Source of the DNA: Sclerotinia nivalis
Lineage: Eukaryota > Ascomycota > Leotiomycetes > Helotiales > Sclerotiniaceae
Direction of reading: 5' to 3'
DNA length: 64,000 bases
Assembly (NCBI GenBank): GCA_029531795.1
Contig: JAPEIS010000006.1
Span: forward strand, 2,604,001-2,668,000
Part shown: piece after piece, positions 1-64,000 of the stretch
Layout of the letters: each line of letters starts with the position of its first letter
How positions within the stretch are numbered: position 1 is the stretch's first letter
The notes under the pieces: model-generated
Database searches by the model: none
Told to the model about the DNA's origin: nothing
Seen by the model: the letters and a program-made list of their open reading frames with translations, nothing else
Made by a program: the position numbers and the translations under genes

Positions 1-3000
1 AGAAATCTGAACCAGTCAGATAATGAATTCCTTGTGTGCTGTTCTCGCGACACCGGCGAGATTGTTGTCGCGGATATGGAGAGGAAGTGGACGACCGAGG
101 GTTTAATGTGTCCCTGCGTGTGGAGTCGCGAAGGACTGTGTTCCCCAACGATTATAAGTAGTTTCATGTAGAAATAAAATGTTATTTCTCGTAGGCGCTT
201 CGGTGTGCATTATCATACCGATATGCTTTGGGTGTTGACTGAAGTCTTGAACTAAATCATTCCGACATTGCATCAACTTAGGTACGTACTAGCTTCTTTT
301 AAGTATTGGAAAGACTGACCTGAATATAGTGTTATGCTGGGCCCTAAGTAGAAATCAAGTTCATACTCTTCCGCCGAATCCGAAGCTTCTTTGGACGCGG
401 TCATTGACTTTGACAATTGCCAGAAATGTCGCCTCATCCAACGAAGATCATAGTGCCGACATCAACGCGGTCTCCTTGGTGCCTTCAGGTCTTTTCAGCG
501 CTGAGGCGGTAGTCTGAGCTTTACGAACTCCCCGCAGTTTGAAGACTTTGTGAAGCGACAAAGTAGACAGTTTTAATTTCCAACATTTTAACAAAAGGAG
601 ATTTCCAGCGCGTGCTTCGTATCAATCAGCCGCTTACTACTGCGGATTCGTTCACTGGAGCTTCTTCTTATTACAAGCCCACTACACAGGCCATCCCTGT
701 TGAGAAAGATGGCTGTACTCCTGGCTGAATTCTTTCTTAGCTCGACCGAAAAGTCGGTAAACTATTGCCTTGAAAGCATGCATTCAATACGCAGCAGCAC
801 ACACAAGAAGCATTAAGAACGTTTTCAGAAGGCCACTCTATGCTCGGATTTGTCTGGTCGCCAAAGCAAGATATGCTGATTGCTTTCTTGATGCAACCTC
901 ACACCTAACTATCCTACTTTTATCCCTCACTTCATGTCACCTCCATAAAAACAAACAGAAAAGAAGGAAACAAATCCAGAACCAAGGCAAGTAACAAAAC
1001 AACAACACCACCCGTGAAAGCGCCTTCGAGGCAATGGATCAAGCGGACGTAATGGCCAGGGAGCAGAGCTCGCTATGCTGTCAGCTTGACGTTACCCCTA
1101 CGGTGCCCGTTTGACAACATCCTCCCTCTGCCAATGGCTTCCTTCCAGAACAACTCGAGGCTTTCACAAAAGCTAGAAAAAAAGAATGATGCTAAGAATG
1201 CAATGAACCAGCGAATCAAAGACAAAGAGGGGGTTATGCGAATGAAGAGCGTGGAAGGACGCAAGGAGCTCTGATGATGTGGTGAACTCGACTAAGTGAT
1301 TTCATCCTTGCTGGTATGTTTAGATGGTTCAACTTTCTCAATTACTGGAGATGGAGAATTTTGGAGATTAAAATGTGGTGTGTGGAAATATGAATGGGTT
1401 AATATCAAGCTTTTTCTGTTCATTGAATTTATCAATTCTATGGTTGAAGAAATCGGAAGAGCAGAAGTGGGAGATGACATACGATTTCCTGCAGACAGGA
1501 TGTCGCCAAGACACTGTCTGGTTACACAGTCACAATCCTAGAAAGAGCAGTCATAAAAAGCTTGACAATGAGCAACTAGCTCTCGCGCACAATTCCTTGC
1601 CTTCGGCTTGAAGGGCCACGAGTACCGTTATGGTCTTCCTGACACCCTAAATGAGCAATGCTTTATCCAAACAGCTTGAGGATAGCGCTCATCTTTCAAG
1701 GGCTTCTTCTAGGTCCTGTTGCTAGGCCAAATAGAGATTGTATCAATACGGCTTGTTACCAATCTTCACACCAGAGTTAATCTTCCCTACTACAGAAAAG
1801 CCCTGTGTAGGATGTTGAAGGTCTTCCAATTGTGAGGTCCCGCCGCAGCTCCTTTCCACCGCTTTAACAAACTCAAGAGACAACCGTTTTCGTGGAATGT
1901 TTCATAATTATCATACCCATACAACTTGCGGTGCCCCCAGCAATGGAAGTGGATATGAATCATCAATCATCATGGAGCACTTTTGCAGTATCGGAAGTAC
2001 CCCGATGCCCAGTCTTCCTAGCTACACCAGCTTGAATCATTTTCAACGAGCTGTGGCGGCTCTTCCTGGCTACAGGGAAACCCTGTGTAAAAAGTTCAAC
2101 GCCTTCCAATTCCGGGCCTCAATATAGAAACCTCTACCATTTCCAACGGGCCTCAATGGCTGCTCGGATTACCTGTAACTCTGCCCTGCTGGATGAGAAG
2201 AATATAGCTGAGCAACAACTTGCGTAATGGCGGATCATTATACACTGAAGAGTCAAAGTCTTCCAGAGACCTAAGGGTGATGGTGAAAAAAGAAACAAAC
2301 TAGCTCAATGAAATTCTTTGTGAGAAGGCGGGAATATCAAGCTGTTGCGTTGCGCCATCAGCACATTCCGCAAGGTTGGTCTCAGGATAGCCAAAGCCCT
2401 CTCCAGCTTTGGTGCCTATTACCAGCAGCTGGAATCTCCCTTATCCGTCGCAGCGCCGGTATGAAATCGGCAAAATTTCGATCGCCTTCGTACTCAGACG
2501 GCCGATTAGATTCTACCACTTCTCCTTATTTCCCAAAGTGTAAAGAGAAGTGGTAAAACATAGAGGAGAAAAGAAATGACGCGAAATGTCAGAGCTCGAT
2601 AGGTCCCCCCCCCCCCCCCCCCCCCAAAAAAAAGCCATGCCTGGTTCCGCTAAGGCTCGTCTGGCTGTGCGGTCATACTTGGCCTTTGCCACCTGGTCGG
2701 GATTGAGTTAAGACTTCGTTCGATATCGTGAGAGTAATTTAAGTATTAAAACCCAACTGAAATCACGGATATCTTTAACGGAGATCAAGATACCATTGAG
2801 TCTGCGGCAGCAGCTCAAATATCTGTTTATTCTTACATACCGCCAGTTTACCGTTTACCCGTCGCATCGTGCATCAGTAGGATTGAGCGATTTATATCGG
2901 ACAGATCAGGTCGATAAGCCCGGAGCTGTGTTTAATTCATTGACAACAAGATTGGCTTAAAGTAAATATATGCGGAGAAACACAAAAGCCGTGAGGGTAT

Positions 3001-6000
3001 CATACTTCGGGATATCAAACCTGACGATATTCCTGGGTCCCGAGGAATATATTCATAGAGGGAATTTTTATCGTCTTTCTCGTATACTTTGAACGGAGGG
3101 TCTTCTTTTCTCGTGGGCGGCTTTGATCTGCTATTGGCGGTGGTGTAAGAAGTTTGCGAGATCTCAGCTTTTGTTCTGGGGTAGGAGCTCAGGGGAAGGA
3201 GCTCAGGGGAAATCGAGAGATATCAATAATCATAGATAGATAAATAATTTATAGTTATAATACTCGGCATTTCCTTTCAATGTCGAACTTGTATATTAGA
3301 ATTTCGAGTGTTAGATCCTTCAGTATCCGAATTTGGGCTACAATCTTTCGCCTCTTTCCCATCATAATTAACCCCACCCTCATCAACCCACCTCATTGGA
3401 CAAACTCCCCACCTCTCACGTGAATTTAAAAAGAGGGGTTACTTTTCTTTTTGTTGCATATCTTCTAACCCTAATTTTGAGATTGAGAGTGTTTTATCAG
3501 GATACAGTCAGTGGGTATCCCTAACCCTAACCCGATCGTTCTCCATCATTGAATTCACAAGTTCATGACTTTGCTTTGTATCTCGCATCACCCACCCTCC
3601 ACCAAGCAGTCACTACGTCGTAAATCACACTCACACTCACACTCACACCTCACACCATCCAAAGTTACACCACGGCCTTCACGCCTTCACGCCTTCACTT
3701 CAGAATCAATATCTACCCCGTAACCGGTTGCATTACACAATACAGTATATTCTAGAAGTATACACCATAACTGCCATTTAAATAGATACCTACCTTACCT
3801 AAGCAGATAGTTCATTTTGCGATCGAGATGGAGATTGTGTACCTATTTCCTATCTTTGGGTTGTGCGGGGTTTTACAGGGACTGATTGTATGATTGTTTG
3901 GTTGATTGATGAAGGATTCTGAGTATGCCGTGAGGATTTTGAATCTACCGTTCGGAGCGGTAAATGTGGTTATACATAAGGTTATTATTGGGATGAATGA
4001 AATCCTTTCGCTTTCTTTTAGTTGTTCTTCCTCTTACTCACCTCACCTCTTCCTTACTTCTTAATACCTAAACGTCTAACAGCTACTTTGAACTTCACGA
4101 AATCTCCCATCCAAAACTCAAAACACAAAAACATGAAAATATTGGTGGCGCCCTATAGTAGGTATCCAAGTCATACAACCTCACAACCTCACAACCTCGC
4201 AAATTCAAGGAAGTAAGGTATGAAAATTTCCGGATGCCTGCATTAGATTGTGTTCTAAACGGTTGTTATGATTCATGAATCTGGAAATTTGGAAATACAA
4301 GATTGTGATTGATTGATTTACGTGGTAAGGCTGGATTATTGAATGCATACCTTGGGTGTTGTCCTTGAGGTTCTTGTTGGTTATTGGGTTGAATGGGAGA
4401 TGAGTGAGGTTTGTTTATTTGGATATTGTTATGCGGGATATTGATATTGATGTCTAATTCGCCAAATGTCTGTAATCGAAATGAAAGATTCATGTACGGT
4501 ACTGGACCTGCCTCGCCTGCTTGCCTGCTTGCCTATATACTATCAGCTTGCTTACTTGCTTACACAATATCCAATTTTGTACAGCAAAGAGGCGCCCTAG
4601 TACCTTCTTGGTGCTGTAAATAAAAGGGGAAAACGCATGTACTTATGTTCACAGCCGGCAGCCAGTGCGATTGTACGATTCTGTGCTTATGGTTACACAA
4701 AACGATTTACGCCTTTTACGCCTTTTCCGCCTAGAGAGCGCCTTTGTATTTTTGTAGATTTTTTGGTACAGTCAATGCTGAATCCTGATATGGGAGTATT
4801 TGGTTCCGAGAGTGCATGGAGTACTAGATGACTTCTTGTAAGATTACCGAAAGAGATGGATGGATTTGAGGAGCCGAACCGTTGTTTTATTTTTTTGGTT
4901 CAGGGTATCTAGATTCTGTTGACCCTTACTGTAAAGAGTATTGGTTTACCATTGCAGAATGCATCTCATCTGCATCTCACCATCTGTATCTGCTCTGCAT
5001 CTGCTCTGCATCTTCGTACAATGGATGTGAACTGTCATGTGAAAAGGAATGAGCTATTTTGAGACCCGCCCCCAACACATGATGGCATTGAAGACCCCCA
5101 CGCATCGCCTTACCTTACCTGCCGTCCCTCCCCATCCCAAACTTCCCTTCCCTTCCCTTCCCTTCCCTTCCCTTCCCACCACTCCACTTCCAACATTTTT
5201 CGTAATATCATGTCCATAAACGCAAACGCTCATTTCGGTCAACATCTCAAAACGCTCATACGAATCGCGCAAATTCGTCAGATGGCGTGGCCTCCAAAGA
5301 CTTTCTTGAACGTGCGACCGGGGATATTACTTGTTTAGGGGTTTGGGGCTGGATTGAGACAAGGGTTTCTCGGGAGAGATCTAGAATTGGTCGGGTAAGG
5401 GTCTGGGCTTGTGAATGCGGAAAAATGGGGCTGGTCGAGACTTTTGGGTTTGGTTGGTGAGAATGAAGGATGAGGGAGGTTTTTTTTTCAATTTTTTTTT
5501 TGGAATGATTTTGGGGATTTTGGGGACTTGGAGGATTTATATTTGTAGAGTACTCTGAAGATATTATATATATCTTACCAAGGTACAGGTACAAATAAAC
5601 AACAATCACATAAGATCTATTCCCTAGTAAACTAATCGGTGAGCACATCCGCATCGTAACCATGCCTCACCCCCAAAATTCAATAGCCTTACTCGTCTCG
5701 CTCATCTGGTTACTCCAACCCCAAGGATGGCGCATATAATGGCACATAATGGCACATAATGGCTTACAATGGCTTTTCTACCTTGTAATACAATAGTATC
5801 TCTTCCCAAAAGGTAGATGAATCTTTTGAAAAACCTCTAATCGAATCTAGATATAGTCTAGATGCAAGATTTAGGTTTTTTGACTGGTGCAATGCCAGCC
5901 ACATGGGTCCTGGATACATCTATCCATCGACAGATAAAGAATCTCGGGATGGTAATGACTAGGTATGTATTTCGCAATATTAATTGTTTTCCTCAATATG

Positions 6001-6894
6001 TATGCTCCATAAATGATCATAAATGGAGAGGAATATGTATAGATGATGATAGTAATACTTTGAATTAGATGAATTGAGGCATAATAATGGATATTTGTTC
6101 ATCTATTGAATCTATCTAATCGAATTCTTTTAATGGGACAATAATATTTTGCCTATATCAAAAAGATATCAAATCAATCTATCTGCTTGGACTGCATGCA
6201 GCAATGTTAGACTGACAGATTTTGCATGGACTTGCGCCCACAACGCCTCAAGAAGAAGAGTGGAGAGTGGAGAGTAGATAATGTGGTAGAGCAAGATCAA
6301 ATATATCATTCGAGCACCCACCCCCACAACATAAGATCTTAGCATTTTCTTCAAAGAGTGTATCAACGGCTTCAATTTATATACAAGGGATTTTTTGGGG
6401 TTCCTTTCCAACTACTGTCATTCTTTTTTTTGGATTTGCTTTTTTCGGATCTTATCTGCATTCTATTTTGAGGTCTTCACCTCTTGCGATAGTTCCTTTT
6501 TCTATACATTTCGAATACGATACGAGAAGATACGACAACTCACTTGGAATATACATCGACGAGGAAGAAAGGAAGGGAAAGGAATAAATCGAAAAACATC
6601 AGACGAGTACACTTACCTATCTATCTATTCGACCTTCAAACCTTCAAACAATCATCTTCAATCATTATCCGGCTCGGGACGAATCATTCGGAACGGAAAG
6701 GATATTACAGGAACATTATTGATTGTTCACTCGTTCCAGATCAATTAATACGACCCTCTTCATCAAATTGGATAAATTGAACATCTTCTTTCCACCGACA
6801 ACTATACCAGTTGTCGATTCGTATAGGAAAAGTGATGCTGGAACCACGATTATAAAGATATACCGTATATATCTTTATTTATCTTTGAACCAAA
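1..6894. other. No supportable gene (left flank)
   Basis: Only short, low-complexity or composition-biased open frames are present and none resembles a protein family I know. A C-run followed by an A-run lies at about 2607-2631. CT/CA-rich simple sequence occurs near 3630-3660 and CCCTT repeats near 5140-5177. Two imperfect copies of a roughly 50-bp sequence (about 1791-1842 and 2069-2120, both containing CCCTGTGT and CTTCCAATT) suggest an old decayed repeat. The last 500 bases, with CT-rich stretches and short upstream ORFs, are probably the promoter and leader of the downstream surface-protein gene. Confidence 0.5.
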
Positions 6895-8626
6895 ATGGAT
6901 AGAACTATGGAAAAGATGGATGGATCTTCTTCACAATTGTTCATTTCTTCGCAACCATTCATGTCGCACGATCCCACGGCATCAATTATCTCTATCCCTA
7001 TCCTTATGCACATCCCTACCATCACAAAAAGGATATCACATTTAGGTGTTTCTAATCAAGAAGTTTCTCTCACAACCACAACATCATCGACATCGACATC
7101 ATCTTTCGAAAAATACACATCTTCGACATCTACTTCCAAAAACTATACAACCTCAAATTATACATTTCTTTCCCCAATTAATATAATAATATTTCTCACC
7201 ATTTTTTTCTCCTTCTTCATCCAAACATGTTCGGCGGAATTTTACATTGAAGAACGAATGATTGATGTGAGAGAAGATATCCCCGAATTATTCGCATCGA
7301 CGCTCGCACGACTAGCTAGATCTGGTACTATTTTAGTTGATCAACAACCCGATCCCTCACTACCACGCGATTCGGTACCGGAATTTAAGACTTGGGAAAT
7401 TACTCATACAAGTAGCTTTGATTTAAGTATTGATGAAGAGGAAGAAAAAGCCGCAAGGGAAAATAACAATTCAATTCAAAATCAAGACAATCAAGACAGA
7501 AGTTCAATTCGAGATCTAGAATCAACTACCAAAGAATCTGAATCTGAATCTGAATTCGACTCCAATTTCAATATCGAAAAAAGAAACGTAGCAACAATAA
7601 CCTCTACAGCAACCATCACTCCACCTAAAACTACAGGTACAGCAACAGCAACAGTTACGGATTCTTCCTCTTCAACACTGGCTTCTTCAGAAACGAGTAG
7701 TGGACAATTGTCCGCTGCGACTGCGACGACAAGTTTACCAACTCCGTTTGATAGTGGGTTTACGAGTAATATTACTTCAACATGTTCGAGTTTTATGATG
7801 AATTTCTTGGCGAATGAAAGTTTTAAAGCTTGTTTGCCTTTTTCATTGTTGTTGCAGGTAAGATTATGTTTTTAGTTGTGATTTTATCTTTTTTCATTCA
7901 ATGGTTGTTATCCATCACGCCAATTAACACATTTCCATCCAATTCATCCTCCATCTCATCCATCCCTCCAATCAACTGTTCAAGTCCAAAACTAATACAA
8001 AATCGCAGAACTCAAATTCTTTCTTCCAAGCCTCCAAATCCATCGTCCGCATTACCCAAACCCTCGATGCCTCCTGTTCCGCAAACGCCCAATCATGCTC
8101 CAACCTAATGAACTCCATCGCCTCTAACATCACCTCCCCAACCGCCTGTTCTACAGACCTCACCGCCGCCAACCCCCTCGTAACCCAAGCTCGCCTAGGT
8201 CTCCTCGCCTACTCAACCCTCTACACAGCATCCTGTCTCAAAGATCCCACCAACGGCGCATACTGCTACGCTCAAGCCGTAACAAATACCTCTTCTCCTA
8301 CCGATTCCTACATCTACTATCTACCCGTCAACGTATCCCTACCGGGCGGAAGTCAACCAACATGTAACTCGTGTTTGAAAAATACCATGGCGGTTTTTGA
8401 ACAAGCGGGTGCGGTGAGATCGAGTGCTATTGCGGGGACTTACGAACAGGCGGCTGGTATGGTTGATGTGCAATGTGGACCGGGGTTTGTGAATGCGAGT
8501 TTACCTGCTGCGGCGGTGGTTACGGGGGCGGCGAGTAGTGTGAGGATGGAAGGTGGAGGTGCAGCGATGAATGGAATGGCGGGGCTGTTAATGCTTTGGA
8601 TTATGGTATTGAGATGGTTAATATAA
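6895..8626 (+). CDS. GPI-anchored cysteine-rich surface protein (DUF7729-like)
   Basis: Two exons, 6895-7857 and 8009-8626, joined in phase 0 across a 151-nt intron (GTAAGA donor, ACTAATAC branch region, CGCAG acceptor), encode about 526 aa. A hydrophobic segment at about residues 97-115 ends in CSA, like a signal peptide. A Ser/Thr-rich, acidic linker follows, then a C-terminal cysteine-rich domain (CLPFSLLLQ, TCNSCL, CGPGFVN). The last 20 residues are hydrophobic after a small-residue patch, typical of a GPI-attachment signal. This pattern matches the fungal family I know as DUF7729; its function is unknown and a cell-wall or plasma-membrane location is inferred. The signal lies unusually far from the first Met, so the true start may be in an unrecognised upstream exon, or the segment may act as a signal anchor. 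Confidence 0.75.
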
Positions 8627-9106
8627 ACGAGAATACTGCATTTTCTTATATTGTGGTTAAATGAGAAGGAACGTATAAGGCCAAGCCAGGCCCAAAACCT
8701 CGACTTAGAGAGGAGGCTTAATATACATTACATTAATACGTAGGGGGACGCACGAGCAAACTCTTTTCTTCTTATGGATACGAAACCTAAGTCGTGAGGC
8801 TCAGTTGTGCAGTGCAGGTTGGATAGGATAGGAAATATACCCAGGAATTGGATCGGAATTGGATTGGATTTGGATTGGAATGGATTGGGATGGTATTTTC
8901 GGGGTTAGGAATAGGAATTGGAATAGGAAGGGTGCTTTTTGAAACAGGGTGGGATTTTGAAAGAGAGAGGATTTTTAAAGAGAAAGAGAGGGAGAGTATA
9001 ATTCTTTTCTTTTCTTGCATAGAGAGAGTTATATTAGACAGATAGATAGATAGTTATAGTGTATATATTATATTATATTATATTATAATTTTATAATCTA
9101 GCTCGC

Positions 9107-9199
9107 GGTGATGGTGATGGTGATGGTGATGGTGATGGTGATGGTGATGGTGATGGTGATGGTGATGGTGATGGTGATGGTGATGGTGATGGTGATGGT
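9107..9199. repeat. (GGTGAT)n microsatellite
   Basis: About fifteen perfect tandem copies of the hexamer GGTGAT. Read on the minus strand it gives an apparent poly-histidine open frame, which is a by-product of the repeat. AT repeats flank it. Confidence 0.95.
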
Positions 9200-9925
9200 T
9201 ATAGTTATAAAGGTTATCTGATGAGATTGATAATAATCTCCTTCTCAATATAATCAATCGTTGATATATATATATAGATCTAACGGAAATACATAGCAGG
9301 ATATATATTCCCATCGAATCCTTCCGATGATTTCGAAGAAGGCGGGGTGGGGAGTGGATGGGTTGGTTGGTTGATGGGTTGGTTGATGGGTTGATTGGTA
9401 TTTATTGAATTTTGAACTTTAAGTTTTTATTTGGTTAATTAGTTATGATTAGATTGATAAAAGTGAATTTTTTTGGTGTTTGTTGTTGGTTGTTGGTTAT
9501 GGTGTATATAGATCTTTATTATTTTTTTTCGCTTAATGGGAGTTTAATAGTTAATTCCTCCTCTAAAGGTTTAGGCGGCGGGTTGCGGTTGAGATCAATC
9601 GAATACCCTTTTCCCTGTCAGATGTGGCAGTTGAGAGGAGATAGCGCGACGATATCGATGCATATGGGAGCGCTTGGCCATGGTATGGCGGCTTTTAATT
9701 TGGGACTTTGCGGGGGGAGAGGGAGAGAGGGGAAGGATGGGAGATGGTGGGAGTTAGAGTTAGAGTTAGAACGGCAGGATGGGACGGGAGGGGTTAGTAC
9801 GGGGAATCGGGTTTGAATAAGGGTATTAGGGTAAGGTAAGGGCAGGGCAGGGTAAGAGTAGGTTAAGGGTGATCTTGCACTATATGTAAGATTAAGATCA
9901 AGATTAAGATTAAGGTTAAGATTAC

Positions 9926-10037
9926 TGTAGAGTTGTAGAGTTGTAGAGTTGTAGAGTTGTAGAGTTGTAGAGTTGTAGAGTTGTAAAGTTGTAAAGTTGT
10001 AAAGTTGTAGAGTTGTAAAGTTGTAGAGTTGTAGAGT
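9926..10037. repeat. Octanucleotide tandem array (AGTTGTAG)n
   Basis: About fourteen tandem copies of an 8-bp unit AGTTGTAG. Several units carry a G-to-A change (AGTTGTAA), and the array fades into AGTGGTAG and AGTGATAG variants at its right end. Confidence 0.9.
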
Positions 10038-12909
10038 GGTAGTGATGGTAGTGATAGTATTCGTCGCGTTTTCTTTTGATGGATCTAATTTGATTTGTTT
10101 GTTATATTGGGGCGGGGAGGGGGGTATAGTGTTTGGGATTGGAGGTCGAGTTTATTGGTTTTTTTGTAGTTATTAGCTATTATGGTGTTTAGTGAGTGTT
10201 TATGCGTGGGGATCTAGATTTGGGTTTGGGTTTGGATGGCATTATATGGGAGACTGGGGATTAGATTCGGGTGCTGTTCGATTCGTTCCTCGCAGGGCTT
10301 CGGGAATGCAGGGTGCTGATTTGGTGGTTAGAATTGGGGGGTTTCTTTAGGTACTGGTGTTGATTTTTTATGGTTTGTGTAAATGCTGCGAATGAACGCA
10401 TTTGTGTTTCCTGCAGCTATAGGGGGTTCGGTAGTAATGATCTGAGTCTTTGGTTCGTTAGAGAGGGTTTGCTCTAATAGAATTATTAGGGTGTTATTTT
10501 CATCCAATATCCCGGTTTTTAATACCAGTTGTTGGAATTCAGTATAGAATATATATGTATGGAAGGGTTGGTTTTTTTGTTTTAGATTGATCAAGAGCTT
10601 TCGGGGCTTCGTTTGCTTTGTTTTGATTTCCGTATACATACTCGTTCCTGGATTTCTAACAGGTTTTTATATTCCTATTCCTTTAGCTTGCTGAATTCTT
10701 CTTTAATACCTAGGTATTGTATGATCGGATCTGTGCTGCAGTGTTATTTGTAAGTCGTTCATTTATATAGGTTAAATGGGAGTGTGGGTTTGTGAATCGG
10801 TTAGTATTTGTATGTATTTTATTCTGGATGTGGTCTATTAGTTCTTCTTGAAATTCATCAGGCCATGCAAATACAGAAGGTTAACCATACCTAATCCCTA
10901 TTTAACTAACTTACTTGCTAACTTACTTACTTGTAAAGTGATCCAAATCAGATTTGGTACTATCGAAGGGGTACTGGTACTGGATCAGGAAGTTTCTCGC
11001 TTAGCTGAGCTCTAGTTAAAGCGATAGATATCGATGGGCTCGAAAGGATTGGGATAAGTACAGGAGTTGGGGAGCAGGAGTTTCAAACGGAATGGATGCG
11101 GCTTGAAGGAGGCGAGCGAATAGTGAATCGTTTTGTTCTGTATACGGCGAAGGATAATATTGTTTTGTTCTATTATATAACAAAGTATAGCTTTCTGGCT
11201 TCGCAGTTCTATAGTCAAATCAATGTTCTGCCGGCCTATCTCCTGAGCCTCGATCTGTGGATTGTTGGTTTTTGCCTCATTTCCTGGGAGTACGAGTCCA
11301 TAGAAGCAATGTATTGGTACCGTGTTACTATATCACTTTTTACGGCATTGAAATTCTTCTGATATATCGGGCTGGCTTGGGGGTTGGGGCGGGGTTGATA
11401 TCGCAAAGGTGTTGAAATGGGAAGGAGCTATGTAGTATTATAAGGCTGATAGATAGGCTAGGTATATGCAGAATAGATCTATATTCGGATTAGTGCGGTA
11501 GGGATTGTGAGAAAGTTGGATTACTTGGGCCACATACGTAGCTAGTTCATAGGTATTAAATCACATAATCCTTCGTAGTTAAATATAAAAAAAAGGTTTC
11601 GCCTTCCCTTCTAGAATAATCAATCGTTTTTTACTAGTATTTTTGTATATCTATTATATACAATCCAAACCCATTATTAATTCTATTAGTTCTACTATTT
11701 AAAGTTTATACAATATAATCTGATCAATTTGTATCCTATTCCCCCTTACAGCGTACTATCGGGATGTACGTGTCTCGATCTACCTCTTTCACAGTATAGG
11801 AAGTATAATAAAACCGAGCTCAAAGAACTATAAATCAAACAATATATTGAAGGGTTTTTATAGTAGAACGAGTCTCGCTTTACCAATATATCATAGGGTT
11901 GTTATCCACAGGGTCCGCTGACCCCGTGACAGTTTAATATTAATATTAGAAATAATTATACTATATTGTATTAAATAGTATAAACAAATTCAAAACTCTC
12001 TGACAAGTACATCAAATTATCATTATTATATCTTTGTATTCTAACGTTGTATATCTAATGTTGTATATAACAAAGTTTCAGAATAATTATATATCGAAAA
12101 TCGGACTTCTGACAATCCGGACTTCTGGTATTGTTTATGGCTAAAGTAGGAATTACAAATATCCTTTTCATTTTATCACAAATCCTACAAAATTTCAATT
12201 GTAAGGCGCTTTTATATTTTTGAAGTTCAGTGTGGTGAATGAGTATCTTACTTCTTTGTCAGATCTTGGAAAATATACCTCTTGCTTGACTTCTTTTCTC
12301 TTCCTCAACTCTCTCTTGCTCAGTTTTTCATCTAGCTAAAGCTTCGCAGAAGTCTAAAGTATCTGGATGATCAGATCTTAAAATATATTTGAGATGATAA
12401 ACATTCCTTTATAAGTGTTATAGCATCGATTATTCTACTTATACCTTTCCGTGTAATTGCCAGATTTTGCATAGACCTTAACATATCTGAATGGTCCATT
12501 TCAAGTTTCTTTTTGCGAATCTCCATCACTTGCATCTCTAATTATGTTGCGGAACCCGGGCACTTTTGGTATAAAACTTGAATTGATTAATTGTTGCTAG
12601 CTAAACAGTTAAGCTGCGAATATATCTTCAATAAAGGAATGTAGTTAGTTATTCGGCCTTCGGAATTCATGATGCTTTGAAAGAAAAATATTGAAAGCAA
12701 ATAATAAAAGGAAGGAGTCAAAAATTCGAGGTTGTTTGCTCTCTATATGCATTACCAGAATCATGCTGAATCCGCAACAGCCACTCTGTGTGCAGGTCCT
12801 CGGTCCTTGAATGAAAGCAAACCAAAGAAAAGTTCATCAACTACATATGTCCAATTTTCCTTTCTGTCTCCTCATGGTACCCCTATAGCTTTCTGTGTAC
12901 ATTTTGTAC

Positions 12910-13839
12910 TTATTCTTTGTGAACATGTCGGCTATTGACGTAGCTAAGCTCAGGTTCACGCTTGGAGTTCTGGATAGCGGTTAGTGGATAGCTTGGAGAG
13001 TGGGATTTGCTGAACATACGACGTAGCTCAATTCAGGCTCACGCTTAGAATTGACATAGCTCAGCTCAGGCTCACGCTTGGAGTTCTGGAAATCTGTTAG
13101 TAGCTACATTGTTGAACCAGAATTGTTGAACATATATACCACATAGCTCAACTCTGGCTCTCGCTTAGAGTTAACGTAGCTGAGCTCAGGCTCGGCTTCA
13201 CGCTTGGAGTTGACGTAAGTCAACTCCGGTTCGCGTTTGGAGTTGACATAGCTCAGCTCAGGTTCACGCTTGGAGTTCTGAAAATCTGTCAATAGAGATA
13301 CACTGTAGCATAGGAAGTGCTAAACAAACCACATAGCTCAGCTCAGGCTCTCGCTTAGAATTAACATAGCTGAGCTCACGCTTAGAATTGACATAGCTCA
13401 ACTCAGGCTCTCGTTTAGAGTTGACGTAGCTAAGCTCTGGTTCACGCTTAGAATTGACATAGCTCAATTCAGGTTCGCGTTTGGAATTGACATAGCTGAG
13501 CTCACGCTTAGAATTGACGTAGCTCAGCTCGGGCTCTCGCTTCGAATTCTTCACTTCTGTGAGCTAGATGCTAAACCATAGCTTTATGAAACATACCACG
13601 TAGCTCAATTCCGGTGCGCGGCTGTTCACATAAGACAGCTCTGGGTCACGTTTAGCCATAAACCAATCGAGCTGAGCATACTCGGCATCTAACACACCTC
13701 GAGCTTCAACTTCTCCTGCTAAAAGTCAGTGATGATATTTTTGTTTTCAGGGAGGATCCAGACCTTGGACAGGGCTCATAGGAGCAGCATAAGTGAGACT
13801 GATGATGGCCATAGCCAAAATTGCGGTCATTCGAGCCAT
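12910..13839 (-). CDS. Secreted multi-repeat precursor peptide, probable dikaritin-type RiPP
   Basis: Assembled by eye as six exons on the minus strand: 13839-13764, 13715-13597 (or from 13718, a NAGNAG acceptor), 13548-13330, 13277-13140, 13085-13020 and 12969-12910. The product is about 225 aa. The first exon encodes a signal peptide (MARMTAILAMAIISLTYAA). After a short pro-region come sixteen units of consensus NSKREPELSYV; one unit has ELTYV. Nearly all are separated by the dibasic Kex2 site KR. Spacers after the cleavage site are EP (11), none (2), EAEP (1), DP (1) and AP after a single R (1), as expected for Ste13-type dipeptidyl trimming. The inferred released peptide is ELSYVNS. Each unit has one tyrosine, the residue UstYa oxidases cross-link in known dikaritins. 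Two UstYa genes and a UstYa-like gene lie within 9 kb. A Kex2-processed signalling or pheromone-like peptide is the main alternative. Confidence 0.85.
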
Positions 13840-15518
13840 TTTGAGGGAGGAGTCTTGAGAATGTTGGGATCTTGTAGTGTATTTGTTGTAGCTTGACTTA
13901 AAAGGATTTATGTTGGATTGAATGGTTAGAGAAAAGTGATGCCAGCTCTCTAGTCACAGCCAGTTTATATAGATCATTTTTGACGTTCGAAGGAAATGAA
14001 AAAGGCATGGACTTTTTTGGTCTACCGGCAAGGCCGATGGGAAGATCCGAAGGTGGTGCACAAGACTATTCGATAGAGTTACATGCCTCGAAATATTGTA
14101 ACTTACCGTTATCTTGTTGCCGATCTATTCTTTTCGGTCATACAAGAAATGAAAATTCTGGTAAAGAACAGAGTTGTAATACGTTTTGAGACATACATCT
14201 GCATGCATGACTAACGTAATCTGCCTGCATGCATGACAGACGTGATCTGTAACAACGAGTTGGTGAGTCTATGAGATTATGAATTCGGTAACCGAATTCA
14301 AACCCGAGACCGAATTGAGGAATCTGAAAGGTGTACGAAATCGTTAATTAGATCCTAGTATTGTTATAGAGTATATCGGTAAGTCAAATTTCGTCGAAAA
14401 CGGCGCATTCCAAATCAGCAAATTATGAAACCATACAGAAATCCCCGCTGCAATTAAAACCTAATCGAAGTAAACATTCAAGAAGATGGCTCAGTCTACT
14501 TTTGCTTTGGCACCAATCCACTGTTTATGTTTGCAGATGACAATTCGTATAAGCACTAGTATTATAAATCACTTTTAGACACATGTATCTGCATGCATGA
14601 GTGATTTCACACCCTTTCGAATACAGAGCTAATTGGGTTACATACGTGCAAACGAGGATTATGTGGCGGGGCAAGCGGGGTAGTGATAGAGTGGATCAGT
14701 AGATCGGTAGATCGAAAAAGGGGTGGGGGCTCGCTAGGAGTAGATCAAATCGATTATGAGTTTACTAATACTACTACTGCGGTGTATCTTAACATATCTC
14801 CAATTCATTTATTCCGTGCATACAATATGATCCTCACAAACAATGATGCCACTTTTAGATGTCTATCTGAGGTACGACTGACGTAAATTTTATATCTAGC
14901 TAGGAGCTAATTGGGATACAGATGCAAAAGCATCTTGATTTTTCCTTCTTGGCTGCTGATCTATCTACCCACGCTGATTCCGTACATTCAAATCTGAGCC
15001 CGAAAATGGTAAACCCGTCAAAACCCGCTTAAATCTGGTCTCGGAACCCTTACACACTATGCAAGATAATCTTTACAGGTAATGGTGCTACAATATACTA
15101 TTAGATACATATCTGTATAGTCTCTTCTCCTCCAAGTAAAGGTCGAATTATTATGCGTACGACCGGCCAAAAAAAATAAGTTTTGCCACGGGAACGGGAG
15201 GGTAACCCGAAACTACTGTCGTCTTGCATGTTCCCGCCTGAATTGGCTCGTATATTCCTACTAGTTCTAGATAATCGTACATAAGCAGGCTTATCTTGTC
15301 CTGGCTGAAAGAGAGTATAATACTCTTCTTCTATCTAAATCGAGGTTACAAATTGACTGCGGAGAAAGTTAATGCGAGTTCGCGTAACAGATCAAAATAA
15401 TCGAACCTTCTTTTAAGTTTCAACCCTAGTTTAGCTAAATAAGAGTAAACTAAAATCTAATTAGCTATTCAAATTAGCGGCTAAAATATAGATCAATAAA
15501 AAAATATGTCATGGGTAA

Positions 15519-15588
15519 TCATATGACTGCTGATCTACGATCACCATACCCGATCATATGACTGCTGATCTACGATCATCATACCCTT
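15519..15588. repeat. Tandem 35-bp direct repeat related to LINE 5' end
   Basis: The sequence ATCATATGACTGCTGATCTA plus its continuation CGATCA[C/T]CATACCC occurs twice in tandem, about 35 bp apart. A related sequence (GGGTAATCA, AATCATATGAATGGTGATCT) forms the 5' flank of the LINE at 50197-50240. The following bases (about 15605-15700) resemble the region at 57375-57520 downstream of the LINE duplicate. It is therefore probably an old retrotransposon remnant. Confidence 0.6.
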
Positions 15589-16405
15589 TCTTTTTTATTA
15601 ACTACCAGGCTTTTCTAGGTCTTGTCGATCCTTACGATTGTCAATCCTTTTTTGATATGCTATAGATCGAAGTTTAGTCTAATTGATATATTGTTATATC
15701 GATAACGATCACGGATCCTATGCTAATCGATCGTATATACCTACAATCTAATTCTTTAAGGTTACTATAGGATTAAAACCCTTGTGAGATTGCATTAGTA
15801 TAATTGTTCTTAGTATAAGATCGAATTTTGTAATAATCGTAACTTATATAATCAAATGATCATATAATAAAGTTTTGAAGTTTGAAGAATTCTATATACT
15901 CTTGGAATATAAAAGTTTTTAAAGTTTTTAAAGCTTCTAAAAGATTTATATAGTCAGAATGGAATCTCTTATATAAAGCTTTGTATTCAAGAATAATTAT
16001 TAGTTTAAATACTATAATTATTATATAATACGATTATTTATATCCTTATTTTATTAGACTTCTATTTGATTTTTAGTAGAAACTATTATGATTTTTCTAT
16101 TAATTCTTTAATCACTTTTATATAATTAGAGATTGTAACGATATAATATTTTGAATATTTTTATTAATTCAAATACCGATTTAGTTTATTTTATTTCCTT
16201 AAAATATCTCTATACTTTTTATACAATTTCTATTTGATCAATCCAATACAATCCGATCCTCTCAATCACTTATCTAATTAAATCAAACTTTACAAAAACG
16301 AAAAGAACAATTATGATTATATAAATAATAATTCATCTATAAAATCTAAAAAAAAAAGAATTCTTCAATTCAGTAAACTAAAAGATATAATTTCCTGATA
16401 TAATA

Positions 16406-16509
16406 TGTCACGGGGCTAGAACTCTACCACTAGGCCACGAAACCCCTAAAAGGGTAGAAGTAGTTTGATCGGTATCAACACTACTCGATAGAGTTATGAA
16501 CCCGTGACA
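16406..16509. mobile_element. MITE-like 104-bp element with terminal inverted repeats
   Basis: Left end TGTCACGGGGCTAGAACTCTA without its last base, and right end whose reverse complement is TGTCACGGGTTCATAACTCT, form imperfect inverted repeats of about 20 bp. TAATA flanks both sides (16401-16405 and 16510-16514) as a likely 5-bp target-site duplication. The size, ends and duplication fit a non-autonomous DNA element. A very small solo LTR (TG...CA ends, 5-bp duplication) is an alternative. Confidence 0.6.
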
Positions 16510-17618
16510 TAATATATATATATAATCTTATAAAGATCTCAATCCTATACTAAATTAAGAAAATCGAATTGCTTTTGTATATAATCGAAGCTCCATCATC
16601 CGATTAGCTATTGTTATTATAACAATACAATAATAGTATACTCAAAAAATATATACTTTCATCTATGAAATCATATAAGAAAGAAAGATGATCGGAACAG
16701 ATTTAATTCTAATTGAATCAATTCGATTATCAATTTGATCAATTTGATTAATTTAATTAAATTATTCAATTATTATATCTACGATTATTTTATATTTCTT
16801 TTTCTTTTTATTGAAACTTTCTTTTTTCAGGAAGTTTTCCAGATCATTAAATTGAAGTCTATCAATTTGATCAATTTAGTCAATTTGATCAATTTGATCG
16901 ATTTATTGAATCAACAATTCAACTTATACGATTTACTCAATTAGCTTAACTGAATCGTGAGTTTCTATAGAACCTGGTTTTTGATGAATAGAACAAAGGA
17001 ATAAGATATTCGAAGACGAGCTTTTTTTGAAGAGGGGGGGGTAGTGTCACGAATCTGGTATGGGCTTATATGATTTATTGTTATGTGTACGATCAATTAT
17101 ATGTTTATAACTAATGTATATATACAGTTGCTGTTTACAAGCCGTAATTCTTTAATTGTAGATTCTAAGAAATATAATTGATCTTGTTAATTCAGCTCTT
17201 ATACGGCTCTTGTGCGTCACAACCATTGGTTGTTAAACGAGGTATCGAAAATTAAAAAGTTGTTATTCGGGCCATTTATTGTTAAATATATTATTATTAT
17301 TTTCTTCTAAAATAAATTAAAGGATTTTATTTATTTTTTACAATATCAACTTAGAAGGAATAGTGAACTAATTTCAGTGGAGAAAATAGAGTTGAGAGAA
17401 GAACTTCCGATTCTATCAACTTCATCAGTTGAACACTGTCCGAAGTACAGACAACCCGAGTACTGGTTTATGATTTACCTCATACCCATTAGCTGCACGA
17501 CTTAGAAAAGACCCCATATTCTGCATTTCGTTTGAAAAACAGCTACTCTATCATTGACCTTCTGTATCCGCATTTTTCTTCTCACTTCTTCCATCGTCAA
17601 CGTTTTCCATTACCAAAA

Positions 17619-18678
17619 ATGGGTTTCAATCAACGCATATTACAGATGTTCAACCACAATAAAACATTTACGTATGCAGAATTGAGCCCCTCACTTGCAA
17701 ACTCGGATGGCGAATATCAAGATGAGGATCGACTTCTCAACCGCTTTTCTGCTGGCGGTGACTCATTCGAACACACTGAAAAAGGACAGCTTAACAGCTG
17801 CCACAAGAATCACTCATGTTTGAGGTGTTTGGGCTGGCTAAATGGACTTTTCTTTTGCCTGTCCCTTTACTTGTTCACAGCAGCCATGGTCAATTGGAAG
17901 CAAGTTCCAGGCGGAGGGGAACGAAACTGGGCCCTGAAGCAAGTCTCGGAAATATGTAAGATTCAAATCATCCCCTCTACTCAAGATAACTCTCACTGAG
18001 AATGTTGCAGCTCCGGTTCTGGATGCGATTGACATTCCACTTTCTACCTGGCGACTGAATGGCACCTTCTTGGAAAGTGAGCACGAATCAATCTATCGTC
18101 AACCTCCCTCTCCTGAAGTTGACGCAGCCTGGGCTCGTATTGAGACTCAGAATCCAATTCCTTTGTCCAGACAGGACCTCGTGAACCAAGGCAAAGATCC
18201 AGAAATGTATGCCAAGTTTCCAGAGTCGTTCGGCTTCGGCCCAGACGCCTTCATCGGAAGAATCGATGTCTTTCACCAGATTCACTGTCTCAACCGGTTG
18301 CGGATGCATCTATGGTGGAATGTGGATTACTATTACCCAGATGAAGAGATGGGCAAATACCACCAGCTTCACGCCTCTCATTGCGTGTACGCCTTGCTTC
18401 AGAACCTTATGTGTCAGGGTAACGTCGATACCTACGGACACTACTGGGTTGATATGCAGGAGAATGCAGTTCCGGATTTCAATATCAATCACAAGTGCCG
18501 TGACTTTGAAGCCATACTCCAGTATCACGATGAGATCGCAATACCACTGGAGAAGTTTGGTGCTTTGAGGCGACCTGAAGGAGAACCGGTCAGGCATATG
18601 ACACATGAAGCGAAGGAGATATTTCGCTGGTTTGATAATCACCCAGACAATGGACAAGATGGGACAGAGATTTTGTGA
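17619..18678 (+). CDS. UstYa/DUF3328 family oxidase
   Basis: Exons 17619-17955 and 18011-18678 flank a 55-nt GTAAGA...TTGCAG intron and encode 334 aa. An in-frame Met 29 codons upstream (17532) exists, but the Met at 17619 has the better context and gives the usual short cytosolic N-terminus. A single membrane segment lies at about 71-91. The family's paired motifs are HQIHC (201-205) and HASHC (233-237), followed by HKCRDFEAI, the usual C-terminal element. UstYa proteins are thought to be copper-dependent membrane oxidases that catalyse oxidative cyclisation of Kex2-released peptides in ustiloxin, phomopsin and asperipin pathways. Its neighbour is the repeat precursor at 12.9-13.8 kb, so it probably acts on that peptide. 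The family also occurs in other secondary-metabolite clusters. At 334 aa it is longer than typical members, mostly through its N-terminal tail. Confidence 0.92.
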
Positions 18679-19392
18679 TTGAACAGGCTTATTAACTGGC
18701 AGCCTAACACTCAAGAAGAATATAGGATTTTTTTAGTTGAACATCTGCAGATAGCATTAGCAAATTTGAATACGCAAGCTTTGATCACCGAGCCTGAAAG
18801 TTATAAACTTACAGTGGTATATTCGAAATTTGGCTTCTCTTTCAAAGTGACCCCCTAGTAAAGACTGTAGTTTTATTGGTGAAAGAGGGGCAAAAATAAT
18901 CTGCCTAAAGTTTGAGATCACTTCGTTTCACAATACGAAGGCCATTAAAGGCATCTGGTTCCCTTCATCCTCTGTAGCCCATGCGAGTGCGACCTGACCA
19001 GCAAGAGATATTTGTTGATCAACGATTAGCTAAAGTTTCTTCACCGCTGCCTCAGAAAGGCAATTTTCAAAACCTCGTTATTCCAAAATGTACTTGAATC
19101 TAAAAACTGTTTAGAGGGGGGTATCTGAGAACTATAGGAGGGGGCGGGTAAAGGCTACAGGATTATGTGTTGGCAATACGCTCACTGAGTGGCCGAAGAT
19201 TATCACTAATTCAACAAATGCTGGATTGCTTGCAATGTAGATCATATTTGGACTTAACAGTGCTTCTCAAATTCATGGTTATCGAGCATACTATATCCTC
19301 CATACGTATTCCTAATATCCACTGGAACTCGTCCTTATCTCCCCACAATACAGATCCAATAGTTGGCTTCTTTGTCCTCCTGTGCTCGAAAC
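18679..19392. other. Intergenic between two UstYa genes
   Basis: No gene is seen in this 0.7 kb. It is the convergent 3' region between the plus-strand UstYa gene and the next, minus-strand one. Confidence 0.6.
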
Positions 19393-20191
19393 TCAGGTTA
19401 CGGGAATAGCGCGATGACTGAACACACTAGTCCGACCAAGAGCTGCTCTCCAGACCGGCTTATTTTCACTGAGAAGCACTTTTTCCCGAAGAGCACTGGC
19501 GTTGCGGCATTGATGCTCGTGGCCCATCCCATCTATTCCATCTACCACTTTGCCCATGGCGTTGGTTGTTGGTTTGGGAACTTCAAGGGTATCGTCGGCT
19601 GTACAAATGATTCCCTAATAGATAGTACAATTTAAGCATAATGATACTTCCGTGAACAAATCAGAAAACACTGACCTGAGCGATATAATCCAGACAGTGG
19701 AGGAAATGAAGTGGGTTTTTCGACCATTCGGCCCCTTGGACTTCATGGTCATGATTCATGGCCCCACCAAACAACATTGTCCTGATCATTCCCAGACAAT
19801 GCAACTGATGAAACATAGTCACGCCGTATCCTTTTGTAACTCCGTCTCCTTCGTCGACCATTATGAAGCCGCCATTTGGGGTAAGGAGATATTCATCCCA
19901 GTTCACATCTTCAGCATCACCAATTGCAGCCTCAAGCGCTGGAATTGGTTGGAAAACCTTGGGATAAAGATCACTTGTTGGTGGGTTCTGGATTGTGGCT
20001 CCAGCAGTGTTGCCTTGAGCTTCGGGACAGATCTGATACACAACAAGCTTTTGGACTGGGGCGATGAATGGAAGTAATTCTTTGTGTGCTAGCAGAACAA
20101 AAGTCGATATAATTGCTGTGGACAGAAAGATCGTGTATAAAACGAAGCGAAGAGGATGTGAGCCAGTGTTGGGTTTAAATTTGTTTTCCAT
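19393..20191 (-). CDS. Second UstYa/DUF3328 family oxidase
   Basis: Exon 1 (20191-19676) and exon 2 (19614-19393), joined in phase 0 across a 61-nt intron (GTCAGT donor, TATTAG acceptor), encode 245 aa, the usual family length. There is one membrane segment at about residues 14-35. The motifs FHQLHC (H128, H131, C132) and HFLHC (H162, H165, C166) are present. The second exon supplies the conserved C-terminus: GIICTADDTLE, then DGMGHEHQCRN. The gene converges with the first UstYa gene. Two UstY-type enzymes are commonly required together in dikaritin pathways (UstYa plus UstYb in the ustiloxin pathway), so this is probably the partner enzyme. The precise bond formed cannot be predicted from sequence. 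Confidence 0.92.
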
Positions 20192-21759
20192 GGTGGCAGC
20201 GGTATGGCTGCTGTAAAGGTGCGAGTACTATCTATGATCAGAAACCAAAAGCTATAAGGTGGGAAGGAATGGGAGCTACATTTTCCTAAATACAAAAGGA
20301 GAGGGACAGGGCTTACATGTGCTGGGCCTTATGCTATAGTGGCCGATAGGAAACTATCTGAATTTTTATGCTCAGATGAATTATTCCAAGCGAGTATTTA
20401 GGACATAATGAAAGATACAGAATTTTTATAGCTGGAGGAACCCAAGTGGCCGTTTTATTGGCCTTGCCTTTGAATTCTATAGTGAGGATATAGGTCGTAC
20501 GTTAGTCATTCGGAGCAGATATCTGAGACGGACTCTGATATCAGGGAAATTCCGAGTGTCACGTAAATCGTATGAGCATACATCAGTTTTTGAGCGAAGC
20601 TTTAGTTGGCTCTAATGCTTTTTAATATTACATTATAAATTTTTTTAAGATAAATTCTTAGCCTGTGATTATATTTCGTTATATTTATCGGTACTATTCT
20701 TCAAAATTAATTATAGTATCAAAACTAATTATAAGTTAATAACTTCGATTTAAGTCATGGTATAAAATATCTTTATTTATTAAAATCGATATAAATTAAA
20801 ATAAATATATTAGAATTATAATAATATTTCTGATAGCCTACTATTAATTTCAATAATTTAATCTCTAGATCTCTAGAATAAGAGATGAACTAGAAAAGTC
20901 TCTTCATCTTCTAATGTGTTTTAGTTACTAAATTAGCTTATAATTATATGCTAACTACTGTATGACGAGAGAATCGAGTACGAGCTCACAATTGTTATAA
21001 TCATATAATAAGAGAGTTAAATGCCGATTCGGAATCTATATTGTTACTCTAATAGAGAAACTTCGGAAGAAGTTTATCTTTGTAAAGTGCCTTTACCTTA
21101 GGATAATTATCCTTGCTTCAGCTGACATCTAATCTCTAATGCATGCTAAGTTCACACAATAAACGTGGCAACTACCAGGCCAAGCCCTTTATAATCAGGT
21201 TGTGTATTGATGATTAAGACCAATTGAATTTGATTTCACGATAATTATCCTTGCTTCTAATGCATGCCAAGCTCACACAATAAGTGAGGCAACTACCGGG
21301 CCAAGCTCTTTATTGTTAAGATAGTCGGATTGTGTGCCGAAGACTCGAAGGCTAACTAAATTTGACCTAACGATAATATCGCCGCCTCCACAATCTACCC
21401 TTTCATCGACAACGTCATACAATTGCTGCAAGTGGGCATGTAGAGGTGGGGGTCGCAGAAATGTTAAAGATACTTCGTATGGTAGCTGAAGCTGTATCAA
21501 GTTCTCTGCAGGTGCGGTTATACTGAAGAATATGCGATATAACACCTGACAGCCAAATAACCTTGGGGATTGATCTAAGCCGACAAGCTCTAGCTCTTGT
21601 ATATTGTCAGGGTTAATCCCATCGCCCACATCCTTTGATATATCCAAAAAGTCTTGCCTAGCTATACTTCTCCTTCTCGGAGTCTCTCATAACCTTCAAC
21701 CTTCAACCTTCAACCTTCAAATCTTCTTTCTTTCTTTATCCGCATACGATCTACGTATC
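20192..21759. other. Intergenic, AT-rich in the middle
   Basis: The divergent promoter region between the second UstYa gene and the third UstYa-like gene. From 20.6 to 21.1 kb it is very AT-rich. Two similar segments (about 21128-21190 and 21247-21310), sharing AATGCATGC, CACACAATAA and GGCAACTACC, are an imperfect direct repeat about 119 bp apart. No coding region was found. Confidence 0.55.
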
Positions 21760-22683
21760 ATGTCAGCTTTATCCACTCCCGAAGCAATACACTACGAAGA
21801 AGGTCTCGAGGACCAAGAATTCCAGTCAGAGAAAGGGGATAGCGATGATTTCTCCAAAGCAGACGAAGAAGATTTATTTCTCGAGCGCCAAAATTTCCCA
21901 TCTCACCGAAAACAACACAGCAATAAGCGGAAAGTCTACTTGGTGACCGCATTCGCTGTTCTCATTTGCCTCGCATCTATAACATTCGGAACATACTCCA
22001 CATTGCGCTTTCAGGCCTTGAAACACAACTGCCACGGCGCGGATACTCAACAGACGTCACCGTCAGAACACCACTCTCACGAAGGCCAGGGAGGAGACCA
22101 CGAACACAAGCATGAGCATGAGCATTCCCCGGTATCATCCACTCAGACAAGCTACCCAATACGCCCAGACCTCGATTGCGGCGACAGCGAAGCTTCCGCA
22201 AAAGCCGCAGGCTGCACCTTCAACTTCATGGCCTTCTCGTACGTCCCAGCCGCATGTAACGGTAACGAAACCATGACGCAATTCATCGACGAGCACGCAA
22301 CCCTACCTCTGGATGGAGCCGGCATATTCCCCTGGTACCGCTGGTCCAACCGCACGGAGCCCGTACCGCAAGATGCGGAGCAGCTCAGCAAATATCCATT
22401 TATCTGGACGACGCACGAATGGCATATTGCGCATTGCCTGTACAACTGGGCACTGACCACAGCTGCGATTACGAGGGTTCTCGCCGGCGAGAAAAATGTT
22501 TGGATCTTGCAGGATGCGGTTCTGGGGGGCCATATTGCGCATTGCAATGGTTTGGTGTCTGATAGGGTGACGAGCGGCTTGACGCCCTTGAGAGCGTTCA
22601 GGGCGATTGGACGTTGTGTTAAACTAGATACTGATGGTATGGCTACTTTGGGCAAAGATCCCTATGGGAACCATGCGGATTGA
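21760..22683 (+). CDS. Atypical UstYa-like membrane protein with His-rich stretch
   Basis: A single open frame of 308 aa is read from the Met at 21760; an upstream in-frame Met at 21604 would add 52 unlikely residues. It has an acidic cytosolic tail, a membrane segment at about 59-81 and then an extraordinary His-rich linker (about residues 88-122) with repeated HEHEH-type runs, suggestive of metal binding. The C-terminal domain contains two HxxHC motifs: H222-I-A-H225-C226 and H258-I-A-H261-C262. It lacks the HQCRD-type tail of typical DUF3328 proteins, so I place it as UstYa-like rather than a standard member. Its position next to two UstYa genes suggests the same pathway. A transporter or other membrane protein cannot be excluded. 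No intron is seen. Confidence 0.7.
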   Translation: MSALSTPEAIHYEEGLEDQEFQSEKGDSDDFSKADEEDLFLERQNFPSHRKQHSNKRKVYLVTAFAVLICLASITFGTYSTLRFQALKHNCHGADTQQTSPSEHHSHEGQGGDHEHKHEHEHSPVSSTQTSYPIRPDLDCGDSEASAKAAGCTFNFMAFSYVPAACNGNETMTQFIDEHATLPLDGAGIFPWYRWSNRTEPVPQDAEQLSKYPFIWTTHEWHIAHCLYNWALTTAAITRVLAGEKNVWILQDAVLGGHIAHCNGLVSDRVTSGLTPLRAFRAIGRCVKLDTDGMATLGKDPYGNHAD

Positions 22684-23279
22684 AGAGTTTATGCGTGAGA
22701 AGTCCTGGATATCGATGCACGTCAAGGTGTATAGGAATATCTATTTATTCTTGTTATTTGATCTATTGGTATATAGCTCAGAATCTGAGCCCACCTCATA
22801 AGCTATAAGCAGATTCAGTTTACGCAATGCCAGAGCCATGTATTTGCACAGTATCCCGGCTTATCATTTTCTAAATGTGACATAAGGCCCAACTCCGTGG
22901 TCCAAAAAAGCAAATCTCGTGATCTTTAGAAGATAGAAGTTATACTTTTTCAAACATTTAGCGGTAAAGGGCAAGAAAATTGATAGGAGGCAGCCATAAA
23001 TTGAAAGGCTTAACTTTCGCGCAAATGCGTTGAGAATCTGCCTTGAGTTATCTAATGTGCATGCTTCTAAACACTCCCAGTCCTCTACTTGTTGCCCTGG
23101 GGCGTATCACTTCCATATGCTACATATATATTTTTCGACAGATGAAAATCTTTAGTCACAAATTCATCTCACCAAAACAATAAAAAAGCTTATGGATGAG
23201 TACTGAGCCGATATGAGAGTAGCTGATTTAGAGATACGTTCACCATAAATAGTGTCGTTTGAAAGCCTGCTGTGCCAAG
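22684..23279. other. Intergenic
   Basis: About 0.6 kb with no coding region seen; it forms the shared 3' space of two convergent genes. Confidence 0.5.
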
Positions 23280-23936
23280 TCACTCTCCAAACTCCACTCT
23301 CATTTCAATATCCTTCCATCCTTCCCGCGAAAGACTGTATGAAAATTCTGCCACTACTCCACGACCTTCGATTTCTATGACTTTCTCTTCTTCCAAAAAC
23401 CCTAGATTTCTCAATGTCGAGCGCATTGGTTCATTATCTCTCATTGTGCCAGCGACAACTTGGAGACCGAAATCAAGAGTCAACTGAGTCAAAACACTGG
23501 CGGTTAATTTTCCCATTCCTTTGCCCCTCGCCTCCTTATTCAGAACCACGCCGATGTTTGCGACTCCTGGCTCGACCACAAAAATATCCCCGAAACCAAT
23601 AACCTGCCCACTAACTTCCACCAGAACCTTCAGGCAATGAAAGTCCGTATTAGACTTGACGTATTGATTATGCATGTCGATTTTCAATTTCGAGATGGCA
23701 ACCTCGTCCCAGACCTGATCTTTGTTGTCTTGCAATTTGTTGTTATCGGCATCTGTCGCAATGGGGAGCCAGACATCAAAGTGAGATGGTGTTGCGCGGA
23801 AGAATTTGACAGTTGGGTATGACGAAAGGGTAATTGTCCATTTCTTGGAGAAGAAATTTGAGCGGTATTCTGAAGGTAAGAGGGAAGCCATTGGAATGGA
23901 TGCTATATATCGACTTAATGACTCAACTTCTACCAT
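23280..23936 (-). CDS. GNAT-family N-acetyltransferase
   Basis: An uninterrupted 218-aa frame. Residues about 108-178 form the acetyl-CoA-binding GNAT core: a beta strand (QVIGFGDIFV), NIGVVLNKEARGKGMGKL with the Q/RxxGxG/A-type pyrophosphate loop (RGKGMG), and later MRDNEPMRSTLRNLGF, the usual motif B. The substrate cannot be told from sequence. A second Met at residue 16 (MASLLPSEY) is an alternative start. The gene borders the UstYa cluster and could act on the peptide product, but similar free-standing GNAT genes are common in fungal genomes, so cluster membership is only a possibility. Confidence 0.82.
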   Translation of the reverse strand: MVEVESLSRYIASIPMASLLPSEYRSNFFSKKWTITLSSYPTVKFFRATPSHFDVWLPIATDADNNKLQDNKDQVWDEVAISKLKIDMHNQYVKSNTDFHCLKVLVEVSGQVIGFGDIFVVEPGVANIGVVLNKEARGKGMGKLTASVLTQLTLDFGLQVVAGTMRDNEPMRSTLRNLGFLEEEKVIEIEGRGVVAEFSYSLSREGWKDIEMRVEFGE

Positions 23937-24815
23937 CGAACGACGGCATGATTCTGGATAAGTTATGATGTTATAGACTTACTTGGTGAATATCTGATCA
24001 ATATCTGAGATGTTGACACTACTGTCCTCGAATGAAATAAATTGAATAATTATTGAAGACACAATAAATTAGATGGTAAAGGAGGAAAGAAACTTCACAG
24101 AGTCGGTGTTCTGATTCTTGTACTACGTGACGTTGACTTCCAAATGATACATATGAACATGAACCGTTCTTCTCACCGCCTTTCAAATTAGGCGGGAAAA
24201 GATGTTGGAGATCAATAGTGAACAATCTGATTTATGATAGAGCTCTAAATCTTCTGATCTTTTTCAATATTTTTGTCGAATTCTCAAAAATATATCAATA
24301 GAATGGAGACACGGAGTAGATAGTGTCCATAGTAATGGTTGTGGTTACGTGATGGGACTGATAGTTATGGGCTTGGCGTCTTGATCCCATCGACCCAACG
24401 ATCCAATACCAGGACACGAAGGGTCTATAAGGTTATATTCAGATAGTTTTCCGTATTTATAAAGCTTTGTACTCAACTCAGTTATAGATTTAGTTAACAA
24501 TATTCTACATTGATCTAATAATGACTTCAACCTCCGGGTGAAGACCCAGTGATATATATAACCTTAATCCACAACTTATCAACCTGACGAAACCCTAGGC
24601 CAGAGAAATAGAAGGTAGATAGATAATAAAAATATAGTATATTATATAAAAGTATCAGTTGAAAGGAAATTTGGTAGTATAATAGGTAGAAAATATTGTG
24701 TATTCTTGAATTTCTATGAATAGATATAACATCCCATTAACACCATTCCTCTCTATTGATACACTCTAGGTATGTGTATATTTTATTTCCCATCCATCTC
24801 ATCATTGATCCCACA
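23937..24815. other. Intergenic
   Basis: About 0.9 kb with no gene seen; somewhat AT-rich. It separates the peptide cluster from conserved housekeeping genes. Confidence 0.5.
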
Positions 24816-26720
24816 CTACTTTCCACCCGAAAAACTAACCACAGCCCATTTCCCACTCCATGCCCATTTCCTCCTCTCTCCACTATCCCCACCACCTCCC
24901 TCCATTCCCCTCAACTTCTCATCCATTCCCTCTTCCAACCCAACCACTACATCCGCCTTACAAGTTCTCAACGCCAATACATTAATACCAGACCCTGGTC
25001 CTAATGGTCCAATAGCTTTCGTAAATGGTGTTGTAGGATCCCATATAGCATCGGCCGTTAATTTTCGATAATTCAAATCTCCTTTGAAAATAACTAACTC
25101 GCTTTCCTTAAGATCTTCACATAATCTAGGTGCTGTTCCAGGTAACCTCCAATAACTACCTCCTTCAGTCCAAAATCTATTAGCTCTTAATGTCAATTGA
25201 CCTTCTGCATGAAATTCGCTCCAAGTCTTAAACAAGAAATCTAATTCTTCTTCTTCCTTTTTGGAAAGTGGTTCTGGTGTTTTCCCATCTCTTTGTTCAT
25301 CTTCAGATGGTGTAGAATAAAAGGATTGAGCATTATTTAATGCATTTAATAAATCCGAAAAATCTTTTGGTACAACGTCTGATACAAACCATGGAATGGC
25401 TTTAGCATGTAAAACGACATTTGTAGCAAGACCTGCGCTGAGTAAAAATCCGGCCAAGATTAAATCGACATAGAGTTCGAATCCAGCATTATCGAGTACG
25501 ATATCGACTTGACGGTTTCTTCCTTCATTCTTAGCAGCTTTTAGAACATCATAAACTCTACCCAAATCATTGATGAGAATATTCTTTTCCGAATTCTTTC
25601 GTGCTTCTGAACCTTGTAATTTTTGAATATCTTCGTAGGTAAGCGATGTTAAGAGTGAGAGATCGGTTGCATTTCCCCATAAACAAATCTCGCACATTTC
25701 CATGAAGAGTATTTTTTCCGCCTCTCCATCTTGACTTTTGTTATTTGACATTTGAGTTATGAGTTCATGATAGCGATTTGCGAGTTCGAGAACAGCGGGA
25801 CGGGAGGAACGAAAGGTTGACATCTTTTGGCGAGCAAATACATCATGGGATCTCCATTCTTTGGATAAGGAAAAGGATGTTGCTATGCGTCTGTGATATA
25901 ATCGTTAGCTAAGTCTGGGGTGAGGATAATGTATCAAAAACGTACCTATAGAGATAACATTCTGCAAATAACCATGGAACATTAAACCATGATGGATAAC
26001 CCAATTGTTCCAATTCCTTATTATAACCCTCAATATCCGGTTGTCTATCATCGAGAAGTGGTCTGAGTATCAGATCAGCTTCTATTTTCCCACGAAGGGC
26101 GAAATTCCATACGTTAACTTCCTATCATGTTGAAGCTCATATTTTAGCTTTGCAAGAGTTTCGACTATACGTTTTCCTTCCTCATGTTTGCTACCTGTCG
26201 ATTCGGATACTGCTCTATGAACATCATCGATTGCACCAGTCTGTCAGACTCAGTATTAGCCAAAATCTAGGAATAATAATCAATCAATTGAAAAGACGCT
26301 CCGCTGGCCCTCCGGGGGTCACTGCCGTGGAGGCAGACTATGTGGATAGAAAAACTTCGACAGCGGCGAGAACAAGTGGCTAGAAGCTTTTCCCCATATC
26401 ACTCTCCACAACTTCTCCCCTCAACCCTTCTCTTCCCCATGTTCTCTTAGCCGCACACACTTCTCACCATCCTCCACCCAGTCAGACTATAAAAAACCAA
26501 CAGAACATACCAAAATAACAGGCCAACGATCCCTCGCAGAAACATACGCAAAAGACGTTTTATCATTCGTAGAATACAGAGCTAATCATTCATAAAACCG
26601 TTAGTCTTTCCATATTTCTCTTTCTCATCCATCTCTTCTCTTTCCTGAACCTTGGAAGGATGAGAGAACTTGCAAACATGAGAAGAGGATAAACATACGA
26701 GTCTTAGTATCGAATTCCAT
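24816..26720 (-). CDS. DUF89 protein, ARMT1-type metal-dependent phosphatase/carboxyl methyltransferase
   Basis: Assembled as five exons: 26720-26699, 26581-26511, 26240-26113, 26062-25946 and 25890-24816, all in frame, encoding 470 aa. Family landmarks run in order: FAYVSARDRWPVIL, TGAIDDVHR, KLKYELQHDRKLTPL, PSWFNVPWLFAECYLYRRI, the metal-site segment DIVLDNAGFELYVDLILAG (about two-thirds along) and VIFKGDLNYRKLTAD. DUF89 proteins dephosphorylate damaged sugar phosphates; human ARMT1 has also been reported to methylate glutamate side chains. Cytosolic action is expected. Intron 2 (26510-26241) is 270 nt, about five times longer than its neighbours, and contains a GC-rich foreign-looking patch (see findings). 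Exon 1 is only 22 nt. Confidence 0.93.
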
Positions 26721-27484
26721 ATTGCTTTGCTTGCCTTAACTTAAGTATTAAGGATAAGTCCTAACTTCTGTAGAAATCAGGAATTGACGGGATCCTCCAA
26801 AAGAGATTCTCCAAAAGAGATTGAGATGCGAGGGTTTATATGCCTCTAGGTAGATAGGGAATGTGGGTAGCTCGTATTTATTTTGTCTTGATAGTAAGAA
26901 TGAGAGCTTGACGCATGGCGGGGTTCAATAATGGTGGGGCATGAATGGGCTTGGCGCACGTGATGTATTCATTGGATGGTGTTTGAGGGAAGTTACGAAT
27001 ATGACGCGTGAGTACTCACCTACAAAGCCTGAAACGTTGTATAGATGAATAGTTGGTTGGGGGGGAGGGGGTGCTATATGCCCCCTTTCTATAGTACAAG
27101 AAAAAAGAAGAAAATTATCTAGTAATTTTAATAATAAAAGATATCTTTAGTAATTAGAGATTTATATTATATTATCTAGTATACATTGAGAGAAAGTAGA
27201 TGTGATTAATTGTCTTCTTTTAGTTGGATGATATTTGGACGGGATAGTTAAGTAGGTGGTGATTGATTGATTGTTGGGGTTATCTTCTTATTTCGTTTGT
27301 TTTGTATTATTTCTTTTCTCTACTGTGTTATTGTGGTATTATCTCTCTCGTACAGTACAAATAACTATTATACAACTCCTTCATTCATTACACCTCCAAT
27401 CCCATCCCATCCAACCCCATCCGATTCCATTTTCCCCCCATATAGGTATATCATTCACGCATATCATCATTAATCCCCATCCAT
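26721..27484. other. Intergenic (promoter side of the DUF89 gene)
   Basis: The upstream region of the DUF89 gene and 3' region of the histidine kinase gene. It includes an AT-rich patch at 27110-27200. No coding region was recognised. Confidence 0.5.
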
Positions 27485-30400
27485 TCAGCATCCACCGGCC
27501 TTCCACCCAGGAAACCCATCTACAACCCCGCATTCACCTCCAACCTCCAACCTCCCCGCCTTCTCACAACTCAACCTCTTCAACAACTCCCCCACTTTCG
27601 GTAACTTAACCGGTTTCGTCAAAAAATCATCAAACCCACTCCTATCCGCCTCATCTCTCGCTTTCTGACTGCCTAACCCCGTCATAGCAACCACATACGC
27701 TCTATCCCTTTGTTTTCCCTCATATACCTTCCTCTCACTTCCATCTTCCGTCCATTCACCCCAAGCCACTAAATCATTTAACCCTACACAGATTTCCCTT
27801 TCCGCTTCCCAATTTCTAATCAGTCTCGTGGCTTCGAATCCATCCATTTTAGGCATCGAGATATCCATAAATATGACATCAAAACCATGTTCTGATGCCT
27901 TGACAGCCGCCACTGCTTCTAGACCATCGGTTGCGTTGACTATCGTGTCTGTTTTGCGTTTCTGGAGGTAACGGTGTATTAATTGAAGATTGAGTGCGTT
28001 GTCATCGACGGCCAGGATACGAAGGGGTGTGTTTTCTGGGGCGACCTTAGGAGCTTGAGGCGGCGGAGGTGGAATTGGAGGTGCTGGTTTCGAAGAGGTG
28101 CGCTGAGGGATTGGGATCCCAGGTACTGACTCAGGGGGAGCGGTAGGAGGTGCTTGTAGTTGAAGTTGCTCGAGTTTTTTCAAGGATTCAGCAAATTCAT
28201 CGCGAACTTTTTGATTTGCTGAGCCGAGGGTAACTCCATTTGTTGTATTTGGTTCTGGCTCTTGTAGTGGCAAGAAGCTATATTCTCCCATTCCATTATC
28301 AAAACGTTCTTCTGGTGATCCGAGGGGAGTCTGTGTAATGGCATCTCTGTGGCGTGGTTTGCTGGTCGTTTGATCAAGTAAAGCAAGAATTGATCGAGCG
28401 AGTCTGTAAGGTCCTATTGGTTGAGAAATATGGGCAATAAAATGCTGATTATCTTGCCTATTAATAATTGGATAACTCATTGCGGCGTGAATTACTAATG
28501 TTCTCTGACAAGGGGAGCATTCTGGAAATTTAGATGTCTCATTAATAAGAAGTAGATCTCCATTCTGCGGACTTCCATCAGATTTTCTTATGTCAAAACC
28601 ATACCACTCAGAGCAGTATCTTTGAATACAATCCCAAGCATTGTTTTGTGGGGATGTAAGCTGGCCACGATCGAAAGAGATTACCCTCCCAGCTGCTCTA
28701 TCGCGAAGTGATCTCATTGCTTTTTCGGCGGCAATTCTGACATCCGTGGTATCAACAGTATCTCCACTCATTATATCATCATGCGAAGGAGGCTCTGATT
28801 TTTCCACGGGAATAAGTACCTCGACATCAGTCCCTATGCCTAACTCACTACGGACTTGAATAGTTCCACCCAATTGTTTTACGATGCTCCAGCTATACCC
28901 TTCGTTAGCTAAGTCGTGCAAAGTAGATGGAGAAACTTACACAATAGAAAGTCCCAAGCCAACACCAGGAGTAAAACTATTTTCTTGGGCAAACGGATGG
29001 TAAAGTTTACGTTCCATGTATTCAGTCGACATTCCTCTGCCAGAATCTTTGATACGTAAGCACATGAAGTCTCCCGTATGGTGCAATGTTGGAGCTGGAA
29101 CATCTGGAACAGTTGTTTGCTGTCGTAATTGCAATTGTACTTGAATATAGCCCTCATCTGTATATTTTTGTGAATTACCAAAGATGTTCATTAAGATGCG
29201 TTGAATCGCACCTTGAATATGTTAGTAAAAGATAACACATACAAGAGTACCAAAACATACCAGCGTGAACTTTGTAAGTCCAATCCCGCATTTCAAAATC
29301 TAAAACAATTTGCAATGGTGCTACATTTCCATTCGGCGAAATATTGTTTTTATCGTTTGATGAACCATTTGAAAGTGCCAAATTGTACATCGGAGCAACA
29401 CTTCTAAAGTGATTAGCAGCGATCATACCATTGATTGTATCCTCGCATAGCAAAGCTACGTTAGTTACTTGATGAAGATCGCTCGAGAAAGATCCTATTA
29501 CAGTTAGAATTAGGGAAGGCCCAGCCAAGTGACATGTAAGGCTGACCTTGTAAAGAACCTTCTTTCTTCTCGAAGGAATTGATTTTGCTATAATCCAGAA
29601 CGTGATTGATTGTATCCTATGATGTCAGTGAATGTCTTATGAAGCTAAAGATGGGGTAAGGGGCCGAGCAGATCGAGGACTATGGGGGTAATTGGATGGA
29701 ATCGTCGACATACCAGAAGAGTTCCACTGCAATTTTGAATTGTTGAGACAAATTCTGTCTGCGAATTATCAAGATTTGATTCTCGTAAGAAGTCCGCAGA
29801 TGCAAGTATTCCATGAAGTGGAGAGCGGAATTCATCTCAGGGCATGTTAGCCAATTCATGGAATAAAAGATAGACTACTCACGAGAAATGCTGCTTATAA
29901 AGTCGGATTTCATCTTGTTGGAAATTAGTGCATCCAATCGACTAATTTCCACCATGACCGAGCTTGTGAATGCAGACAGGTAAGATATCTCATTATTTAC
30001 TGTAAAAACAGGAACTGCTGATTGACTCCAAACAAACGTGGCTGAATACCATCTCTCTGTAGTAAATCAGTTAACCGAGAACAGAAGGGGTTTATGATGA
30101 TGTAGGAATATGACGTACCTCCAGCAGAATCCCAAAGAGGAAGGAATATTATTTGTCTTGCTTTGTGGAATACCTTGGCAAGCATGGTTGCTTCAGCTTC
30201 TTGCTTCGTAGCATCAAAATTATTAGATGTTCGAGGTTTTTCGGTTGGGCTATTAATGTTGGAAGGCACGTGCTTCCGGTCGTTAACTTGCTCCAAACTT
30301 GAGAAATAGCCATTGTCATCAATGTACCTATGATAGGAATTAGCTAGATGGGCGTTAAATTTTGTGAATCTTGCGACTCTTTAAATTTTAACATACCAAA

Positions 30401-32081
30401 CATTTCCCTTCGGGTAGGAACTAATCAATGATTGAAGGGTTTTGCCATCCAAGACATGGGCTTCTGAGTCCCAAGTTGCAACTTTCGCCGCTGACATAGA
30501 AAGAATCTTTGCCGCTTTATGCTTATCTGTCGAAGTCCGTATTGTACCTTGAGATAGCCTTCTTCGGTAATCTTCATACTTTGGCCGTTCTTCATCATGG
30601 ACGGATGATTTCCTCGATTCAGCCTCCTTCACTTCCATACCTAAATCAGTGCTCGTATCCAAGTAAGCATCCATATTTCCCGCTCCGGTATGACCAGCAG
30701 TCGTGTCTAAAAATACAACACCTCCGACGTTTAATTCAAGCGATTCTCGAAGAATCTCGGCAGCATGGTCTAAAGTTATTCGTATTTGATCGAGTACAGA
30801 TTCCGAAGACTGGTGTGGTTGATTTGACATGTTAGATTGTTCACTCTGCCAATCATCTCTTCGGGTATCATGGTCGTTAGGGATGGATCCATTGGTCATA
30901 TTGGCAACTACTTCCTTTGAGGCGTGTGGGTCATCAGAAGCACTATTAGTATAACGAGAAGTTCTTTCTAGAAAGGTAGCAATTCCTTTTGACATGAGCG
31001 CAACTCGATGTCTTTCGATAGCCTCTCGTTGCGTTTCCATGTATTTCATGATATTGTTTGCTTGATGATATAGGACTAATCGTTAGATTAGCATTGGTGA
31101 CGGATTGTGCTAGCGGCAGCTTTCGAGACAAGTAGCTGGAACGTACATTTTCTCCTCTCCAAATTCAACCCTGTGGTAGGACGATCACCGAAAACACATA
31201 AAACACCGATGTTTATACCATTTTTGGTAGTAATTGGAGCTCCAGCATACCAAACATATGAAGCTAAAGATCCATCGACTATTGATAAATTGGCAAACCT
31301 TGGATCCTTCGTCAAATCATCGATAATGAAACAAGGGTAAGGATCCTTTTCGGCATTTTTGATGGCCAAGGTGTTCTAAAATGCAAGTCAACATAGATCT
31401 AGGAATGGTGCTGAGTTTTCCTAACCTCACAAAGCCCACCTGGCGTTGGCACTTGAAAACAACCAAACCATGCATCATTGACAATATCATCATCGGGTGA
31501 AGATTTGTCGCGTCGTGCTCCTGCAATAAAATATTGAGTAGAACCATCAATGATACTATTGAATGTTAGATTCATGGAAGTCCATCTCACAAATTGGAGT
31601 TCTCATATACCTAATCATAGAATGAACACCCCCTAAGCGCCATATAGCAACCTCGGCATAAGAATCGAGTGCTCCGTCAGAGTTGAGTCGACCATTTAAA
31701 GTATCCTCGGAAGAATGTGGATTTATATCTGCTTGATAAGGGTCATAGAATCTAAGGAAGAGGAGTGAAATTATTAGTAGTTGTTTGCTTTCATGGTGCA
31801 CGTGAAAGATGGCCGAACATGGTTAGGATGTAGCATCAAAGGAAAAAGGAGGAGAAATTCCAGATAAGGGAAAGAATAAATGTGAAAGTTTAAACTTACT
31901 TCCTTAATTCAAGAGCACGCTGTGAAGCATACATATCCTTTTCCTTCTGTGTTGTCAATGGGAATTTTTGGATTTTCCCATCAGGTCCAATAAATCCAGC
32001 ATTGGAGCAAACATTCATGGATTCCATGATGATAACCGGATGAGTATTAGTGTGAAAGGATATATCAAAAAGACTTTTCAT
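27485..32081 (-). CDS. Hybrid sensor histidine kinase (GAF-HisKA-HATPase-receiver)
   Basis: About twelve exons read on the minus strand; frames join cleanly at GTAAGT/GTATGT/GTACGT donors. Domains in order: an N-terminal region (ASQRALELRK then FYDPYQADI), a GAF-like sensor domain (about 31370-31150; PCFIIDDLTKDPRFANL, GVLCVFGDRP), a variable linker, the HisKA H-box SHEFRSPLHGI (about 29830), the N-box MNIFGNSQKYTDEG, G1 IKDSGRGMS, G2 GVGLGLSIV, a proline-rich linker, and a C-terminal receiver with phospho-acceptor Asp in FMDISMPKMDG and Lys in TKPVKLP. It therefore has every catalytic element of a hybrid kinase feeding the Ypd1 phosphorelay. There are no membrane segments, so it is probably cytosolic. 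I cannot assign it to a numbered fungal HHK group with confidence. The start at 32081 is the first Met of the frame; an upstream exon is possible. Confidence 0.9.
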
Positions 32082-33429
32082 TCCTGAGGAAACACCTTAC
32101 TTCAAACGTTAATTAGTACAATGAGATTTTATCAACGGAATAAGAGCAAAAGGGGTATCTAGATAAGTAAGTGAAATAACAAAATATTAATTGTACGGAG
32201 TAGAATAATCAAAGTATAAAGTTTTAATAAACAACCTTGGAAACCTTAAGAAATCGCGTTTACGATGTTAAGGCGGTTCAGTCGATTCAGTCGATTCGGT
32301 CATTTGTGGCTGCTGCTTGCTCTGCTCTTCCCTGAATATAAATACCTACCTAGTATAACACTAAAATTAAAAATTTCAGCTTTCGTTCAGCGGCTCAGGT
32401 CGACGTCATTAGCATTGGCGTATATTAGCGAGCGGAAATTTCTTATTTTTGTAAAGATCTTACGAAATAGTGTACGTCTACTAGGTAATTCTACTTATAT
32501 CCTCCGTAAATCGACGAGGGTCTAATATTCCATAAAATTATCTACGATTCTCAAATTCACCTACATGTTGAATTGGTGAGAACATTTCGAGTTCATATTG
32601 TATTTATGGACCTTGATTCATTCTCGGGGACGATAATCAAATGCCTCTCTAGCTTCGGGCAATAGTTAGCACTAAATGCGGAGCGGTCCATGAGAATGGC
32701 TAGACTTCGGTATGTATGACAAAGCTGGATTACAGATCGTAAAAAAACAAACGGGCTACCAAGCAGTTAACATCTTGCTATCGAGAATCTAATTGAACGA
32801 CATAACATATTTTCACTATATCACTGGTAACATAATGAAGAGTGTCCTTCACGCCAAAGTGCCGAAATATTAACCGGGCCATGCATTAATCATCAATCTC
32901 GATTCAGGTTCCCTATGTCTCAGTATATCACTGCATTATACTAGCTCGAGTTGATTTCGTCTCTGACTTCTCACATTGTGGGTGTCCTTGTCATTCAAAG
33001 CAGCAATTTTTCATCATATCTAATGCTATCCACTATATCTAATGCATTCTCTCGTCCTTTCGAGAAGATTCCCCTGTCCTTCGTCTTTTAGCATTCATGA
33101 CTAAATTCCATACATGATTTCTCCAAAACTCCGGCTGATCTAGCGCCAAATGTGGTATTGGTGAGACGACATAGCATACTGACAACAAGTTGGCCATAGA
33201 ACACTTGCCCCATAAACTTTGGAAATGTAGGACGCTTGTCCTCGTAGCAAATCACCCATATATTGCCCACTGCATGGCAAGTGTGTCACGAACGATTTGC
33301 CTTTGCCCATAGAAATGGAAAAGTTATAACCATGCATGAAGTGTGCGCATTTCTCGTTGGAAATGAGGTGATCAGCCCCAAGGATAAAATTTAACCCATA
33401 TGTACATCGACCCTCCATCCATTCATTCC
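32082..33429. other. Intergenic
   Basis: About 1.3 kb upstream of the kinase gene with no coding region recognised. Confidence 0.5.
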
Positions 33430-33837
33430 TCAAGGATGTCCTACGCCATGAACTCCCTCTGAATGATGATCGTCCGGCATGAAGAAGTATTCGAATCCGC
33501 AGTATGCTGTAAATGCTACCGTCGCAATGCCCAATCCGGGGAAGGAGTTTGAAAATCGATTCCATCTCGAGTACTGTCCTTGATATCTCCAAGCCTCACT
33601 AATTGAACAAATTAGTACCGTGCATCTACGTGTTCCGTTTGTGCACTTCTGATCTCACCGTCTCGCCCATGGGTCGCCTGCATTTTTGCCAGTTGCGGCA
33701 GCCAATGCCTTTGGGTTGAAACCAGTAAGGTTTGCACGTTGTGCAGCTCTGAGTATTCTATTTGAAAAGGTCAGTTATTGATAATTAAGTCAACCATCTC
33801 CTAGCATCTATTTATTTACATACCTTGTGCACTGCAT
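33430..33837 (-). CDS. NADH:ubiquinone oxidoreductase subunit NDUFB3/B12 homologue
   Basis: A small three-exon gene that a plain open-frame scan does not reveal: 33837-33824 (14 nt), 33757-33659 and 33598-33430, in frame throughout, encoding 93 aa. Introns are about 66 and 60 nt with GTATGT and GTGAGA donors. Key features are TGFNPKALAAATG, DPWARREAWRYQGQYSRWNR, a single membrane segment (FPGLGIATVAFTAYCGFEYFF) and a His-rich end (DDHHSEGVHGVGHP). This is the pattern of the B12 accessory subunit in the membrane arm of mitochondrial complex I. The length matches the family (about 90-100 aa). Confidence 0.9.
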
Positions 33838-34196
33838 GGTGAGTAATTAAGCCTTCACTTGATGCTTTATGTGGAGGGATCCAATTACTGAGGTCGAGCT
33901 TCATCAATGTCGGGTACTGCCGAAGCGGCTAAATTAAGCGCCGACCGTAGCTAAATGCTCATGCTCAGTCAAAGCAGCCAGCTTGAAGTAAAGAAACACA
34001 AGGTTTGGAGTTGAGACTTTTTGCATCTTAAAACGAATAACAATTTAAAAAGTGATAATTATCTGATTTTCTTGTCAAAGACTGTATTTGCCTTCGACTA
34101 CGAATAGAAAGACCTTTCCCCTCCTTGCGCAATTTGCGTCCATGAAAACCATCAATCCACCTTCAATATCCTACATACATACTCGACGAAAACAAA

Positions 34197-35732
34197 ATGC
34201 CTCCACGAATGCAAGGCTATGGGGCTGCCCCAAATAGTATGGCATCTCATTATCAACAATATCCACCACATACACAACCACATACTGCAGGACTTCCTCC
34301 GCCGGGCTCGATCGGAAATCAATTTATGAGTGCCAACTCCATGAGCAATGCTTTTGCGAATGGAGCTAATATGGGTATACCAGGAGGATTTTCTGCACCT
34401 GGCCTTCCTCTGCAAGGTGGTGGGTTAGCAAGCCAAGCTGCACAAATGAGTTTTGCTGCGGCACCTTTACAACAACAAGGGCACAACGGAATGGCAGATT
34501 CAGGGACGCGGGGTATGCGTGACAAGGGAAGAATACGAGATGTATGGAAGGGGAATCTACACGAGGAGATGGCGATTCTGCGGCAGTTGGTGGATAAATA
34601 CCCTTATATTTCTATGGTGAGCTATCTTGTTGGCGATGGTTGACGCCAGAGTTAACATTGCTAGGACGCGAAATTTCCTGGGATCGTTGCTCGACCTATG
34701 GGATCTTTTAATGGCAGGGGAGATTATCACTATCAATGCTTACGATGCAACGTAGATCTATTGAAACTTATACAACTGGGCATAACATTATTCTCGGAAG
34801 ATGGAGAATCATTACCTGCGACCCCTCATTCCGACTCGGGCTTAGATCGAAACTCAGCAGGACGAAGAATTGGCAACGGCGTGGTACAGGTGCCTTGTAC
34901 ATGGCAGTTCAATTTTAAGTTTTCTCTTTCGGACGATATGTATGCAGAAAAGGGTATCGACGAAAGGAAGGCTGCCGGTACGGATTTCAGCAGATTAAAG
35001 GAAGAAGGCATCGATCCATTCGAGTTTGGCGCGGTACTCATTAGTTCTGGACTTGTATGTGATGAGGAGAAACGTTGGATCTCAGGGCACGCCGGCTACG
35101 ATTTTGGATATCTTACAAAAATCATGCTTCAAAGGGCATTACCGGATGACGAAAGAGAGTTCGATATGCTTATGAAAAAGTTCTTTCCAAGTGTATATGA
35201 TATCAAGTATCTCATGCAACAAGGAACCATTATGAACAAATTAGGCCAACTTTCCCACGTCGATGCCGTCACCGCAGAACTTCTCCAACGCAACGAGCGA
35301 CACCCTAACCTCGAAGCCATGATCGACGTCCTCAAAGTAAAACGCCTAGGAGCAATTCACCAAGCTGGTTCCGACTCCCTCGTCAACGGCCGGGTCTTCT
35401 TCAAACTCCGCGAACGTCTTTTTGACGGCGAAATCGGAGACGAACACCTGGGTCGTGTCTTTGGTATCAACCTACAAGAAGCAAACACGGCGGCTACCAC
35501 CCAACAGACTACACCGCAACATTATAATCAATACCAAGAAAACACAACCCCGAATCAAAACGGTTCAAGCTCATCTTTCGCCAATGGTGCACCCAGTACT
35601 CCAAATAACGGAAATGCTAATTTAGCAACCACGCCTGCGCATAATAGCAATGGAGGAAATGGTTTAGGTCCACTAACACCAAGTAATGGCGGTGGTGCCT
35701 TCGGCCATTTCCAATATGCAAATAAACAGTAA
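34197..35732 (+). CDS. POP2: POP2/CAF1 deadenylase subunit of CCR4-NOT, with substituted catalytic Glu
   Basis: Exons 34197-34616 and 34665-35732, joined in phase 0 across a 48-nt intron, encode 495 aa. A Gln/Pro/Gly-rich N-terminal extension (about 1-105) precedes the RNase-D-like CAF1 domain (about 106-400): IRDVWKGNLHEEM, FPGIVARPMGSF, LRCNVDLLKLIQLG, WQFNFKFSLSDDMYA, GHAGYDFGYL and HQAGSDSLVN. A Gln/Asn-rich tail follows. The protein shortens mRNA poly(A) tails within CCR4-NOT. Of the DEDD metal ligands, D141 and the later two Asp are present, but the second (normally D-x-E) reads D-A-K, with Lys143 encoded by AAA at 34671-34673. Budding-yeast Pop2 also has a non-canonical set, so this need not abolish function. 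An insertion (GESLPATPHSDSGLDRNSAG) relative to animal CNOT7 is seen. Confidence 0.95.
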
Positions 35733-36263
35733 ATAGGATTTCGATATCAGAACGTCACTGGGTATTGTTTAGCTACGCTATAGGCTGGGAGGAAGAATTT
35801 TAAAAAGAAATTACTATTCCTTGGTTTCCATCGGTTGTTGGCATCTGGAGGGTCTGAATGGAGTTCAATGGGGGGGCGCTTTGGCAGAATTGAATTGAAT
35901 TGTGCGTGTAACTTACTTGACGCAATTGCAAGGGATCCTGAACGTTACCTGAGTCTTGACTCTTGACATGGAATAAATAGTTGTACAGTGGTGAAATGGT
36001 CTTGGTGAATCATGATTCATGATGGTGGTGACTGGATCTTTAGTTGTTTGGTGATGGAGAATGGAGATTTGTACATTATGAATTTTCAGGGTGGTTTGCC
36101 TGATGCGTTTTGGTTTGGTGTGATGTGTATGCTTGATGTGGTTTGCTTGGGTATCAATTCTTTATGCTTTGTGTTGTTTGTACAACTATATAGTGTATTT
36201 TCGTGCAACATCCATTCCCTAACCACATCCGGAGCAACTTTCAACTTCTTAACAGCCTACAGC
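35733..36263. other. Intergenic (convergent 3' regions)
   Basis: The 3' flanks of POP2 and the minus-strand Faf1-like gene. No other gene was seen. Confidence 0.5.
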
Positions 36264-37392
36264 CTACATCCTGTTACCTCTTCCCCTCCCCCTGCCACCC
36301 CTCTTCCCATTCCTCCCCATCCTCCCTCCACCCCTCTTACTCCCCTCAATCCCCACCACATCACTCTTACTCAAACTCAACGTCGCACCTCTCATCCTCC
36401 CTACCCCTGGTCCCCCATCAAAAATCCCTCCCGTCCCACTCCTTTCTTTCCTTCTTTCCCTCCCACCACTATTTCCCCCTCCCCTCCCACCTTTCGTCTC
36501 AAGCACAACCCCATTCTCCCTCGCCTCTCTCCTCCTCTTCTCCTCTTTCTCTTCCGCCTTCTTCACTATCCCCTTCCGCATCGCCATCGGCATACTCTCT
36601 TGTTTATGTATACTGGTCTTCCCACCTAATGCCTGCACACGTAAATCCAAAGCTTTTAAACGATTTTTCCCTTGTAACGTATGGCTCAAATGGGAATTGG
36701 CGGATGAGGATGAGGATGAGGAAGTTAAGAGGTGCGATTCATCGAGGAGTCGTTGGAGCGCTAGATCATTTTTGAGATTAAGTGCTTCGGTTGCGCCGGG
36801 GTCGTCTGCGGAGCCGGGAATTGGTTCTTGGAGTTTGGAGAGGGAGGGCGTGGGGAGCGATTTGGGGATTTTGGAGGACTGCGTGGAGGAGCTGTTAGTT
36901 CTTGGAGATGTTTGGGAGATACTGGAGGGGGGGATTGGATGTGCATACCATGAATGCCCTCAATTCTGCTTTACTCATCCCTGCGATCCGTGAATCGACT
37001 TTCTTTACGTGTTCGACTATTTGTACGCCATTTTCCTGTTCTTCGTCGTCTCCTGAGGAATTCTCCGATAAGCCTTCCCAATCGCCTACTTCCTCATTTT
37101 CTGCATCATAGATTGTTTGACTGGCTTTAGATTTTATATTTGTAGGAGGAAGTGGTTTGAATTGTGCTTCGAAATGACGACGGAATATTTCTTGGGGATC
37201 GAGGGGTTCTGTGTCATCTTCATTGTCTTCATCATCGTCGTCATCTGGAGAGCTATCGGAAGCTTCTTCTTCTGATTGCGGTTCGGATACAGGTTCTGGT
37301 ATTATCGGGGTAGTTTTAGATACTTTTAGAAGTTTCGAGCTGGTAGTAGTAGCAGCACTTGTGCGCTTTCGTTTTCCGAGGGAGGCGGGCAT
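36264..37392 (-). CDS. Faf1-like (DUF4602) ribosome-assembly protein
   Basis: Exon 1 (37392-36949) and exon 2 (36878-36264), with a 70-nt intron (GTATGC donor, ACGCAG acceptor, phase 0), encode about 352 aa. The start MPASLGKRKR is preferred over an upstream in-frame Met at 37575. The N-terminus is Lys-rich then strongly acidic (Asp/Glu runs), followed by PQEIFRRHFEAQFKPL, as in this family. Exon 2 carries NLKNDLALQRLLDESHLL, then KNRLKALDLRVQALGGKTSI, MPMAMRKGI and EEKRRREARENG, which I recognise from fungal Faf1/DUF4602 proteins. The end is Gly/Arg-rich. Yeast Faf1 acts in small-subunit pre-rRNA processing, so a nucleolar role is likely. It shares a roughly 280-bp divergent promoter with HIS6. 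Confidence 0.85.
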
Positions 37393-37675
37393 ATTAAAGG
37401 TTGTTTGTTGTGATTTGGTGGTTTTCGCAAAGTAGAGAGTTGAAGCTTCCCCAGAAAATAAATGTAATAAATGTTCTGGATTGGAAAAAATTATAGTGAA
37501 ATGCCGAGGTTCTGCCGGGTGGTGGATGGGGAATCCTCTTTTGGGCGGCAGAAGGTCAACAACGCATTTCACCATTATTTTGATCTTTTTTTCTTTCCTT
37601 TGAAATTCGTCAACTTAGGGATTTGTTCGTGGATATCATTACAACACGACATTAGGTGCTGAGAAACTCCTCACA

Positions 37676-38570
37676 ATGACGAAGTTTCGACCCTGTATAG
37701 ACCTGCATTCTGGTCAGGTGAAGCAGATTGTAGGTGGTACATTGACAACTGCTTCTTCTGATTTGAAAACCAATTATGTCTCGAAATTACCAGCTGGTCA
37801 TTTTGTAAAACTCTACAAGGAGAACGGTCTTACTGGTGCTCATGTTATTATGCTTGGACCTGGAAATGAAGAGGCAGCCAAAGAGGCCGTAGGAGAGTGG
37901 AAAAATGGTCTTCAGGTTGGAGGTGGTATTACGAATGAAAATGCTAAGCAATGGATTGATTGGGGTGCTGAGAGGGTATGTTTCTATCGTGTTACTGGTG
38001 GGTGAAGGATTGATGTTGATTGGAATAGTAGGTCATTATCACTTCATTCTTGTTTCCCAATGGGAAGTTCTCTCAGGAACGATTAGATTCCGTATTGGAA
38101 GCTCTTGACGGCGATAAAGAAAAACTCGTCATTGATCTGAGTTGTCGAAGGAGAGATGATACTTGGTTTGTGGCTATGAACAAATGGCAAACCATTACAG
38201 ATATGGAGGTAAATGAGGGTGAGTATTTCATTTCTTCCCTCTATTCCACCAATGAAAACTTATACATCTTCCAGCATCTATCAAATCCTTAGAGCCATAT
38301 TGCTCTGAGTTCTTAATTCATGCAGCGGATAACGAAGGCCTGCAAAAGGGTATCGATGAACAACTTGTCGAGAAATTGGCACAATGGTGTAGTATTCCAG
38401 TCACTTATGCTGGCGGCGGGAGAAATCTTCAAGATCTTGATTATGTCAAGAGACTTAGTGATGGAAAGGTTGACCTTACGATTGGAAGTGCTCTCGATGT
38501 TTTCGGAGGTTCTGGGGTCACATTTGATGAATGTGTACAATGGAATCAGAAGCAAGTTGCTTCTTCATAA
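37676..38570 (+). CDS. HIS6: 1-(5-phosphoribosyl)-5-[(5-phosphoribosylamino)methylideneamino]imidazole-4-carboxamide isomerase
   Basis: Exons 37676-37975, 38032-38218 and 38275-38570 join in frame and encode 260 aa, essentially the length of yeast His6. The protein is a half-barrel-repeat (beta/alpha)8 enzyme catalysing the Amadori rearrangement of ProFAR to PRFAR in histidine biosynthesis. Visible landmarks are [18 protein letters not shown], with the N-terminal catalytic Asp, [47 protein letters not shown] with the second Asp, [10 protein letters not shown] and [14 protein letters not shown]. It is complete, with nothing unusual in the active site. Confidence 0.97.
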
Positions 38571-39772
38571 AAATGCATAAATGCAAAATGGGGTGCCCCG
38601 ATATCTCTTTACTACTGTACCCCGAGTGCAACCTGGATACCGGTATCAGGTATCATCCTTCTTGTTGTGTCGTCTTTCGCTCTTCCTTCCCAACTTTATG
38701 ATCTACCAAGCTTTCGTGATCATTACTTCTTCTGACCCTGTACATTGCATTATCTTTTACTTGATTGTCTGCATAAACGAATCGTTTCGCCTATTGCGTT
38801 TGGGTCCATAGGTTCATTCAAAAACTTTCCTGCTGCATGAGATTGTGGGGAATCACACCGCAATTCTCAAATATCATTTGATGGTTTTAGGAGTGAGCAT
38901 CGGGAAAAATGATATTTAGCCCGACCATCAGCATTCCCGCCTTATCGGGTTCTTCGTAGGATACCTGGCCCTGGCCCCTCCCACCTTCCATCTCCAACCC
39001 TCTTCCTCCAACTTTCCAGCTTCGTTTTTCGTCGAATCGCCAAGTTCTAAAATTCGCAAATGTGAATATGGAAAAATGAGGCTCGACGAGTCTATGGCCA
39101 AGTCCGATTCAGTTCGAGGCCAGGGAAGAATGCGTTAGCACCATTACTACCTTCTGACATGCATCATTGGCGTATGCCCCAAGATCTGTTGGCCCTATGG
39201 TTGCGAAAGAATCTGGTCGATCATATCCACCGCCTCATTTTTAACCACGAATGGGCTGAAACACGTGGCATCTTAGGTACCACGAACACTTGAAACTTTA
39301 CCTAGAGGAGTGAAGTGTTTTTTTTATCGCCCAATACTCCCTCAGATTGCTTGTTGCTTCGTTGTCGGGACGGCTTGGTAACCAAGTTTTTTTTTAATGA
39401 CTCTATGATTGTCTGTACCTTTTTGTACCTGCATTATTTTTTTTATACATGTACTTTGGGTTCCGCCGTTTTATTCTTTCTCTTCACATCTCAACCCAAT
39501 TCATCATTCTGCGATTTACTTCGTAGATAAATTATCTTCCAAATTTTCAAGTCATTTAGTTGCTTCTTGAATTTATCTTTCTTTTCTCTGCACCATTTTC
39601 TCCACACATAAATTTTGTGTTAAAGCTTTCTCTATTTGTTTCCACCTCGTGCAACACCAAGCCAATCTGTGGAGTACCGTTGTTGATCCTACTTGCTATT
39701 TTTTTCATTTGACCACCCATTCTTTCAAAAAAATTATAACTCCACTCTTTTCGAACATCATACCAACCCACC
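38571..39772. other. Intergenic
   Basis: About 1.2 kb. The right part (39310-39770) is pyrimidine-rich and may be the promoter and leader of the next gene. No coding region was recognised. Confidence 0.5.
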
Positions 39773-41233
39773 ATGTCAGAATCCGGTTATTTCAACGTGG
39801 AGGAACCCACTTCTTCAGGTCCCGCATATGACCTGATGGAAGACTCTGGAGTTGCCTTTGAAGATGAAGATAACTTCCCAGATGAAACTCCAGGAGAACG
39901 CCTCGGAGCTATCTTCGAAGATGAGGAAAGTATTCCAGATGAAGAAAACATTCAAGATGAAACCGGAGCTGTCTTTGAAGAGGAAGAGGAAGAGGAGGAG
40001 GACACTCCGGAAGAAACTCCAGAAGAACGTCTCGCAGTCAAAAAAATGAGTCTCAAGAAATGTGCTGAAGATATGGTCTCCGAGCACTCGGAAGCCGTTG
40101 CTCTTGCTGCATTGGCAAAGAAAATAGAATCAGGACTGAAAGAGGTCAACACCAAATTATTGGAGAAGAATGAAATTGTCCAATACTTCATCAAGAGGAA
40201 TGGGGAATTATCAACTGAGATCCGGGAGGAAGAGACAAACATCAAGTTCTTCAATTTGGAATCATCTTTGGGTATGAAGACACTGGAATGCGAGCAATTG
40301 TTTGAGGAAAACCAAAAGCTTTTGGAGAAAATCAGACTCTACGAAGAAGCCGTGAACGATAAAGGAAAAATCGATGTGGGCGCCTTACTAGTCGAGAACT
40401 CTGACTTGAAACGCAAGCTCGAAACGGCTCCTCACCCAGATTTCGACTATGGTGCACCTTCACATGAGGAACTTCAAAGTGAGGCTACATTCGTCAATCC
40501 CGAGCAACAACTTTCGGAATGGAAAGAAAACCCCAAGTTCCAAGAATTCATTGCCGAAGCTGTTCGCTCCGCCCTTAGCGAACAACGAAAATCAATGAAA
40601 CATCTTTTCTTCGTCGGTCAACGCGTCCGCAACCGATTCCTCGAAAGAAACTCCGCATACGATCCCAAAGTCAAGGAACGCAACGCCATCTACGAACTAG
40701 GTAATTCAAGCGTCTTTAACGGTCGTCCTATCACCGATGCTACTCTCTTTTCTGACGTCCCGGGTGTCGCATTCGAGAGACGCACAGATGAGGAAACTTT
40801 CAAAGAGTTATACTGGGCAAGCTGGCAAACAGTCCTCCGTCTCCAAGACTGTGCCGAATTCATCGAAATGCTCCGCTGGCATTCCTCCGTCAAAGCTTGG
40901 CGCAGGCAAGACTACATGAAGACGGAATTTTTCAAAACCTGGACCAAAAATATCGACACGAGATTCGAGGACATGGATCTCGCCGCCGTGCGCGAATATT
41001 GCACAAACATTACCCGCAAGAAGCTCAAGGCATGTTATCTAGATGAGAAGAAAAGGAACATGAAGATTAGACGAAGCGTGGGATTGGGATCAGGCAATGG
41101 TAAGTCTGATTATCTTCCTTGTGCTTGTGAACGTGGAGGACAGGTTCAGGTTCCGCATAGAACTATTGTTGCGAAGTCGAAGTCCACACGGGTGTCGAGG
41201 TTGCCGTTCGGCAGGCGAGATACTGTATCGTAA
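39773..41233 (+). CDS. Uncharacterised coiled-coil protein, GN-x-x-AHGG family member 1
   Basis: A 486-aa open frame. The N-terminus is acidic with repeated DETPGERL/EETPEERL segments (about 30-88). A long coiled coil follows (about 90-235). The C-terminal module (about 285-410) has VRNRFLERN, then GNSSVFNGRPITDATLF, a Trp/Tyr-rich stretch ending WQTVLRLQDCAEFIEMLRWH, and TEFFKTW. The same order of landmarks recurs in the genes at 43.1, 46.9, 48.9, 58.4 and 61.2 kb. I do not recognise a named family, and no enzyme motif is visible. The 3' end is uncertain: GTAAGT at 41099 with an acceptor at about 41143 could splice to an earlier stop. Function unknown. Confidence 0.7.
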   Translation: MSESGYFNVEEPTSSGPAYDLMEDSGVAFEDEDNFPDETPGERLGAIFEDEESIPDEENIQDETGAVFEEEEEEEEDTPEETPEERLAVKKMSLKKCAEDMVSEHSEAVALAALAKKIESGLKEVNTKLLEKNEIVQYFIKRNGELSTEIREEETNIKFFNLESSLGMKTLECEQLFEENQKLLEKIRLYEEAVNDKGKIDVGALLVENSDLKRKLETAPHPDFDYGAPSHEELQSEATFVNPEQQLSEWKENPKFQEFIAEAVRSALSEQRKSMKHLFFVGQRVRNRFLERNSAYDPKVKERNAIYELGNSSVFNGRPITDATLFSDVPGVAFERRTDEETFKELYWASWQTVLRLQDCAEFIEMLRWHSSVKAWRRQDYMKTEFFKTWTKNIDTRFEDMDLAAVREYCTNITRKKLKACYLDEKKRNMKIRRSVGLGSGNGKSDYLPCACERGGQVQVPHRTIVAKSKSTRVSRLPFGRRDTVS

Positions 41234-41283
41234 GCATTTTTTATATCAATTATCAAAGATCTTACCTTATATTATTTACTGAA

Positions 41284-41682
41284 TTGCGAAAAGACTCGGG
41301 TTTGTTTTTTGAAATTGATATGGGGATGTGGGGAGGGGGTGTGATTAAGGGTGTGATGAGGTGGACGATGTTGGCCTTGATTGTCTTTTGTCAATTCATG
41401 CTCTGGGTGGTGTGGTGGGTGGAGCAAAATGATTGGTTGAGTTCGGGTTTGGAAGACGTGCTGGATGCGGATGTTGAGATTGATCTCGGATGGTGCGGCT
41501 TAGGAACGTTTGAGCTGGAGATGGAAGATATGTTGGTGTGTGTTCGAACGGGATTGATGTTGGGTTGGTTGGTGGGTGAATGTGCGGTACTTACTGCGCA
41601 TCGCCGGGGCTGGAATTGGAACTGGGACTGGAATTCTTCACGCATTGAGCATTCCTTGCGCAGTTTGTGCTTTTGGAAATAG
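41284..41682 (+). CDS. Doubtful small ORF with one membrane segment
   Basis: A 132-aa frame with a strongly hydrophobic, Trp-rich segment (about residues 27-46) that resembles a membrane helix. It has no recognisable family or clear start context. It could be an extra exon of the preceding gene, but the frames do not join convincingly. Confidence 0.2.
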   Translation: MRKDSGLFFEIDMGMWGGGVIKGVMRWTMLALIVFCQFMLWVVWWVEQNDWLSSGLEDVLDADVEIDLGWCGLGTFELEMEDMLVCVRTGLMLGWLVGECAVLTAHRRGWNWNWDWNSSRIEHSLRSLCFWK

Positions 41683-43141
41683 AAGAAAATGGGGAAGGTG
41701 ATCGGGGATCGGACGAGGGAGAGTTCGCTGGCTTGAAGGCATGAAGCATCAATTTGAAACACGGAAACGAGAATTTGAATGGATATGGATGGATTTACGA
41801 CGCTTATGATAACGAATTTTTATATACCAAACACGAAATACGAAATACGAAATACGAAAAGATGGGATGGACGAAACAGATACACCTGAATAACACTTGC
41901 ACACGAATTTCCTTTACAAAGAAACAGAAAATACCCAATGGTTTAGGAGTTTTTACTTTTTTGTGTATATAGCTTTATTATTTGAAGTTTTGAAGTTTTG
42001 AGTATTGGAGCTCGAGATGCAGAAAGATGGACAAAAAAACTTGGAACATTTTTGAGGGAGGTAGAGATGAGATGAGATTGGGGCATAATTATGAAAATGA
42101 AAATGAGATTAGGGGGTGATGTTGAAGTGTATGTGTGTTTTTGATGTGATGAGGAGTGAGAGTGAGAGGTGATAATTGGGGGTATGTGAGTTCAAGTCGA
42201 GCGGAAGATAAACCCCAGTGTGAGAGCTCATCGGGTTTGAGCTTACTCTGGACTCAGATAATCCATATATAATTGGAAGCCAAGTCTGTAAGGAAAGGAA
42301 GGAGATTTCAATATGTGTATAAACTCTACCCCACAAAACATCGTTTCGACTGAAAGATTGTACTTGCTTCGATTTGCCAAGTGGTGAATGAAGCTGTGTG
42401 TTTTGCTACGTATCGCGATATAACATTTGGGGCGAAAGAAGGGGAAACCGAAGGAAAGAGAGAGGTAAATAGAGCGATGGTCTTCAGAGGGTGATAAGGG
42501 GATTATCTAGCACTGGGTATGTTGCGAGACTGAGGGATGGTGGAGACGTGTTTAATAGTAAGAATATCCTATGAAGACTACGCGAAGTTCCTCGTTGGCT
42601 ACCTAGTATACTCAATGTTTTGGTTAAGTAACCGTGCTGGATATATGGCCGCCGCTTAAGAAGGCTCGTCTCGTCGGTGATTGCTCCTATCCTTGGTGTA
42701 TGGTGGCCCAGGGAGTTTAAGAGGTAAATCATGTCAATGAAGACCGCCCGAATCTTTTCTCATTAGTAAATCATACTTATATCATCAATGCTCTTCACAG
42801 CTTTTTGGATTTTCAAAACCCTTAAAGTGGATATTCGATCAATATCATTGTCATCATTGTCGTTATCGCCGTTACTGCTCTTTTGTCAACGTTTCATTCT
42901 CCTTTTTCTTTTCCTTTTCACACCTGACTTCGCAAGACGGCATCCCGTACCCTCAGCTTCCAAACTCCACTCCAGCAAGCGAATATCATTGTCTTAATTG
43001 GCTCAGCGTATTTCAATTTGGAATTGATGGTAGCCTTGCGAGGATGCTTTGATTTCCGCTTCCGAAATCTTTCTTGATTTTAATTCCACCACAACACAAA
43101 CACGCCGCACGCTTTGGAGAGCATGATATGCCCAGCACATC
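41683..43141. other. Intergenic
   Basis: About 1.4 kb with only short, biased open frames. The last 400 bases are probably the leader of the next gene. Confidence 0.5.
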
Positions 43142-45463
43142 ATGTCGGCTTCAGCATGCACCACAAATGCAGCTCACGAATCCGAAATTATCTTCACAAT
43201 CGAAGCCAAATTGATCGCAAAGCAAGCAGAACTTCTCATCTTGGCCCAAGAAGTCAGTAATGAAGAAAATACCGTCCAAAATCTCTGCGAGGAAGCCGAG
43301 CGCAAGAGATTGGAAGCAAAAGAAGTCAGCAACCAATGGGCGGACAAGTCAGGTGCTTTGTTGTCGAAGAAAAATCAGCATGAATTACTTGTCGAGGATC
43401 TCCGTATGCACACTGCGTACCTGGAAAGAATTTGTGATGTTGAGGCAGGGAATAAAGAGGAGAACACATTTGAGGAGCATTTGAAGAGGGAGAACAAGGA
43501 GTTGGAGAACAAGGTGGGAAGTCTTCAGCAGGCTCTAAATGATACAAAAACTTCTATGGACGAGGAAATCAGTCGGTTGAAGGTTGGGTTTGATGCGCTT
43601 GCGATTACAAACCGCTACACAAGCGCTTCATTGAACCAGGAGATTGATAGATTGAAGGCGGAGAAGGAGTTGCTTGCGATTACGAATAGCGACACAATAA
43701 TTTCTATGGGCGAAGTTATTGACGAATTGAAGGCTGAAGTTGCTTCACTCACGGCCATCAATCATGATGTGACATCGACCACGGAGAAAAATAGTCAGTT
43801 GGGGGAGACTGCGAAGAAAAATTTCGGCCACATGAGTGCACAGCCTGAAATCAATGGTCAAGGTGCGCGGGCGAGCTTTCTTGAAAGTCATCGCCTGCGC
43901 GGCTCTGAAGCTTCTCCTTACATTAAAGGGCTTCTGCGAGATGGATCTAAGCCAGATCATCATTTCCATGCTGTTGCCGATGCAACTTTATACCGCCAGC
44001 CTGTAGGACCAGGATTCCGCACCGACTGCGACACATTTAGTCGGATTTACGGTGTCAAATGGCAGACTGCCTGGAGACTAAAGTCTTGTAGGCTTTTCAA
44101 TTATCTGGTAAACCAATATGCAGCAGCGGAGAGTTACAACCCCCAAACATTCGGAACCACAGAATTTTTCAAGCTCTGGTGTGGCATGGGCATCTCGTTT
44201 GATGAACGAATCCTAGTCAGAACCAACGCATGGTTTCAACGCGCCACCAGCAACAATCGCAAACCCGTCCCTTGGCACGGACTTGGGCCTGCCCTCGACA
44301 AAATTTATAGTAATGGAAGCATACCTCAATATCCTGGCGGAGTCGCAAGTAAGGATAAATCTAAAGACATGCTCATACATGAGATACAGAAAAATGCGAA
44401 GTTTTATGCCAAAATGCAGTCACTTCTGCAACAAGTGGGCTTTGCAGTTCGAAATCGTTACTTAGAGAGGATGAGATCTCTGCCTGTATATCTGTCAGGA
44501 TGGTGTCATCGACCAGACATGGCAAAAATTGAAGAGGGAAATGAGGCTGCACACCATGCGGATGCCTTGCTTGACGCCCTCTTGTTTTTTCCTGAAATAT
44601 TTAACATCCGGTCCAGACCTACACCTGCATTTAAGTATAAAGATATATACGAAGTAGCTCCTGTCGATGTTATCTTCATGGCTATATATTAGAGTCCCAT
44701 GTCATTGATCGAATTGATTAACTGGTATACTCGTGTGAAGCAATGGCACCCTCATGATTTTGTTTCCACCGACTTCTATGGAAAGTGGGAACATTACGGA
44801 TTACTAGATCTATGTGGCCGTCAAGCTGAGGATTGCTCTACAGATTGGACTCCGAGTCGAGATTGGGAAAGTTGGCCACCTCCTAGTGAATCACCAGATT
44901 GGTCTTTGACTGTTGAAATTCTGGCAAGGCTGTACCTTTTTGAGGAGAGAGAGAGTAAAAAGAAACAACGAAATTTGGACTCGCTTCTGCTTACCAAGCC
45001 TGACCAGCTGCATCCTGTTATAGGGGGGTTGTCGAACCAGGAAATTCCTAGACCGGAATCTCCAATCAACTATCAGTGCTATTATGAAGGAGAATCTCGA
45101 GCTTATCCTAACTCTCGCGATGAACCTTCTTCTCAATTGGCTGCTAAAGATAGCAATGCTATTGAATGGCGGCCAAAGCCCGATTTGGGACCTTCTGACA
45201 ATGATTCGACGACGCGTGGCGAGGCCCCGGGACCATCGCTAGGGGCCACTACCAACTCTAGAGGGGGCGATAACCTTCACGTGGGCGATGATTGTCTAGT
45301 ACCAGCTCTGTACAAATCGGAAAAATCGGATTTATATGATCATGGTGGTTGGGTTCCTCAAGCAGCAGCAGCAGATAGCTATCAAGGTAGTGATTGGGTT
45401 ACGAAATTTAAAGCATCTGATGACTATTGGGGTGCAACACCAGATTTTAGTTATTGGTGGTGA
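43142..45463 (+). CDS. Coiled-coil protein with two GN-x-x-AHGG-type modules, interrupted by TAG
   Basis: Two open frames in the same phase (43142-44692 and 44699-45463) are separated by a single in-frame TAG at 44690-44692. Residues 15-215 are coiled coil with a repeated ALAITN...EIDRLKAE pattern. Module 1 (about 270-360) has HHFHAVADATLY, YGVKWQTAWRLKSCRLFNYL and TEFFKLW. Module 2 (about 425 on) has FAVRNRYLERM, EGNEAAHHADALLDALLF, then, past the stop, LIELINWYTRVKQWHPHDF and TDFYGKW. The second module thus spans the stop. Either a very short 39-nt intron (GTAGCT...TATTAG) removes it, or the gene is decaying. The remaining 200 residues are low-complexity and Asp/Trp-rich. Function unknown. 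Confidence 0.6.
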
Positions 45464-46218
45464 TATGTATCAAGCGGTTCAAGACATCTTGTGTGATAAT
45501 TCTGCTTGCATTTATTTGGGACAAAAAGTCTGTAGTTAGATCATACGCAAGCATCAAGATGCTAAATATACAGACATGACTTCTCACAAGCTGTGAAAAT
45601 TGCTTGGGCATATTACAAAATCTGAAACCCACATGTGATTGCTTTGTGACATTGATTGTAGTCACTGACAACACCTGATTGCTTGTAACTCATATAGTTT
45701 GTATAAACTCCCTCCTATCATTTATTCTCATCTATAAATTCATCTCCCCTTTTATGCAACCCGCAGTTCATATTCCGCAAGATCACCCCAAAGTTGTTCA
45801 GCACAGAACCTAGTGGACATCAAAATGAAGTGTCCAAAGATGAAAGCAATATTTTCTGTGCAGCTGAGATGTCAAACATGGCAAGTAAGTCACTTTCCAC
45901 ACCCTTCACTTCTGAATCCGGGTTAAGTTTATTCCGCACTTTTCATTGACGCGGATTTCCCAATGGCCCTTTTCTTCCTACCCTGCTTCCTAAACACAAA
46001 ATTTGTTGTCAGCGCCTTCAACTCAATTGATGTACAGCAACCCGTGACGTTTTTCAATACTGTGCTTTCGCTGCATTACTCAATTTGAATCGCGCTTTAG
46101 TCTACAATTTCAATTTTGCTGGCAGATTTGTTTGATATCACTTTCTCGCATCATCACACTCAGGAACACAGAAGATCCTCTGATTCCTTCATATCAGTTA
46201 CATTGACAATATCACAAG
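45464..46218. other. Intergenic
   Basis: About 0.75 kb between family members. No coding region was recognised. Confidence 0.5.
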
Positions 46219-46467
46219 ATGGATGAAGATGAAGTTTTCCGGCGGGTCGTTGGTCCTGCATATGTTATGCTTAGGAAACGTATTGAGAGGCTCGTGAATC
46301 GGATATATCCTTTGGAAGAATTCCACAATGATGATGAGTTCGAGGAAAATAGGGAAGTAATGAAAGAGTATGATGATCTTATGCCTATAATTTCCAAGTT
46401 GAGGGTTGCACACATAGAATACTGTACTAAATTGAGTCTTAGTCGCAAAGGGTCGAAGCGAGCTTAA
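46219..46467 (+). CDS. Small protein or fragment related to the C-terminus of the 46.9-kb gene
   Basis: An 82-aa frame. RIERLVNRIYPLEEFHNDDE and the following KEYDDLMPIISKLRVAH correspond residue by residue to RERIMDLV, KVHPDEELKNDDDF and EEYKDLNEMDIRLSAAR at the end of the neighbouring gene at 46854-48059. It is therefore a truncated paralogue, whether still expressed or not. The Met context (AAGATGGAT) is acceptable. Function unknown. Confidence 0.5.
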   Translation: MDEDEVFRRVVGPAYVMLRKRIERLVNRIYPLEEFHNDDEFEENREVMKEYDDLMPIISKLRVAHIEYCTKLSLSRKGSKRA

Positions 46468-46853
46468 GAGAAGCATGGTATTATCTTTGGTATTCAATAA
46501 CAGGATGCCAATTCTTCGCTAATGCTTTCATCACCATATATCCTTCAAGTTCTCAATAGCTTTCTCACTAGTCCTCCATAGAAAATATAAAAACCAACCC
46601 TCGGATGATAATGTAATCTTCTACGTCAAAAAGAGCACATTTCATCATGCTAAGATGCCGATCTTAGATATTATCCACTCGTTCTTCCAATTCACCACAA
46701 GTTCGCGTAAATTTCCTGTCAATTTTTGAAGGCTGAACTTGGAAATTATATCCTAAGTATCACCTCGATCTTCCTCGTGTAGCTGCCACTCCACTCTTTT
46801 AATCCACCGTTTCGACGACGCTACTCAGATAATCGCATACAGAGATCGGAAAG

Positions 46854-48059
46854 ATGGAGGAAGAAGCAAGCCTTCAGTATATCAATGTATGTGATCGAAG
46901 TAAACCTCCACTGTCAACTACTAATATTTATCATCACAGAATGTGATTGCGAAGTTGAGAGCCCAGCTTGCAGAACAGGAGATGACAAATGCAGTCAATG
47001 AGGATTGTATTGCCAACTTGAGGTCGCAACTTGCAGAACAGGAGATGGCGAACGCATTAAGCGCAAAGGAAATCGAAAGTCTAAATCTGATCATTGGAGA
47101 GAAAAATACCAATAACAGTAGTCTGGAGGGGATTATCGAGAGTCAAAAGCAGACGATCGCCTGCAAAGACGTCATAATCGCCCTAGAAACAGCACTACGA
47201 CAATTCGGCGGCAGATCTGAAGAAACCTCTGATCCAGCGACTGTTGTCACACCTGCAGAAATAGAATTTTCGAGAAGCGGAGCAGTTATCCCTGTCACAG
47301 AACCTATGCAGAATTACGAAGAGGATAGTAGCTCGGCATATATACAGAAGTTTATGCAATGCGTCGAGATTGAGCATACTGTGAAGGTACAGAACCTGGT
47401 GGAGAAACTAGATGCGGCAAGAATGTTGTTGAAGAAAATGAATGATGAGAAGGGGAGGATGAGAGCACTATATGATATTGGTATGGGTGTTAGGATCCGA
47501 AATATTGTCACGGATTATACAAGAGTTGCAACTGATGACACCAAATTGAAGTTGGGTGTTGAACAGCGGCTGAGAAAGCATGGCAATGAATGTGCACATG
47601 GCCCCGCACCACTTGCGGATGCAGAAGTCATTTTACATTGTCTGAAAAACTTACAGCTCGGATGGCCAATGCGCCAGTTTGTAGCGACTTACGGCGTCGG
47701 CCCTTCTGTTGTAATGAAGCACTCCAAGTTTACTAAGTTCATCGGATTACTCAAATTTCATGGCCATCTCAATATGTGGCGTTTTGATATGACGGATTTC
47801 GAAGCGGCAGCCTCGATGGATTTCAATGAACACAGAGAAAGAATCATGGATCTTGTATCTTGTATCTAAAGTACATCCGGATGAGGAGTTGAAAAATGAT
47901 GACGACTTCAATGCCAACAAAAAATATTGCGAAGAATATAAAGACCTGAATGAGATGGACATCAGACTATCGGCAGCCCGTGCGACATACAGAAGAACCA
48001 AAGAGCTTAAGAGTCAAGGTGTGGAGCATCCTCCGATTAATGGCAGTCTGCTTACATGA
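46854..48059 (+). pseudogene. GN-x-x-AHGG family member 3, frameshifted by a 7-bp duplication
   Basis: Exon 1 (46854-46886; MEEEASLQYIN) splices over a 53-nt intron to 46940. The frame then runs to a stop at 47869. Two near-identical coiled-coil repeats (AKLRAQLAEQEMTNA and ANLRSQLAEQEMANA) open the protein. The C-terminal module has VRIRNIV, KHGNECAHGPAPLADAEVIL, LGWPMRQFVATYGVGPSVV and TDFEAAASMDF. At 47854-47867 the heptamer TGTATCT occurs twice in tandem; the second copy throws the frame into a stop. The homologous C-terminus (KVHPDEELKNDDDF, to 48059) continues in the other frame and matches the small paralogue at 46.2 kb. I call it a recent frameshift mutation or allele. Confidence 0.6.
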
Positions 48060-48338
48060 AGGGGCCGGAACGAAAACGCCTGGTCAACGGGGTGTGACAT
48101 TGACCACTTTGTTTGTCTTCATTTCTTGTTGCACGTTGGAACGGAGAATATTCATTAAGAAGCATCAGGATCATTCTGGTATTTTACTCCAAACATCCAG
48201 AACTCAACACTATTATCTCCACTAGATGATGATTCAACATAAAATTCACTCGTGCACTTTCCAACAGATTAGTTTTCTGAATTCTTAACCACATGCTTGT
48301 CGACAGATGGCTTACTTTACCTCAAATAAACAACTGCC

Positions 48339-48554
48339 AAGGACTTTGAGGATGCATTCCAGAAAGTAAAGGCACGTATCAACGAGCGTGTACCTGCAGA
48401 GGGCTGGAATCGTGAAGACGAATCGTGTGGCATGAATGACTTCCTTTTGAGAGACAAGTTCGTTAATGAGTTATTTCAAGGTCTTTGTGGCAAGTGGATC
48501 GCTGCGACTGACAGACATCAAACCTGCAGACAGGAGAAGAGAAAATATTTGTAG
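48339..48554 (+). pseudogene. Truncated C-terminal fragment of the GN-x-x-AHGG family
   Basis: A short frame (DFEDAFQKVKARINERV ... FVNELFQGLCGKW) that aligns with the ends of the genes at 48.9 kb (FEEDFQKLLEMILV ... IYSKLCVLW) and 58.4 kb (FERGFQDLLIGGL ... TFQKLCSIW). An in-frame stop lies just upstream and neither the coiled coil nor the central motif is present, so this is a remnant. Confidence 0.55.
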
Positions 48555-48942
48555 GTACTTTTATATGGCACAGGCGTAATTATACCGCAAAGTAAGGTCT
48601 GTGTTTGGATTGATCCAGTCTAGCACGCTTGGTCTCGGTGAGCCGTAGTGACGGACTTTTTTTTCTCTTGATCTAGACACACACACGTGATTAAAATACG
48701 GTTCCTCACATATGAACGTAGCTAAAGTGCTTTTAAGAAAGATTTCTTAGCATAAGTTCTTAATATTTACAATGAAAAGCTCATTTCCTCCTTTACTTAT
48801 CAATCGCCATATTTTTCCGAAACTCCCCTGTCTATCTGCAACCAAGGCTCTTTACCCATTTCGATTTCTCCGTGTCTCATTCCGAAACCACTCGGACACA
48901 CGATAAGCACCCCAGGTATATACATATGTTCCTAGAGTAACA

Positions 48943-50142
48943 ATGGCCGAGCGAAAGAAGATGGCGGCTTTCCAGAAGCCCAAACAACCTCGACGAGCAT
49001 TACTGCCGAACATCTCTCAGCTTACTAGCCATGAAAGTATGAATGGCATCCCCATGATATTGGATACTTTAGTGCTCAATGCAGGCAATGATACTGCCGA
49101 CTGGCAACATCTATACTTAAAATCCAGACTTCTAAATACGAAACTTCGATCGGAGCATCGACGCGAACGCGATAGACTTATCAAGGAGAAGTTGGCAATG
49201 CGCAGAGCTATCAAGGATCTTCGTGTCACATTATCTCAGTCTCAGCGTAACAACTCAAAGTTGCTAGCTGCGGAATGGTCATTTTCGCGGAAGGAGATAG
49301 ATCGTCTAAAGCAGCAGGTGTCTGGTTTGCAGAGCGATAATTTGAATTATAGCAGTCGCGTGGAAGATCTAACCTCCAGCCTCGAAAAAGTGTCACTACA
49401 GTTATCAGAAGAGACAAAGGCTAATACTCAGGCGCAAAAATATCATGAAGAGATGAGCGCGAAGACAGAAGATCTGCACAAAAAATGGATCGAGCTAGAT
49501 GGTAAACTTACTAGTTTTTGGCGAGAGAAGCAGAAACTACGCGATGCACTTTTAAAGAGCTATGACGAAATCTATGGTCTAAATCATGTGCTTGAAGTGT
49601 ACAGCGTAGTAGTCGAAAGCATTATGAACAGAAAGAGAGAATGGAGCAAACCTCGTCAACAACGCGATAGGAACATCATCATTAGAGGGCATGAGATTGC
49701 GCATGGAGGAACGTAAGTTACTCTATTCTATCTAATATGCCCAAGATATGAGTACTGACATGTTCAAAGGTGCCTCGCAGACGCTTACCAAATCATGTCT
49801 ACTAGCAACAATGACCTGGGATGGTACGAAGAACATTATGGAACAACTCCCGAGATTGTTTTGAAGTTTGAAACCAGTGAAGCATTTTTGGAGCTTATCA
49901 ATATGCGATACGAGATCTACCGCTACAAAAAGCATGTTAAAACGGCCGCTGATGGATTTGAAGAGGATTTCCAAAAACTGTTGGAGATGATTCTGGTGCA
50001 GCAGAAAAGTATAACTGCCGAATCTGTGCAAAGACTTCTTGTAGGAGACCACCCTACCACTTCGAGACGTATCTATTCTAAGCTTTGCGTTCTATGGGAA
50101 AGTGGGATGAAACAAGGACTGCAGGCAATTCGAAAACAATAG
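48943..50142 (+). CDS. GN-x-x-AHGG family member 4 (coiled coil plus C-terminal module)
   Basis: Exons 48943-49712 and 49770-50142, joined across a 57-nt intron, encode 380 aa. The intron interrupts the Thr codon directly after HGG. The N-terminus is basic. Coiled coil covers about 70-215. The module follows: IMNRKREWSKP, RGHEIAHGGTCLADAYQI, LGWYEEHYGTTPEIV, FLELINMRYEIYRYK, FEEDFQKLLEMI and KLCVLWESG. The gene is intact and its exon-intron layout matches the members at 58.4 and 61.2 kb (split exactly at HGG|T/N-C), showing that these are paralogues by duplication. No catalytic motif is recognised. The retrotransposon begins only about 50 bp after its stop. Confidence 0.72.
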
Positions 50143-50240
50143 TGTACTGGTTTTATATCATTCTTGATTTTATATATTAATTATATTGTCACGGGTAATC
50201 ACGTGTTACCTAATCATATGAATGGTGATCTACGGCCACT

Positions 50241-51899
50241 ATGTCCTTTACGATAAACTCATACAACCACTCTGGAATTGAATTTTTCGAAAAACGCGTT
50301 TATTATCGCGTTTTATTGATCAATCGATCGTTCTTATCATCTATAGGATTTAAAAACGAAACTTTTCAGCCCCGGCAGGCGCTGTACGGACGCGTTTCCG
50401 CCACCATGCCTCCCGCCCCCTCGACCCCCTCCCTCTCCCAAGCCCTCATTAATACAGTTAATACTGCTACTAATAAAGCAAATGAAGGTCAACAGATTTT
50501 TAGCCCCATCGCTTCGCTATGGGACGACTATCTCAATACCGAAGCAGTTCGGGCTCTCCCTGCTCGACTTCGAAAACCCTTGATTGCGCTATGTACCGAT
50601 ATCTCTCTTACAGCAAACAAGCACTTCGATACGTTTATCAATGGATCTCATCCTCCTCGATCTACCAAACCTTCTACCAAAATTTCTGTCAATCCCTTTG
50701 GCCCTGATGTACAAACCTCTCAACCAGTACTCGCGCCTAAAACCGCTAAACCTATAAAAGCCCCTGCTACAGTCCAATATCTCAAGGATTCCACCTATGC
50801 TCAAAAGGCTGCGACTCCTTTACCACCAATTATACAATCTACAAACCCAAAAACTGGGAACTGAACCGGATCTCAACCCAAAACTCAATCTCAAATCTCA
50901 CACAAAACTGATACTCGCCTTTTTGTTCGAATTGGACTCGACCATCCAGCTCGAAAAGCCGGTTCCTTCGCTGTACTTAGTGCATTGAAAGGACAATTAG
51001 GAAACGATGCTAAACTTTTGAAAGAAGTCCAAACAATAAATACTGGGTTCGCACTATGTACAAACTCTCTAGCGAACTTAACAACTTTAGAAAACCTTTC
51101 AAATATAATCGAAAAAGTATTCGAAACCTGCAAAATCGAACGACAACAATCATGGATTACCTATCGATTGAATTACATTCCACGAACCGTCATAACTCTG
51201 GGAGACTCACAACAATTGATCATCATCCCAGTCGAATCGGAAACCATACTCGACGCTATCATCGATAATACAGGACAACAAGCGATCCAAGCAATTGAAT
51301 CTACACAAAGCAAAGAATCCGGATTGTATAATTCTACTTGGTTCTTGAGTTTTCCAGCTTTGCAACATACAGCCCTTCCCAAGAACCTTCGGATTCTAGG
51401 AACTACAATTAACATTTCCCAAATCGTCTTCAAACCCAAGATAATCCAATGTACTCGATGCTTTCAATGGCACAATACTCGAGCTTGCTCTCGTCCAGAA
51501 AGATGCCGAATCTGTAGCACAACCGAACATACAGAAAAGAATCATTCAACCCGATGCAATACAACCCATGCTTGCCCAGCGAGGTGCCTACATTGTGGAG
51601 GCCCCCATCCTGCAGACGATCTACATTGCCCCCTTCGTCTTACTTACAAAGGCCCCAAAAGCAAATCGGAAAAACAAGCTATTCAGAAAACCTCAAAAGA
51701 AGCTAGGGTTAGAGCTTGTGCTAATGCAAAATGCTCTCGAACCCCAAAAGCCGATTCCCCTATGGAAGAACCTATTGCTCCTTCAACTCCAATCCGAACT
51801 CCTTCGATATTATCTTTATTGATACCATCCCCTTCTAATCTTTCTAATCGTTTCATAACATTAGAAGCTCCTCCTCTTCCAATTCCTTTTAATGTATAA
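50241..51899 (+). pseudogene. LINE ORF1, Gag-like nucleic-acid-binding protein with one stop
   Basis: One reading frame of 552 codons interrupted by a single in-frame TGA at 50862-50864; both sides are in the same phase. CGA-to-TGA is the kind of change RIP makes. A later Met at 50406 (MPPAPSTPSLSQ) may be the real start. Downstream of the stop comes the conserved RLFVRIGLDHPARKAGSFAV region, then three CCHC-like knuckles around residues 408-470 (CTRCFQWHNTRAC; CRICSTTEHTEKNHSTRC; CLHCGGPHPADDLHC). The ORF ends with TAA overlapping the ORF2 start in the string ATGTATAA. Confidence 0.85.
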
Positions 51900-54800
51900 T
51901 CCTAAATTATCTTCTAAACCATTGACCATTTTACAAGCTAATGTAGCTAAAAACGCTACTTTACACGAATTAGCACTTTCCTTAACCAATGATTCTTGTA
52001 TTGATATAATTCTGATTCAAGAACCTTATACATTCTCAGATATCTCACACCGAATCACTAAATCCCATCCTGCTTATGAAACTTTCACACCATTCGACAA
52101 CTGGGAAACCCGGCCTCGTGTGATGTCTTATACCCGGAAAAATGCAGGCATTCGAGCTAGTCAGCTCCGGCCTGTATCCTCCCGGGATTTATTATTTTTA
52201 CAAATTCAATCTTTAACTGGTTCTATTCTTACAATCATTAATATTTATAATGCTCCTAGAGGTTGTACAAATGAAAACCAAGCAATACAAACTCTCTTTG
52301 ATTTACCTTCGAATATTTTAAATTCTACACTTCTTGCAGGGGATCTAAACCTTCATCATTCGAGATGGAATCCCTTTTGTTCTTCACATTCAAATTCTGC
52401 AGAATCTTTTACAATCTGGCTAAATACAAATTCTTTCAATTTTCTTTCTACAATCGGTGAACCTACCTACAATTTGGGCAACGTTCTCGATTTAGTTTTT
52501 CTTTCAGGATCATATACAGCCAATACAACTTCTGCACCGCATTTGGATACAACTTCCGATCATCGATCCTTATTGACAACTTTGAATTGGAATACAAGGT
52601 TTCAGGACCCGATTCAAAGACTCCGAATCAATACATTAGACGAAAAACTCTTCTCTATTTTACTAACAGAGAATCTATTGAATCTAAATCTACTAGCTCT
52701 GAACACGACCACAGATCTTGATAAATTAGCTTTAGATATCACTCAAGCTCTACAATCAGCATACACAGGATCAGCTCAAAGATCACTCGGCCGAAATACA
52801 GGTCAACCATGGTGGAACGAGACCTGCCGGACAGCTGTTCAAGAAAACCGAACGAACAACTCTTCAGAATCAAAACAAAATCTTCGAAAGGTTGTCAAAA
52901 AAGCGAAAAAGGAATTCTGGCTCTCTAAGCTTGATTCAGTCAAGGAAATAAAAGATGTCTTTAAAATGACAAAATGGCATCAATCAGCTGGAACATATCG
53001 AACTCCTCCTTTAGTAGATCCTTTAGATCATTCTCTTGCTACAACAATTCAAACTAAAAGAGATCTACTCATCAATAATCTGCTAACCAATACAGCTGAA
53101 GTTAACGATATCCCATTTGATTCGCCTTCAACTTCCATTCGTTCAATTGCCTTTCCTGCTATCACAATTCAGGATATTCAAACTGCTATCCTTCGTACGG
53201 GTAATACAGCTCCAGGAATAGACGAGATCCCTACCAAGATCCTACAGTTAGCATGGCCACTGATCGAACCATATATCTTACAACTCTTTCAAAAATGCCT
53301 CGAAATAGGTCACCATCCTAAATGCTTCCGATCAGCGATTGTAGCCATCGTTCCGAAACCGAACAAATCAGATCGCACAAGTCCTAGATCTTATAGACCA
53401 ATAGCCCTGCTCTCAGTATTAGGAAAAGGTCTCGAACGTTTGATTGCAAAGAAGATGTCCTGGATTGCTATAACCCTCAAAGTACTAGCCAAGCAACAAT
53501 TCGGAGCACTTCCCCTGCGTTCATCAGTCGATCTCACAACTTGCCTTACACATGATGTAGAAATGGCTTTGAATTCAGGTTCTAAAGCTACTTTATTAAC
53601 TATGGATATCAAAGGTGCTTTTGATGCTGTTCTCCCAGGACGCTTAGTTCGTCGACTCAGAGAACAAGGATGGCCTGATAATCTAGTTCGATGGATTCAA
53701 TCGTTCTCTACAAATCGATCAATTCGTATTCGGCTTGATGGCGAAACAGGGCCCAGTACTAGTATTGGATATGGTTTGCCACAAGGCTCTCCAATTTCGC
53801 CTATCCTTTTCATGTTTTATATAGCTCCTTTGTTTTGGTTAGGCAATCCTATTCGAAGATTTGGATATGCAGACGATATTGCATTAGTAGCTTTTTCTTC
53901 AAGTTTACAATCTAATTGTGATCAATTACGATCTGAAATGCTGAAAGCTCTGAATTGGGGCAAATCTGAAGGAATCACTTTCGACCCTAAGAAGTCTGAA
54001 CTGATTCACTTCTTCAGAGGCTCCAGGAAAGGTATCGAAAGCCCTATTATTCATACAGAAAATCTTTCAATAATGGAGAAACCAGGCCCATTGAGATGGT
54101 TGGGGGTTTACTTCGATAGGGAACTGAGTTTCAAACCTCATGTCCAGGTCCTTTCAACTAAGGCTCTCACAATTGCGAATGCAGTGCGTTCGCTTGGAAG
54201 GACAACCCGAGGCATCCCATCAATTTTGCTTCAAAGAGCGATTACAGCCTGTGTTCTGAAGAAATGCTACTTTGCAGCCGAAACCTGGTGGCCTGGCCGA
54301 ACTAGGAAACGAGGCCTAAACCTCACAATCTCGAATCAAGTGGATGGACATTTGAAGCTTTTGAATAAGATTGTGCTAATTAGCGCTCGAGCAATCCTCC
54401 CCGTATTCCGTACAACTAACACTGCTGCCTTATACAAGGAATCAAATCTGATGCCCCCTGAAATAGAGCTCAATCTGATATCCCAAAGTTTCGCGGCCCG
54501 AACAGCTCGGCTTGACCCTAAACACCCCCTCCGAATCCGAACCAAAAACATCCTAGCTAAAGCTGGTATCAGAACTGCCGAATCAAGGTTTTCAAGAATT
54601 ATCCTAACTCTTCCAAAAGCTGAATATATCAATCCAATTGCTCTTCCCCCTTGGAGGAACAAAGAACCGCGTATTATCACAGAAACCCGGATCGGTGGCC
54701 CTCTCGGTCGTTCGAAGGAACGAGCAGCTAAGGATTTCGAAAGGTTTATATCTACGATTCCAAAAAGTGATTTGCAAGTCTTCTCCGATGGTTCGAAAAG

Positions 54801-55677
54801 CGAAGCTCTGGATGGTGCTACAGGAGGTGGATCAGTGATTTATCAATACAATCTGCAAGTGGATCGACAGGCTTTCTCACTAGGCTGTAATGCTGAAGTC
54901 TTCGATGCCGAAGCAGCTGCAGCTTTGAAAGGTGCTCAAGCAGCAATACAGCTACCCTCAGCTAGGTTCGCTACAGACCTCTGGGTTTTCTTGGATAACC
55001 TAGAGGTTGCTATGCGATTAGGCTCTCATTCCACTGGATCCTCTCAATCTGTATTTGAAGAATTCTGCGAACTAGCTACAGCTTGGCCTCTCAGGCCCCG
55101 CTTGCCACATACCCGCCCTGGTTCAATTCGAATCCGATGGGTTCCTGGGCATCTAAATATCCCCGGAAATGAAGCAGCGGACAAAGCAGCTAAAGAGGGA
55201 GCAGCACTCCCATCCCCACCTGATCCTATTTGCACTTTTGCCTCTTTGAAAAGGATCGCTAAATCGAATGCTAAATTAGCAAGATCAAAGCTATGGACAA
55301 TCACAGCACCATTAAGCTATAATGATCTTTTTATAATTTACAATAACAAATCGATTATGCTTTCTTTTGATCGAACGATACTAGGATATATCCTAGCAGC
55401 CAGATCTCAACACGGCGATTTCGCAGCGTATCACGACCGCTTCAATCACGAAGATGCTTATATGCTATGCTCATGTGGGAAAAGAAAATCCCCTCTTCAT
55501 TTTTACTTTTGTAAAATTGGAAATGCTCAAAAAACCCTTTCAAAGTTACCACCATCTGAAGCCATCCCCTATCTTTTGGGAAGTATAAAAGGAACAACGA
55601 AACTAACAGTTTGGCTCAAATCTACAAGGTTCTATCAGGATATATGTCCTCGATTCCCTATACAATTTATTGATTGA
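51892..55677 (+). CDS. LINE ORF2: endonuclease, reverse transcriptase, RNase H
   Basis: An uninterrupted 1261-aa frame. Residues 1-230 are an AP-type endonuclease (LQANVAKN at the start, LIQEP with the Glu, AGDLNLHHSRWNP, and TSDHRSLLT near the end). The reverse transcriptase spans about 430-720 (PKPNKSDRTSPRSYRPIALL, LLTMDIKGAFDAV, GLPQGSPISPILF and the catalytic FGYADDIAL). RNase H lies at about 960-1110 (FSDGSKSE, the Glu in AEVFDAEAAAALKGA, WVFLDNLEVA, and WVPGHLNIPGNEAADKAA). The C-terminal CSCGKRKSPLHFYFC resembles a Cys/His finger. All catalytic residues appear present, so it may encode active enzymes. It overlaps ORF1 by 8 nt, which suggests reinitiation after termination. Confidence 0.95.
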   Translation: MYNPKLSSKPLTILQANVAKNATLHELALSLTNDSCIDIILIQEPYTFSDISHRITKSHPAYETFTPFDNWETRPRVMSYTRKNAGIRASQLRPVSSRDLLFLQIQSLTGSILTIINIYNAPRGCTNENQAIQTLFDLPSNILNSTLLAGDLNLHHSRWNPFCSSHSNSAESFTIWLNTNSFNFLSTIGEPTYNLGNVLDLVFLSGSYTANTTSAPHLDTTSDHRSLLTTLNWNTRFQDPIQRLRINTLDEKLFSILLTENLLNLNLLALNTTTDLDKLALDITQALQSAYTGSAQRSLGRNTGQPWWNETCRTAVQENRTNNSSESKQNLRKVVKKAKKEFWLSKLDSVKEIKDVFKMTKWHQSAGTYRTPPLVDPLDHSLATTIQTKRDLLINNLLTNTAEVNDIPFDSPSTSIRSIAFPAITIQDIQTAILRTGNTAPGIDEIPTKILQLAWPLIEPYILQLFQKCLEIGHHPKCFRSAIVAIVPKPNKSDRTSPRSYRPIALLSVLGKGLERLIAKKMSWIAITLKVLAKQQFGALPLRSSVDLTTCLTHDVEMALNSGSKATLLTMDIKGAFDAVLPGRLVRRLREQGWPDNLVRWIQSFSTNRSIRIRLDGETGPSTSIGYGLPQGSPISPILFMFYIAPLFWLGNPIRRFGYADDIALVAFSSSLQSNCDQLRSEMLKALNWGKSEGITFDPKKSELIHFFRGSRKGIESPIIHTENLSIMEKPGPLRWLGVYFDRELSFKPHVQVLSTKALTIANAVRSLGRTTRGIPSILLQRAITACVLKKCYFAAETWWPGRTRKRGLNLTISNQVDGHLKLLNKIVLISARAILPVFRTTNTAALYKESNLMPPEIELNLISQSFAARTARLDPKHPLRIRTKNILAKAGIRTAESRFSRIILTLPKAEYINPIALPPWRNKEPRIITETRIGGPLGRSKERAAKDFERFISTIPKSDLQVFSDGSKSEALDGATGGGSVIYQYNLQVDRQAFSLGCNAEVFDAEAAAALKGAQAAIQLPSARFATDLWVFLDNLEVAMRLGSHSTGSSQSVFEEFCELATAWPLRPRLPHTRPGSIRIRWVPGHLNIPGNEAADKAAKEGAALPSPPDPICTFASLKRIAKSNAKLARSKLWTITAPLSYNDLFIIYNNKSIMLSFDRTILGYILAARSQHGDFAAYHDRFNHEDAYMLCSCGKRKSPLHFYFCKIGNAQKTLSKLPPSEAIPYLLGSIKGTTKLTVWLKSTRFYQDICPRFPIQFID

Positions 55678-56054
55678 AGGATTGTTTTGATTTTTATTTT
55701 TATTTTTATTTTATGTTATTTTTTTGGATTTTCTTTGTATAAGGCGTTGGGTTTTGGTTCGGAAAGATTGAGTTTGTATAAACTTTAAAAAAAAAAAAAA
55801 ATCTTTATATTAACAAAACCATATTAAAAAGCTCGATTGCGATGACGAAGGAGAGGAGATCAGGAATCGAGGGATCTAACTGTATTATAGAGGACAGCTG
55901 AAATATCTACCCAAGGGATTAACTCAATACGCAACGGCAATCATGTAAACCCTGCTGAAGCATTTAGCATATATAATACTAGTAAATTTAGATTAGCTAG
56001 TTAGAAACCCAGGGGCCTTCCTCCCCTGACGTCCTTTGTCCCAATTGGGAATTT

Positions 56055-56080
56055 GAGGCCTGTGCTTCGCACAGAGCCTC
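56055..56080. other. Perfect-stem hairpin in LINE-associated spacer
   Basis: GAGGC, CTGTGC, loop TTC, GCACAG, bulged A, GCCTC form an 11-bp stem. The RIP-mutated copy at about 57263-57288 has a broken stem. It may be a processing or binding element of the retroelement RNA, or simply chance structure. Confidence 0.4.
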
Positions 56081-56112
56081 GGACGAAAAATATCACACAC
56101 ACACACACACAA

Positions 56113-57332
56113 ATGTCCTTTACGATAGCAGCTGCAGCTCTGAAAGGTGCTCAAACAGCGATTCAACTACCCTCAGCTAGATTTGCTACAGACCTTTGGG
56201 TTTTCTTGGATAATCTGGAGGTTGCTATACGTTTAGGTTTTCATTCGACTGGATCCTTTCAATTTGTATTCGAAGAATTCTGCAAGTTAGTTATAGCTTG
56301 GCCCCTCAGACCTTGCTTGCTATATACCCGCCCTAGTTCAATTCGAATTCGATGGGTTCCTGGGCACCTAGATATCCCCGGAAACGAAACAGTGGATAAA
56401 GTAGCTAAAAAGGGAACAGCATTTCCATCTCTATCTGATCCTATTTGTACTTTCGCCTCCTTAAAAAGGATTGTTAAATCGAATACTAAATTAGCAAGAT
56501 CAAAGTTATAGATAATCATAGCATTATTAAGTTACAATGATCTTTTTATAATTTATAGCAATCAATCGATCATACTTTCTTTTGAACAAATGATATTAAG
56601 ACATATTCTGGTAGCTAGATTTCAATATAGCGATTTCGCAGTATATCATAATCGATTCAATCACAAAGACCTCTATATCTTATATTCATATAGAAAAAGA
56701 AAATCCCCTCTTTATTTTTACTTTTGTAAAATTGGAAATACTCAAAAGACCTTTTCGAAGTTGCTGTTATCTGAAGTTATCCCCTATCTCTTAGGAAGTA
56801 TAAAAAGAGCAACGAAATTAGCAGTTTGATTTAAATCTATAAAGTTCTATCAGGATATATGTTTTCGATTCCTTATGTAATTTATTGATTGAAAGATTAC
56901 TTTGATTTTTATTTTTATTTTTATTTTATTTTTGGGTTCTTTTTATATAAAACGTTAGATTTTGATTCGGAAAGATTAAGCTTATATAAACTTTAAAAAA
57001 AAAAAAAAAACTTTATATTAACAAAATATATTAAAAAACTCGATTGCGATAACGAAGGAAAGGAGATCAGGAATCGAAGGATCTAATTGCATTGTAAAGG
57101 ATAGTTGAAATATCTATTTAAAGGATTAACTCAATATGTAATAACAATCATATAAATCTTGTTGAAGCATTTAGTATATATAATATTAGTAAACTTAGAT
57201 TAGCTAATTAGAAACCCAGGGACCTTTCTCCCCTGGTGTCCTTTATCCCAATTGGGAATTTGAGATCTGTGCTTCGTACAGAGCCTCGGACGAAAAATAT
57301 CACACACATATACACACATATCCTTTACGATA
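56113..57332 (+). mobile_element. RIP-mutated, internally deleted LINE copy in tandem
   Basis: From about 56128 the sequence repeats the LINE from 54914 onward (RNase H, 3' end, A-run at 56995-57010 and the next 310 bp) with an offset near 1.21 kb. Differences are dominated by C-to-T and G-to-A changes, for example TGG to TAG in the RNase H region at about 56510. The first 15 bases, ATGTCCTTTACGATA, equal the start of ORF1 (50241-50255), so the copy is an ORF1 head joined directly to the RNase H segment. The tail again ends with a variant of the same 15-mer (57318-57332). Confidence 0.8.
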
Positions 57333-58290
57333 TTATTACTTCATTTATGATCATTATATTCTTTCTTATAGTTCAGGCCTTTCTAGGCATTATCGATTCT
57401 AGGCTTTATCGATTTCTATTAATCAATCTAGCTAGACTTTGTCGATCACGATGATCGTCAACCCCCTCATGATATACTAAATATCGAAGCCTAACTCAAA
57501 ATGATGTATCTCGTCAACTAGATAACATCCATTTTATCTATATAAATCAGCCCTTGATCCATATGATCAAAGGCAAGTCATTCAATTCAATCATTTAACT
57601 CTATCACTTCAATATAACCATCTTCTCCCCGATCCCTTCAACGTGCTCTGTGATCATACTATCTCGTGATATATATATATATATAATACATTCTAAAATA
57701 CCCAAAAAAATAATTAAAGGTAAAGATATCTTAAAGGTAGAAGAATCAATCAATGAAGTTATTCTTTTTTTTATCAATAATCCAATTAATCATAGTATAA
57801 AGTGTCTTAACAATAAGCTCTATATTTGTACTAATATTTTGACGATGGTTATACGTTCTAATCACCAACTTAAATACAATCATATTTAATGATTCTTTAT
57901 ACTCAAGAATTGATTTATAATTTTTCAGCTCAACGTCTTTTTCTTTACTCTAAAAATAATCTTTCAATCATAAAATAATAATTTAAGCTATTATAGTATG
58001 CTAGACGTTTGTTAAAGTATCTTCTGTGATGTCTACTATTATATTTCTATCTTTTTACGATAAAAAGACTTGAGAACACGGAAAATTCACTTTGCTATAA
58101 ATATAACGATTTATATGATTCTATTAATGGTCGGCAAATAGTATACCCGGAGCGAATTACAGTATACATAAAGCAACCGTATTGAATCTTATATTTCTCG
58201 CTTAGCTTGCTTGTATAAGATAGATCACTTCAGCGTCTCATAGAATACCTATTAAGAATTCCTCTAACACATCAACATATATCCTGGCAT
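57333..58290. other. AT-rich decayed repeat DNA
   Basis: No gene is seen. The part at 57375-57520 resembles the retroelement-like remnant at 15.6-15.7 kb; the remainder is AT-rich. Confidence 0.5.
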
Positions 58291-58368
58291 TTGAATACGA
58301 CGGAGAAACTGTATCGCATCTACACAACACGGAACCAAGGCTTACAGAATCTTCCTCTAAAATCTAAA

Positions 58369-60135
58369 ATGTCGTACACAAACGCACCAAATAGCACCCA
58401 GCGCACATCTCAAGATGTCACTCCAAAAATACCCACTAAAACGTCCGAGACCCTAATGGTTGATCAATTAAGAAAGCCTATTGGCGAATTAATTTGGGAA
58501 AATAGAATACTTCGCACCGTGATCAAGGAATTGGAGATAGCCAACACGGAGGCTGGAGTTGAAAAAAGATTGACTAAGACCAGGATTAGCATATTCGAAA
58601 AGATAGATGCCAGTTATCATTTGCACTTCACTGATGCTCAGAGAAAACTTATGAAGGCATGGATAGCACAAAGCACTGAGATCAGCCGAAATAGGGTGAA
58701 TTTTGATGCTAGTGGCGCGGATGTTGATCGAGAGGTAAGTCATTCCCGATATGTGTTTTATCCACAGCGATGTTAATGGTCTTGGGCAGGTCTACGAATG
58801 CTCGATAAAGTCATGGCAGGATTTATACACCAGACAGGACAATATGGAGATAATTCTTTCCTTGTTGGTAATGGCCCAGCAAACGGCAGACGAGCTGTTA
58901 GCAAAAACAGACAAAGTAACTGAACTTGAGTCCGAGATCACCGGACACGAAAAAAAGCTGAAGGTGCAAAATAACGTTGTTGCAAGCATACAGGAAAGGG
59001 AAAAGATTTCAGCTGCTGAAATGAGTATCAGGCATGAGAAAGAACTGAAGGAACAGAAAGACATCATCGCAGTTTTGAAGGAAAATGAAAAGATCTTAGC
59101 GGCTGAGACAAAAAGCAAGTACGAGAAGATGCTGGAGGAGCAAGCTAACACTGTCGCCGACATTGAAAAAAGTGAAAAGATGGCAGTGGCGGAGACGAAG
59201 AGCAGATATGAAAAGAAAGTGAAGGAGCAATGCGAAATTATTGCCAATCTCAAAGAGAAAGGAAAATCATCGATGTCTCAAGCGAAGAGTAAATATGAGG
59301 AGAAGCTAAAAGAACAAAGTAGCATTATCGCCAAACTAGAAGAAGAAAAAGTAGCATCAGCAGCCGAAATGGAAGGGGTGCTTCGGGAACTAGCTGCTCA
59401 CAGTGAGATTTCCGTCAGCATTTTAAGCCGAAAGAGAGAGTTGATGAAACCATTCGAAAGTCGAAACGATCATGTGATTGAAACAGGCAACGTCTCAGCA
59501 CATGGTGGAACGTAAGTCAATACTACCCCAATAGCCTTTGGTCTCACATGCTAATATTGATCTAGCTGTCTCGCCGACGTCTTTCGAATCAAGTCCAATG
59601 CTGATTTCGATGATTCTCCATGGTTCAAGGAGCAATACGGCGTGTCTATAGACACAGTCGAAAGGTTTGGAGGAAGCGCTGCATTTGCAAAGCTTGTGAA
59701 TATGCGATATGACATGTACAGCTGCAAGACAGAGCAACGAACCACTACTTCGGAATTCGAAAGGGGATTTCAGGATTTACTGATCGGAGGTCTGGAGAAA
59801 GACACAAAAATAACACCAGAGTCAATTGATGGCTTCCTTCTTAAGAGTAAAAAGGGAAAGGAAACATTTCAGAAGTTGTGTAGTATCTGGGATACCGCCA
59901 GAGCGTCAGAAAGAAAACGGTTCCAAGAGAGCAGAGATCCGTAAGTGCCTTGATATTCATACTTCTAACAATACTGACTAGTGATAGGAAAAAAAGATCG
60001 TTTTTTGGAGGAAGCATAAAATCCAATACTTCACTTTGGACCGGAGATACGCCGAGAAGAAGTAGGCTTGACAAGATTGAGGAATATAGAAAAGATATTC
60101 TCTCCTCTGCGAAGGATGCTATACCCTGGCGCTAA
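58369..60135 (+). CDS. GN-x-x-AHGG family member 5 (four exons)
   Basis: Exons 58369-58734, 58790-59511, 59566-59940 and 59988-60135, all in frame, encode about 536 aa; a Met 26 codons upstream (58291) is possible. Exon 2 is a striking coiled coil made of about six repeats of roughly 26-30 residues (KSKYEKMLEEQANTVADIE-like). The module reads SILSRKRELMKPF, ETGNVSAHGGTCLADVFRI (the intron again falls after HGG), SPWFKEQYGVSIDTV, FAKLVNMRYDMYSCK, FERGFQDLLIGGL and TFQKLCSIWDTA. A basic fourth exon (KKRSFFGGSIKSNTS) has a counterpart in the pseudogene at 61.2 kb but not at 48.9 kb. Function unknown. Confidence 0.75.
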
Positions 60136-61172
60136 ACGATAAGATCCAAGGTAGGGGAATTTTGAATAGGAACGAGATTATGAAGTTCTCTACCGAGTCT
60201 CTAAAATATCTTTAACCTAAGCGTTTTGATCATGTAACAGGGAATTTACACGACTAGGGTTCTAAAATGGTTCTCATTTATCCTTGATCTTAGATATCAA
60301 GCAATCAATGAAATTTGCAATTACTTAGTTTATCAAAATACCTTGACAACCGAAAATCTGCTAAGCCAACGATCTTTTTCAGCTTGATACTTTCAAGAAT
60401 GAATTGTTAAACTTGTTAAGTCTCTCAATCTCATATGATACTCTATTATTCGCTTGTCACACCCTGTACGGATGAATCACTCCACACCATCAGCACTTGT
60501 TGTCATTATCACTACTATTTTTCCTATTCTTTCCAACGTTCTCACATACAAATTAGCTAAGTCAGTGAATACAACAGTGCATTATGTCAAGGAACTGTTA
60601 TCTTTATTCTTATTGTTTTCCCCAGTCTTGAACCTTTCTTTTGTCAACTTAAACACTCGTATCTGACCCCAGAGACTCTTTGAATTTCCTTCTATTATCT
60701 CTATACATAAAACAAACTTTTTACAACTCTCATCTTCTTGGGAATAAGGGTATGTGATAAAACCAGCTGCTCTTAATATGTCCTAGGAGTAGGTCGTGTA
60801 CACTATATGAATAGTATTCTTCCATGAGTAGGGGGCGTAATTAATTGCCTGCATCCTTAGATAATCTATTGAATGCCAGGCAGGAGAAGGGGCTAATTAG
60901 GAAATTTTGTCGATTCACTTCAGCTTTCAGGCTGCCTCTGCTAAATTTAAGTTCCTGTCTATCAATTCAGAATTGAGGCATCCGATATATCTCCACGAGC
61001 ATACCTAGTATATCGAGATGCATCAGATGGTTTTTATAAACGAACGCTAATATCCAATTAGATTGAGCTAACATGGTTTTCTGATCTCAGAGGAGATTCG
61101 CTAATCATAAAAAAAGAACCAGGGGTAGCTTGAAAACTGGACGCAATTTTACCACTACGACCGCATAATTAG
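60136..61172. other. Intergenic, no gene seen
   Basis: About 1 kb with only short frames; it may include the eroded 5' part of the following pseudogene. Confidence 0.45.
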
Positions 61173-62094
61173 AACGAAAGTATATTGCTCTCGAAGCCGA
61201 GCTGTCGAAGCAGAAAATGAAGATGCTAGAACGCCAAGAAAACCTATTTACATCTCATGCCAAGGTGATATCTGGTATGGAAGGACGAGCCGAGATGGAG
61301 CTGGCACAAGAGAAAATAAATCAAGACGAACTTAAAGAGGTTCATCAAAAAGAAATCAACGCTTTCAAAGCAAGTTTCGAAACCAGGATCATGGAACTCG
61401 AGGAAGAACATCGTCCGTATAGAGATATTGCTGAAAGAATCCTAGCTCGCGATCGTGAGTGTAGTAAATCTCCCAGAGAACGCAGTGAGGGAATCATGGA
61501 TCAGGGAAACCTCGCTGCTCATGGAGGAAAGTAAGTTTCTATTCCAGACTCAACTATCAGAAAATTTCCACTAATACTTCCGTGGACGTAGCTGCCTCGC
61601 TGTTTCTAAACGGATAGCTTCGAGCCCAAATGTTGGTGACACCGAATGGGTCGAGTCTTTGTATGGTGTTGGCATTGAAACTTTTATCAAGCACCAGGAT
61701 TCTCTAAGGATGCGCTTCTTGACATGCGATACGAGATGAGGAAGTTTAAGACTGTTCAACTTTCTGAGACCAAATTTGAAAGGAACTTTCAGTATATCAT
61801 GACGCAGCTTGCCAAGAAAGATTACCTTAAAAAAACTTCCAGTGGCAAGTCATCGAAGTCCTTGGGACCTTTCTCGATGACGATGGTAATTTAGAATCTG
61901 CCTTCAGCTCAATGTGCAAGGAGTACGATGACACAGCAGAGAATGAAAAGAAGCTTAGAAAGATGGGATGGTAAGTCAAAGCACCATCCAAATTCATGCA
62001 CCTGATGCTAACTGTTTCTAGGAAAAATAAACCAGGTCCGGCTATTTTGGATGTGGATAGTTTATCAAAGACATTTTCCAAAGAAAAACAATAA
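61173..62094 (+). pseudogene. GN-x-x-AHGG family member 6, with two frameshifts
   Basis: The 5' exon is not recognisable. A coiled coil (from about 61173) leads to ILARDRECSKSP and QGNLAAHGGN|CLAV, with the intron at 61532 in the conserved position after HGG. TEWVESLYGVGIETFIKH continues. The frame shifts near 61690-61700, where DALLDMRYEMRKFK and FERNFQYIMTQL follow in another phase. It shifts again at the A-run near 61830, after which VIEVLGTFLDDDG and SMCKEYDDTAE follow. The last intron (GTAAGT near 61971, TTCTAG near 62022) and basic exon 4 (KNKPGPAIL) are preserved. It is a decayed paralogue of the 58.4-kb gene. Confidence 0.65.
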
Positions 62095-64000
62095 TGGAAT
62101 GCAGTAGGTCAAATTATTTTGAGTTTTATATTCCTATCCGTGTGTTCAAAATTTGAAGTGATCAATATCGATCTTTACATAATTAACCTGCAATTGCAAG
62201 CGGATCTGGTTGTTGAGAGGAGGGCATTGATCTTCATTTTGTGTGTGGATGAAATGATGGGCGCTGAACAGAATGGTAGACAGGTAGGGCGGCGAAAAGA
62301 TCCGCAACTTCGGGGAGCGACTGGCTCTAAGGAACAGCATTTAATATATATAAGATTGGACTGCAAAGTGATGTTATGAAACTACATACATTCAATGCTA
62401 ACCACATGCAGGAAAAATATGGCAGTTTAGACAATATCTAATCCGAATACTTTATCGAAAGCGCAGTAGTCGAGGAGTTGTTGCTATCACCGGCGTGGTG
62501 AGAATGGCGTCTTTGATTATAAAGTATCGAGATGAATTGACGATGCTATTCCAGGGTCGGAACTAAGAGAACTGCGAGGTGTGCTATGCCGGCGCATGAT
62601 GCCATGTCTATATTCACTCACATCACAACAGGTATATAAAGTGGGTTCGGAACCTACAAAAGCCCAAACAAGGAACACATTCTCTAGTCATATAACCAGT
62701 AACAAACCGACGGAATGGGTGAATGTCCTCTTCTATGGTGACAAAGATACCACTGATTTTCAGTGCCATGGAAGTGATGCAGCCGGTATGGTCGACGCAG
62801 AAGAATGCTTGCAGTGAGTTTGACGCACACCTATGGAGCAATACAGTTTGTTCTTTTAAGCAGAACGTTCTTTTGGTTGAAGCACCATAGCTCAGAACTT
62901 CTTTTAATTCTGTTAAGTACTGACGTGGCAGTAATGCAGGAAGTAATATCATATTTAATCCATTTACAAGCCATGACACTCATATTCAATATAGTTATTG
63001 ACAGGAAAAGAGCGATAACTGAGACAATCTTTAAGCTGATACCGGTATTACATGAGTAATACTCGAACGCTGTAAACTTCAAATAATTATTTTTACTACT
63101 GAATTGTTATCTTCGGCGCAAACTATTCGGCGAAAATAGACGGTAATCTAGATCGCATCTGATTCGATGATATCTTATGGAACGAGAAGAAAAGTTATAC
63201 AAGTTTGATGCGTTTGACATGCTTTCTCTTACTCAAATTTCATGCTATACCTAGAGAGCAGGTGATCACAGAATCAAAGTAATGTCAATTCACTTTGTTC
63301 TGAAATTAAGAGAACTTGCTCAAGCCGGAATTTGGACCCCATGTAGGAAAAGAGGCTTCCTTCTTCTCATTTCGGCCCAAAGCCATCTACTAGAAACTGG
63401 CTGGCCCTACATTCTCAATCTGCACTGACAGATTTCTCTCATAGCAAAACGTTAATATTCCAAATATAGTATGACTGTAATTATAATAAACCTAAGATTA
63501 ACGAACTCTAGGCGCATGCTCCAGTTAGAGCCATACAACTATTCAATAGTAGTCTAAAGACTCAAATCGGATATAAACAATATTAGTATCAATCTCTTTT
63601 TCATGCCCAACACTAATTATCTACAGGAAAAGAATGACAATCAAATATACCTCAATCTCATTCTACGTATGGAAGACATGATAGCTCAAAAAATCAAGTC
63701 TGATTTCCTTAAAGCTAATTCTCGGTTTGAATACTCGAATACATCTTAATGTTATAATTACAGCAGAAATGATATTATATTCATTCTCCTCAAAGGAATA
63801 CAATTACAAGAAAAGAATAATAGTATGAATCTCAAATTCGAAATATATATTAAATATCAAAATTTTATTTATACTTAATCAACTGAGAAGAAAAATAGTT
63901 CTGTTTTACTAAAACAGAGTAGATTATTAGATAGTATATATCTCAAGAAGTTAAAATTATAGTATATATAAAGATTTAATCAGCTTGAATATACTATTAT
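62095..64000. other. AT-rich right flank, no gene seen
   Basis: Only short open frames without recognisable homology. The AT content rises towards the right edge, as in the other RIP-like blocks. Confidence 0.5.

Follow-up and report, generated by a model that had tools for sequence, protein, structure and literature searches.

A repeat precursor with an ELSYVNS core beside two UstYa/DUF3328 genes in Sclerotinia nivalis: a probable small ustiloxin-type RiPP cluster

In the literature, ustiloxin-type RiPPs are marked by a Kex2-type repeat precursor (KEP) encoded beside UstYa/DUF3328 genes (PMC7329392). In that kingdom-wide survey, 22 % of 7878 KEPs have DUF3328 neighbours, most often as the adjacent gene, and the share of repeats with tyrosine is 65.6 % in UstYa-linked KEPs versus 38.2 % in others. 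KEPs annotated as pheromones were described there as having no DUF3328 neighbours, with three exceptions (PMC7329392). The ustiloxin system (UstA, UstYa/UstYb) resembles the Sclerotinia nivalis locus described here in its signal-peptide-like N-terminus, its 16 tyrosine-bearing cores at KR sites and its two DUF3328 genes (PMC6514808). However, the ustiloxin core is YAIG, with tyrosine first and ED spacers, whereas the S. nivalis core is ELSYVNS, with an internal tyrosine and EP spacers, and no tyrosinase match is present in the window (the whole 64-kb stretch of DNA that was analysed). Asperipin-2a (aprA, aprY, aprT, aprR) is similar in having few genes, no tyrosinase, a short tyrosine-bearing core and an UstYa-type cyclase (PMC6514808). 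It differs in its core (FYYTGY), in having one DUF3328 gene rather than two or three, and in its transporter and reductase, which were not recognised in the window. The epichloecyclins (gigA) likewise derive from a Kex2-type repeat precursor whose core has an internal tyrosine (PMC9233826), but they are nonapeptides with an N-terminal Ile linked to Tyr, and both the core and the fungal lineage are different. KR-bounded repeats with XA/XP spacers for Ste13 are also found in fungal alpha-pheromone precursors (PMC6339444). Finally, CctR and related DUF3328 binuclear copper enzymes share the HxxHC(x)nHxxHC arrangement and a hydrophobic N-terminal segment with three S. nivalis proteins, Y1, Y2 and Y3 (PMC12435403), although CctR hydroxylates cyclochlorotine and Y3 has no DUF3328 model match.

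Against this background, the S. nivalis locus (Table 1) probably adds one more case to an established type of peptide cluster (UstYa/KEP).

Table 1. Features of the ELSYVNS locus, in window coordinates
Feature	Position	Strand	Details
Precursor gene	13839..12910	-	6 exons, 226 aa, 16 cores ELSYVNS/ELTYVNS; splice model and repeat count
Precursor exons	13839-13764, 13718-13597, 13548-13330, 13277-13140, 13085-13020, 12969-12910	-	
Likely signal peptide, residues 1-18, MARMTAILAMAIISLTYA	13786..13839	-	sequence and hydropathy; cleavage site by eye
Tandem repeat, 116-bp period	12934..13193	.	period equal to exon 5 and intron 5 combined
AT-rich part of the precursor-Y1 interval	16001..17000	.	GC 0.234
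Y1, UstYa/DUF3328, 334 aa, HQIHC and HASHC	17619..18678 (exons 17619-17955, 18011-18678)	+	PF11807, 179 bits
Y2, UstYa/DUF3328, 245 aa, HQLHC and HFLHC	19393..20191 (exons 20191-19676, 19614-19393)	-	PF11807, 74 bits, C-terminal half
Y3, UstYa-like protein, 307 aa, one exon, two HIAHC motifs	21760..22683	+	motif scan; cluster membership uncertain

With its five introns removed, the precursor contains 16 EL[ST]YV cores (15 ELSYV and one ELTYV) and 15 KR sites, which bears out the initial annotation of a 16-repeat Kex2-type precursor and gives the many cores parted by dibasic sites that mark a KEP. The splice sites were selected by visual inspection, with the repeat already known, and all five introns can be removed in frame. 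The cores had also been placed between KR sites; this is true at both ends for 13 of the 16, but the junction of cores 1 and 2 is R-AP, and after core 16 (ELSYVNS) comes RHVHKE, which contains no KR. The spacers between units are variable (none, EP, EAEP or DP). Tyrosine, the residue expected in a dikaritin core, is present in every copy. The N-terminus is hydrophobic, with a hydropathy peak at AILAMAIISL (2.76) and a putative T-Y-A cleavage site, as judged by eye and hydropathy.

The proposal of two UstYa genes beside the precursor is confirmed by PF11807 matches in Y1 and Y2. Both genes lie less than 8 kb from the precursor, as expected of a dikaritin locus, and precursor, Y1 and Y2 together fit the ustiloxin-type signature that had been recognised here. 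Three neighbouring proteins with paired motifs had been listed as well, and a scan of the window for two HxxHC motifs spaced by 20-60 residues within a single open frame returned exactly those three (18274-18384 (+), 19694-19810 (-) and 22423-22545 (+)), all in the cluster region. In each of these proteins the top hydrophobic 19-residue stretch is N-terminal (from residue 73, 16 and 59, respectively), and PF11807 matches two of the three. Relatives of Y1 that are 88 % identical were found in Botrytis by protein search. In a predicted model of the B. cinerea relative (mean pLDDT 73.9), the invariant HxxHC residues 201-205 and 233-237 fall inside helices 198-220 and 228-248; HxxHC-bearing helices are a reported feature of the copper enzyme CctR too (PMC12435403). 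Of 24 matches from a fold search of this model against the PDB, none reached E<=0.001, and a sequence profile search against PDB chains gave none at E<=1; solved folds were therefore used for no conclusion.

Y3 had been annotated as a third, UstYa-like gene. Its layout agrees with this (paired HxxHC and an N-terminal hydrophobic segment, the membrane helix being assigned by hydropathy only), but Pfam does not, and profile comparison shows no clear similarity. Y3 has no Pfam family match, and UstYa (PF11807) is absent from the families listed at E up to 10 for eight Y3 relatives, a setting at which HMMER filters drop most weak matches. Alignment to UstYa by hhalign gave probabilities of 3.0 and 4.7 % and covered one HxxHC motif, and the predicted structure (pLDDT 39.7) was too low in confidence for use. 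HxxHC occurs twice in all eight relatives, and the family conserves DCG...GC...C together with the two motifs. Four members were found in the S. nivalis genome, three of them adjoining UstYa genes. In Botrytis aclada, however, the relatives of Y3 and Y1 are located on different contigs, which makes the role of Y3 in the cluster uncertain. Proteins of this type would escape Pfam-based cluster finders.

Taken together, the locus is probably a small RiPP cluster of the UstYa/KEP kind, in which ELSYVNS is trimmed by Kex2, Kex1 and Ste13 and oxidised by Y1 and Y2. The precursor would enter the secretory pathway, where Kex2 would cleave after every KR and a Kex1-type carboxypeptidase would then strip the KR. 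The KR sites and XP/XA spacers suggest trimming of the pheromone type, with a Ste13-type dipeptidyl aminopeptidase removing the spacers; every unit, whether it carries EP, EAEP, DP or no spacer at all, would therefore yield ELSYVNS. These proteases would be general cellular ones encoded elsewhere in the genome, where a kexin-type gene was found on contig C5 (S8 and P-domain matches) and one DPPIV_N match on C11. Judging from their family, the membrane-anchored DUF3328 copper oxidases, Y1 and Y2 most likely oxidise the tyrosine-bearing peptide, probably at Tyr4, and the product would be a cross-linked (cyclic) or hydroxylated peptide. We infer cyclisation on the same grounds. Y3 may be a third oxidase. 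A bolder proposal, which we hold only tentatively and think unlikely, is that Y3 represents a family of its own, made up of membrane copper oxidases that escape Pfam and recurrently adjoin UstYa genes, and that with Y1 and Y2 it acts on the Ste13-trimmed, pheromone-style ELSYVNS to give a type of cross-link that ustiloxin, phomopsin and asperipin do not have.

Some observations count against a cluster. Y1 lies 3.8 kb from the precursor, across an interval that includes AT-rich DNA, and DUF3328 enzymes are also used in non-RiPP pathways (PMC12048977). Moreover, protein search found no precursor in Botrytis, although Botrytis species carry Y1 relatives; Y1 may therefore act on other substrates, or the Botrytis precursors may be unannotated or different. 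The same observation is compatible with the precursor yielding an unmodified, linear, secreted signalling peptide (a pheromone-like hormone), with the UstYa genes as coincidental neighbours that have other substrates. XP/XA spacers after KR are the usual Ste13 signature of ascomycete alpha-pheromones (PMC6339444), and 78 % of the 7878 surveyed KEPs have no DUF3328 neighbour (PMC7329392). However, such spacers (DAQP) also occur in another UstYa-linked KEP of this genome, L023. The alpha-pheromone gene of S. nivalis, which has XP/XA spacers of its own, is a different gene with 12 WCGRPGQPC copies (C1:2847784-2848727), recognised by the core pattern of alpha-pheromones. The ELSYVNS precursor contains no such core, and a mating pheromone was rejected. 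With two UstYa genes within 8 kb, the rarity of DUF3328 neighbours among pheromone-annotated KEPs also speaks against a linear hormone, as does the core tyrosine, which fits UstYa-linked repeats (PMC7329392). We consider the linear hormone a minor possibility.

A gene that is a decayed or silent relic, with repeats alike merely through recent duplication, is very improbable. The missing KR after the last core and the R-AP junction between the first two would suit a relic, but 111 of 112 core residues are identical while synonymous sites diverge strongly (pS 0.82 versus pN 0.065 over the core), and the repeat copies are therefore not recent and were kept by selection; the core is under purifying selection. 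In-frame splicing of every intron argues in the same direction. A structural repeat protein ('Mucin-like', PF16058) was rejected and is likewise very improbable. In its favour, PF16058 matches the spliced protein (149.7 bits) and scores 54.5 bits on exon 3 plus flanking sequence, with no match elsewhere in the genome and none in five other KEPs scanned. However, PF16058 has also been reported from algal cultures, for one ORF (PMC7594059), a sign that it may be a loose model for repeats, and processing better accounts for the 15 KR sites and their variable XP/XA spacers.

Returning to the UstYa/KEP cluster, its gene content is small. A tyrosinase gene is required for ustiloxin and phomopsin. 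No match lies in the window: all 18 PF00264 matches of the genome are on contigs other than C6, some of them next to UstYa matches (on C7, C1 and C11). Among 36 of the 74 window ORFs of at least 100 aa, Pfam recognised no tyrosinase, methyltransferase, P450, other monooxygenase, S41 or other peptidase, or transporter, which also weighs against a cluster. Genome-wide, a repeat precursor was found at 8 of 24 UstYa loci, and thus the ELSYVNS locus is one of several. These comprise the window, six of the 23 others by a strict scan and one (L022), chosen by eye, from a looser scan whose output also has many chance matches, some of them interrupted by stops. The sole control for this share, a strict scan of the rest of the window (1-12000 and 23701-64000), gave 0 hits.

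The core had been thought to be new among dikaritins, and indeed ELSYVNS is absent from the main paper texts searched. Protein search with the precursor found one distant relative, P0001, a JGI metagenome protein with 37 % identity. Its start resembles a signal peptide, and it contains KR sites, spacers of the EAEP/DASP kind and the core EELMYVNS three times; in the leaders of both proteins AQLD precedes W or Y. Unlike the S. nivalis precursor, it has additional cores of the GIAYDAAKFE type. For Sclerotiniaceae, the literature listings and passages searched gave nothing beyond a candidate RiPP cluster in Sclerotinia, and they named no product of the UstYa type. ELSYVNS is thus a concrete peptide in this family that can be tested by mass, with a computed [M+H]+ of 811.3832 for the linear form and 809.3676 for the form minus 2 H.

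The precursor carries introns inside its repeats. Its four repeat introns interrupt the unit at the identical point (V|NS, phase 0), and each removal restores the unit. Intron 1 resembles none of the other four at P below 0.05 (1000 shuffles), whereas introns 2-5 are alike in five of six pairs (P<=0.022, 1000 shuffles), the exception being pair 2-5. The 116-bp tandem repeat looks as if exon and intron had been duplicated jointly.

The repeat array reported in the initial annotation, sixteen ELSYV/ELTYV repeats between KR sites, is recovered by the spliced 226-aa model of the precursor gene. The encoded protein has a hydrophobic N-terminus and a short leader ending in AKR (residue 49), followed by sixteen EL[ST]YV cores and 15 KR sites. 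These sites are followed by the spacer EP (11 cases), EAEP (1), DP (1), or none (2), and the second core is attached via R-AP. The core is under selection. Residues agree at 111 of 112 positions across the 16 seven-residue cores, and pS is 0.82 versus a pN of 0.065 (120 pairs). Eleven of the 15 distinct single-site changes from the core consensus are synonymous, against 22 % of all possible changes (hypergeometric P 6e-7, indicative only because the repeat copies have common ancestry). The repeat region is cut by four introns, all at the same position (V|NS). Introns 2-5 are alike in 5/6 pairs, while intron 1 is similar to none of them, and the gene has a tandem period of 116 bp, the length of exon 5 plus intron 5. 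Therefore the array probably grew via duplication of exon-intron units, which lends added support to the splice model.

Y1 and Y2, two neighbours of the precursor, belong to the UstYa family (DUF3328, PF11807). The third proposed gene of this kind, Y3, could not be assigned in the same way, being without any Pfam match. A weak point of the pairing is the gap of 3.8 kb that separates the precursor from Y1 and contains AT-rich DNA (GC 0.234 at 16-17 kb). Further to the right are a GNAT acetyltransferase, an ARMT1-like phosphatase, a response-regulator protein, CAF1, FSAF1, and a histidine biosynthesis gene. The window holds 74 ORFs of 100 aa or longer; 36 of these were scanned in addition to the cluster proteins, and none matched a tyrosinase, methyltransferase, P450, peptidase, or transporter. 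Left of the precursor, a six-base unit (ggtgat, read by eye) is repeated over a long stretch, and the window also contains a 1270-aa retrotransposon-type ORF that matches endonuclease, reverse transcriptase, and RNase H models.

Y3 is a plausible but unproven partner in the cluster. Its paired HxxHC motifs and N-terminal hydrophobic segment count for membership. Two single-protein searches revealed four family members in the genome, on contigs C6 (the window), C11, C1, and C2, although some of them match one another only weakly (E 0.003 to 0.03). The members in the window, on C11 (with a Kex2-processed repeat protein, KEP, and UstYa), and on C1 (with UstYa and tyrosinase matches) lie at UstYa loci, but the one on C2 does not. 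PF11807 matches are absent from C2, and the 10 kb around its member hold no second HxxHC-pair protein. In an alignment of the window protein, three relatives' proteins, and the C11 and C2 members (the C11 row with one letter error), the DCG motif, two more Cys residues (one of GC type), and each of the two HxxHC motifs are invariant. UstYa was listed by Pfam for 0/8 Y3 relatives at E up to 10, profile comparison with UstYa gave no significant similarity, and the AlphaFold model of Y3 was unusable. Counted against membership is the separation of the relatives of Y1 and Y3 in Botrytis aclada (EAE96_003837, 3.39 Mb contig; EAE96_011017, 2.36 Mb contig) on different contigs; in B. porri the lengths of their contigs differ as well (2.20 Mb and 1.95 Mb, the latter figure for a cluster of three sequences). 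Y3 also occurs in Sclerotinia and Stromatinia, yet the best 120 of 140 Y1 matches name neither genus, though unnamed entries could include some.

A profile search of the genome (50.3 Mb, 31 contigs) found at least 45 PF11807 exon matches, grouped into 24 loci. The KEP scan took in 10 kb around each of the 23 other loci and the rest of the window, where no repeat precursor was found. Under strict settings precursors were detected at six of the 23, and a looser scan, with selection by eye, added one more. UstYa is thus paired with a KEP at 8/24 loci, window included; passages of PMC7329392 report DUF3328 neighbours for 1758 of 7878 KEPs (22 %). Therefore the window cluster is one of many such pairings. 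Judged by gene content, the most ustiloxin/phomopsin-like locus examined is L026, where the KEP has both a tyrosinase match (C7:1585637) and four exon matches to UstYa (C7:1584470-1590022) close by.

Features of the window and of related loci in the same genome
Feature	Location	Coordinates	Strand	Remarks
Precursor gene model	window	13839..12910	minus	six exons
Y1	window	17619-18678	plus	PF11807, 179 bits
Y2	window	20191-19393	minus	PF11807, 74 bits
Y3	window	21760-22683	plus	
Two open frames	window	6.9-8.6 kb		DUF7729 (Pfam), left of precursor
ggtgat repeat	window	9108-9197		
Retrotransposon-type ORF	window	51865-55674	plus	
L026 KEP	C7:1580000-1589999	3646-3876	minus	4 YPDYRR units; strict scan
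L030 KEP	C10:599500-609499	1942-2811	minus	14 LLYGYGQE units; UstYa locus, strict scan
L029 KEP	C3:702000-711999	1392-1910	minus	10 AEDGDEDTSIIY-type units; UstYa locus, strict scan
L019 KEP	C4:1047500-1057499	436-1128	minus	10 FVPTVVPYADY-type units; UstYa locus, strict scan
L023 KEP	C11:881500-891499	2958-3446	plus	mixed cores, 4 TNYFYAVGAE-type, 2 NNSYIVGPEKR; strict scan
L023 Y3-like frame	C11:881500-891499	around 1785-2114	minus	same locus as KEP and UstYa
L024 KEP	C9:67500-77499	8139-8522	plus	6 GFFNNGD units (tyrosine-free); UstYa locus, strict scan
L022 KEP	C16:1007000-1016999	about 3000-3250	minus	4 AYAWAVDAE units; UstYa locus, looser scan
L042 Y3-family protein	C2:1450000-1459999	4423-5190	plus	single-protein search
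L040 alpha-pheromone-type gene	C1	2847784-2848727		12 WCGRPGQPC copies, XA/XP spacers

C5 carries a kexin-type gene, recognised by matches to S8 and to the P-domain, and C11 one DPPIV_N match. In passages of PMC12435403, the DUF3328 enzyme CctR is described as a dimeric hydroxylase dependent on copper and oxygen, with two coppers proposed to sit at its HxxHC pair; the same dependence is reported for the cyclase AprY. In a predicted model of the B. cinerea Y1 relative, successive helices carry the two HxxHC motifs, a placement that would agree with CctR-type copper binding. On these grounds it is proposed that the precursor would be secreted and then trimmed, presumably in the order Kex2, Kex1, and Ste13. 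Kex1 and Ste13 (XP/XA) trimming of the KR-bounded units would yield ELSYVNS and, from one unit, ELTYVNS, which Y1/Y2 may oxidise at or around Tyr4. Cyclisation, any role of Y3, and any bioactivity are likewise inferred.

Among named relatives, those that score best come from B. cinerea and B. aclada (88 %) for Y1 and from Stromatinia cepivora (87 %), Botrytis, and Sclerotinia for Y3, so that the genome most likely belongs to a member of the Sclerotiniaceae. Although Y1 is conserved in Botrytis, no precursor was found there by protein search; multi-intron repeat precursors may have been missed by annotation. The precursor itself gave a single match among 7994 candidates scored, the JGI metagenome protein P0001 (E 8.7e-4), which shares the AQLD[WY] leader motif and has EELMYVNS cores with EAEP/DASP spacers. 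ELSYVNS, SYVNSKR, and LSYVNS had no match in the main texts of the literature searched. Among known systems, ustiloxin has the same number of cores (16) and of DUF3328 genes (two) as the window cluster but requires a tyrosinase (passages of PMC6514808), whereas none of the 18 tyrosinase matches in the genome lies on C6; some adjoin UstYa matches, on C7, C1, and C11. Asperipin is described in the same source as a four-gene cluster with one DUF3328 gene. For Sclerotinia sclerotiorum, passages of PMC6941272 report a candidate RiPP cluster on chromosome 3 that includes paired DUF3328 proteins.
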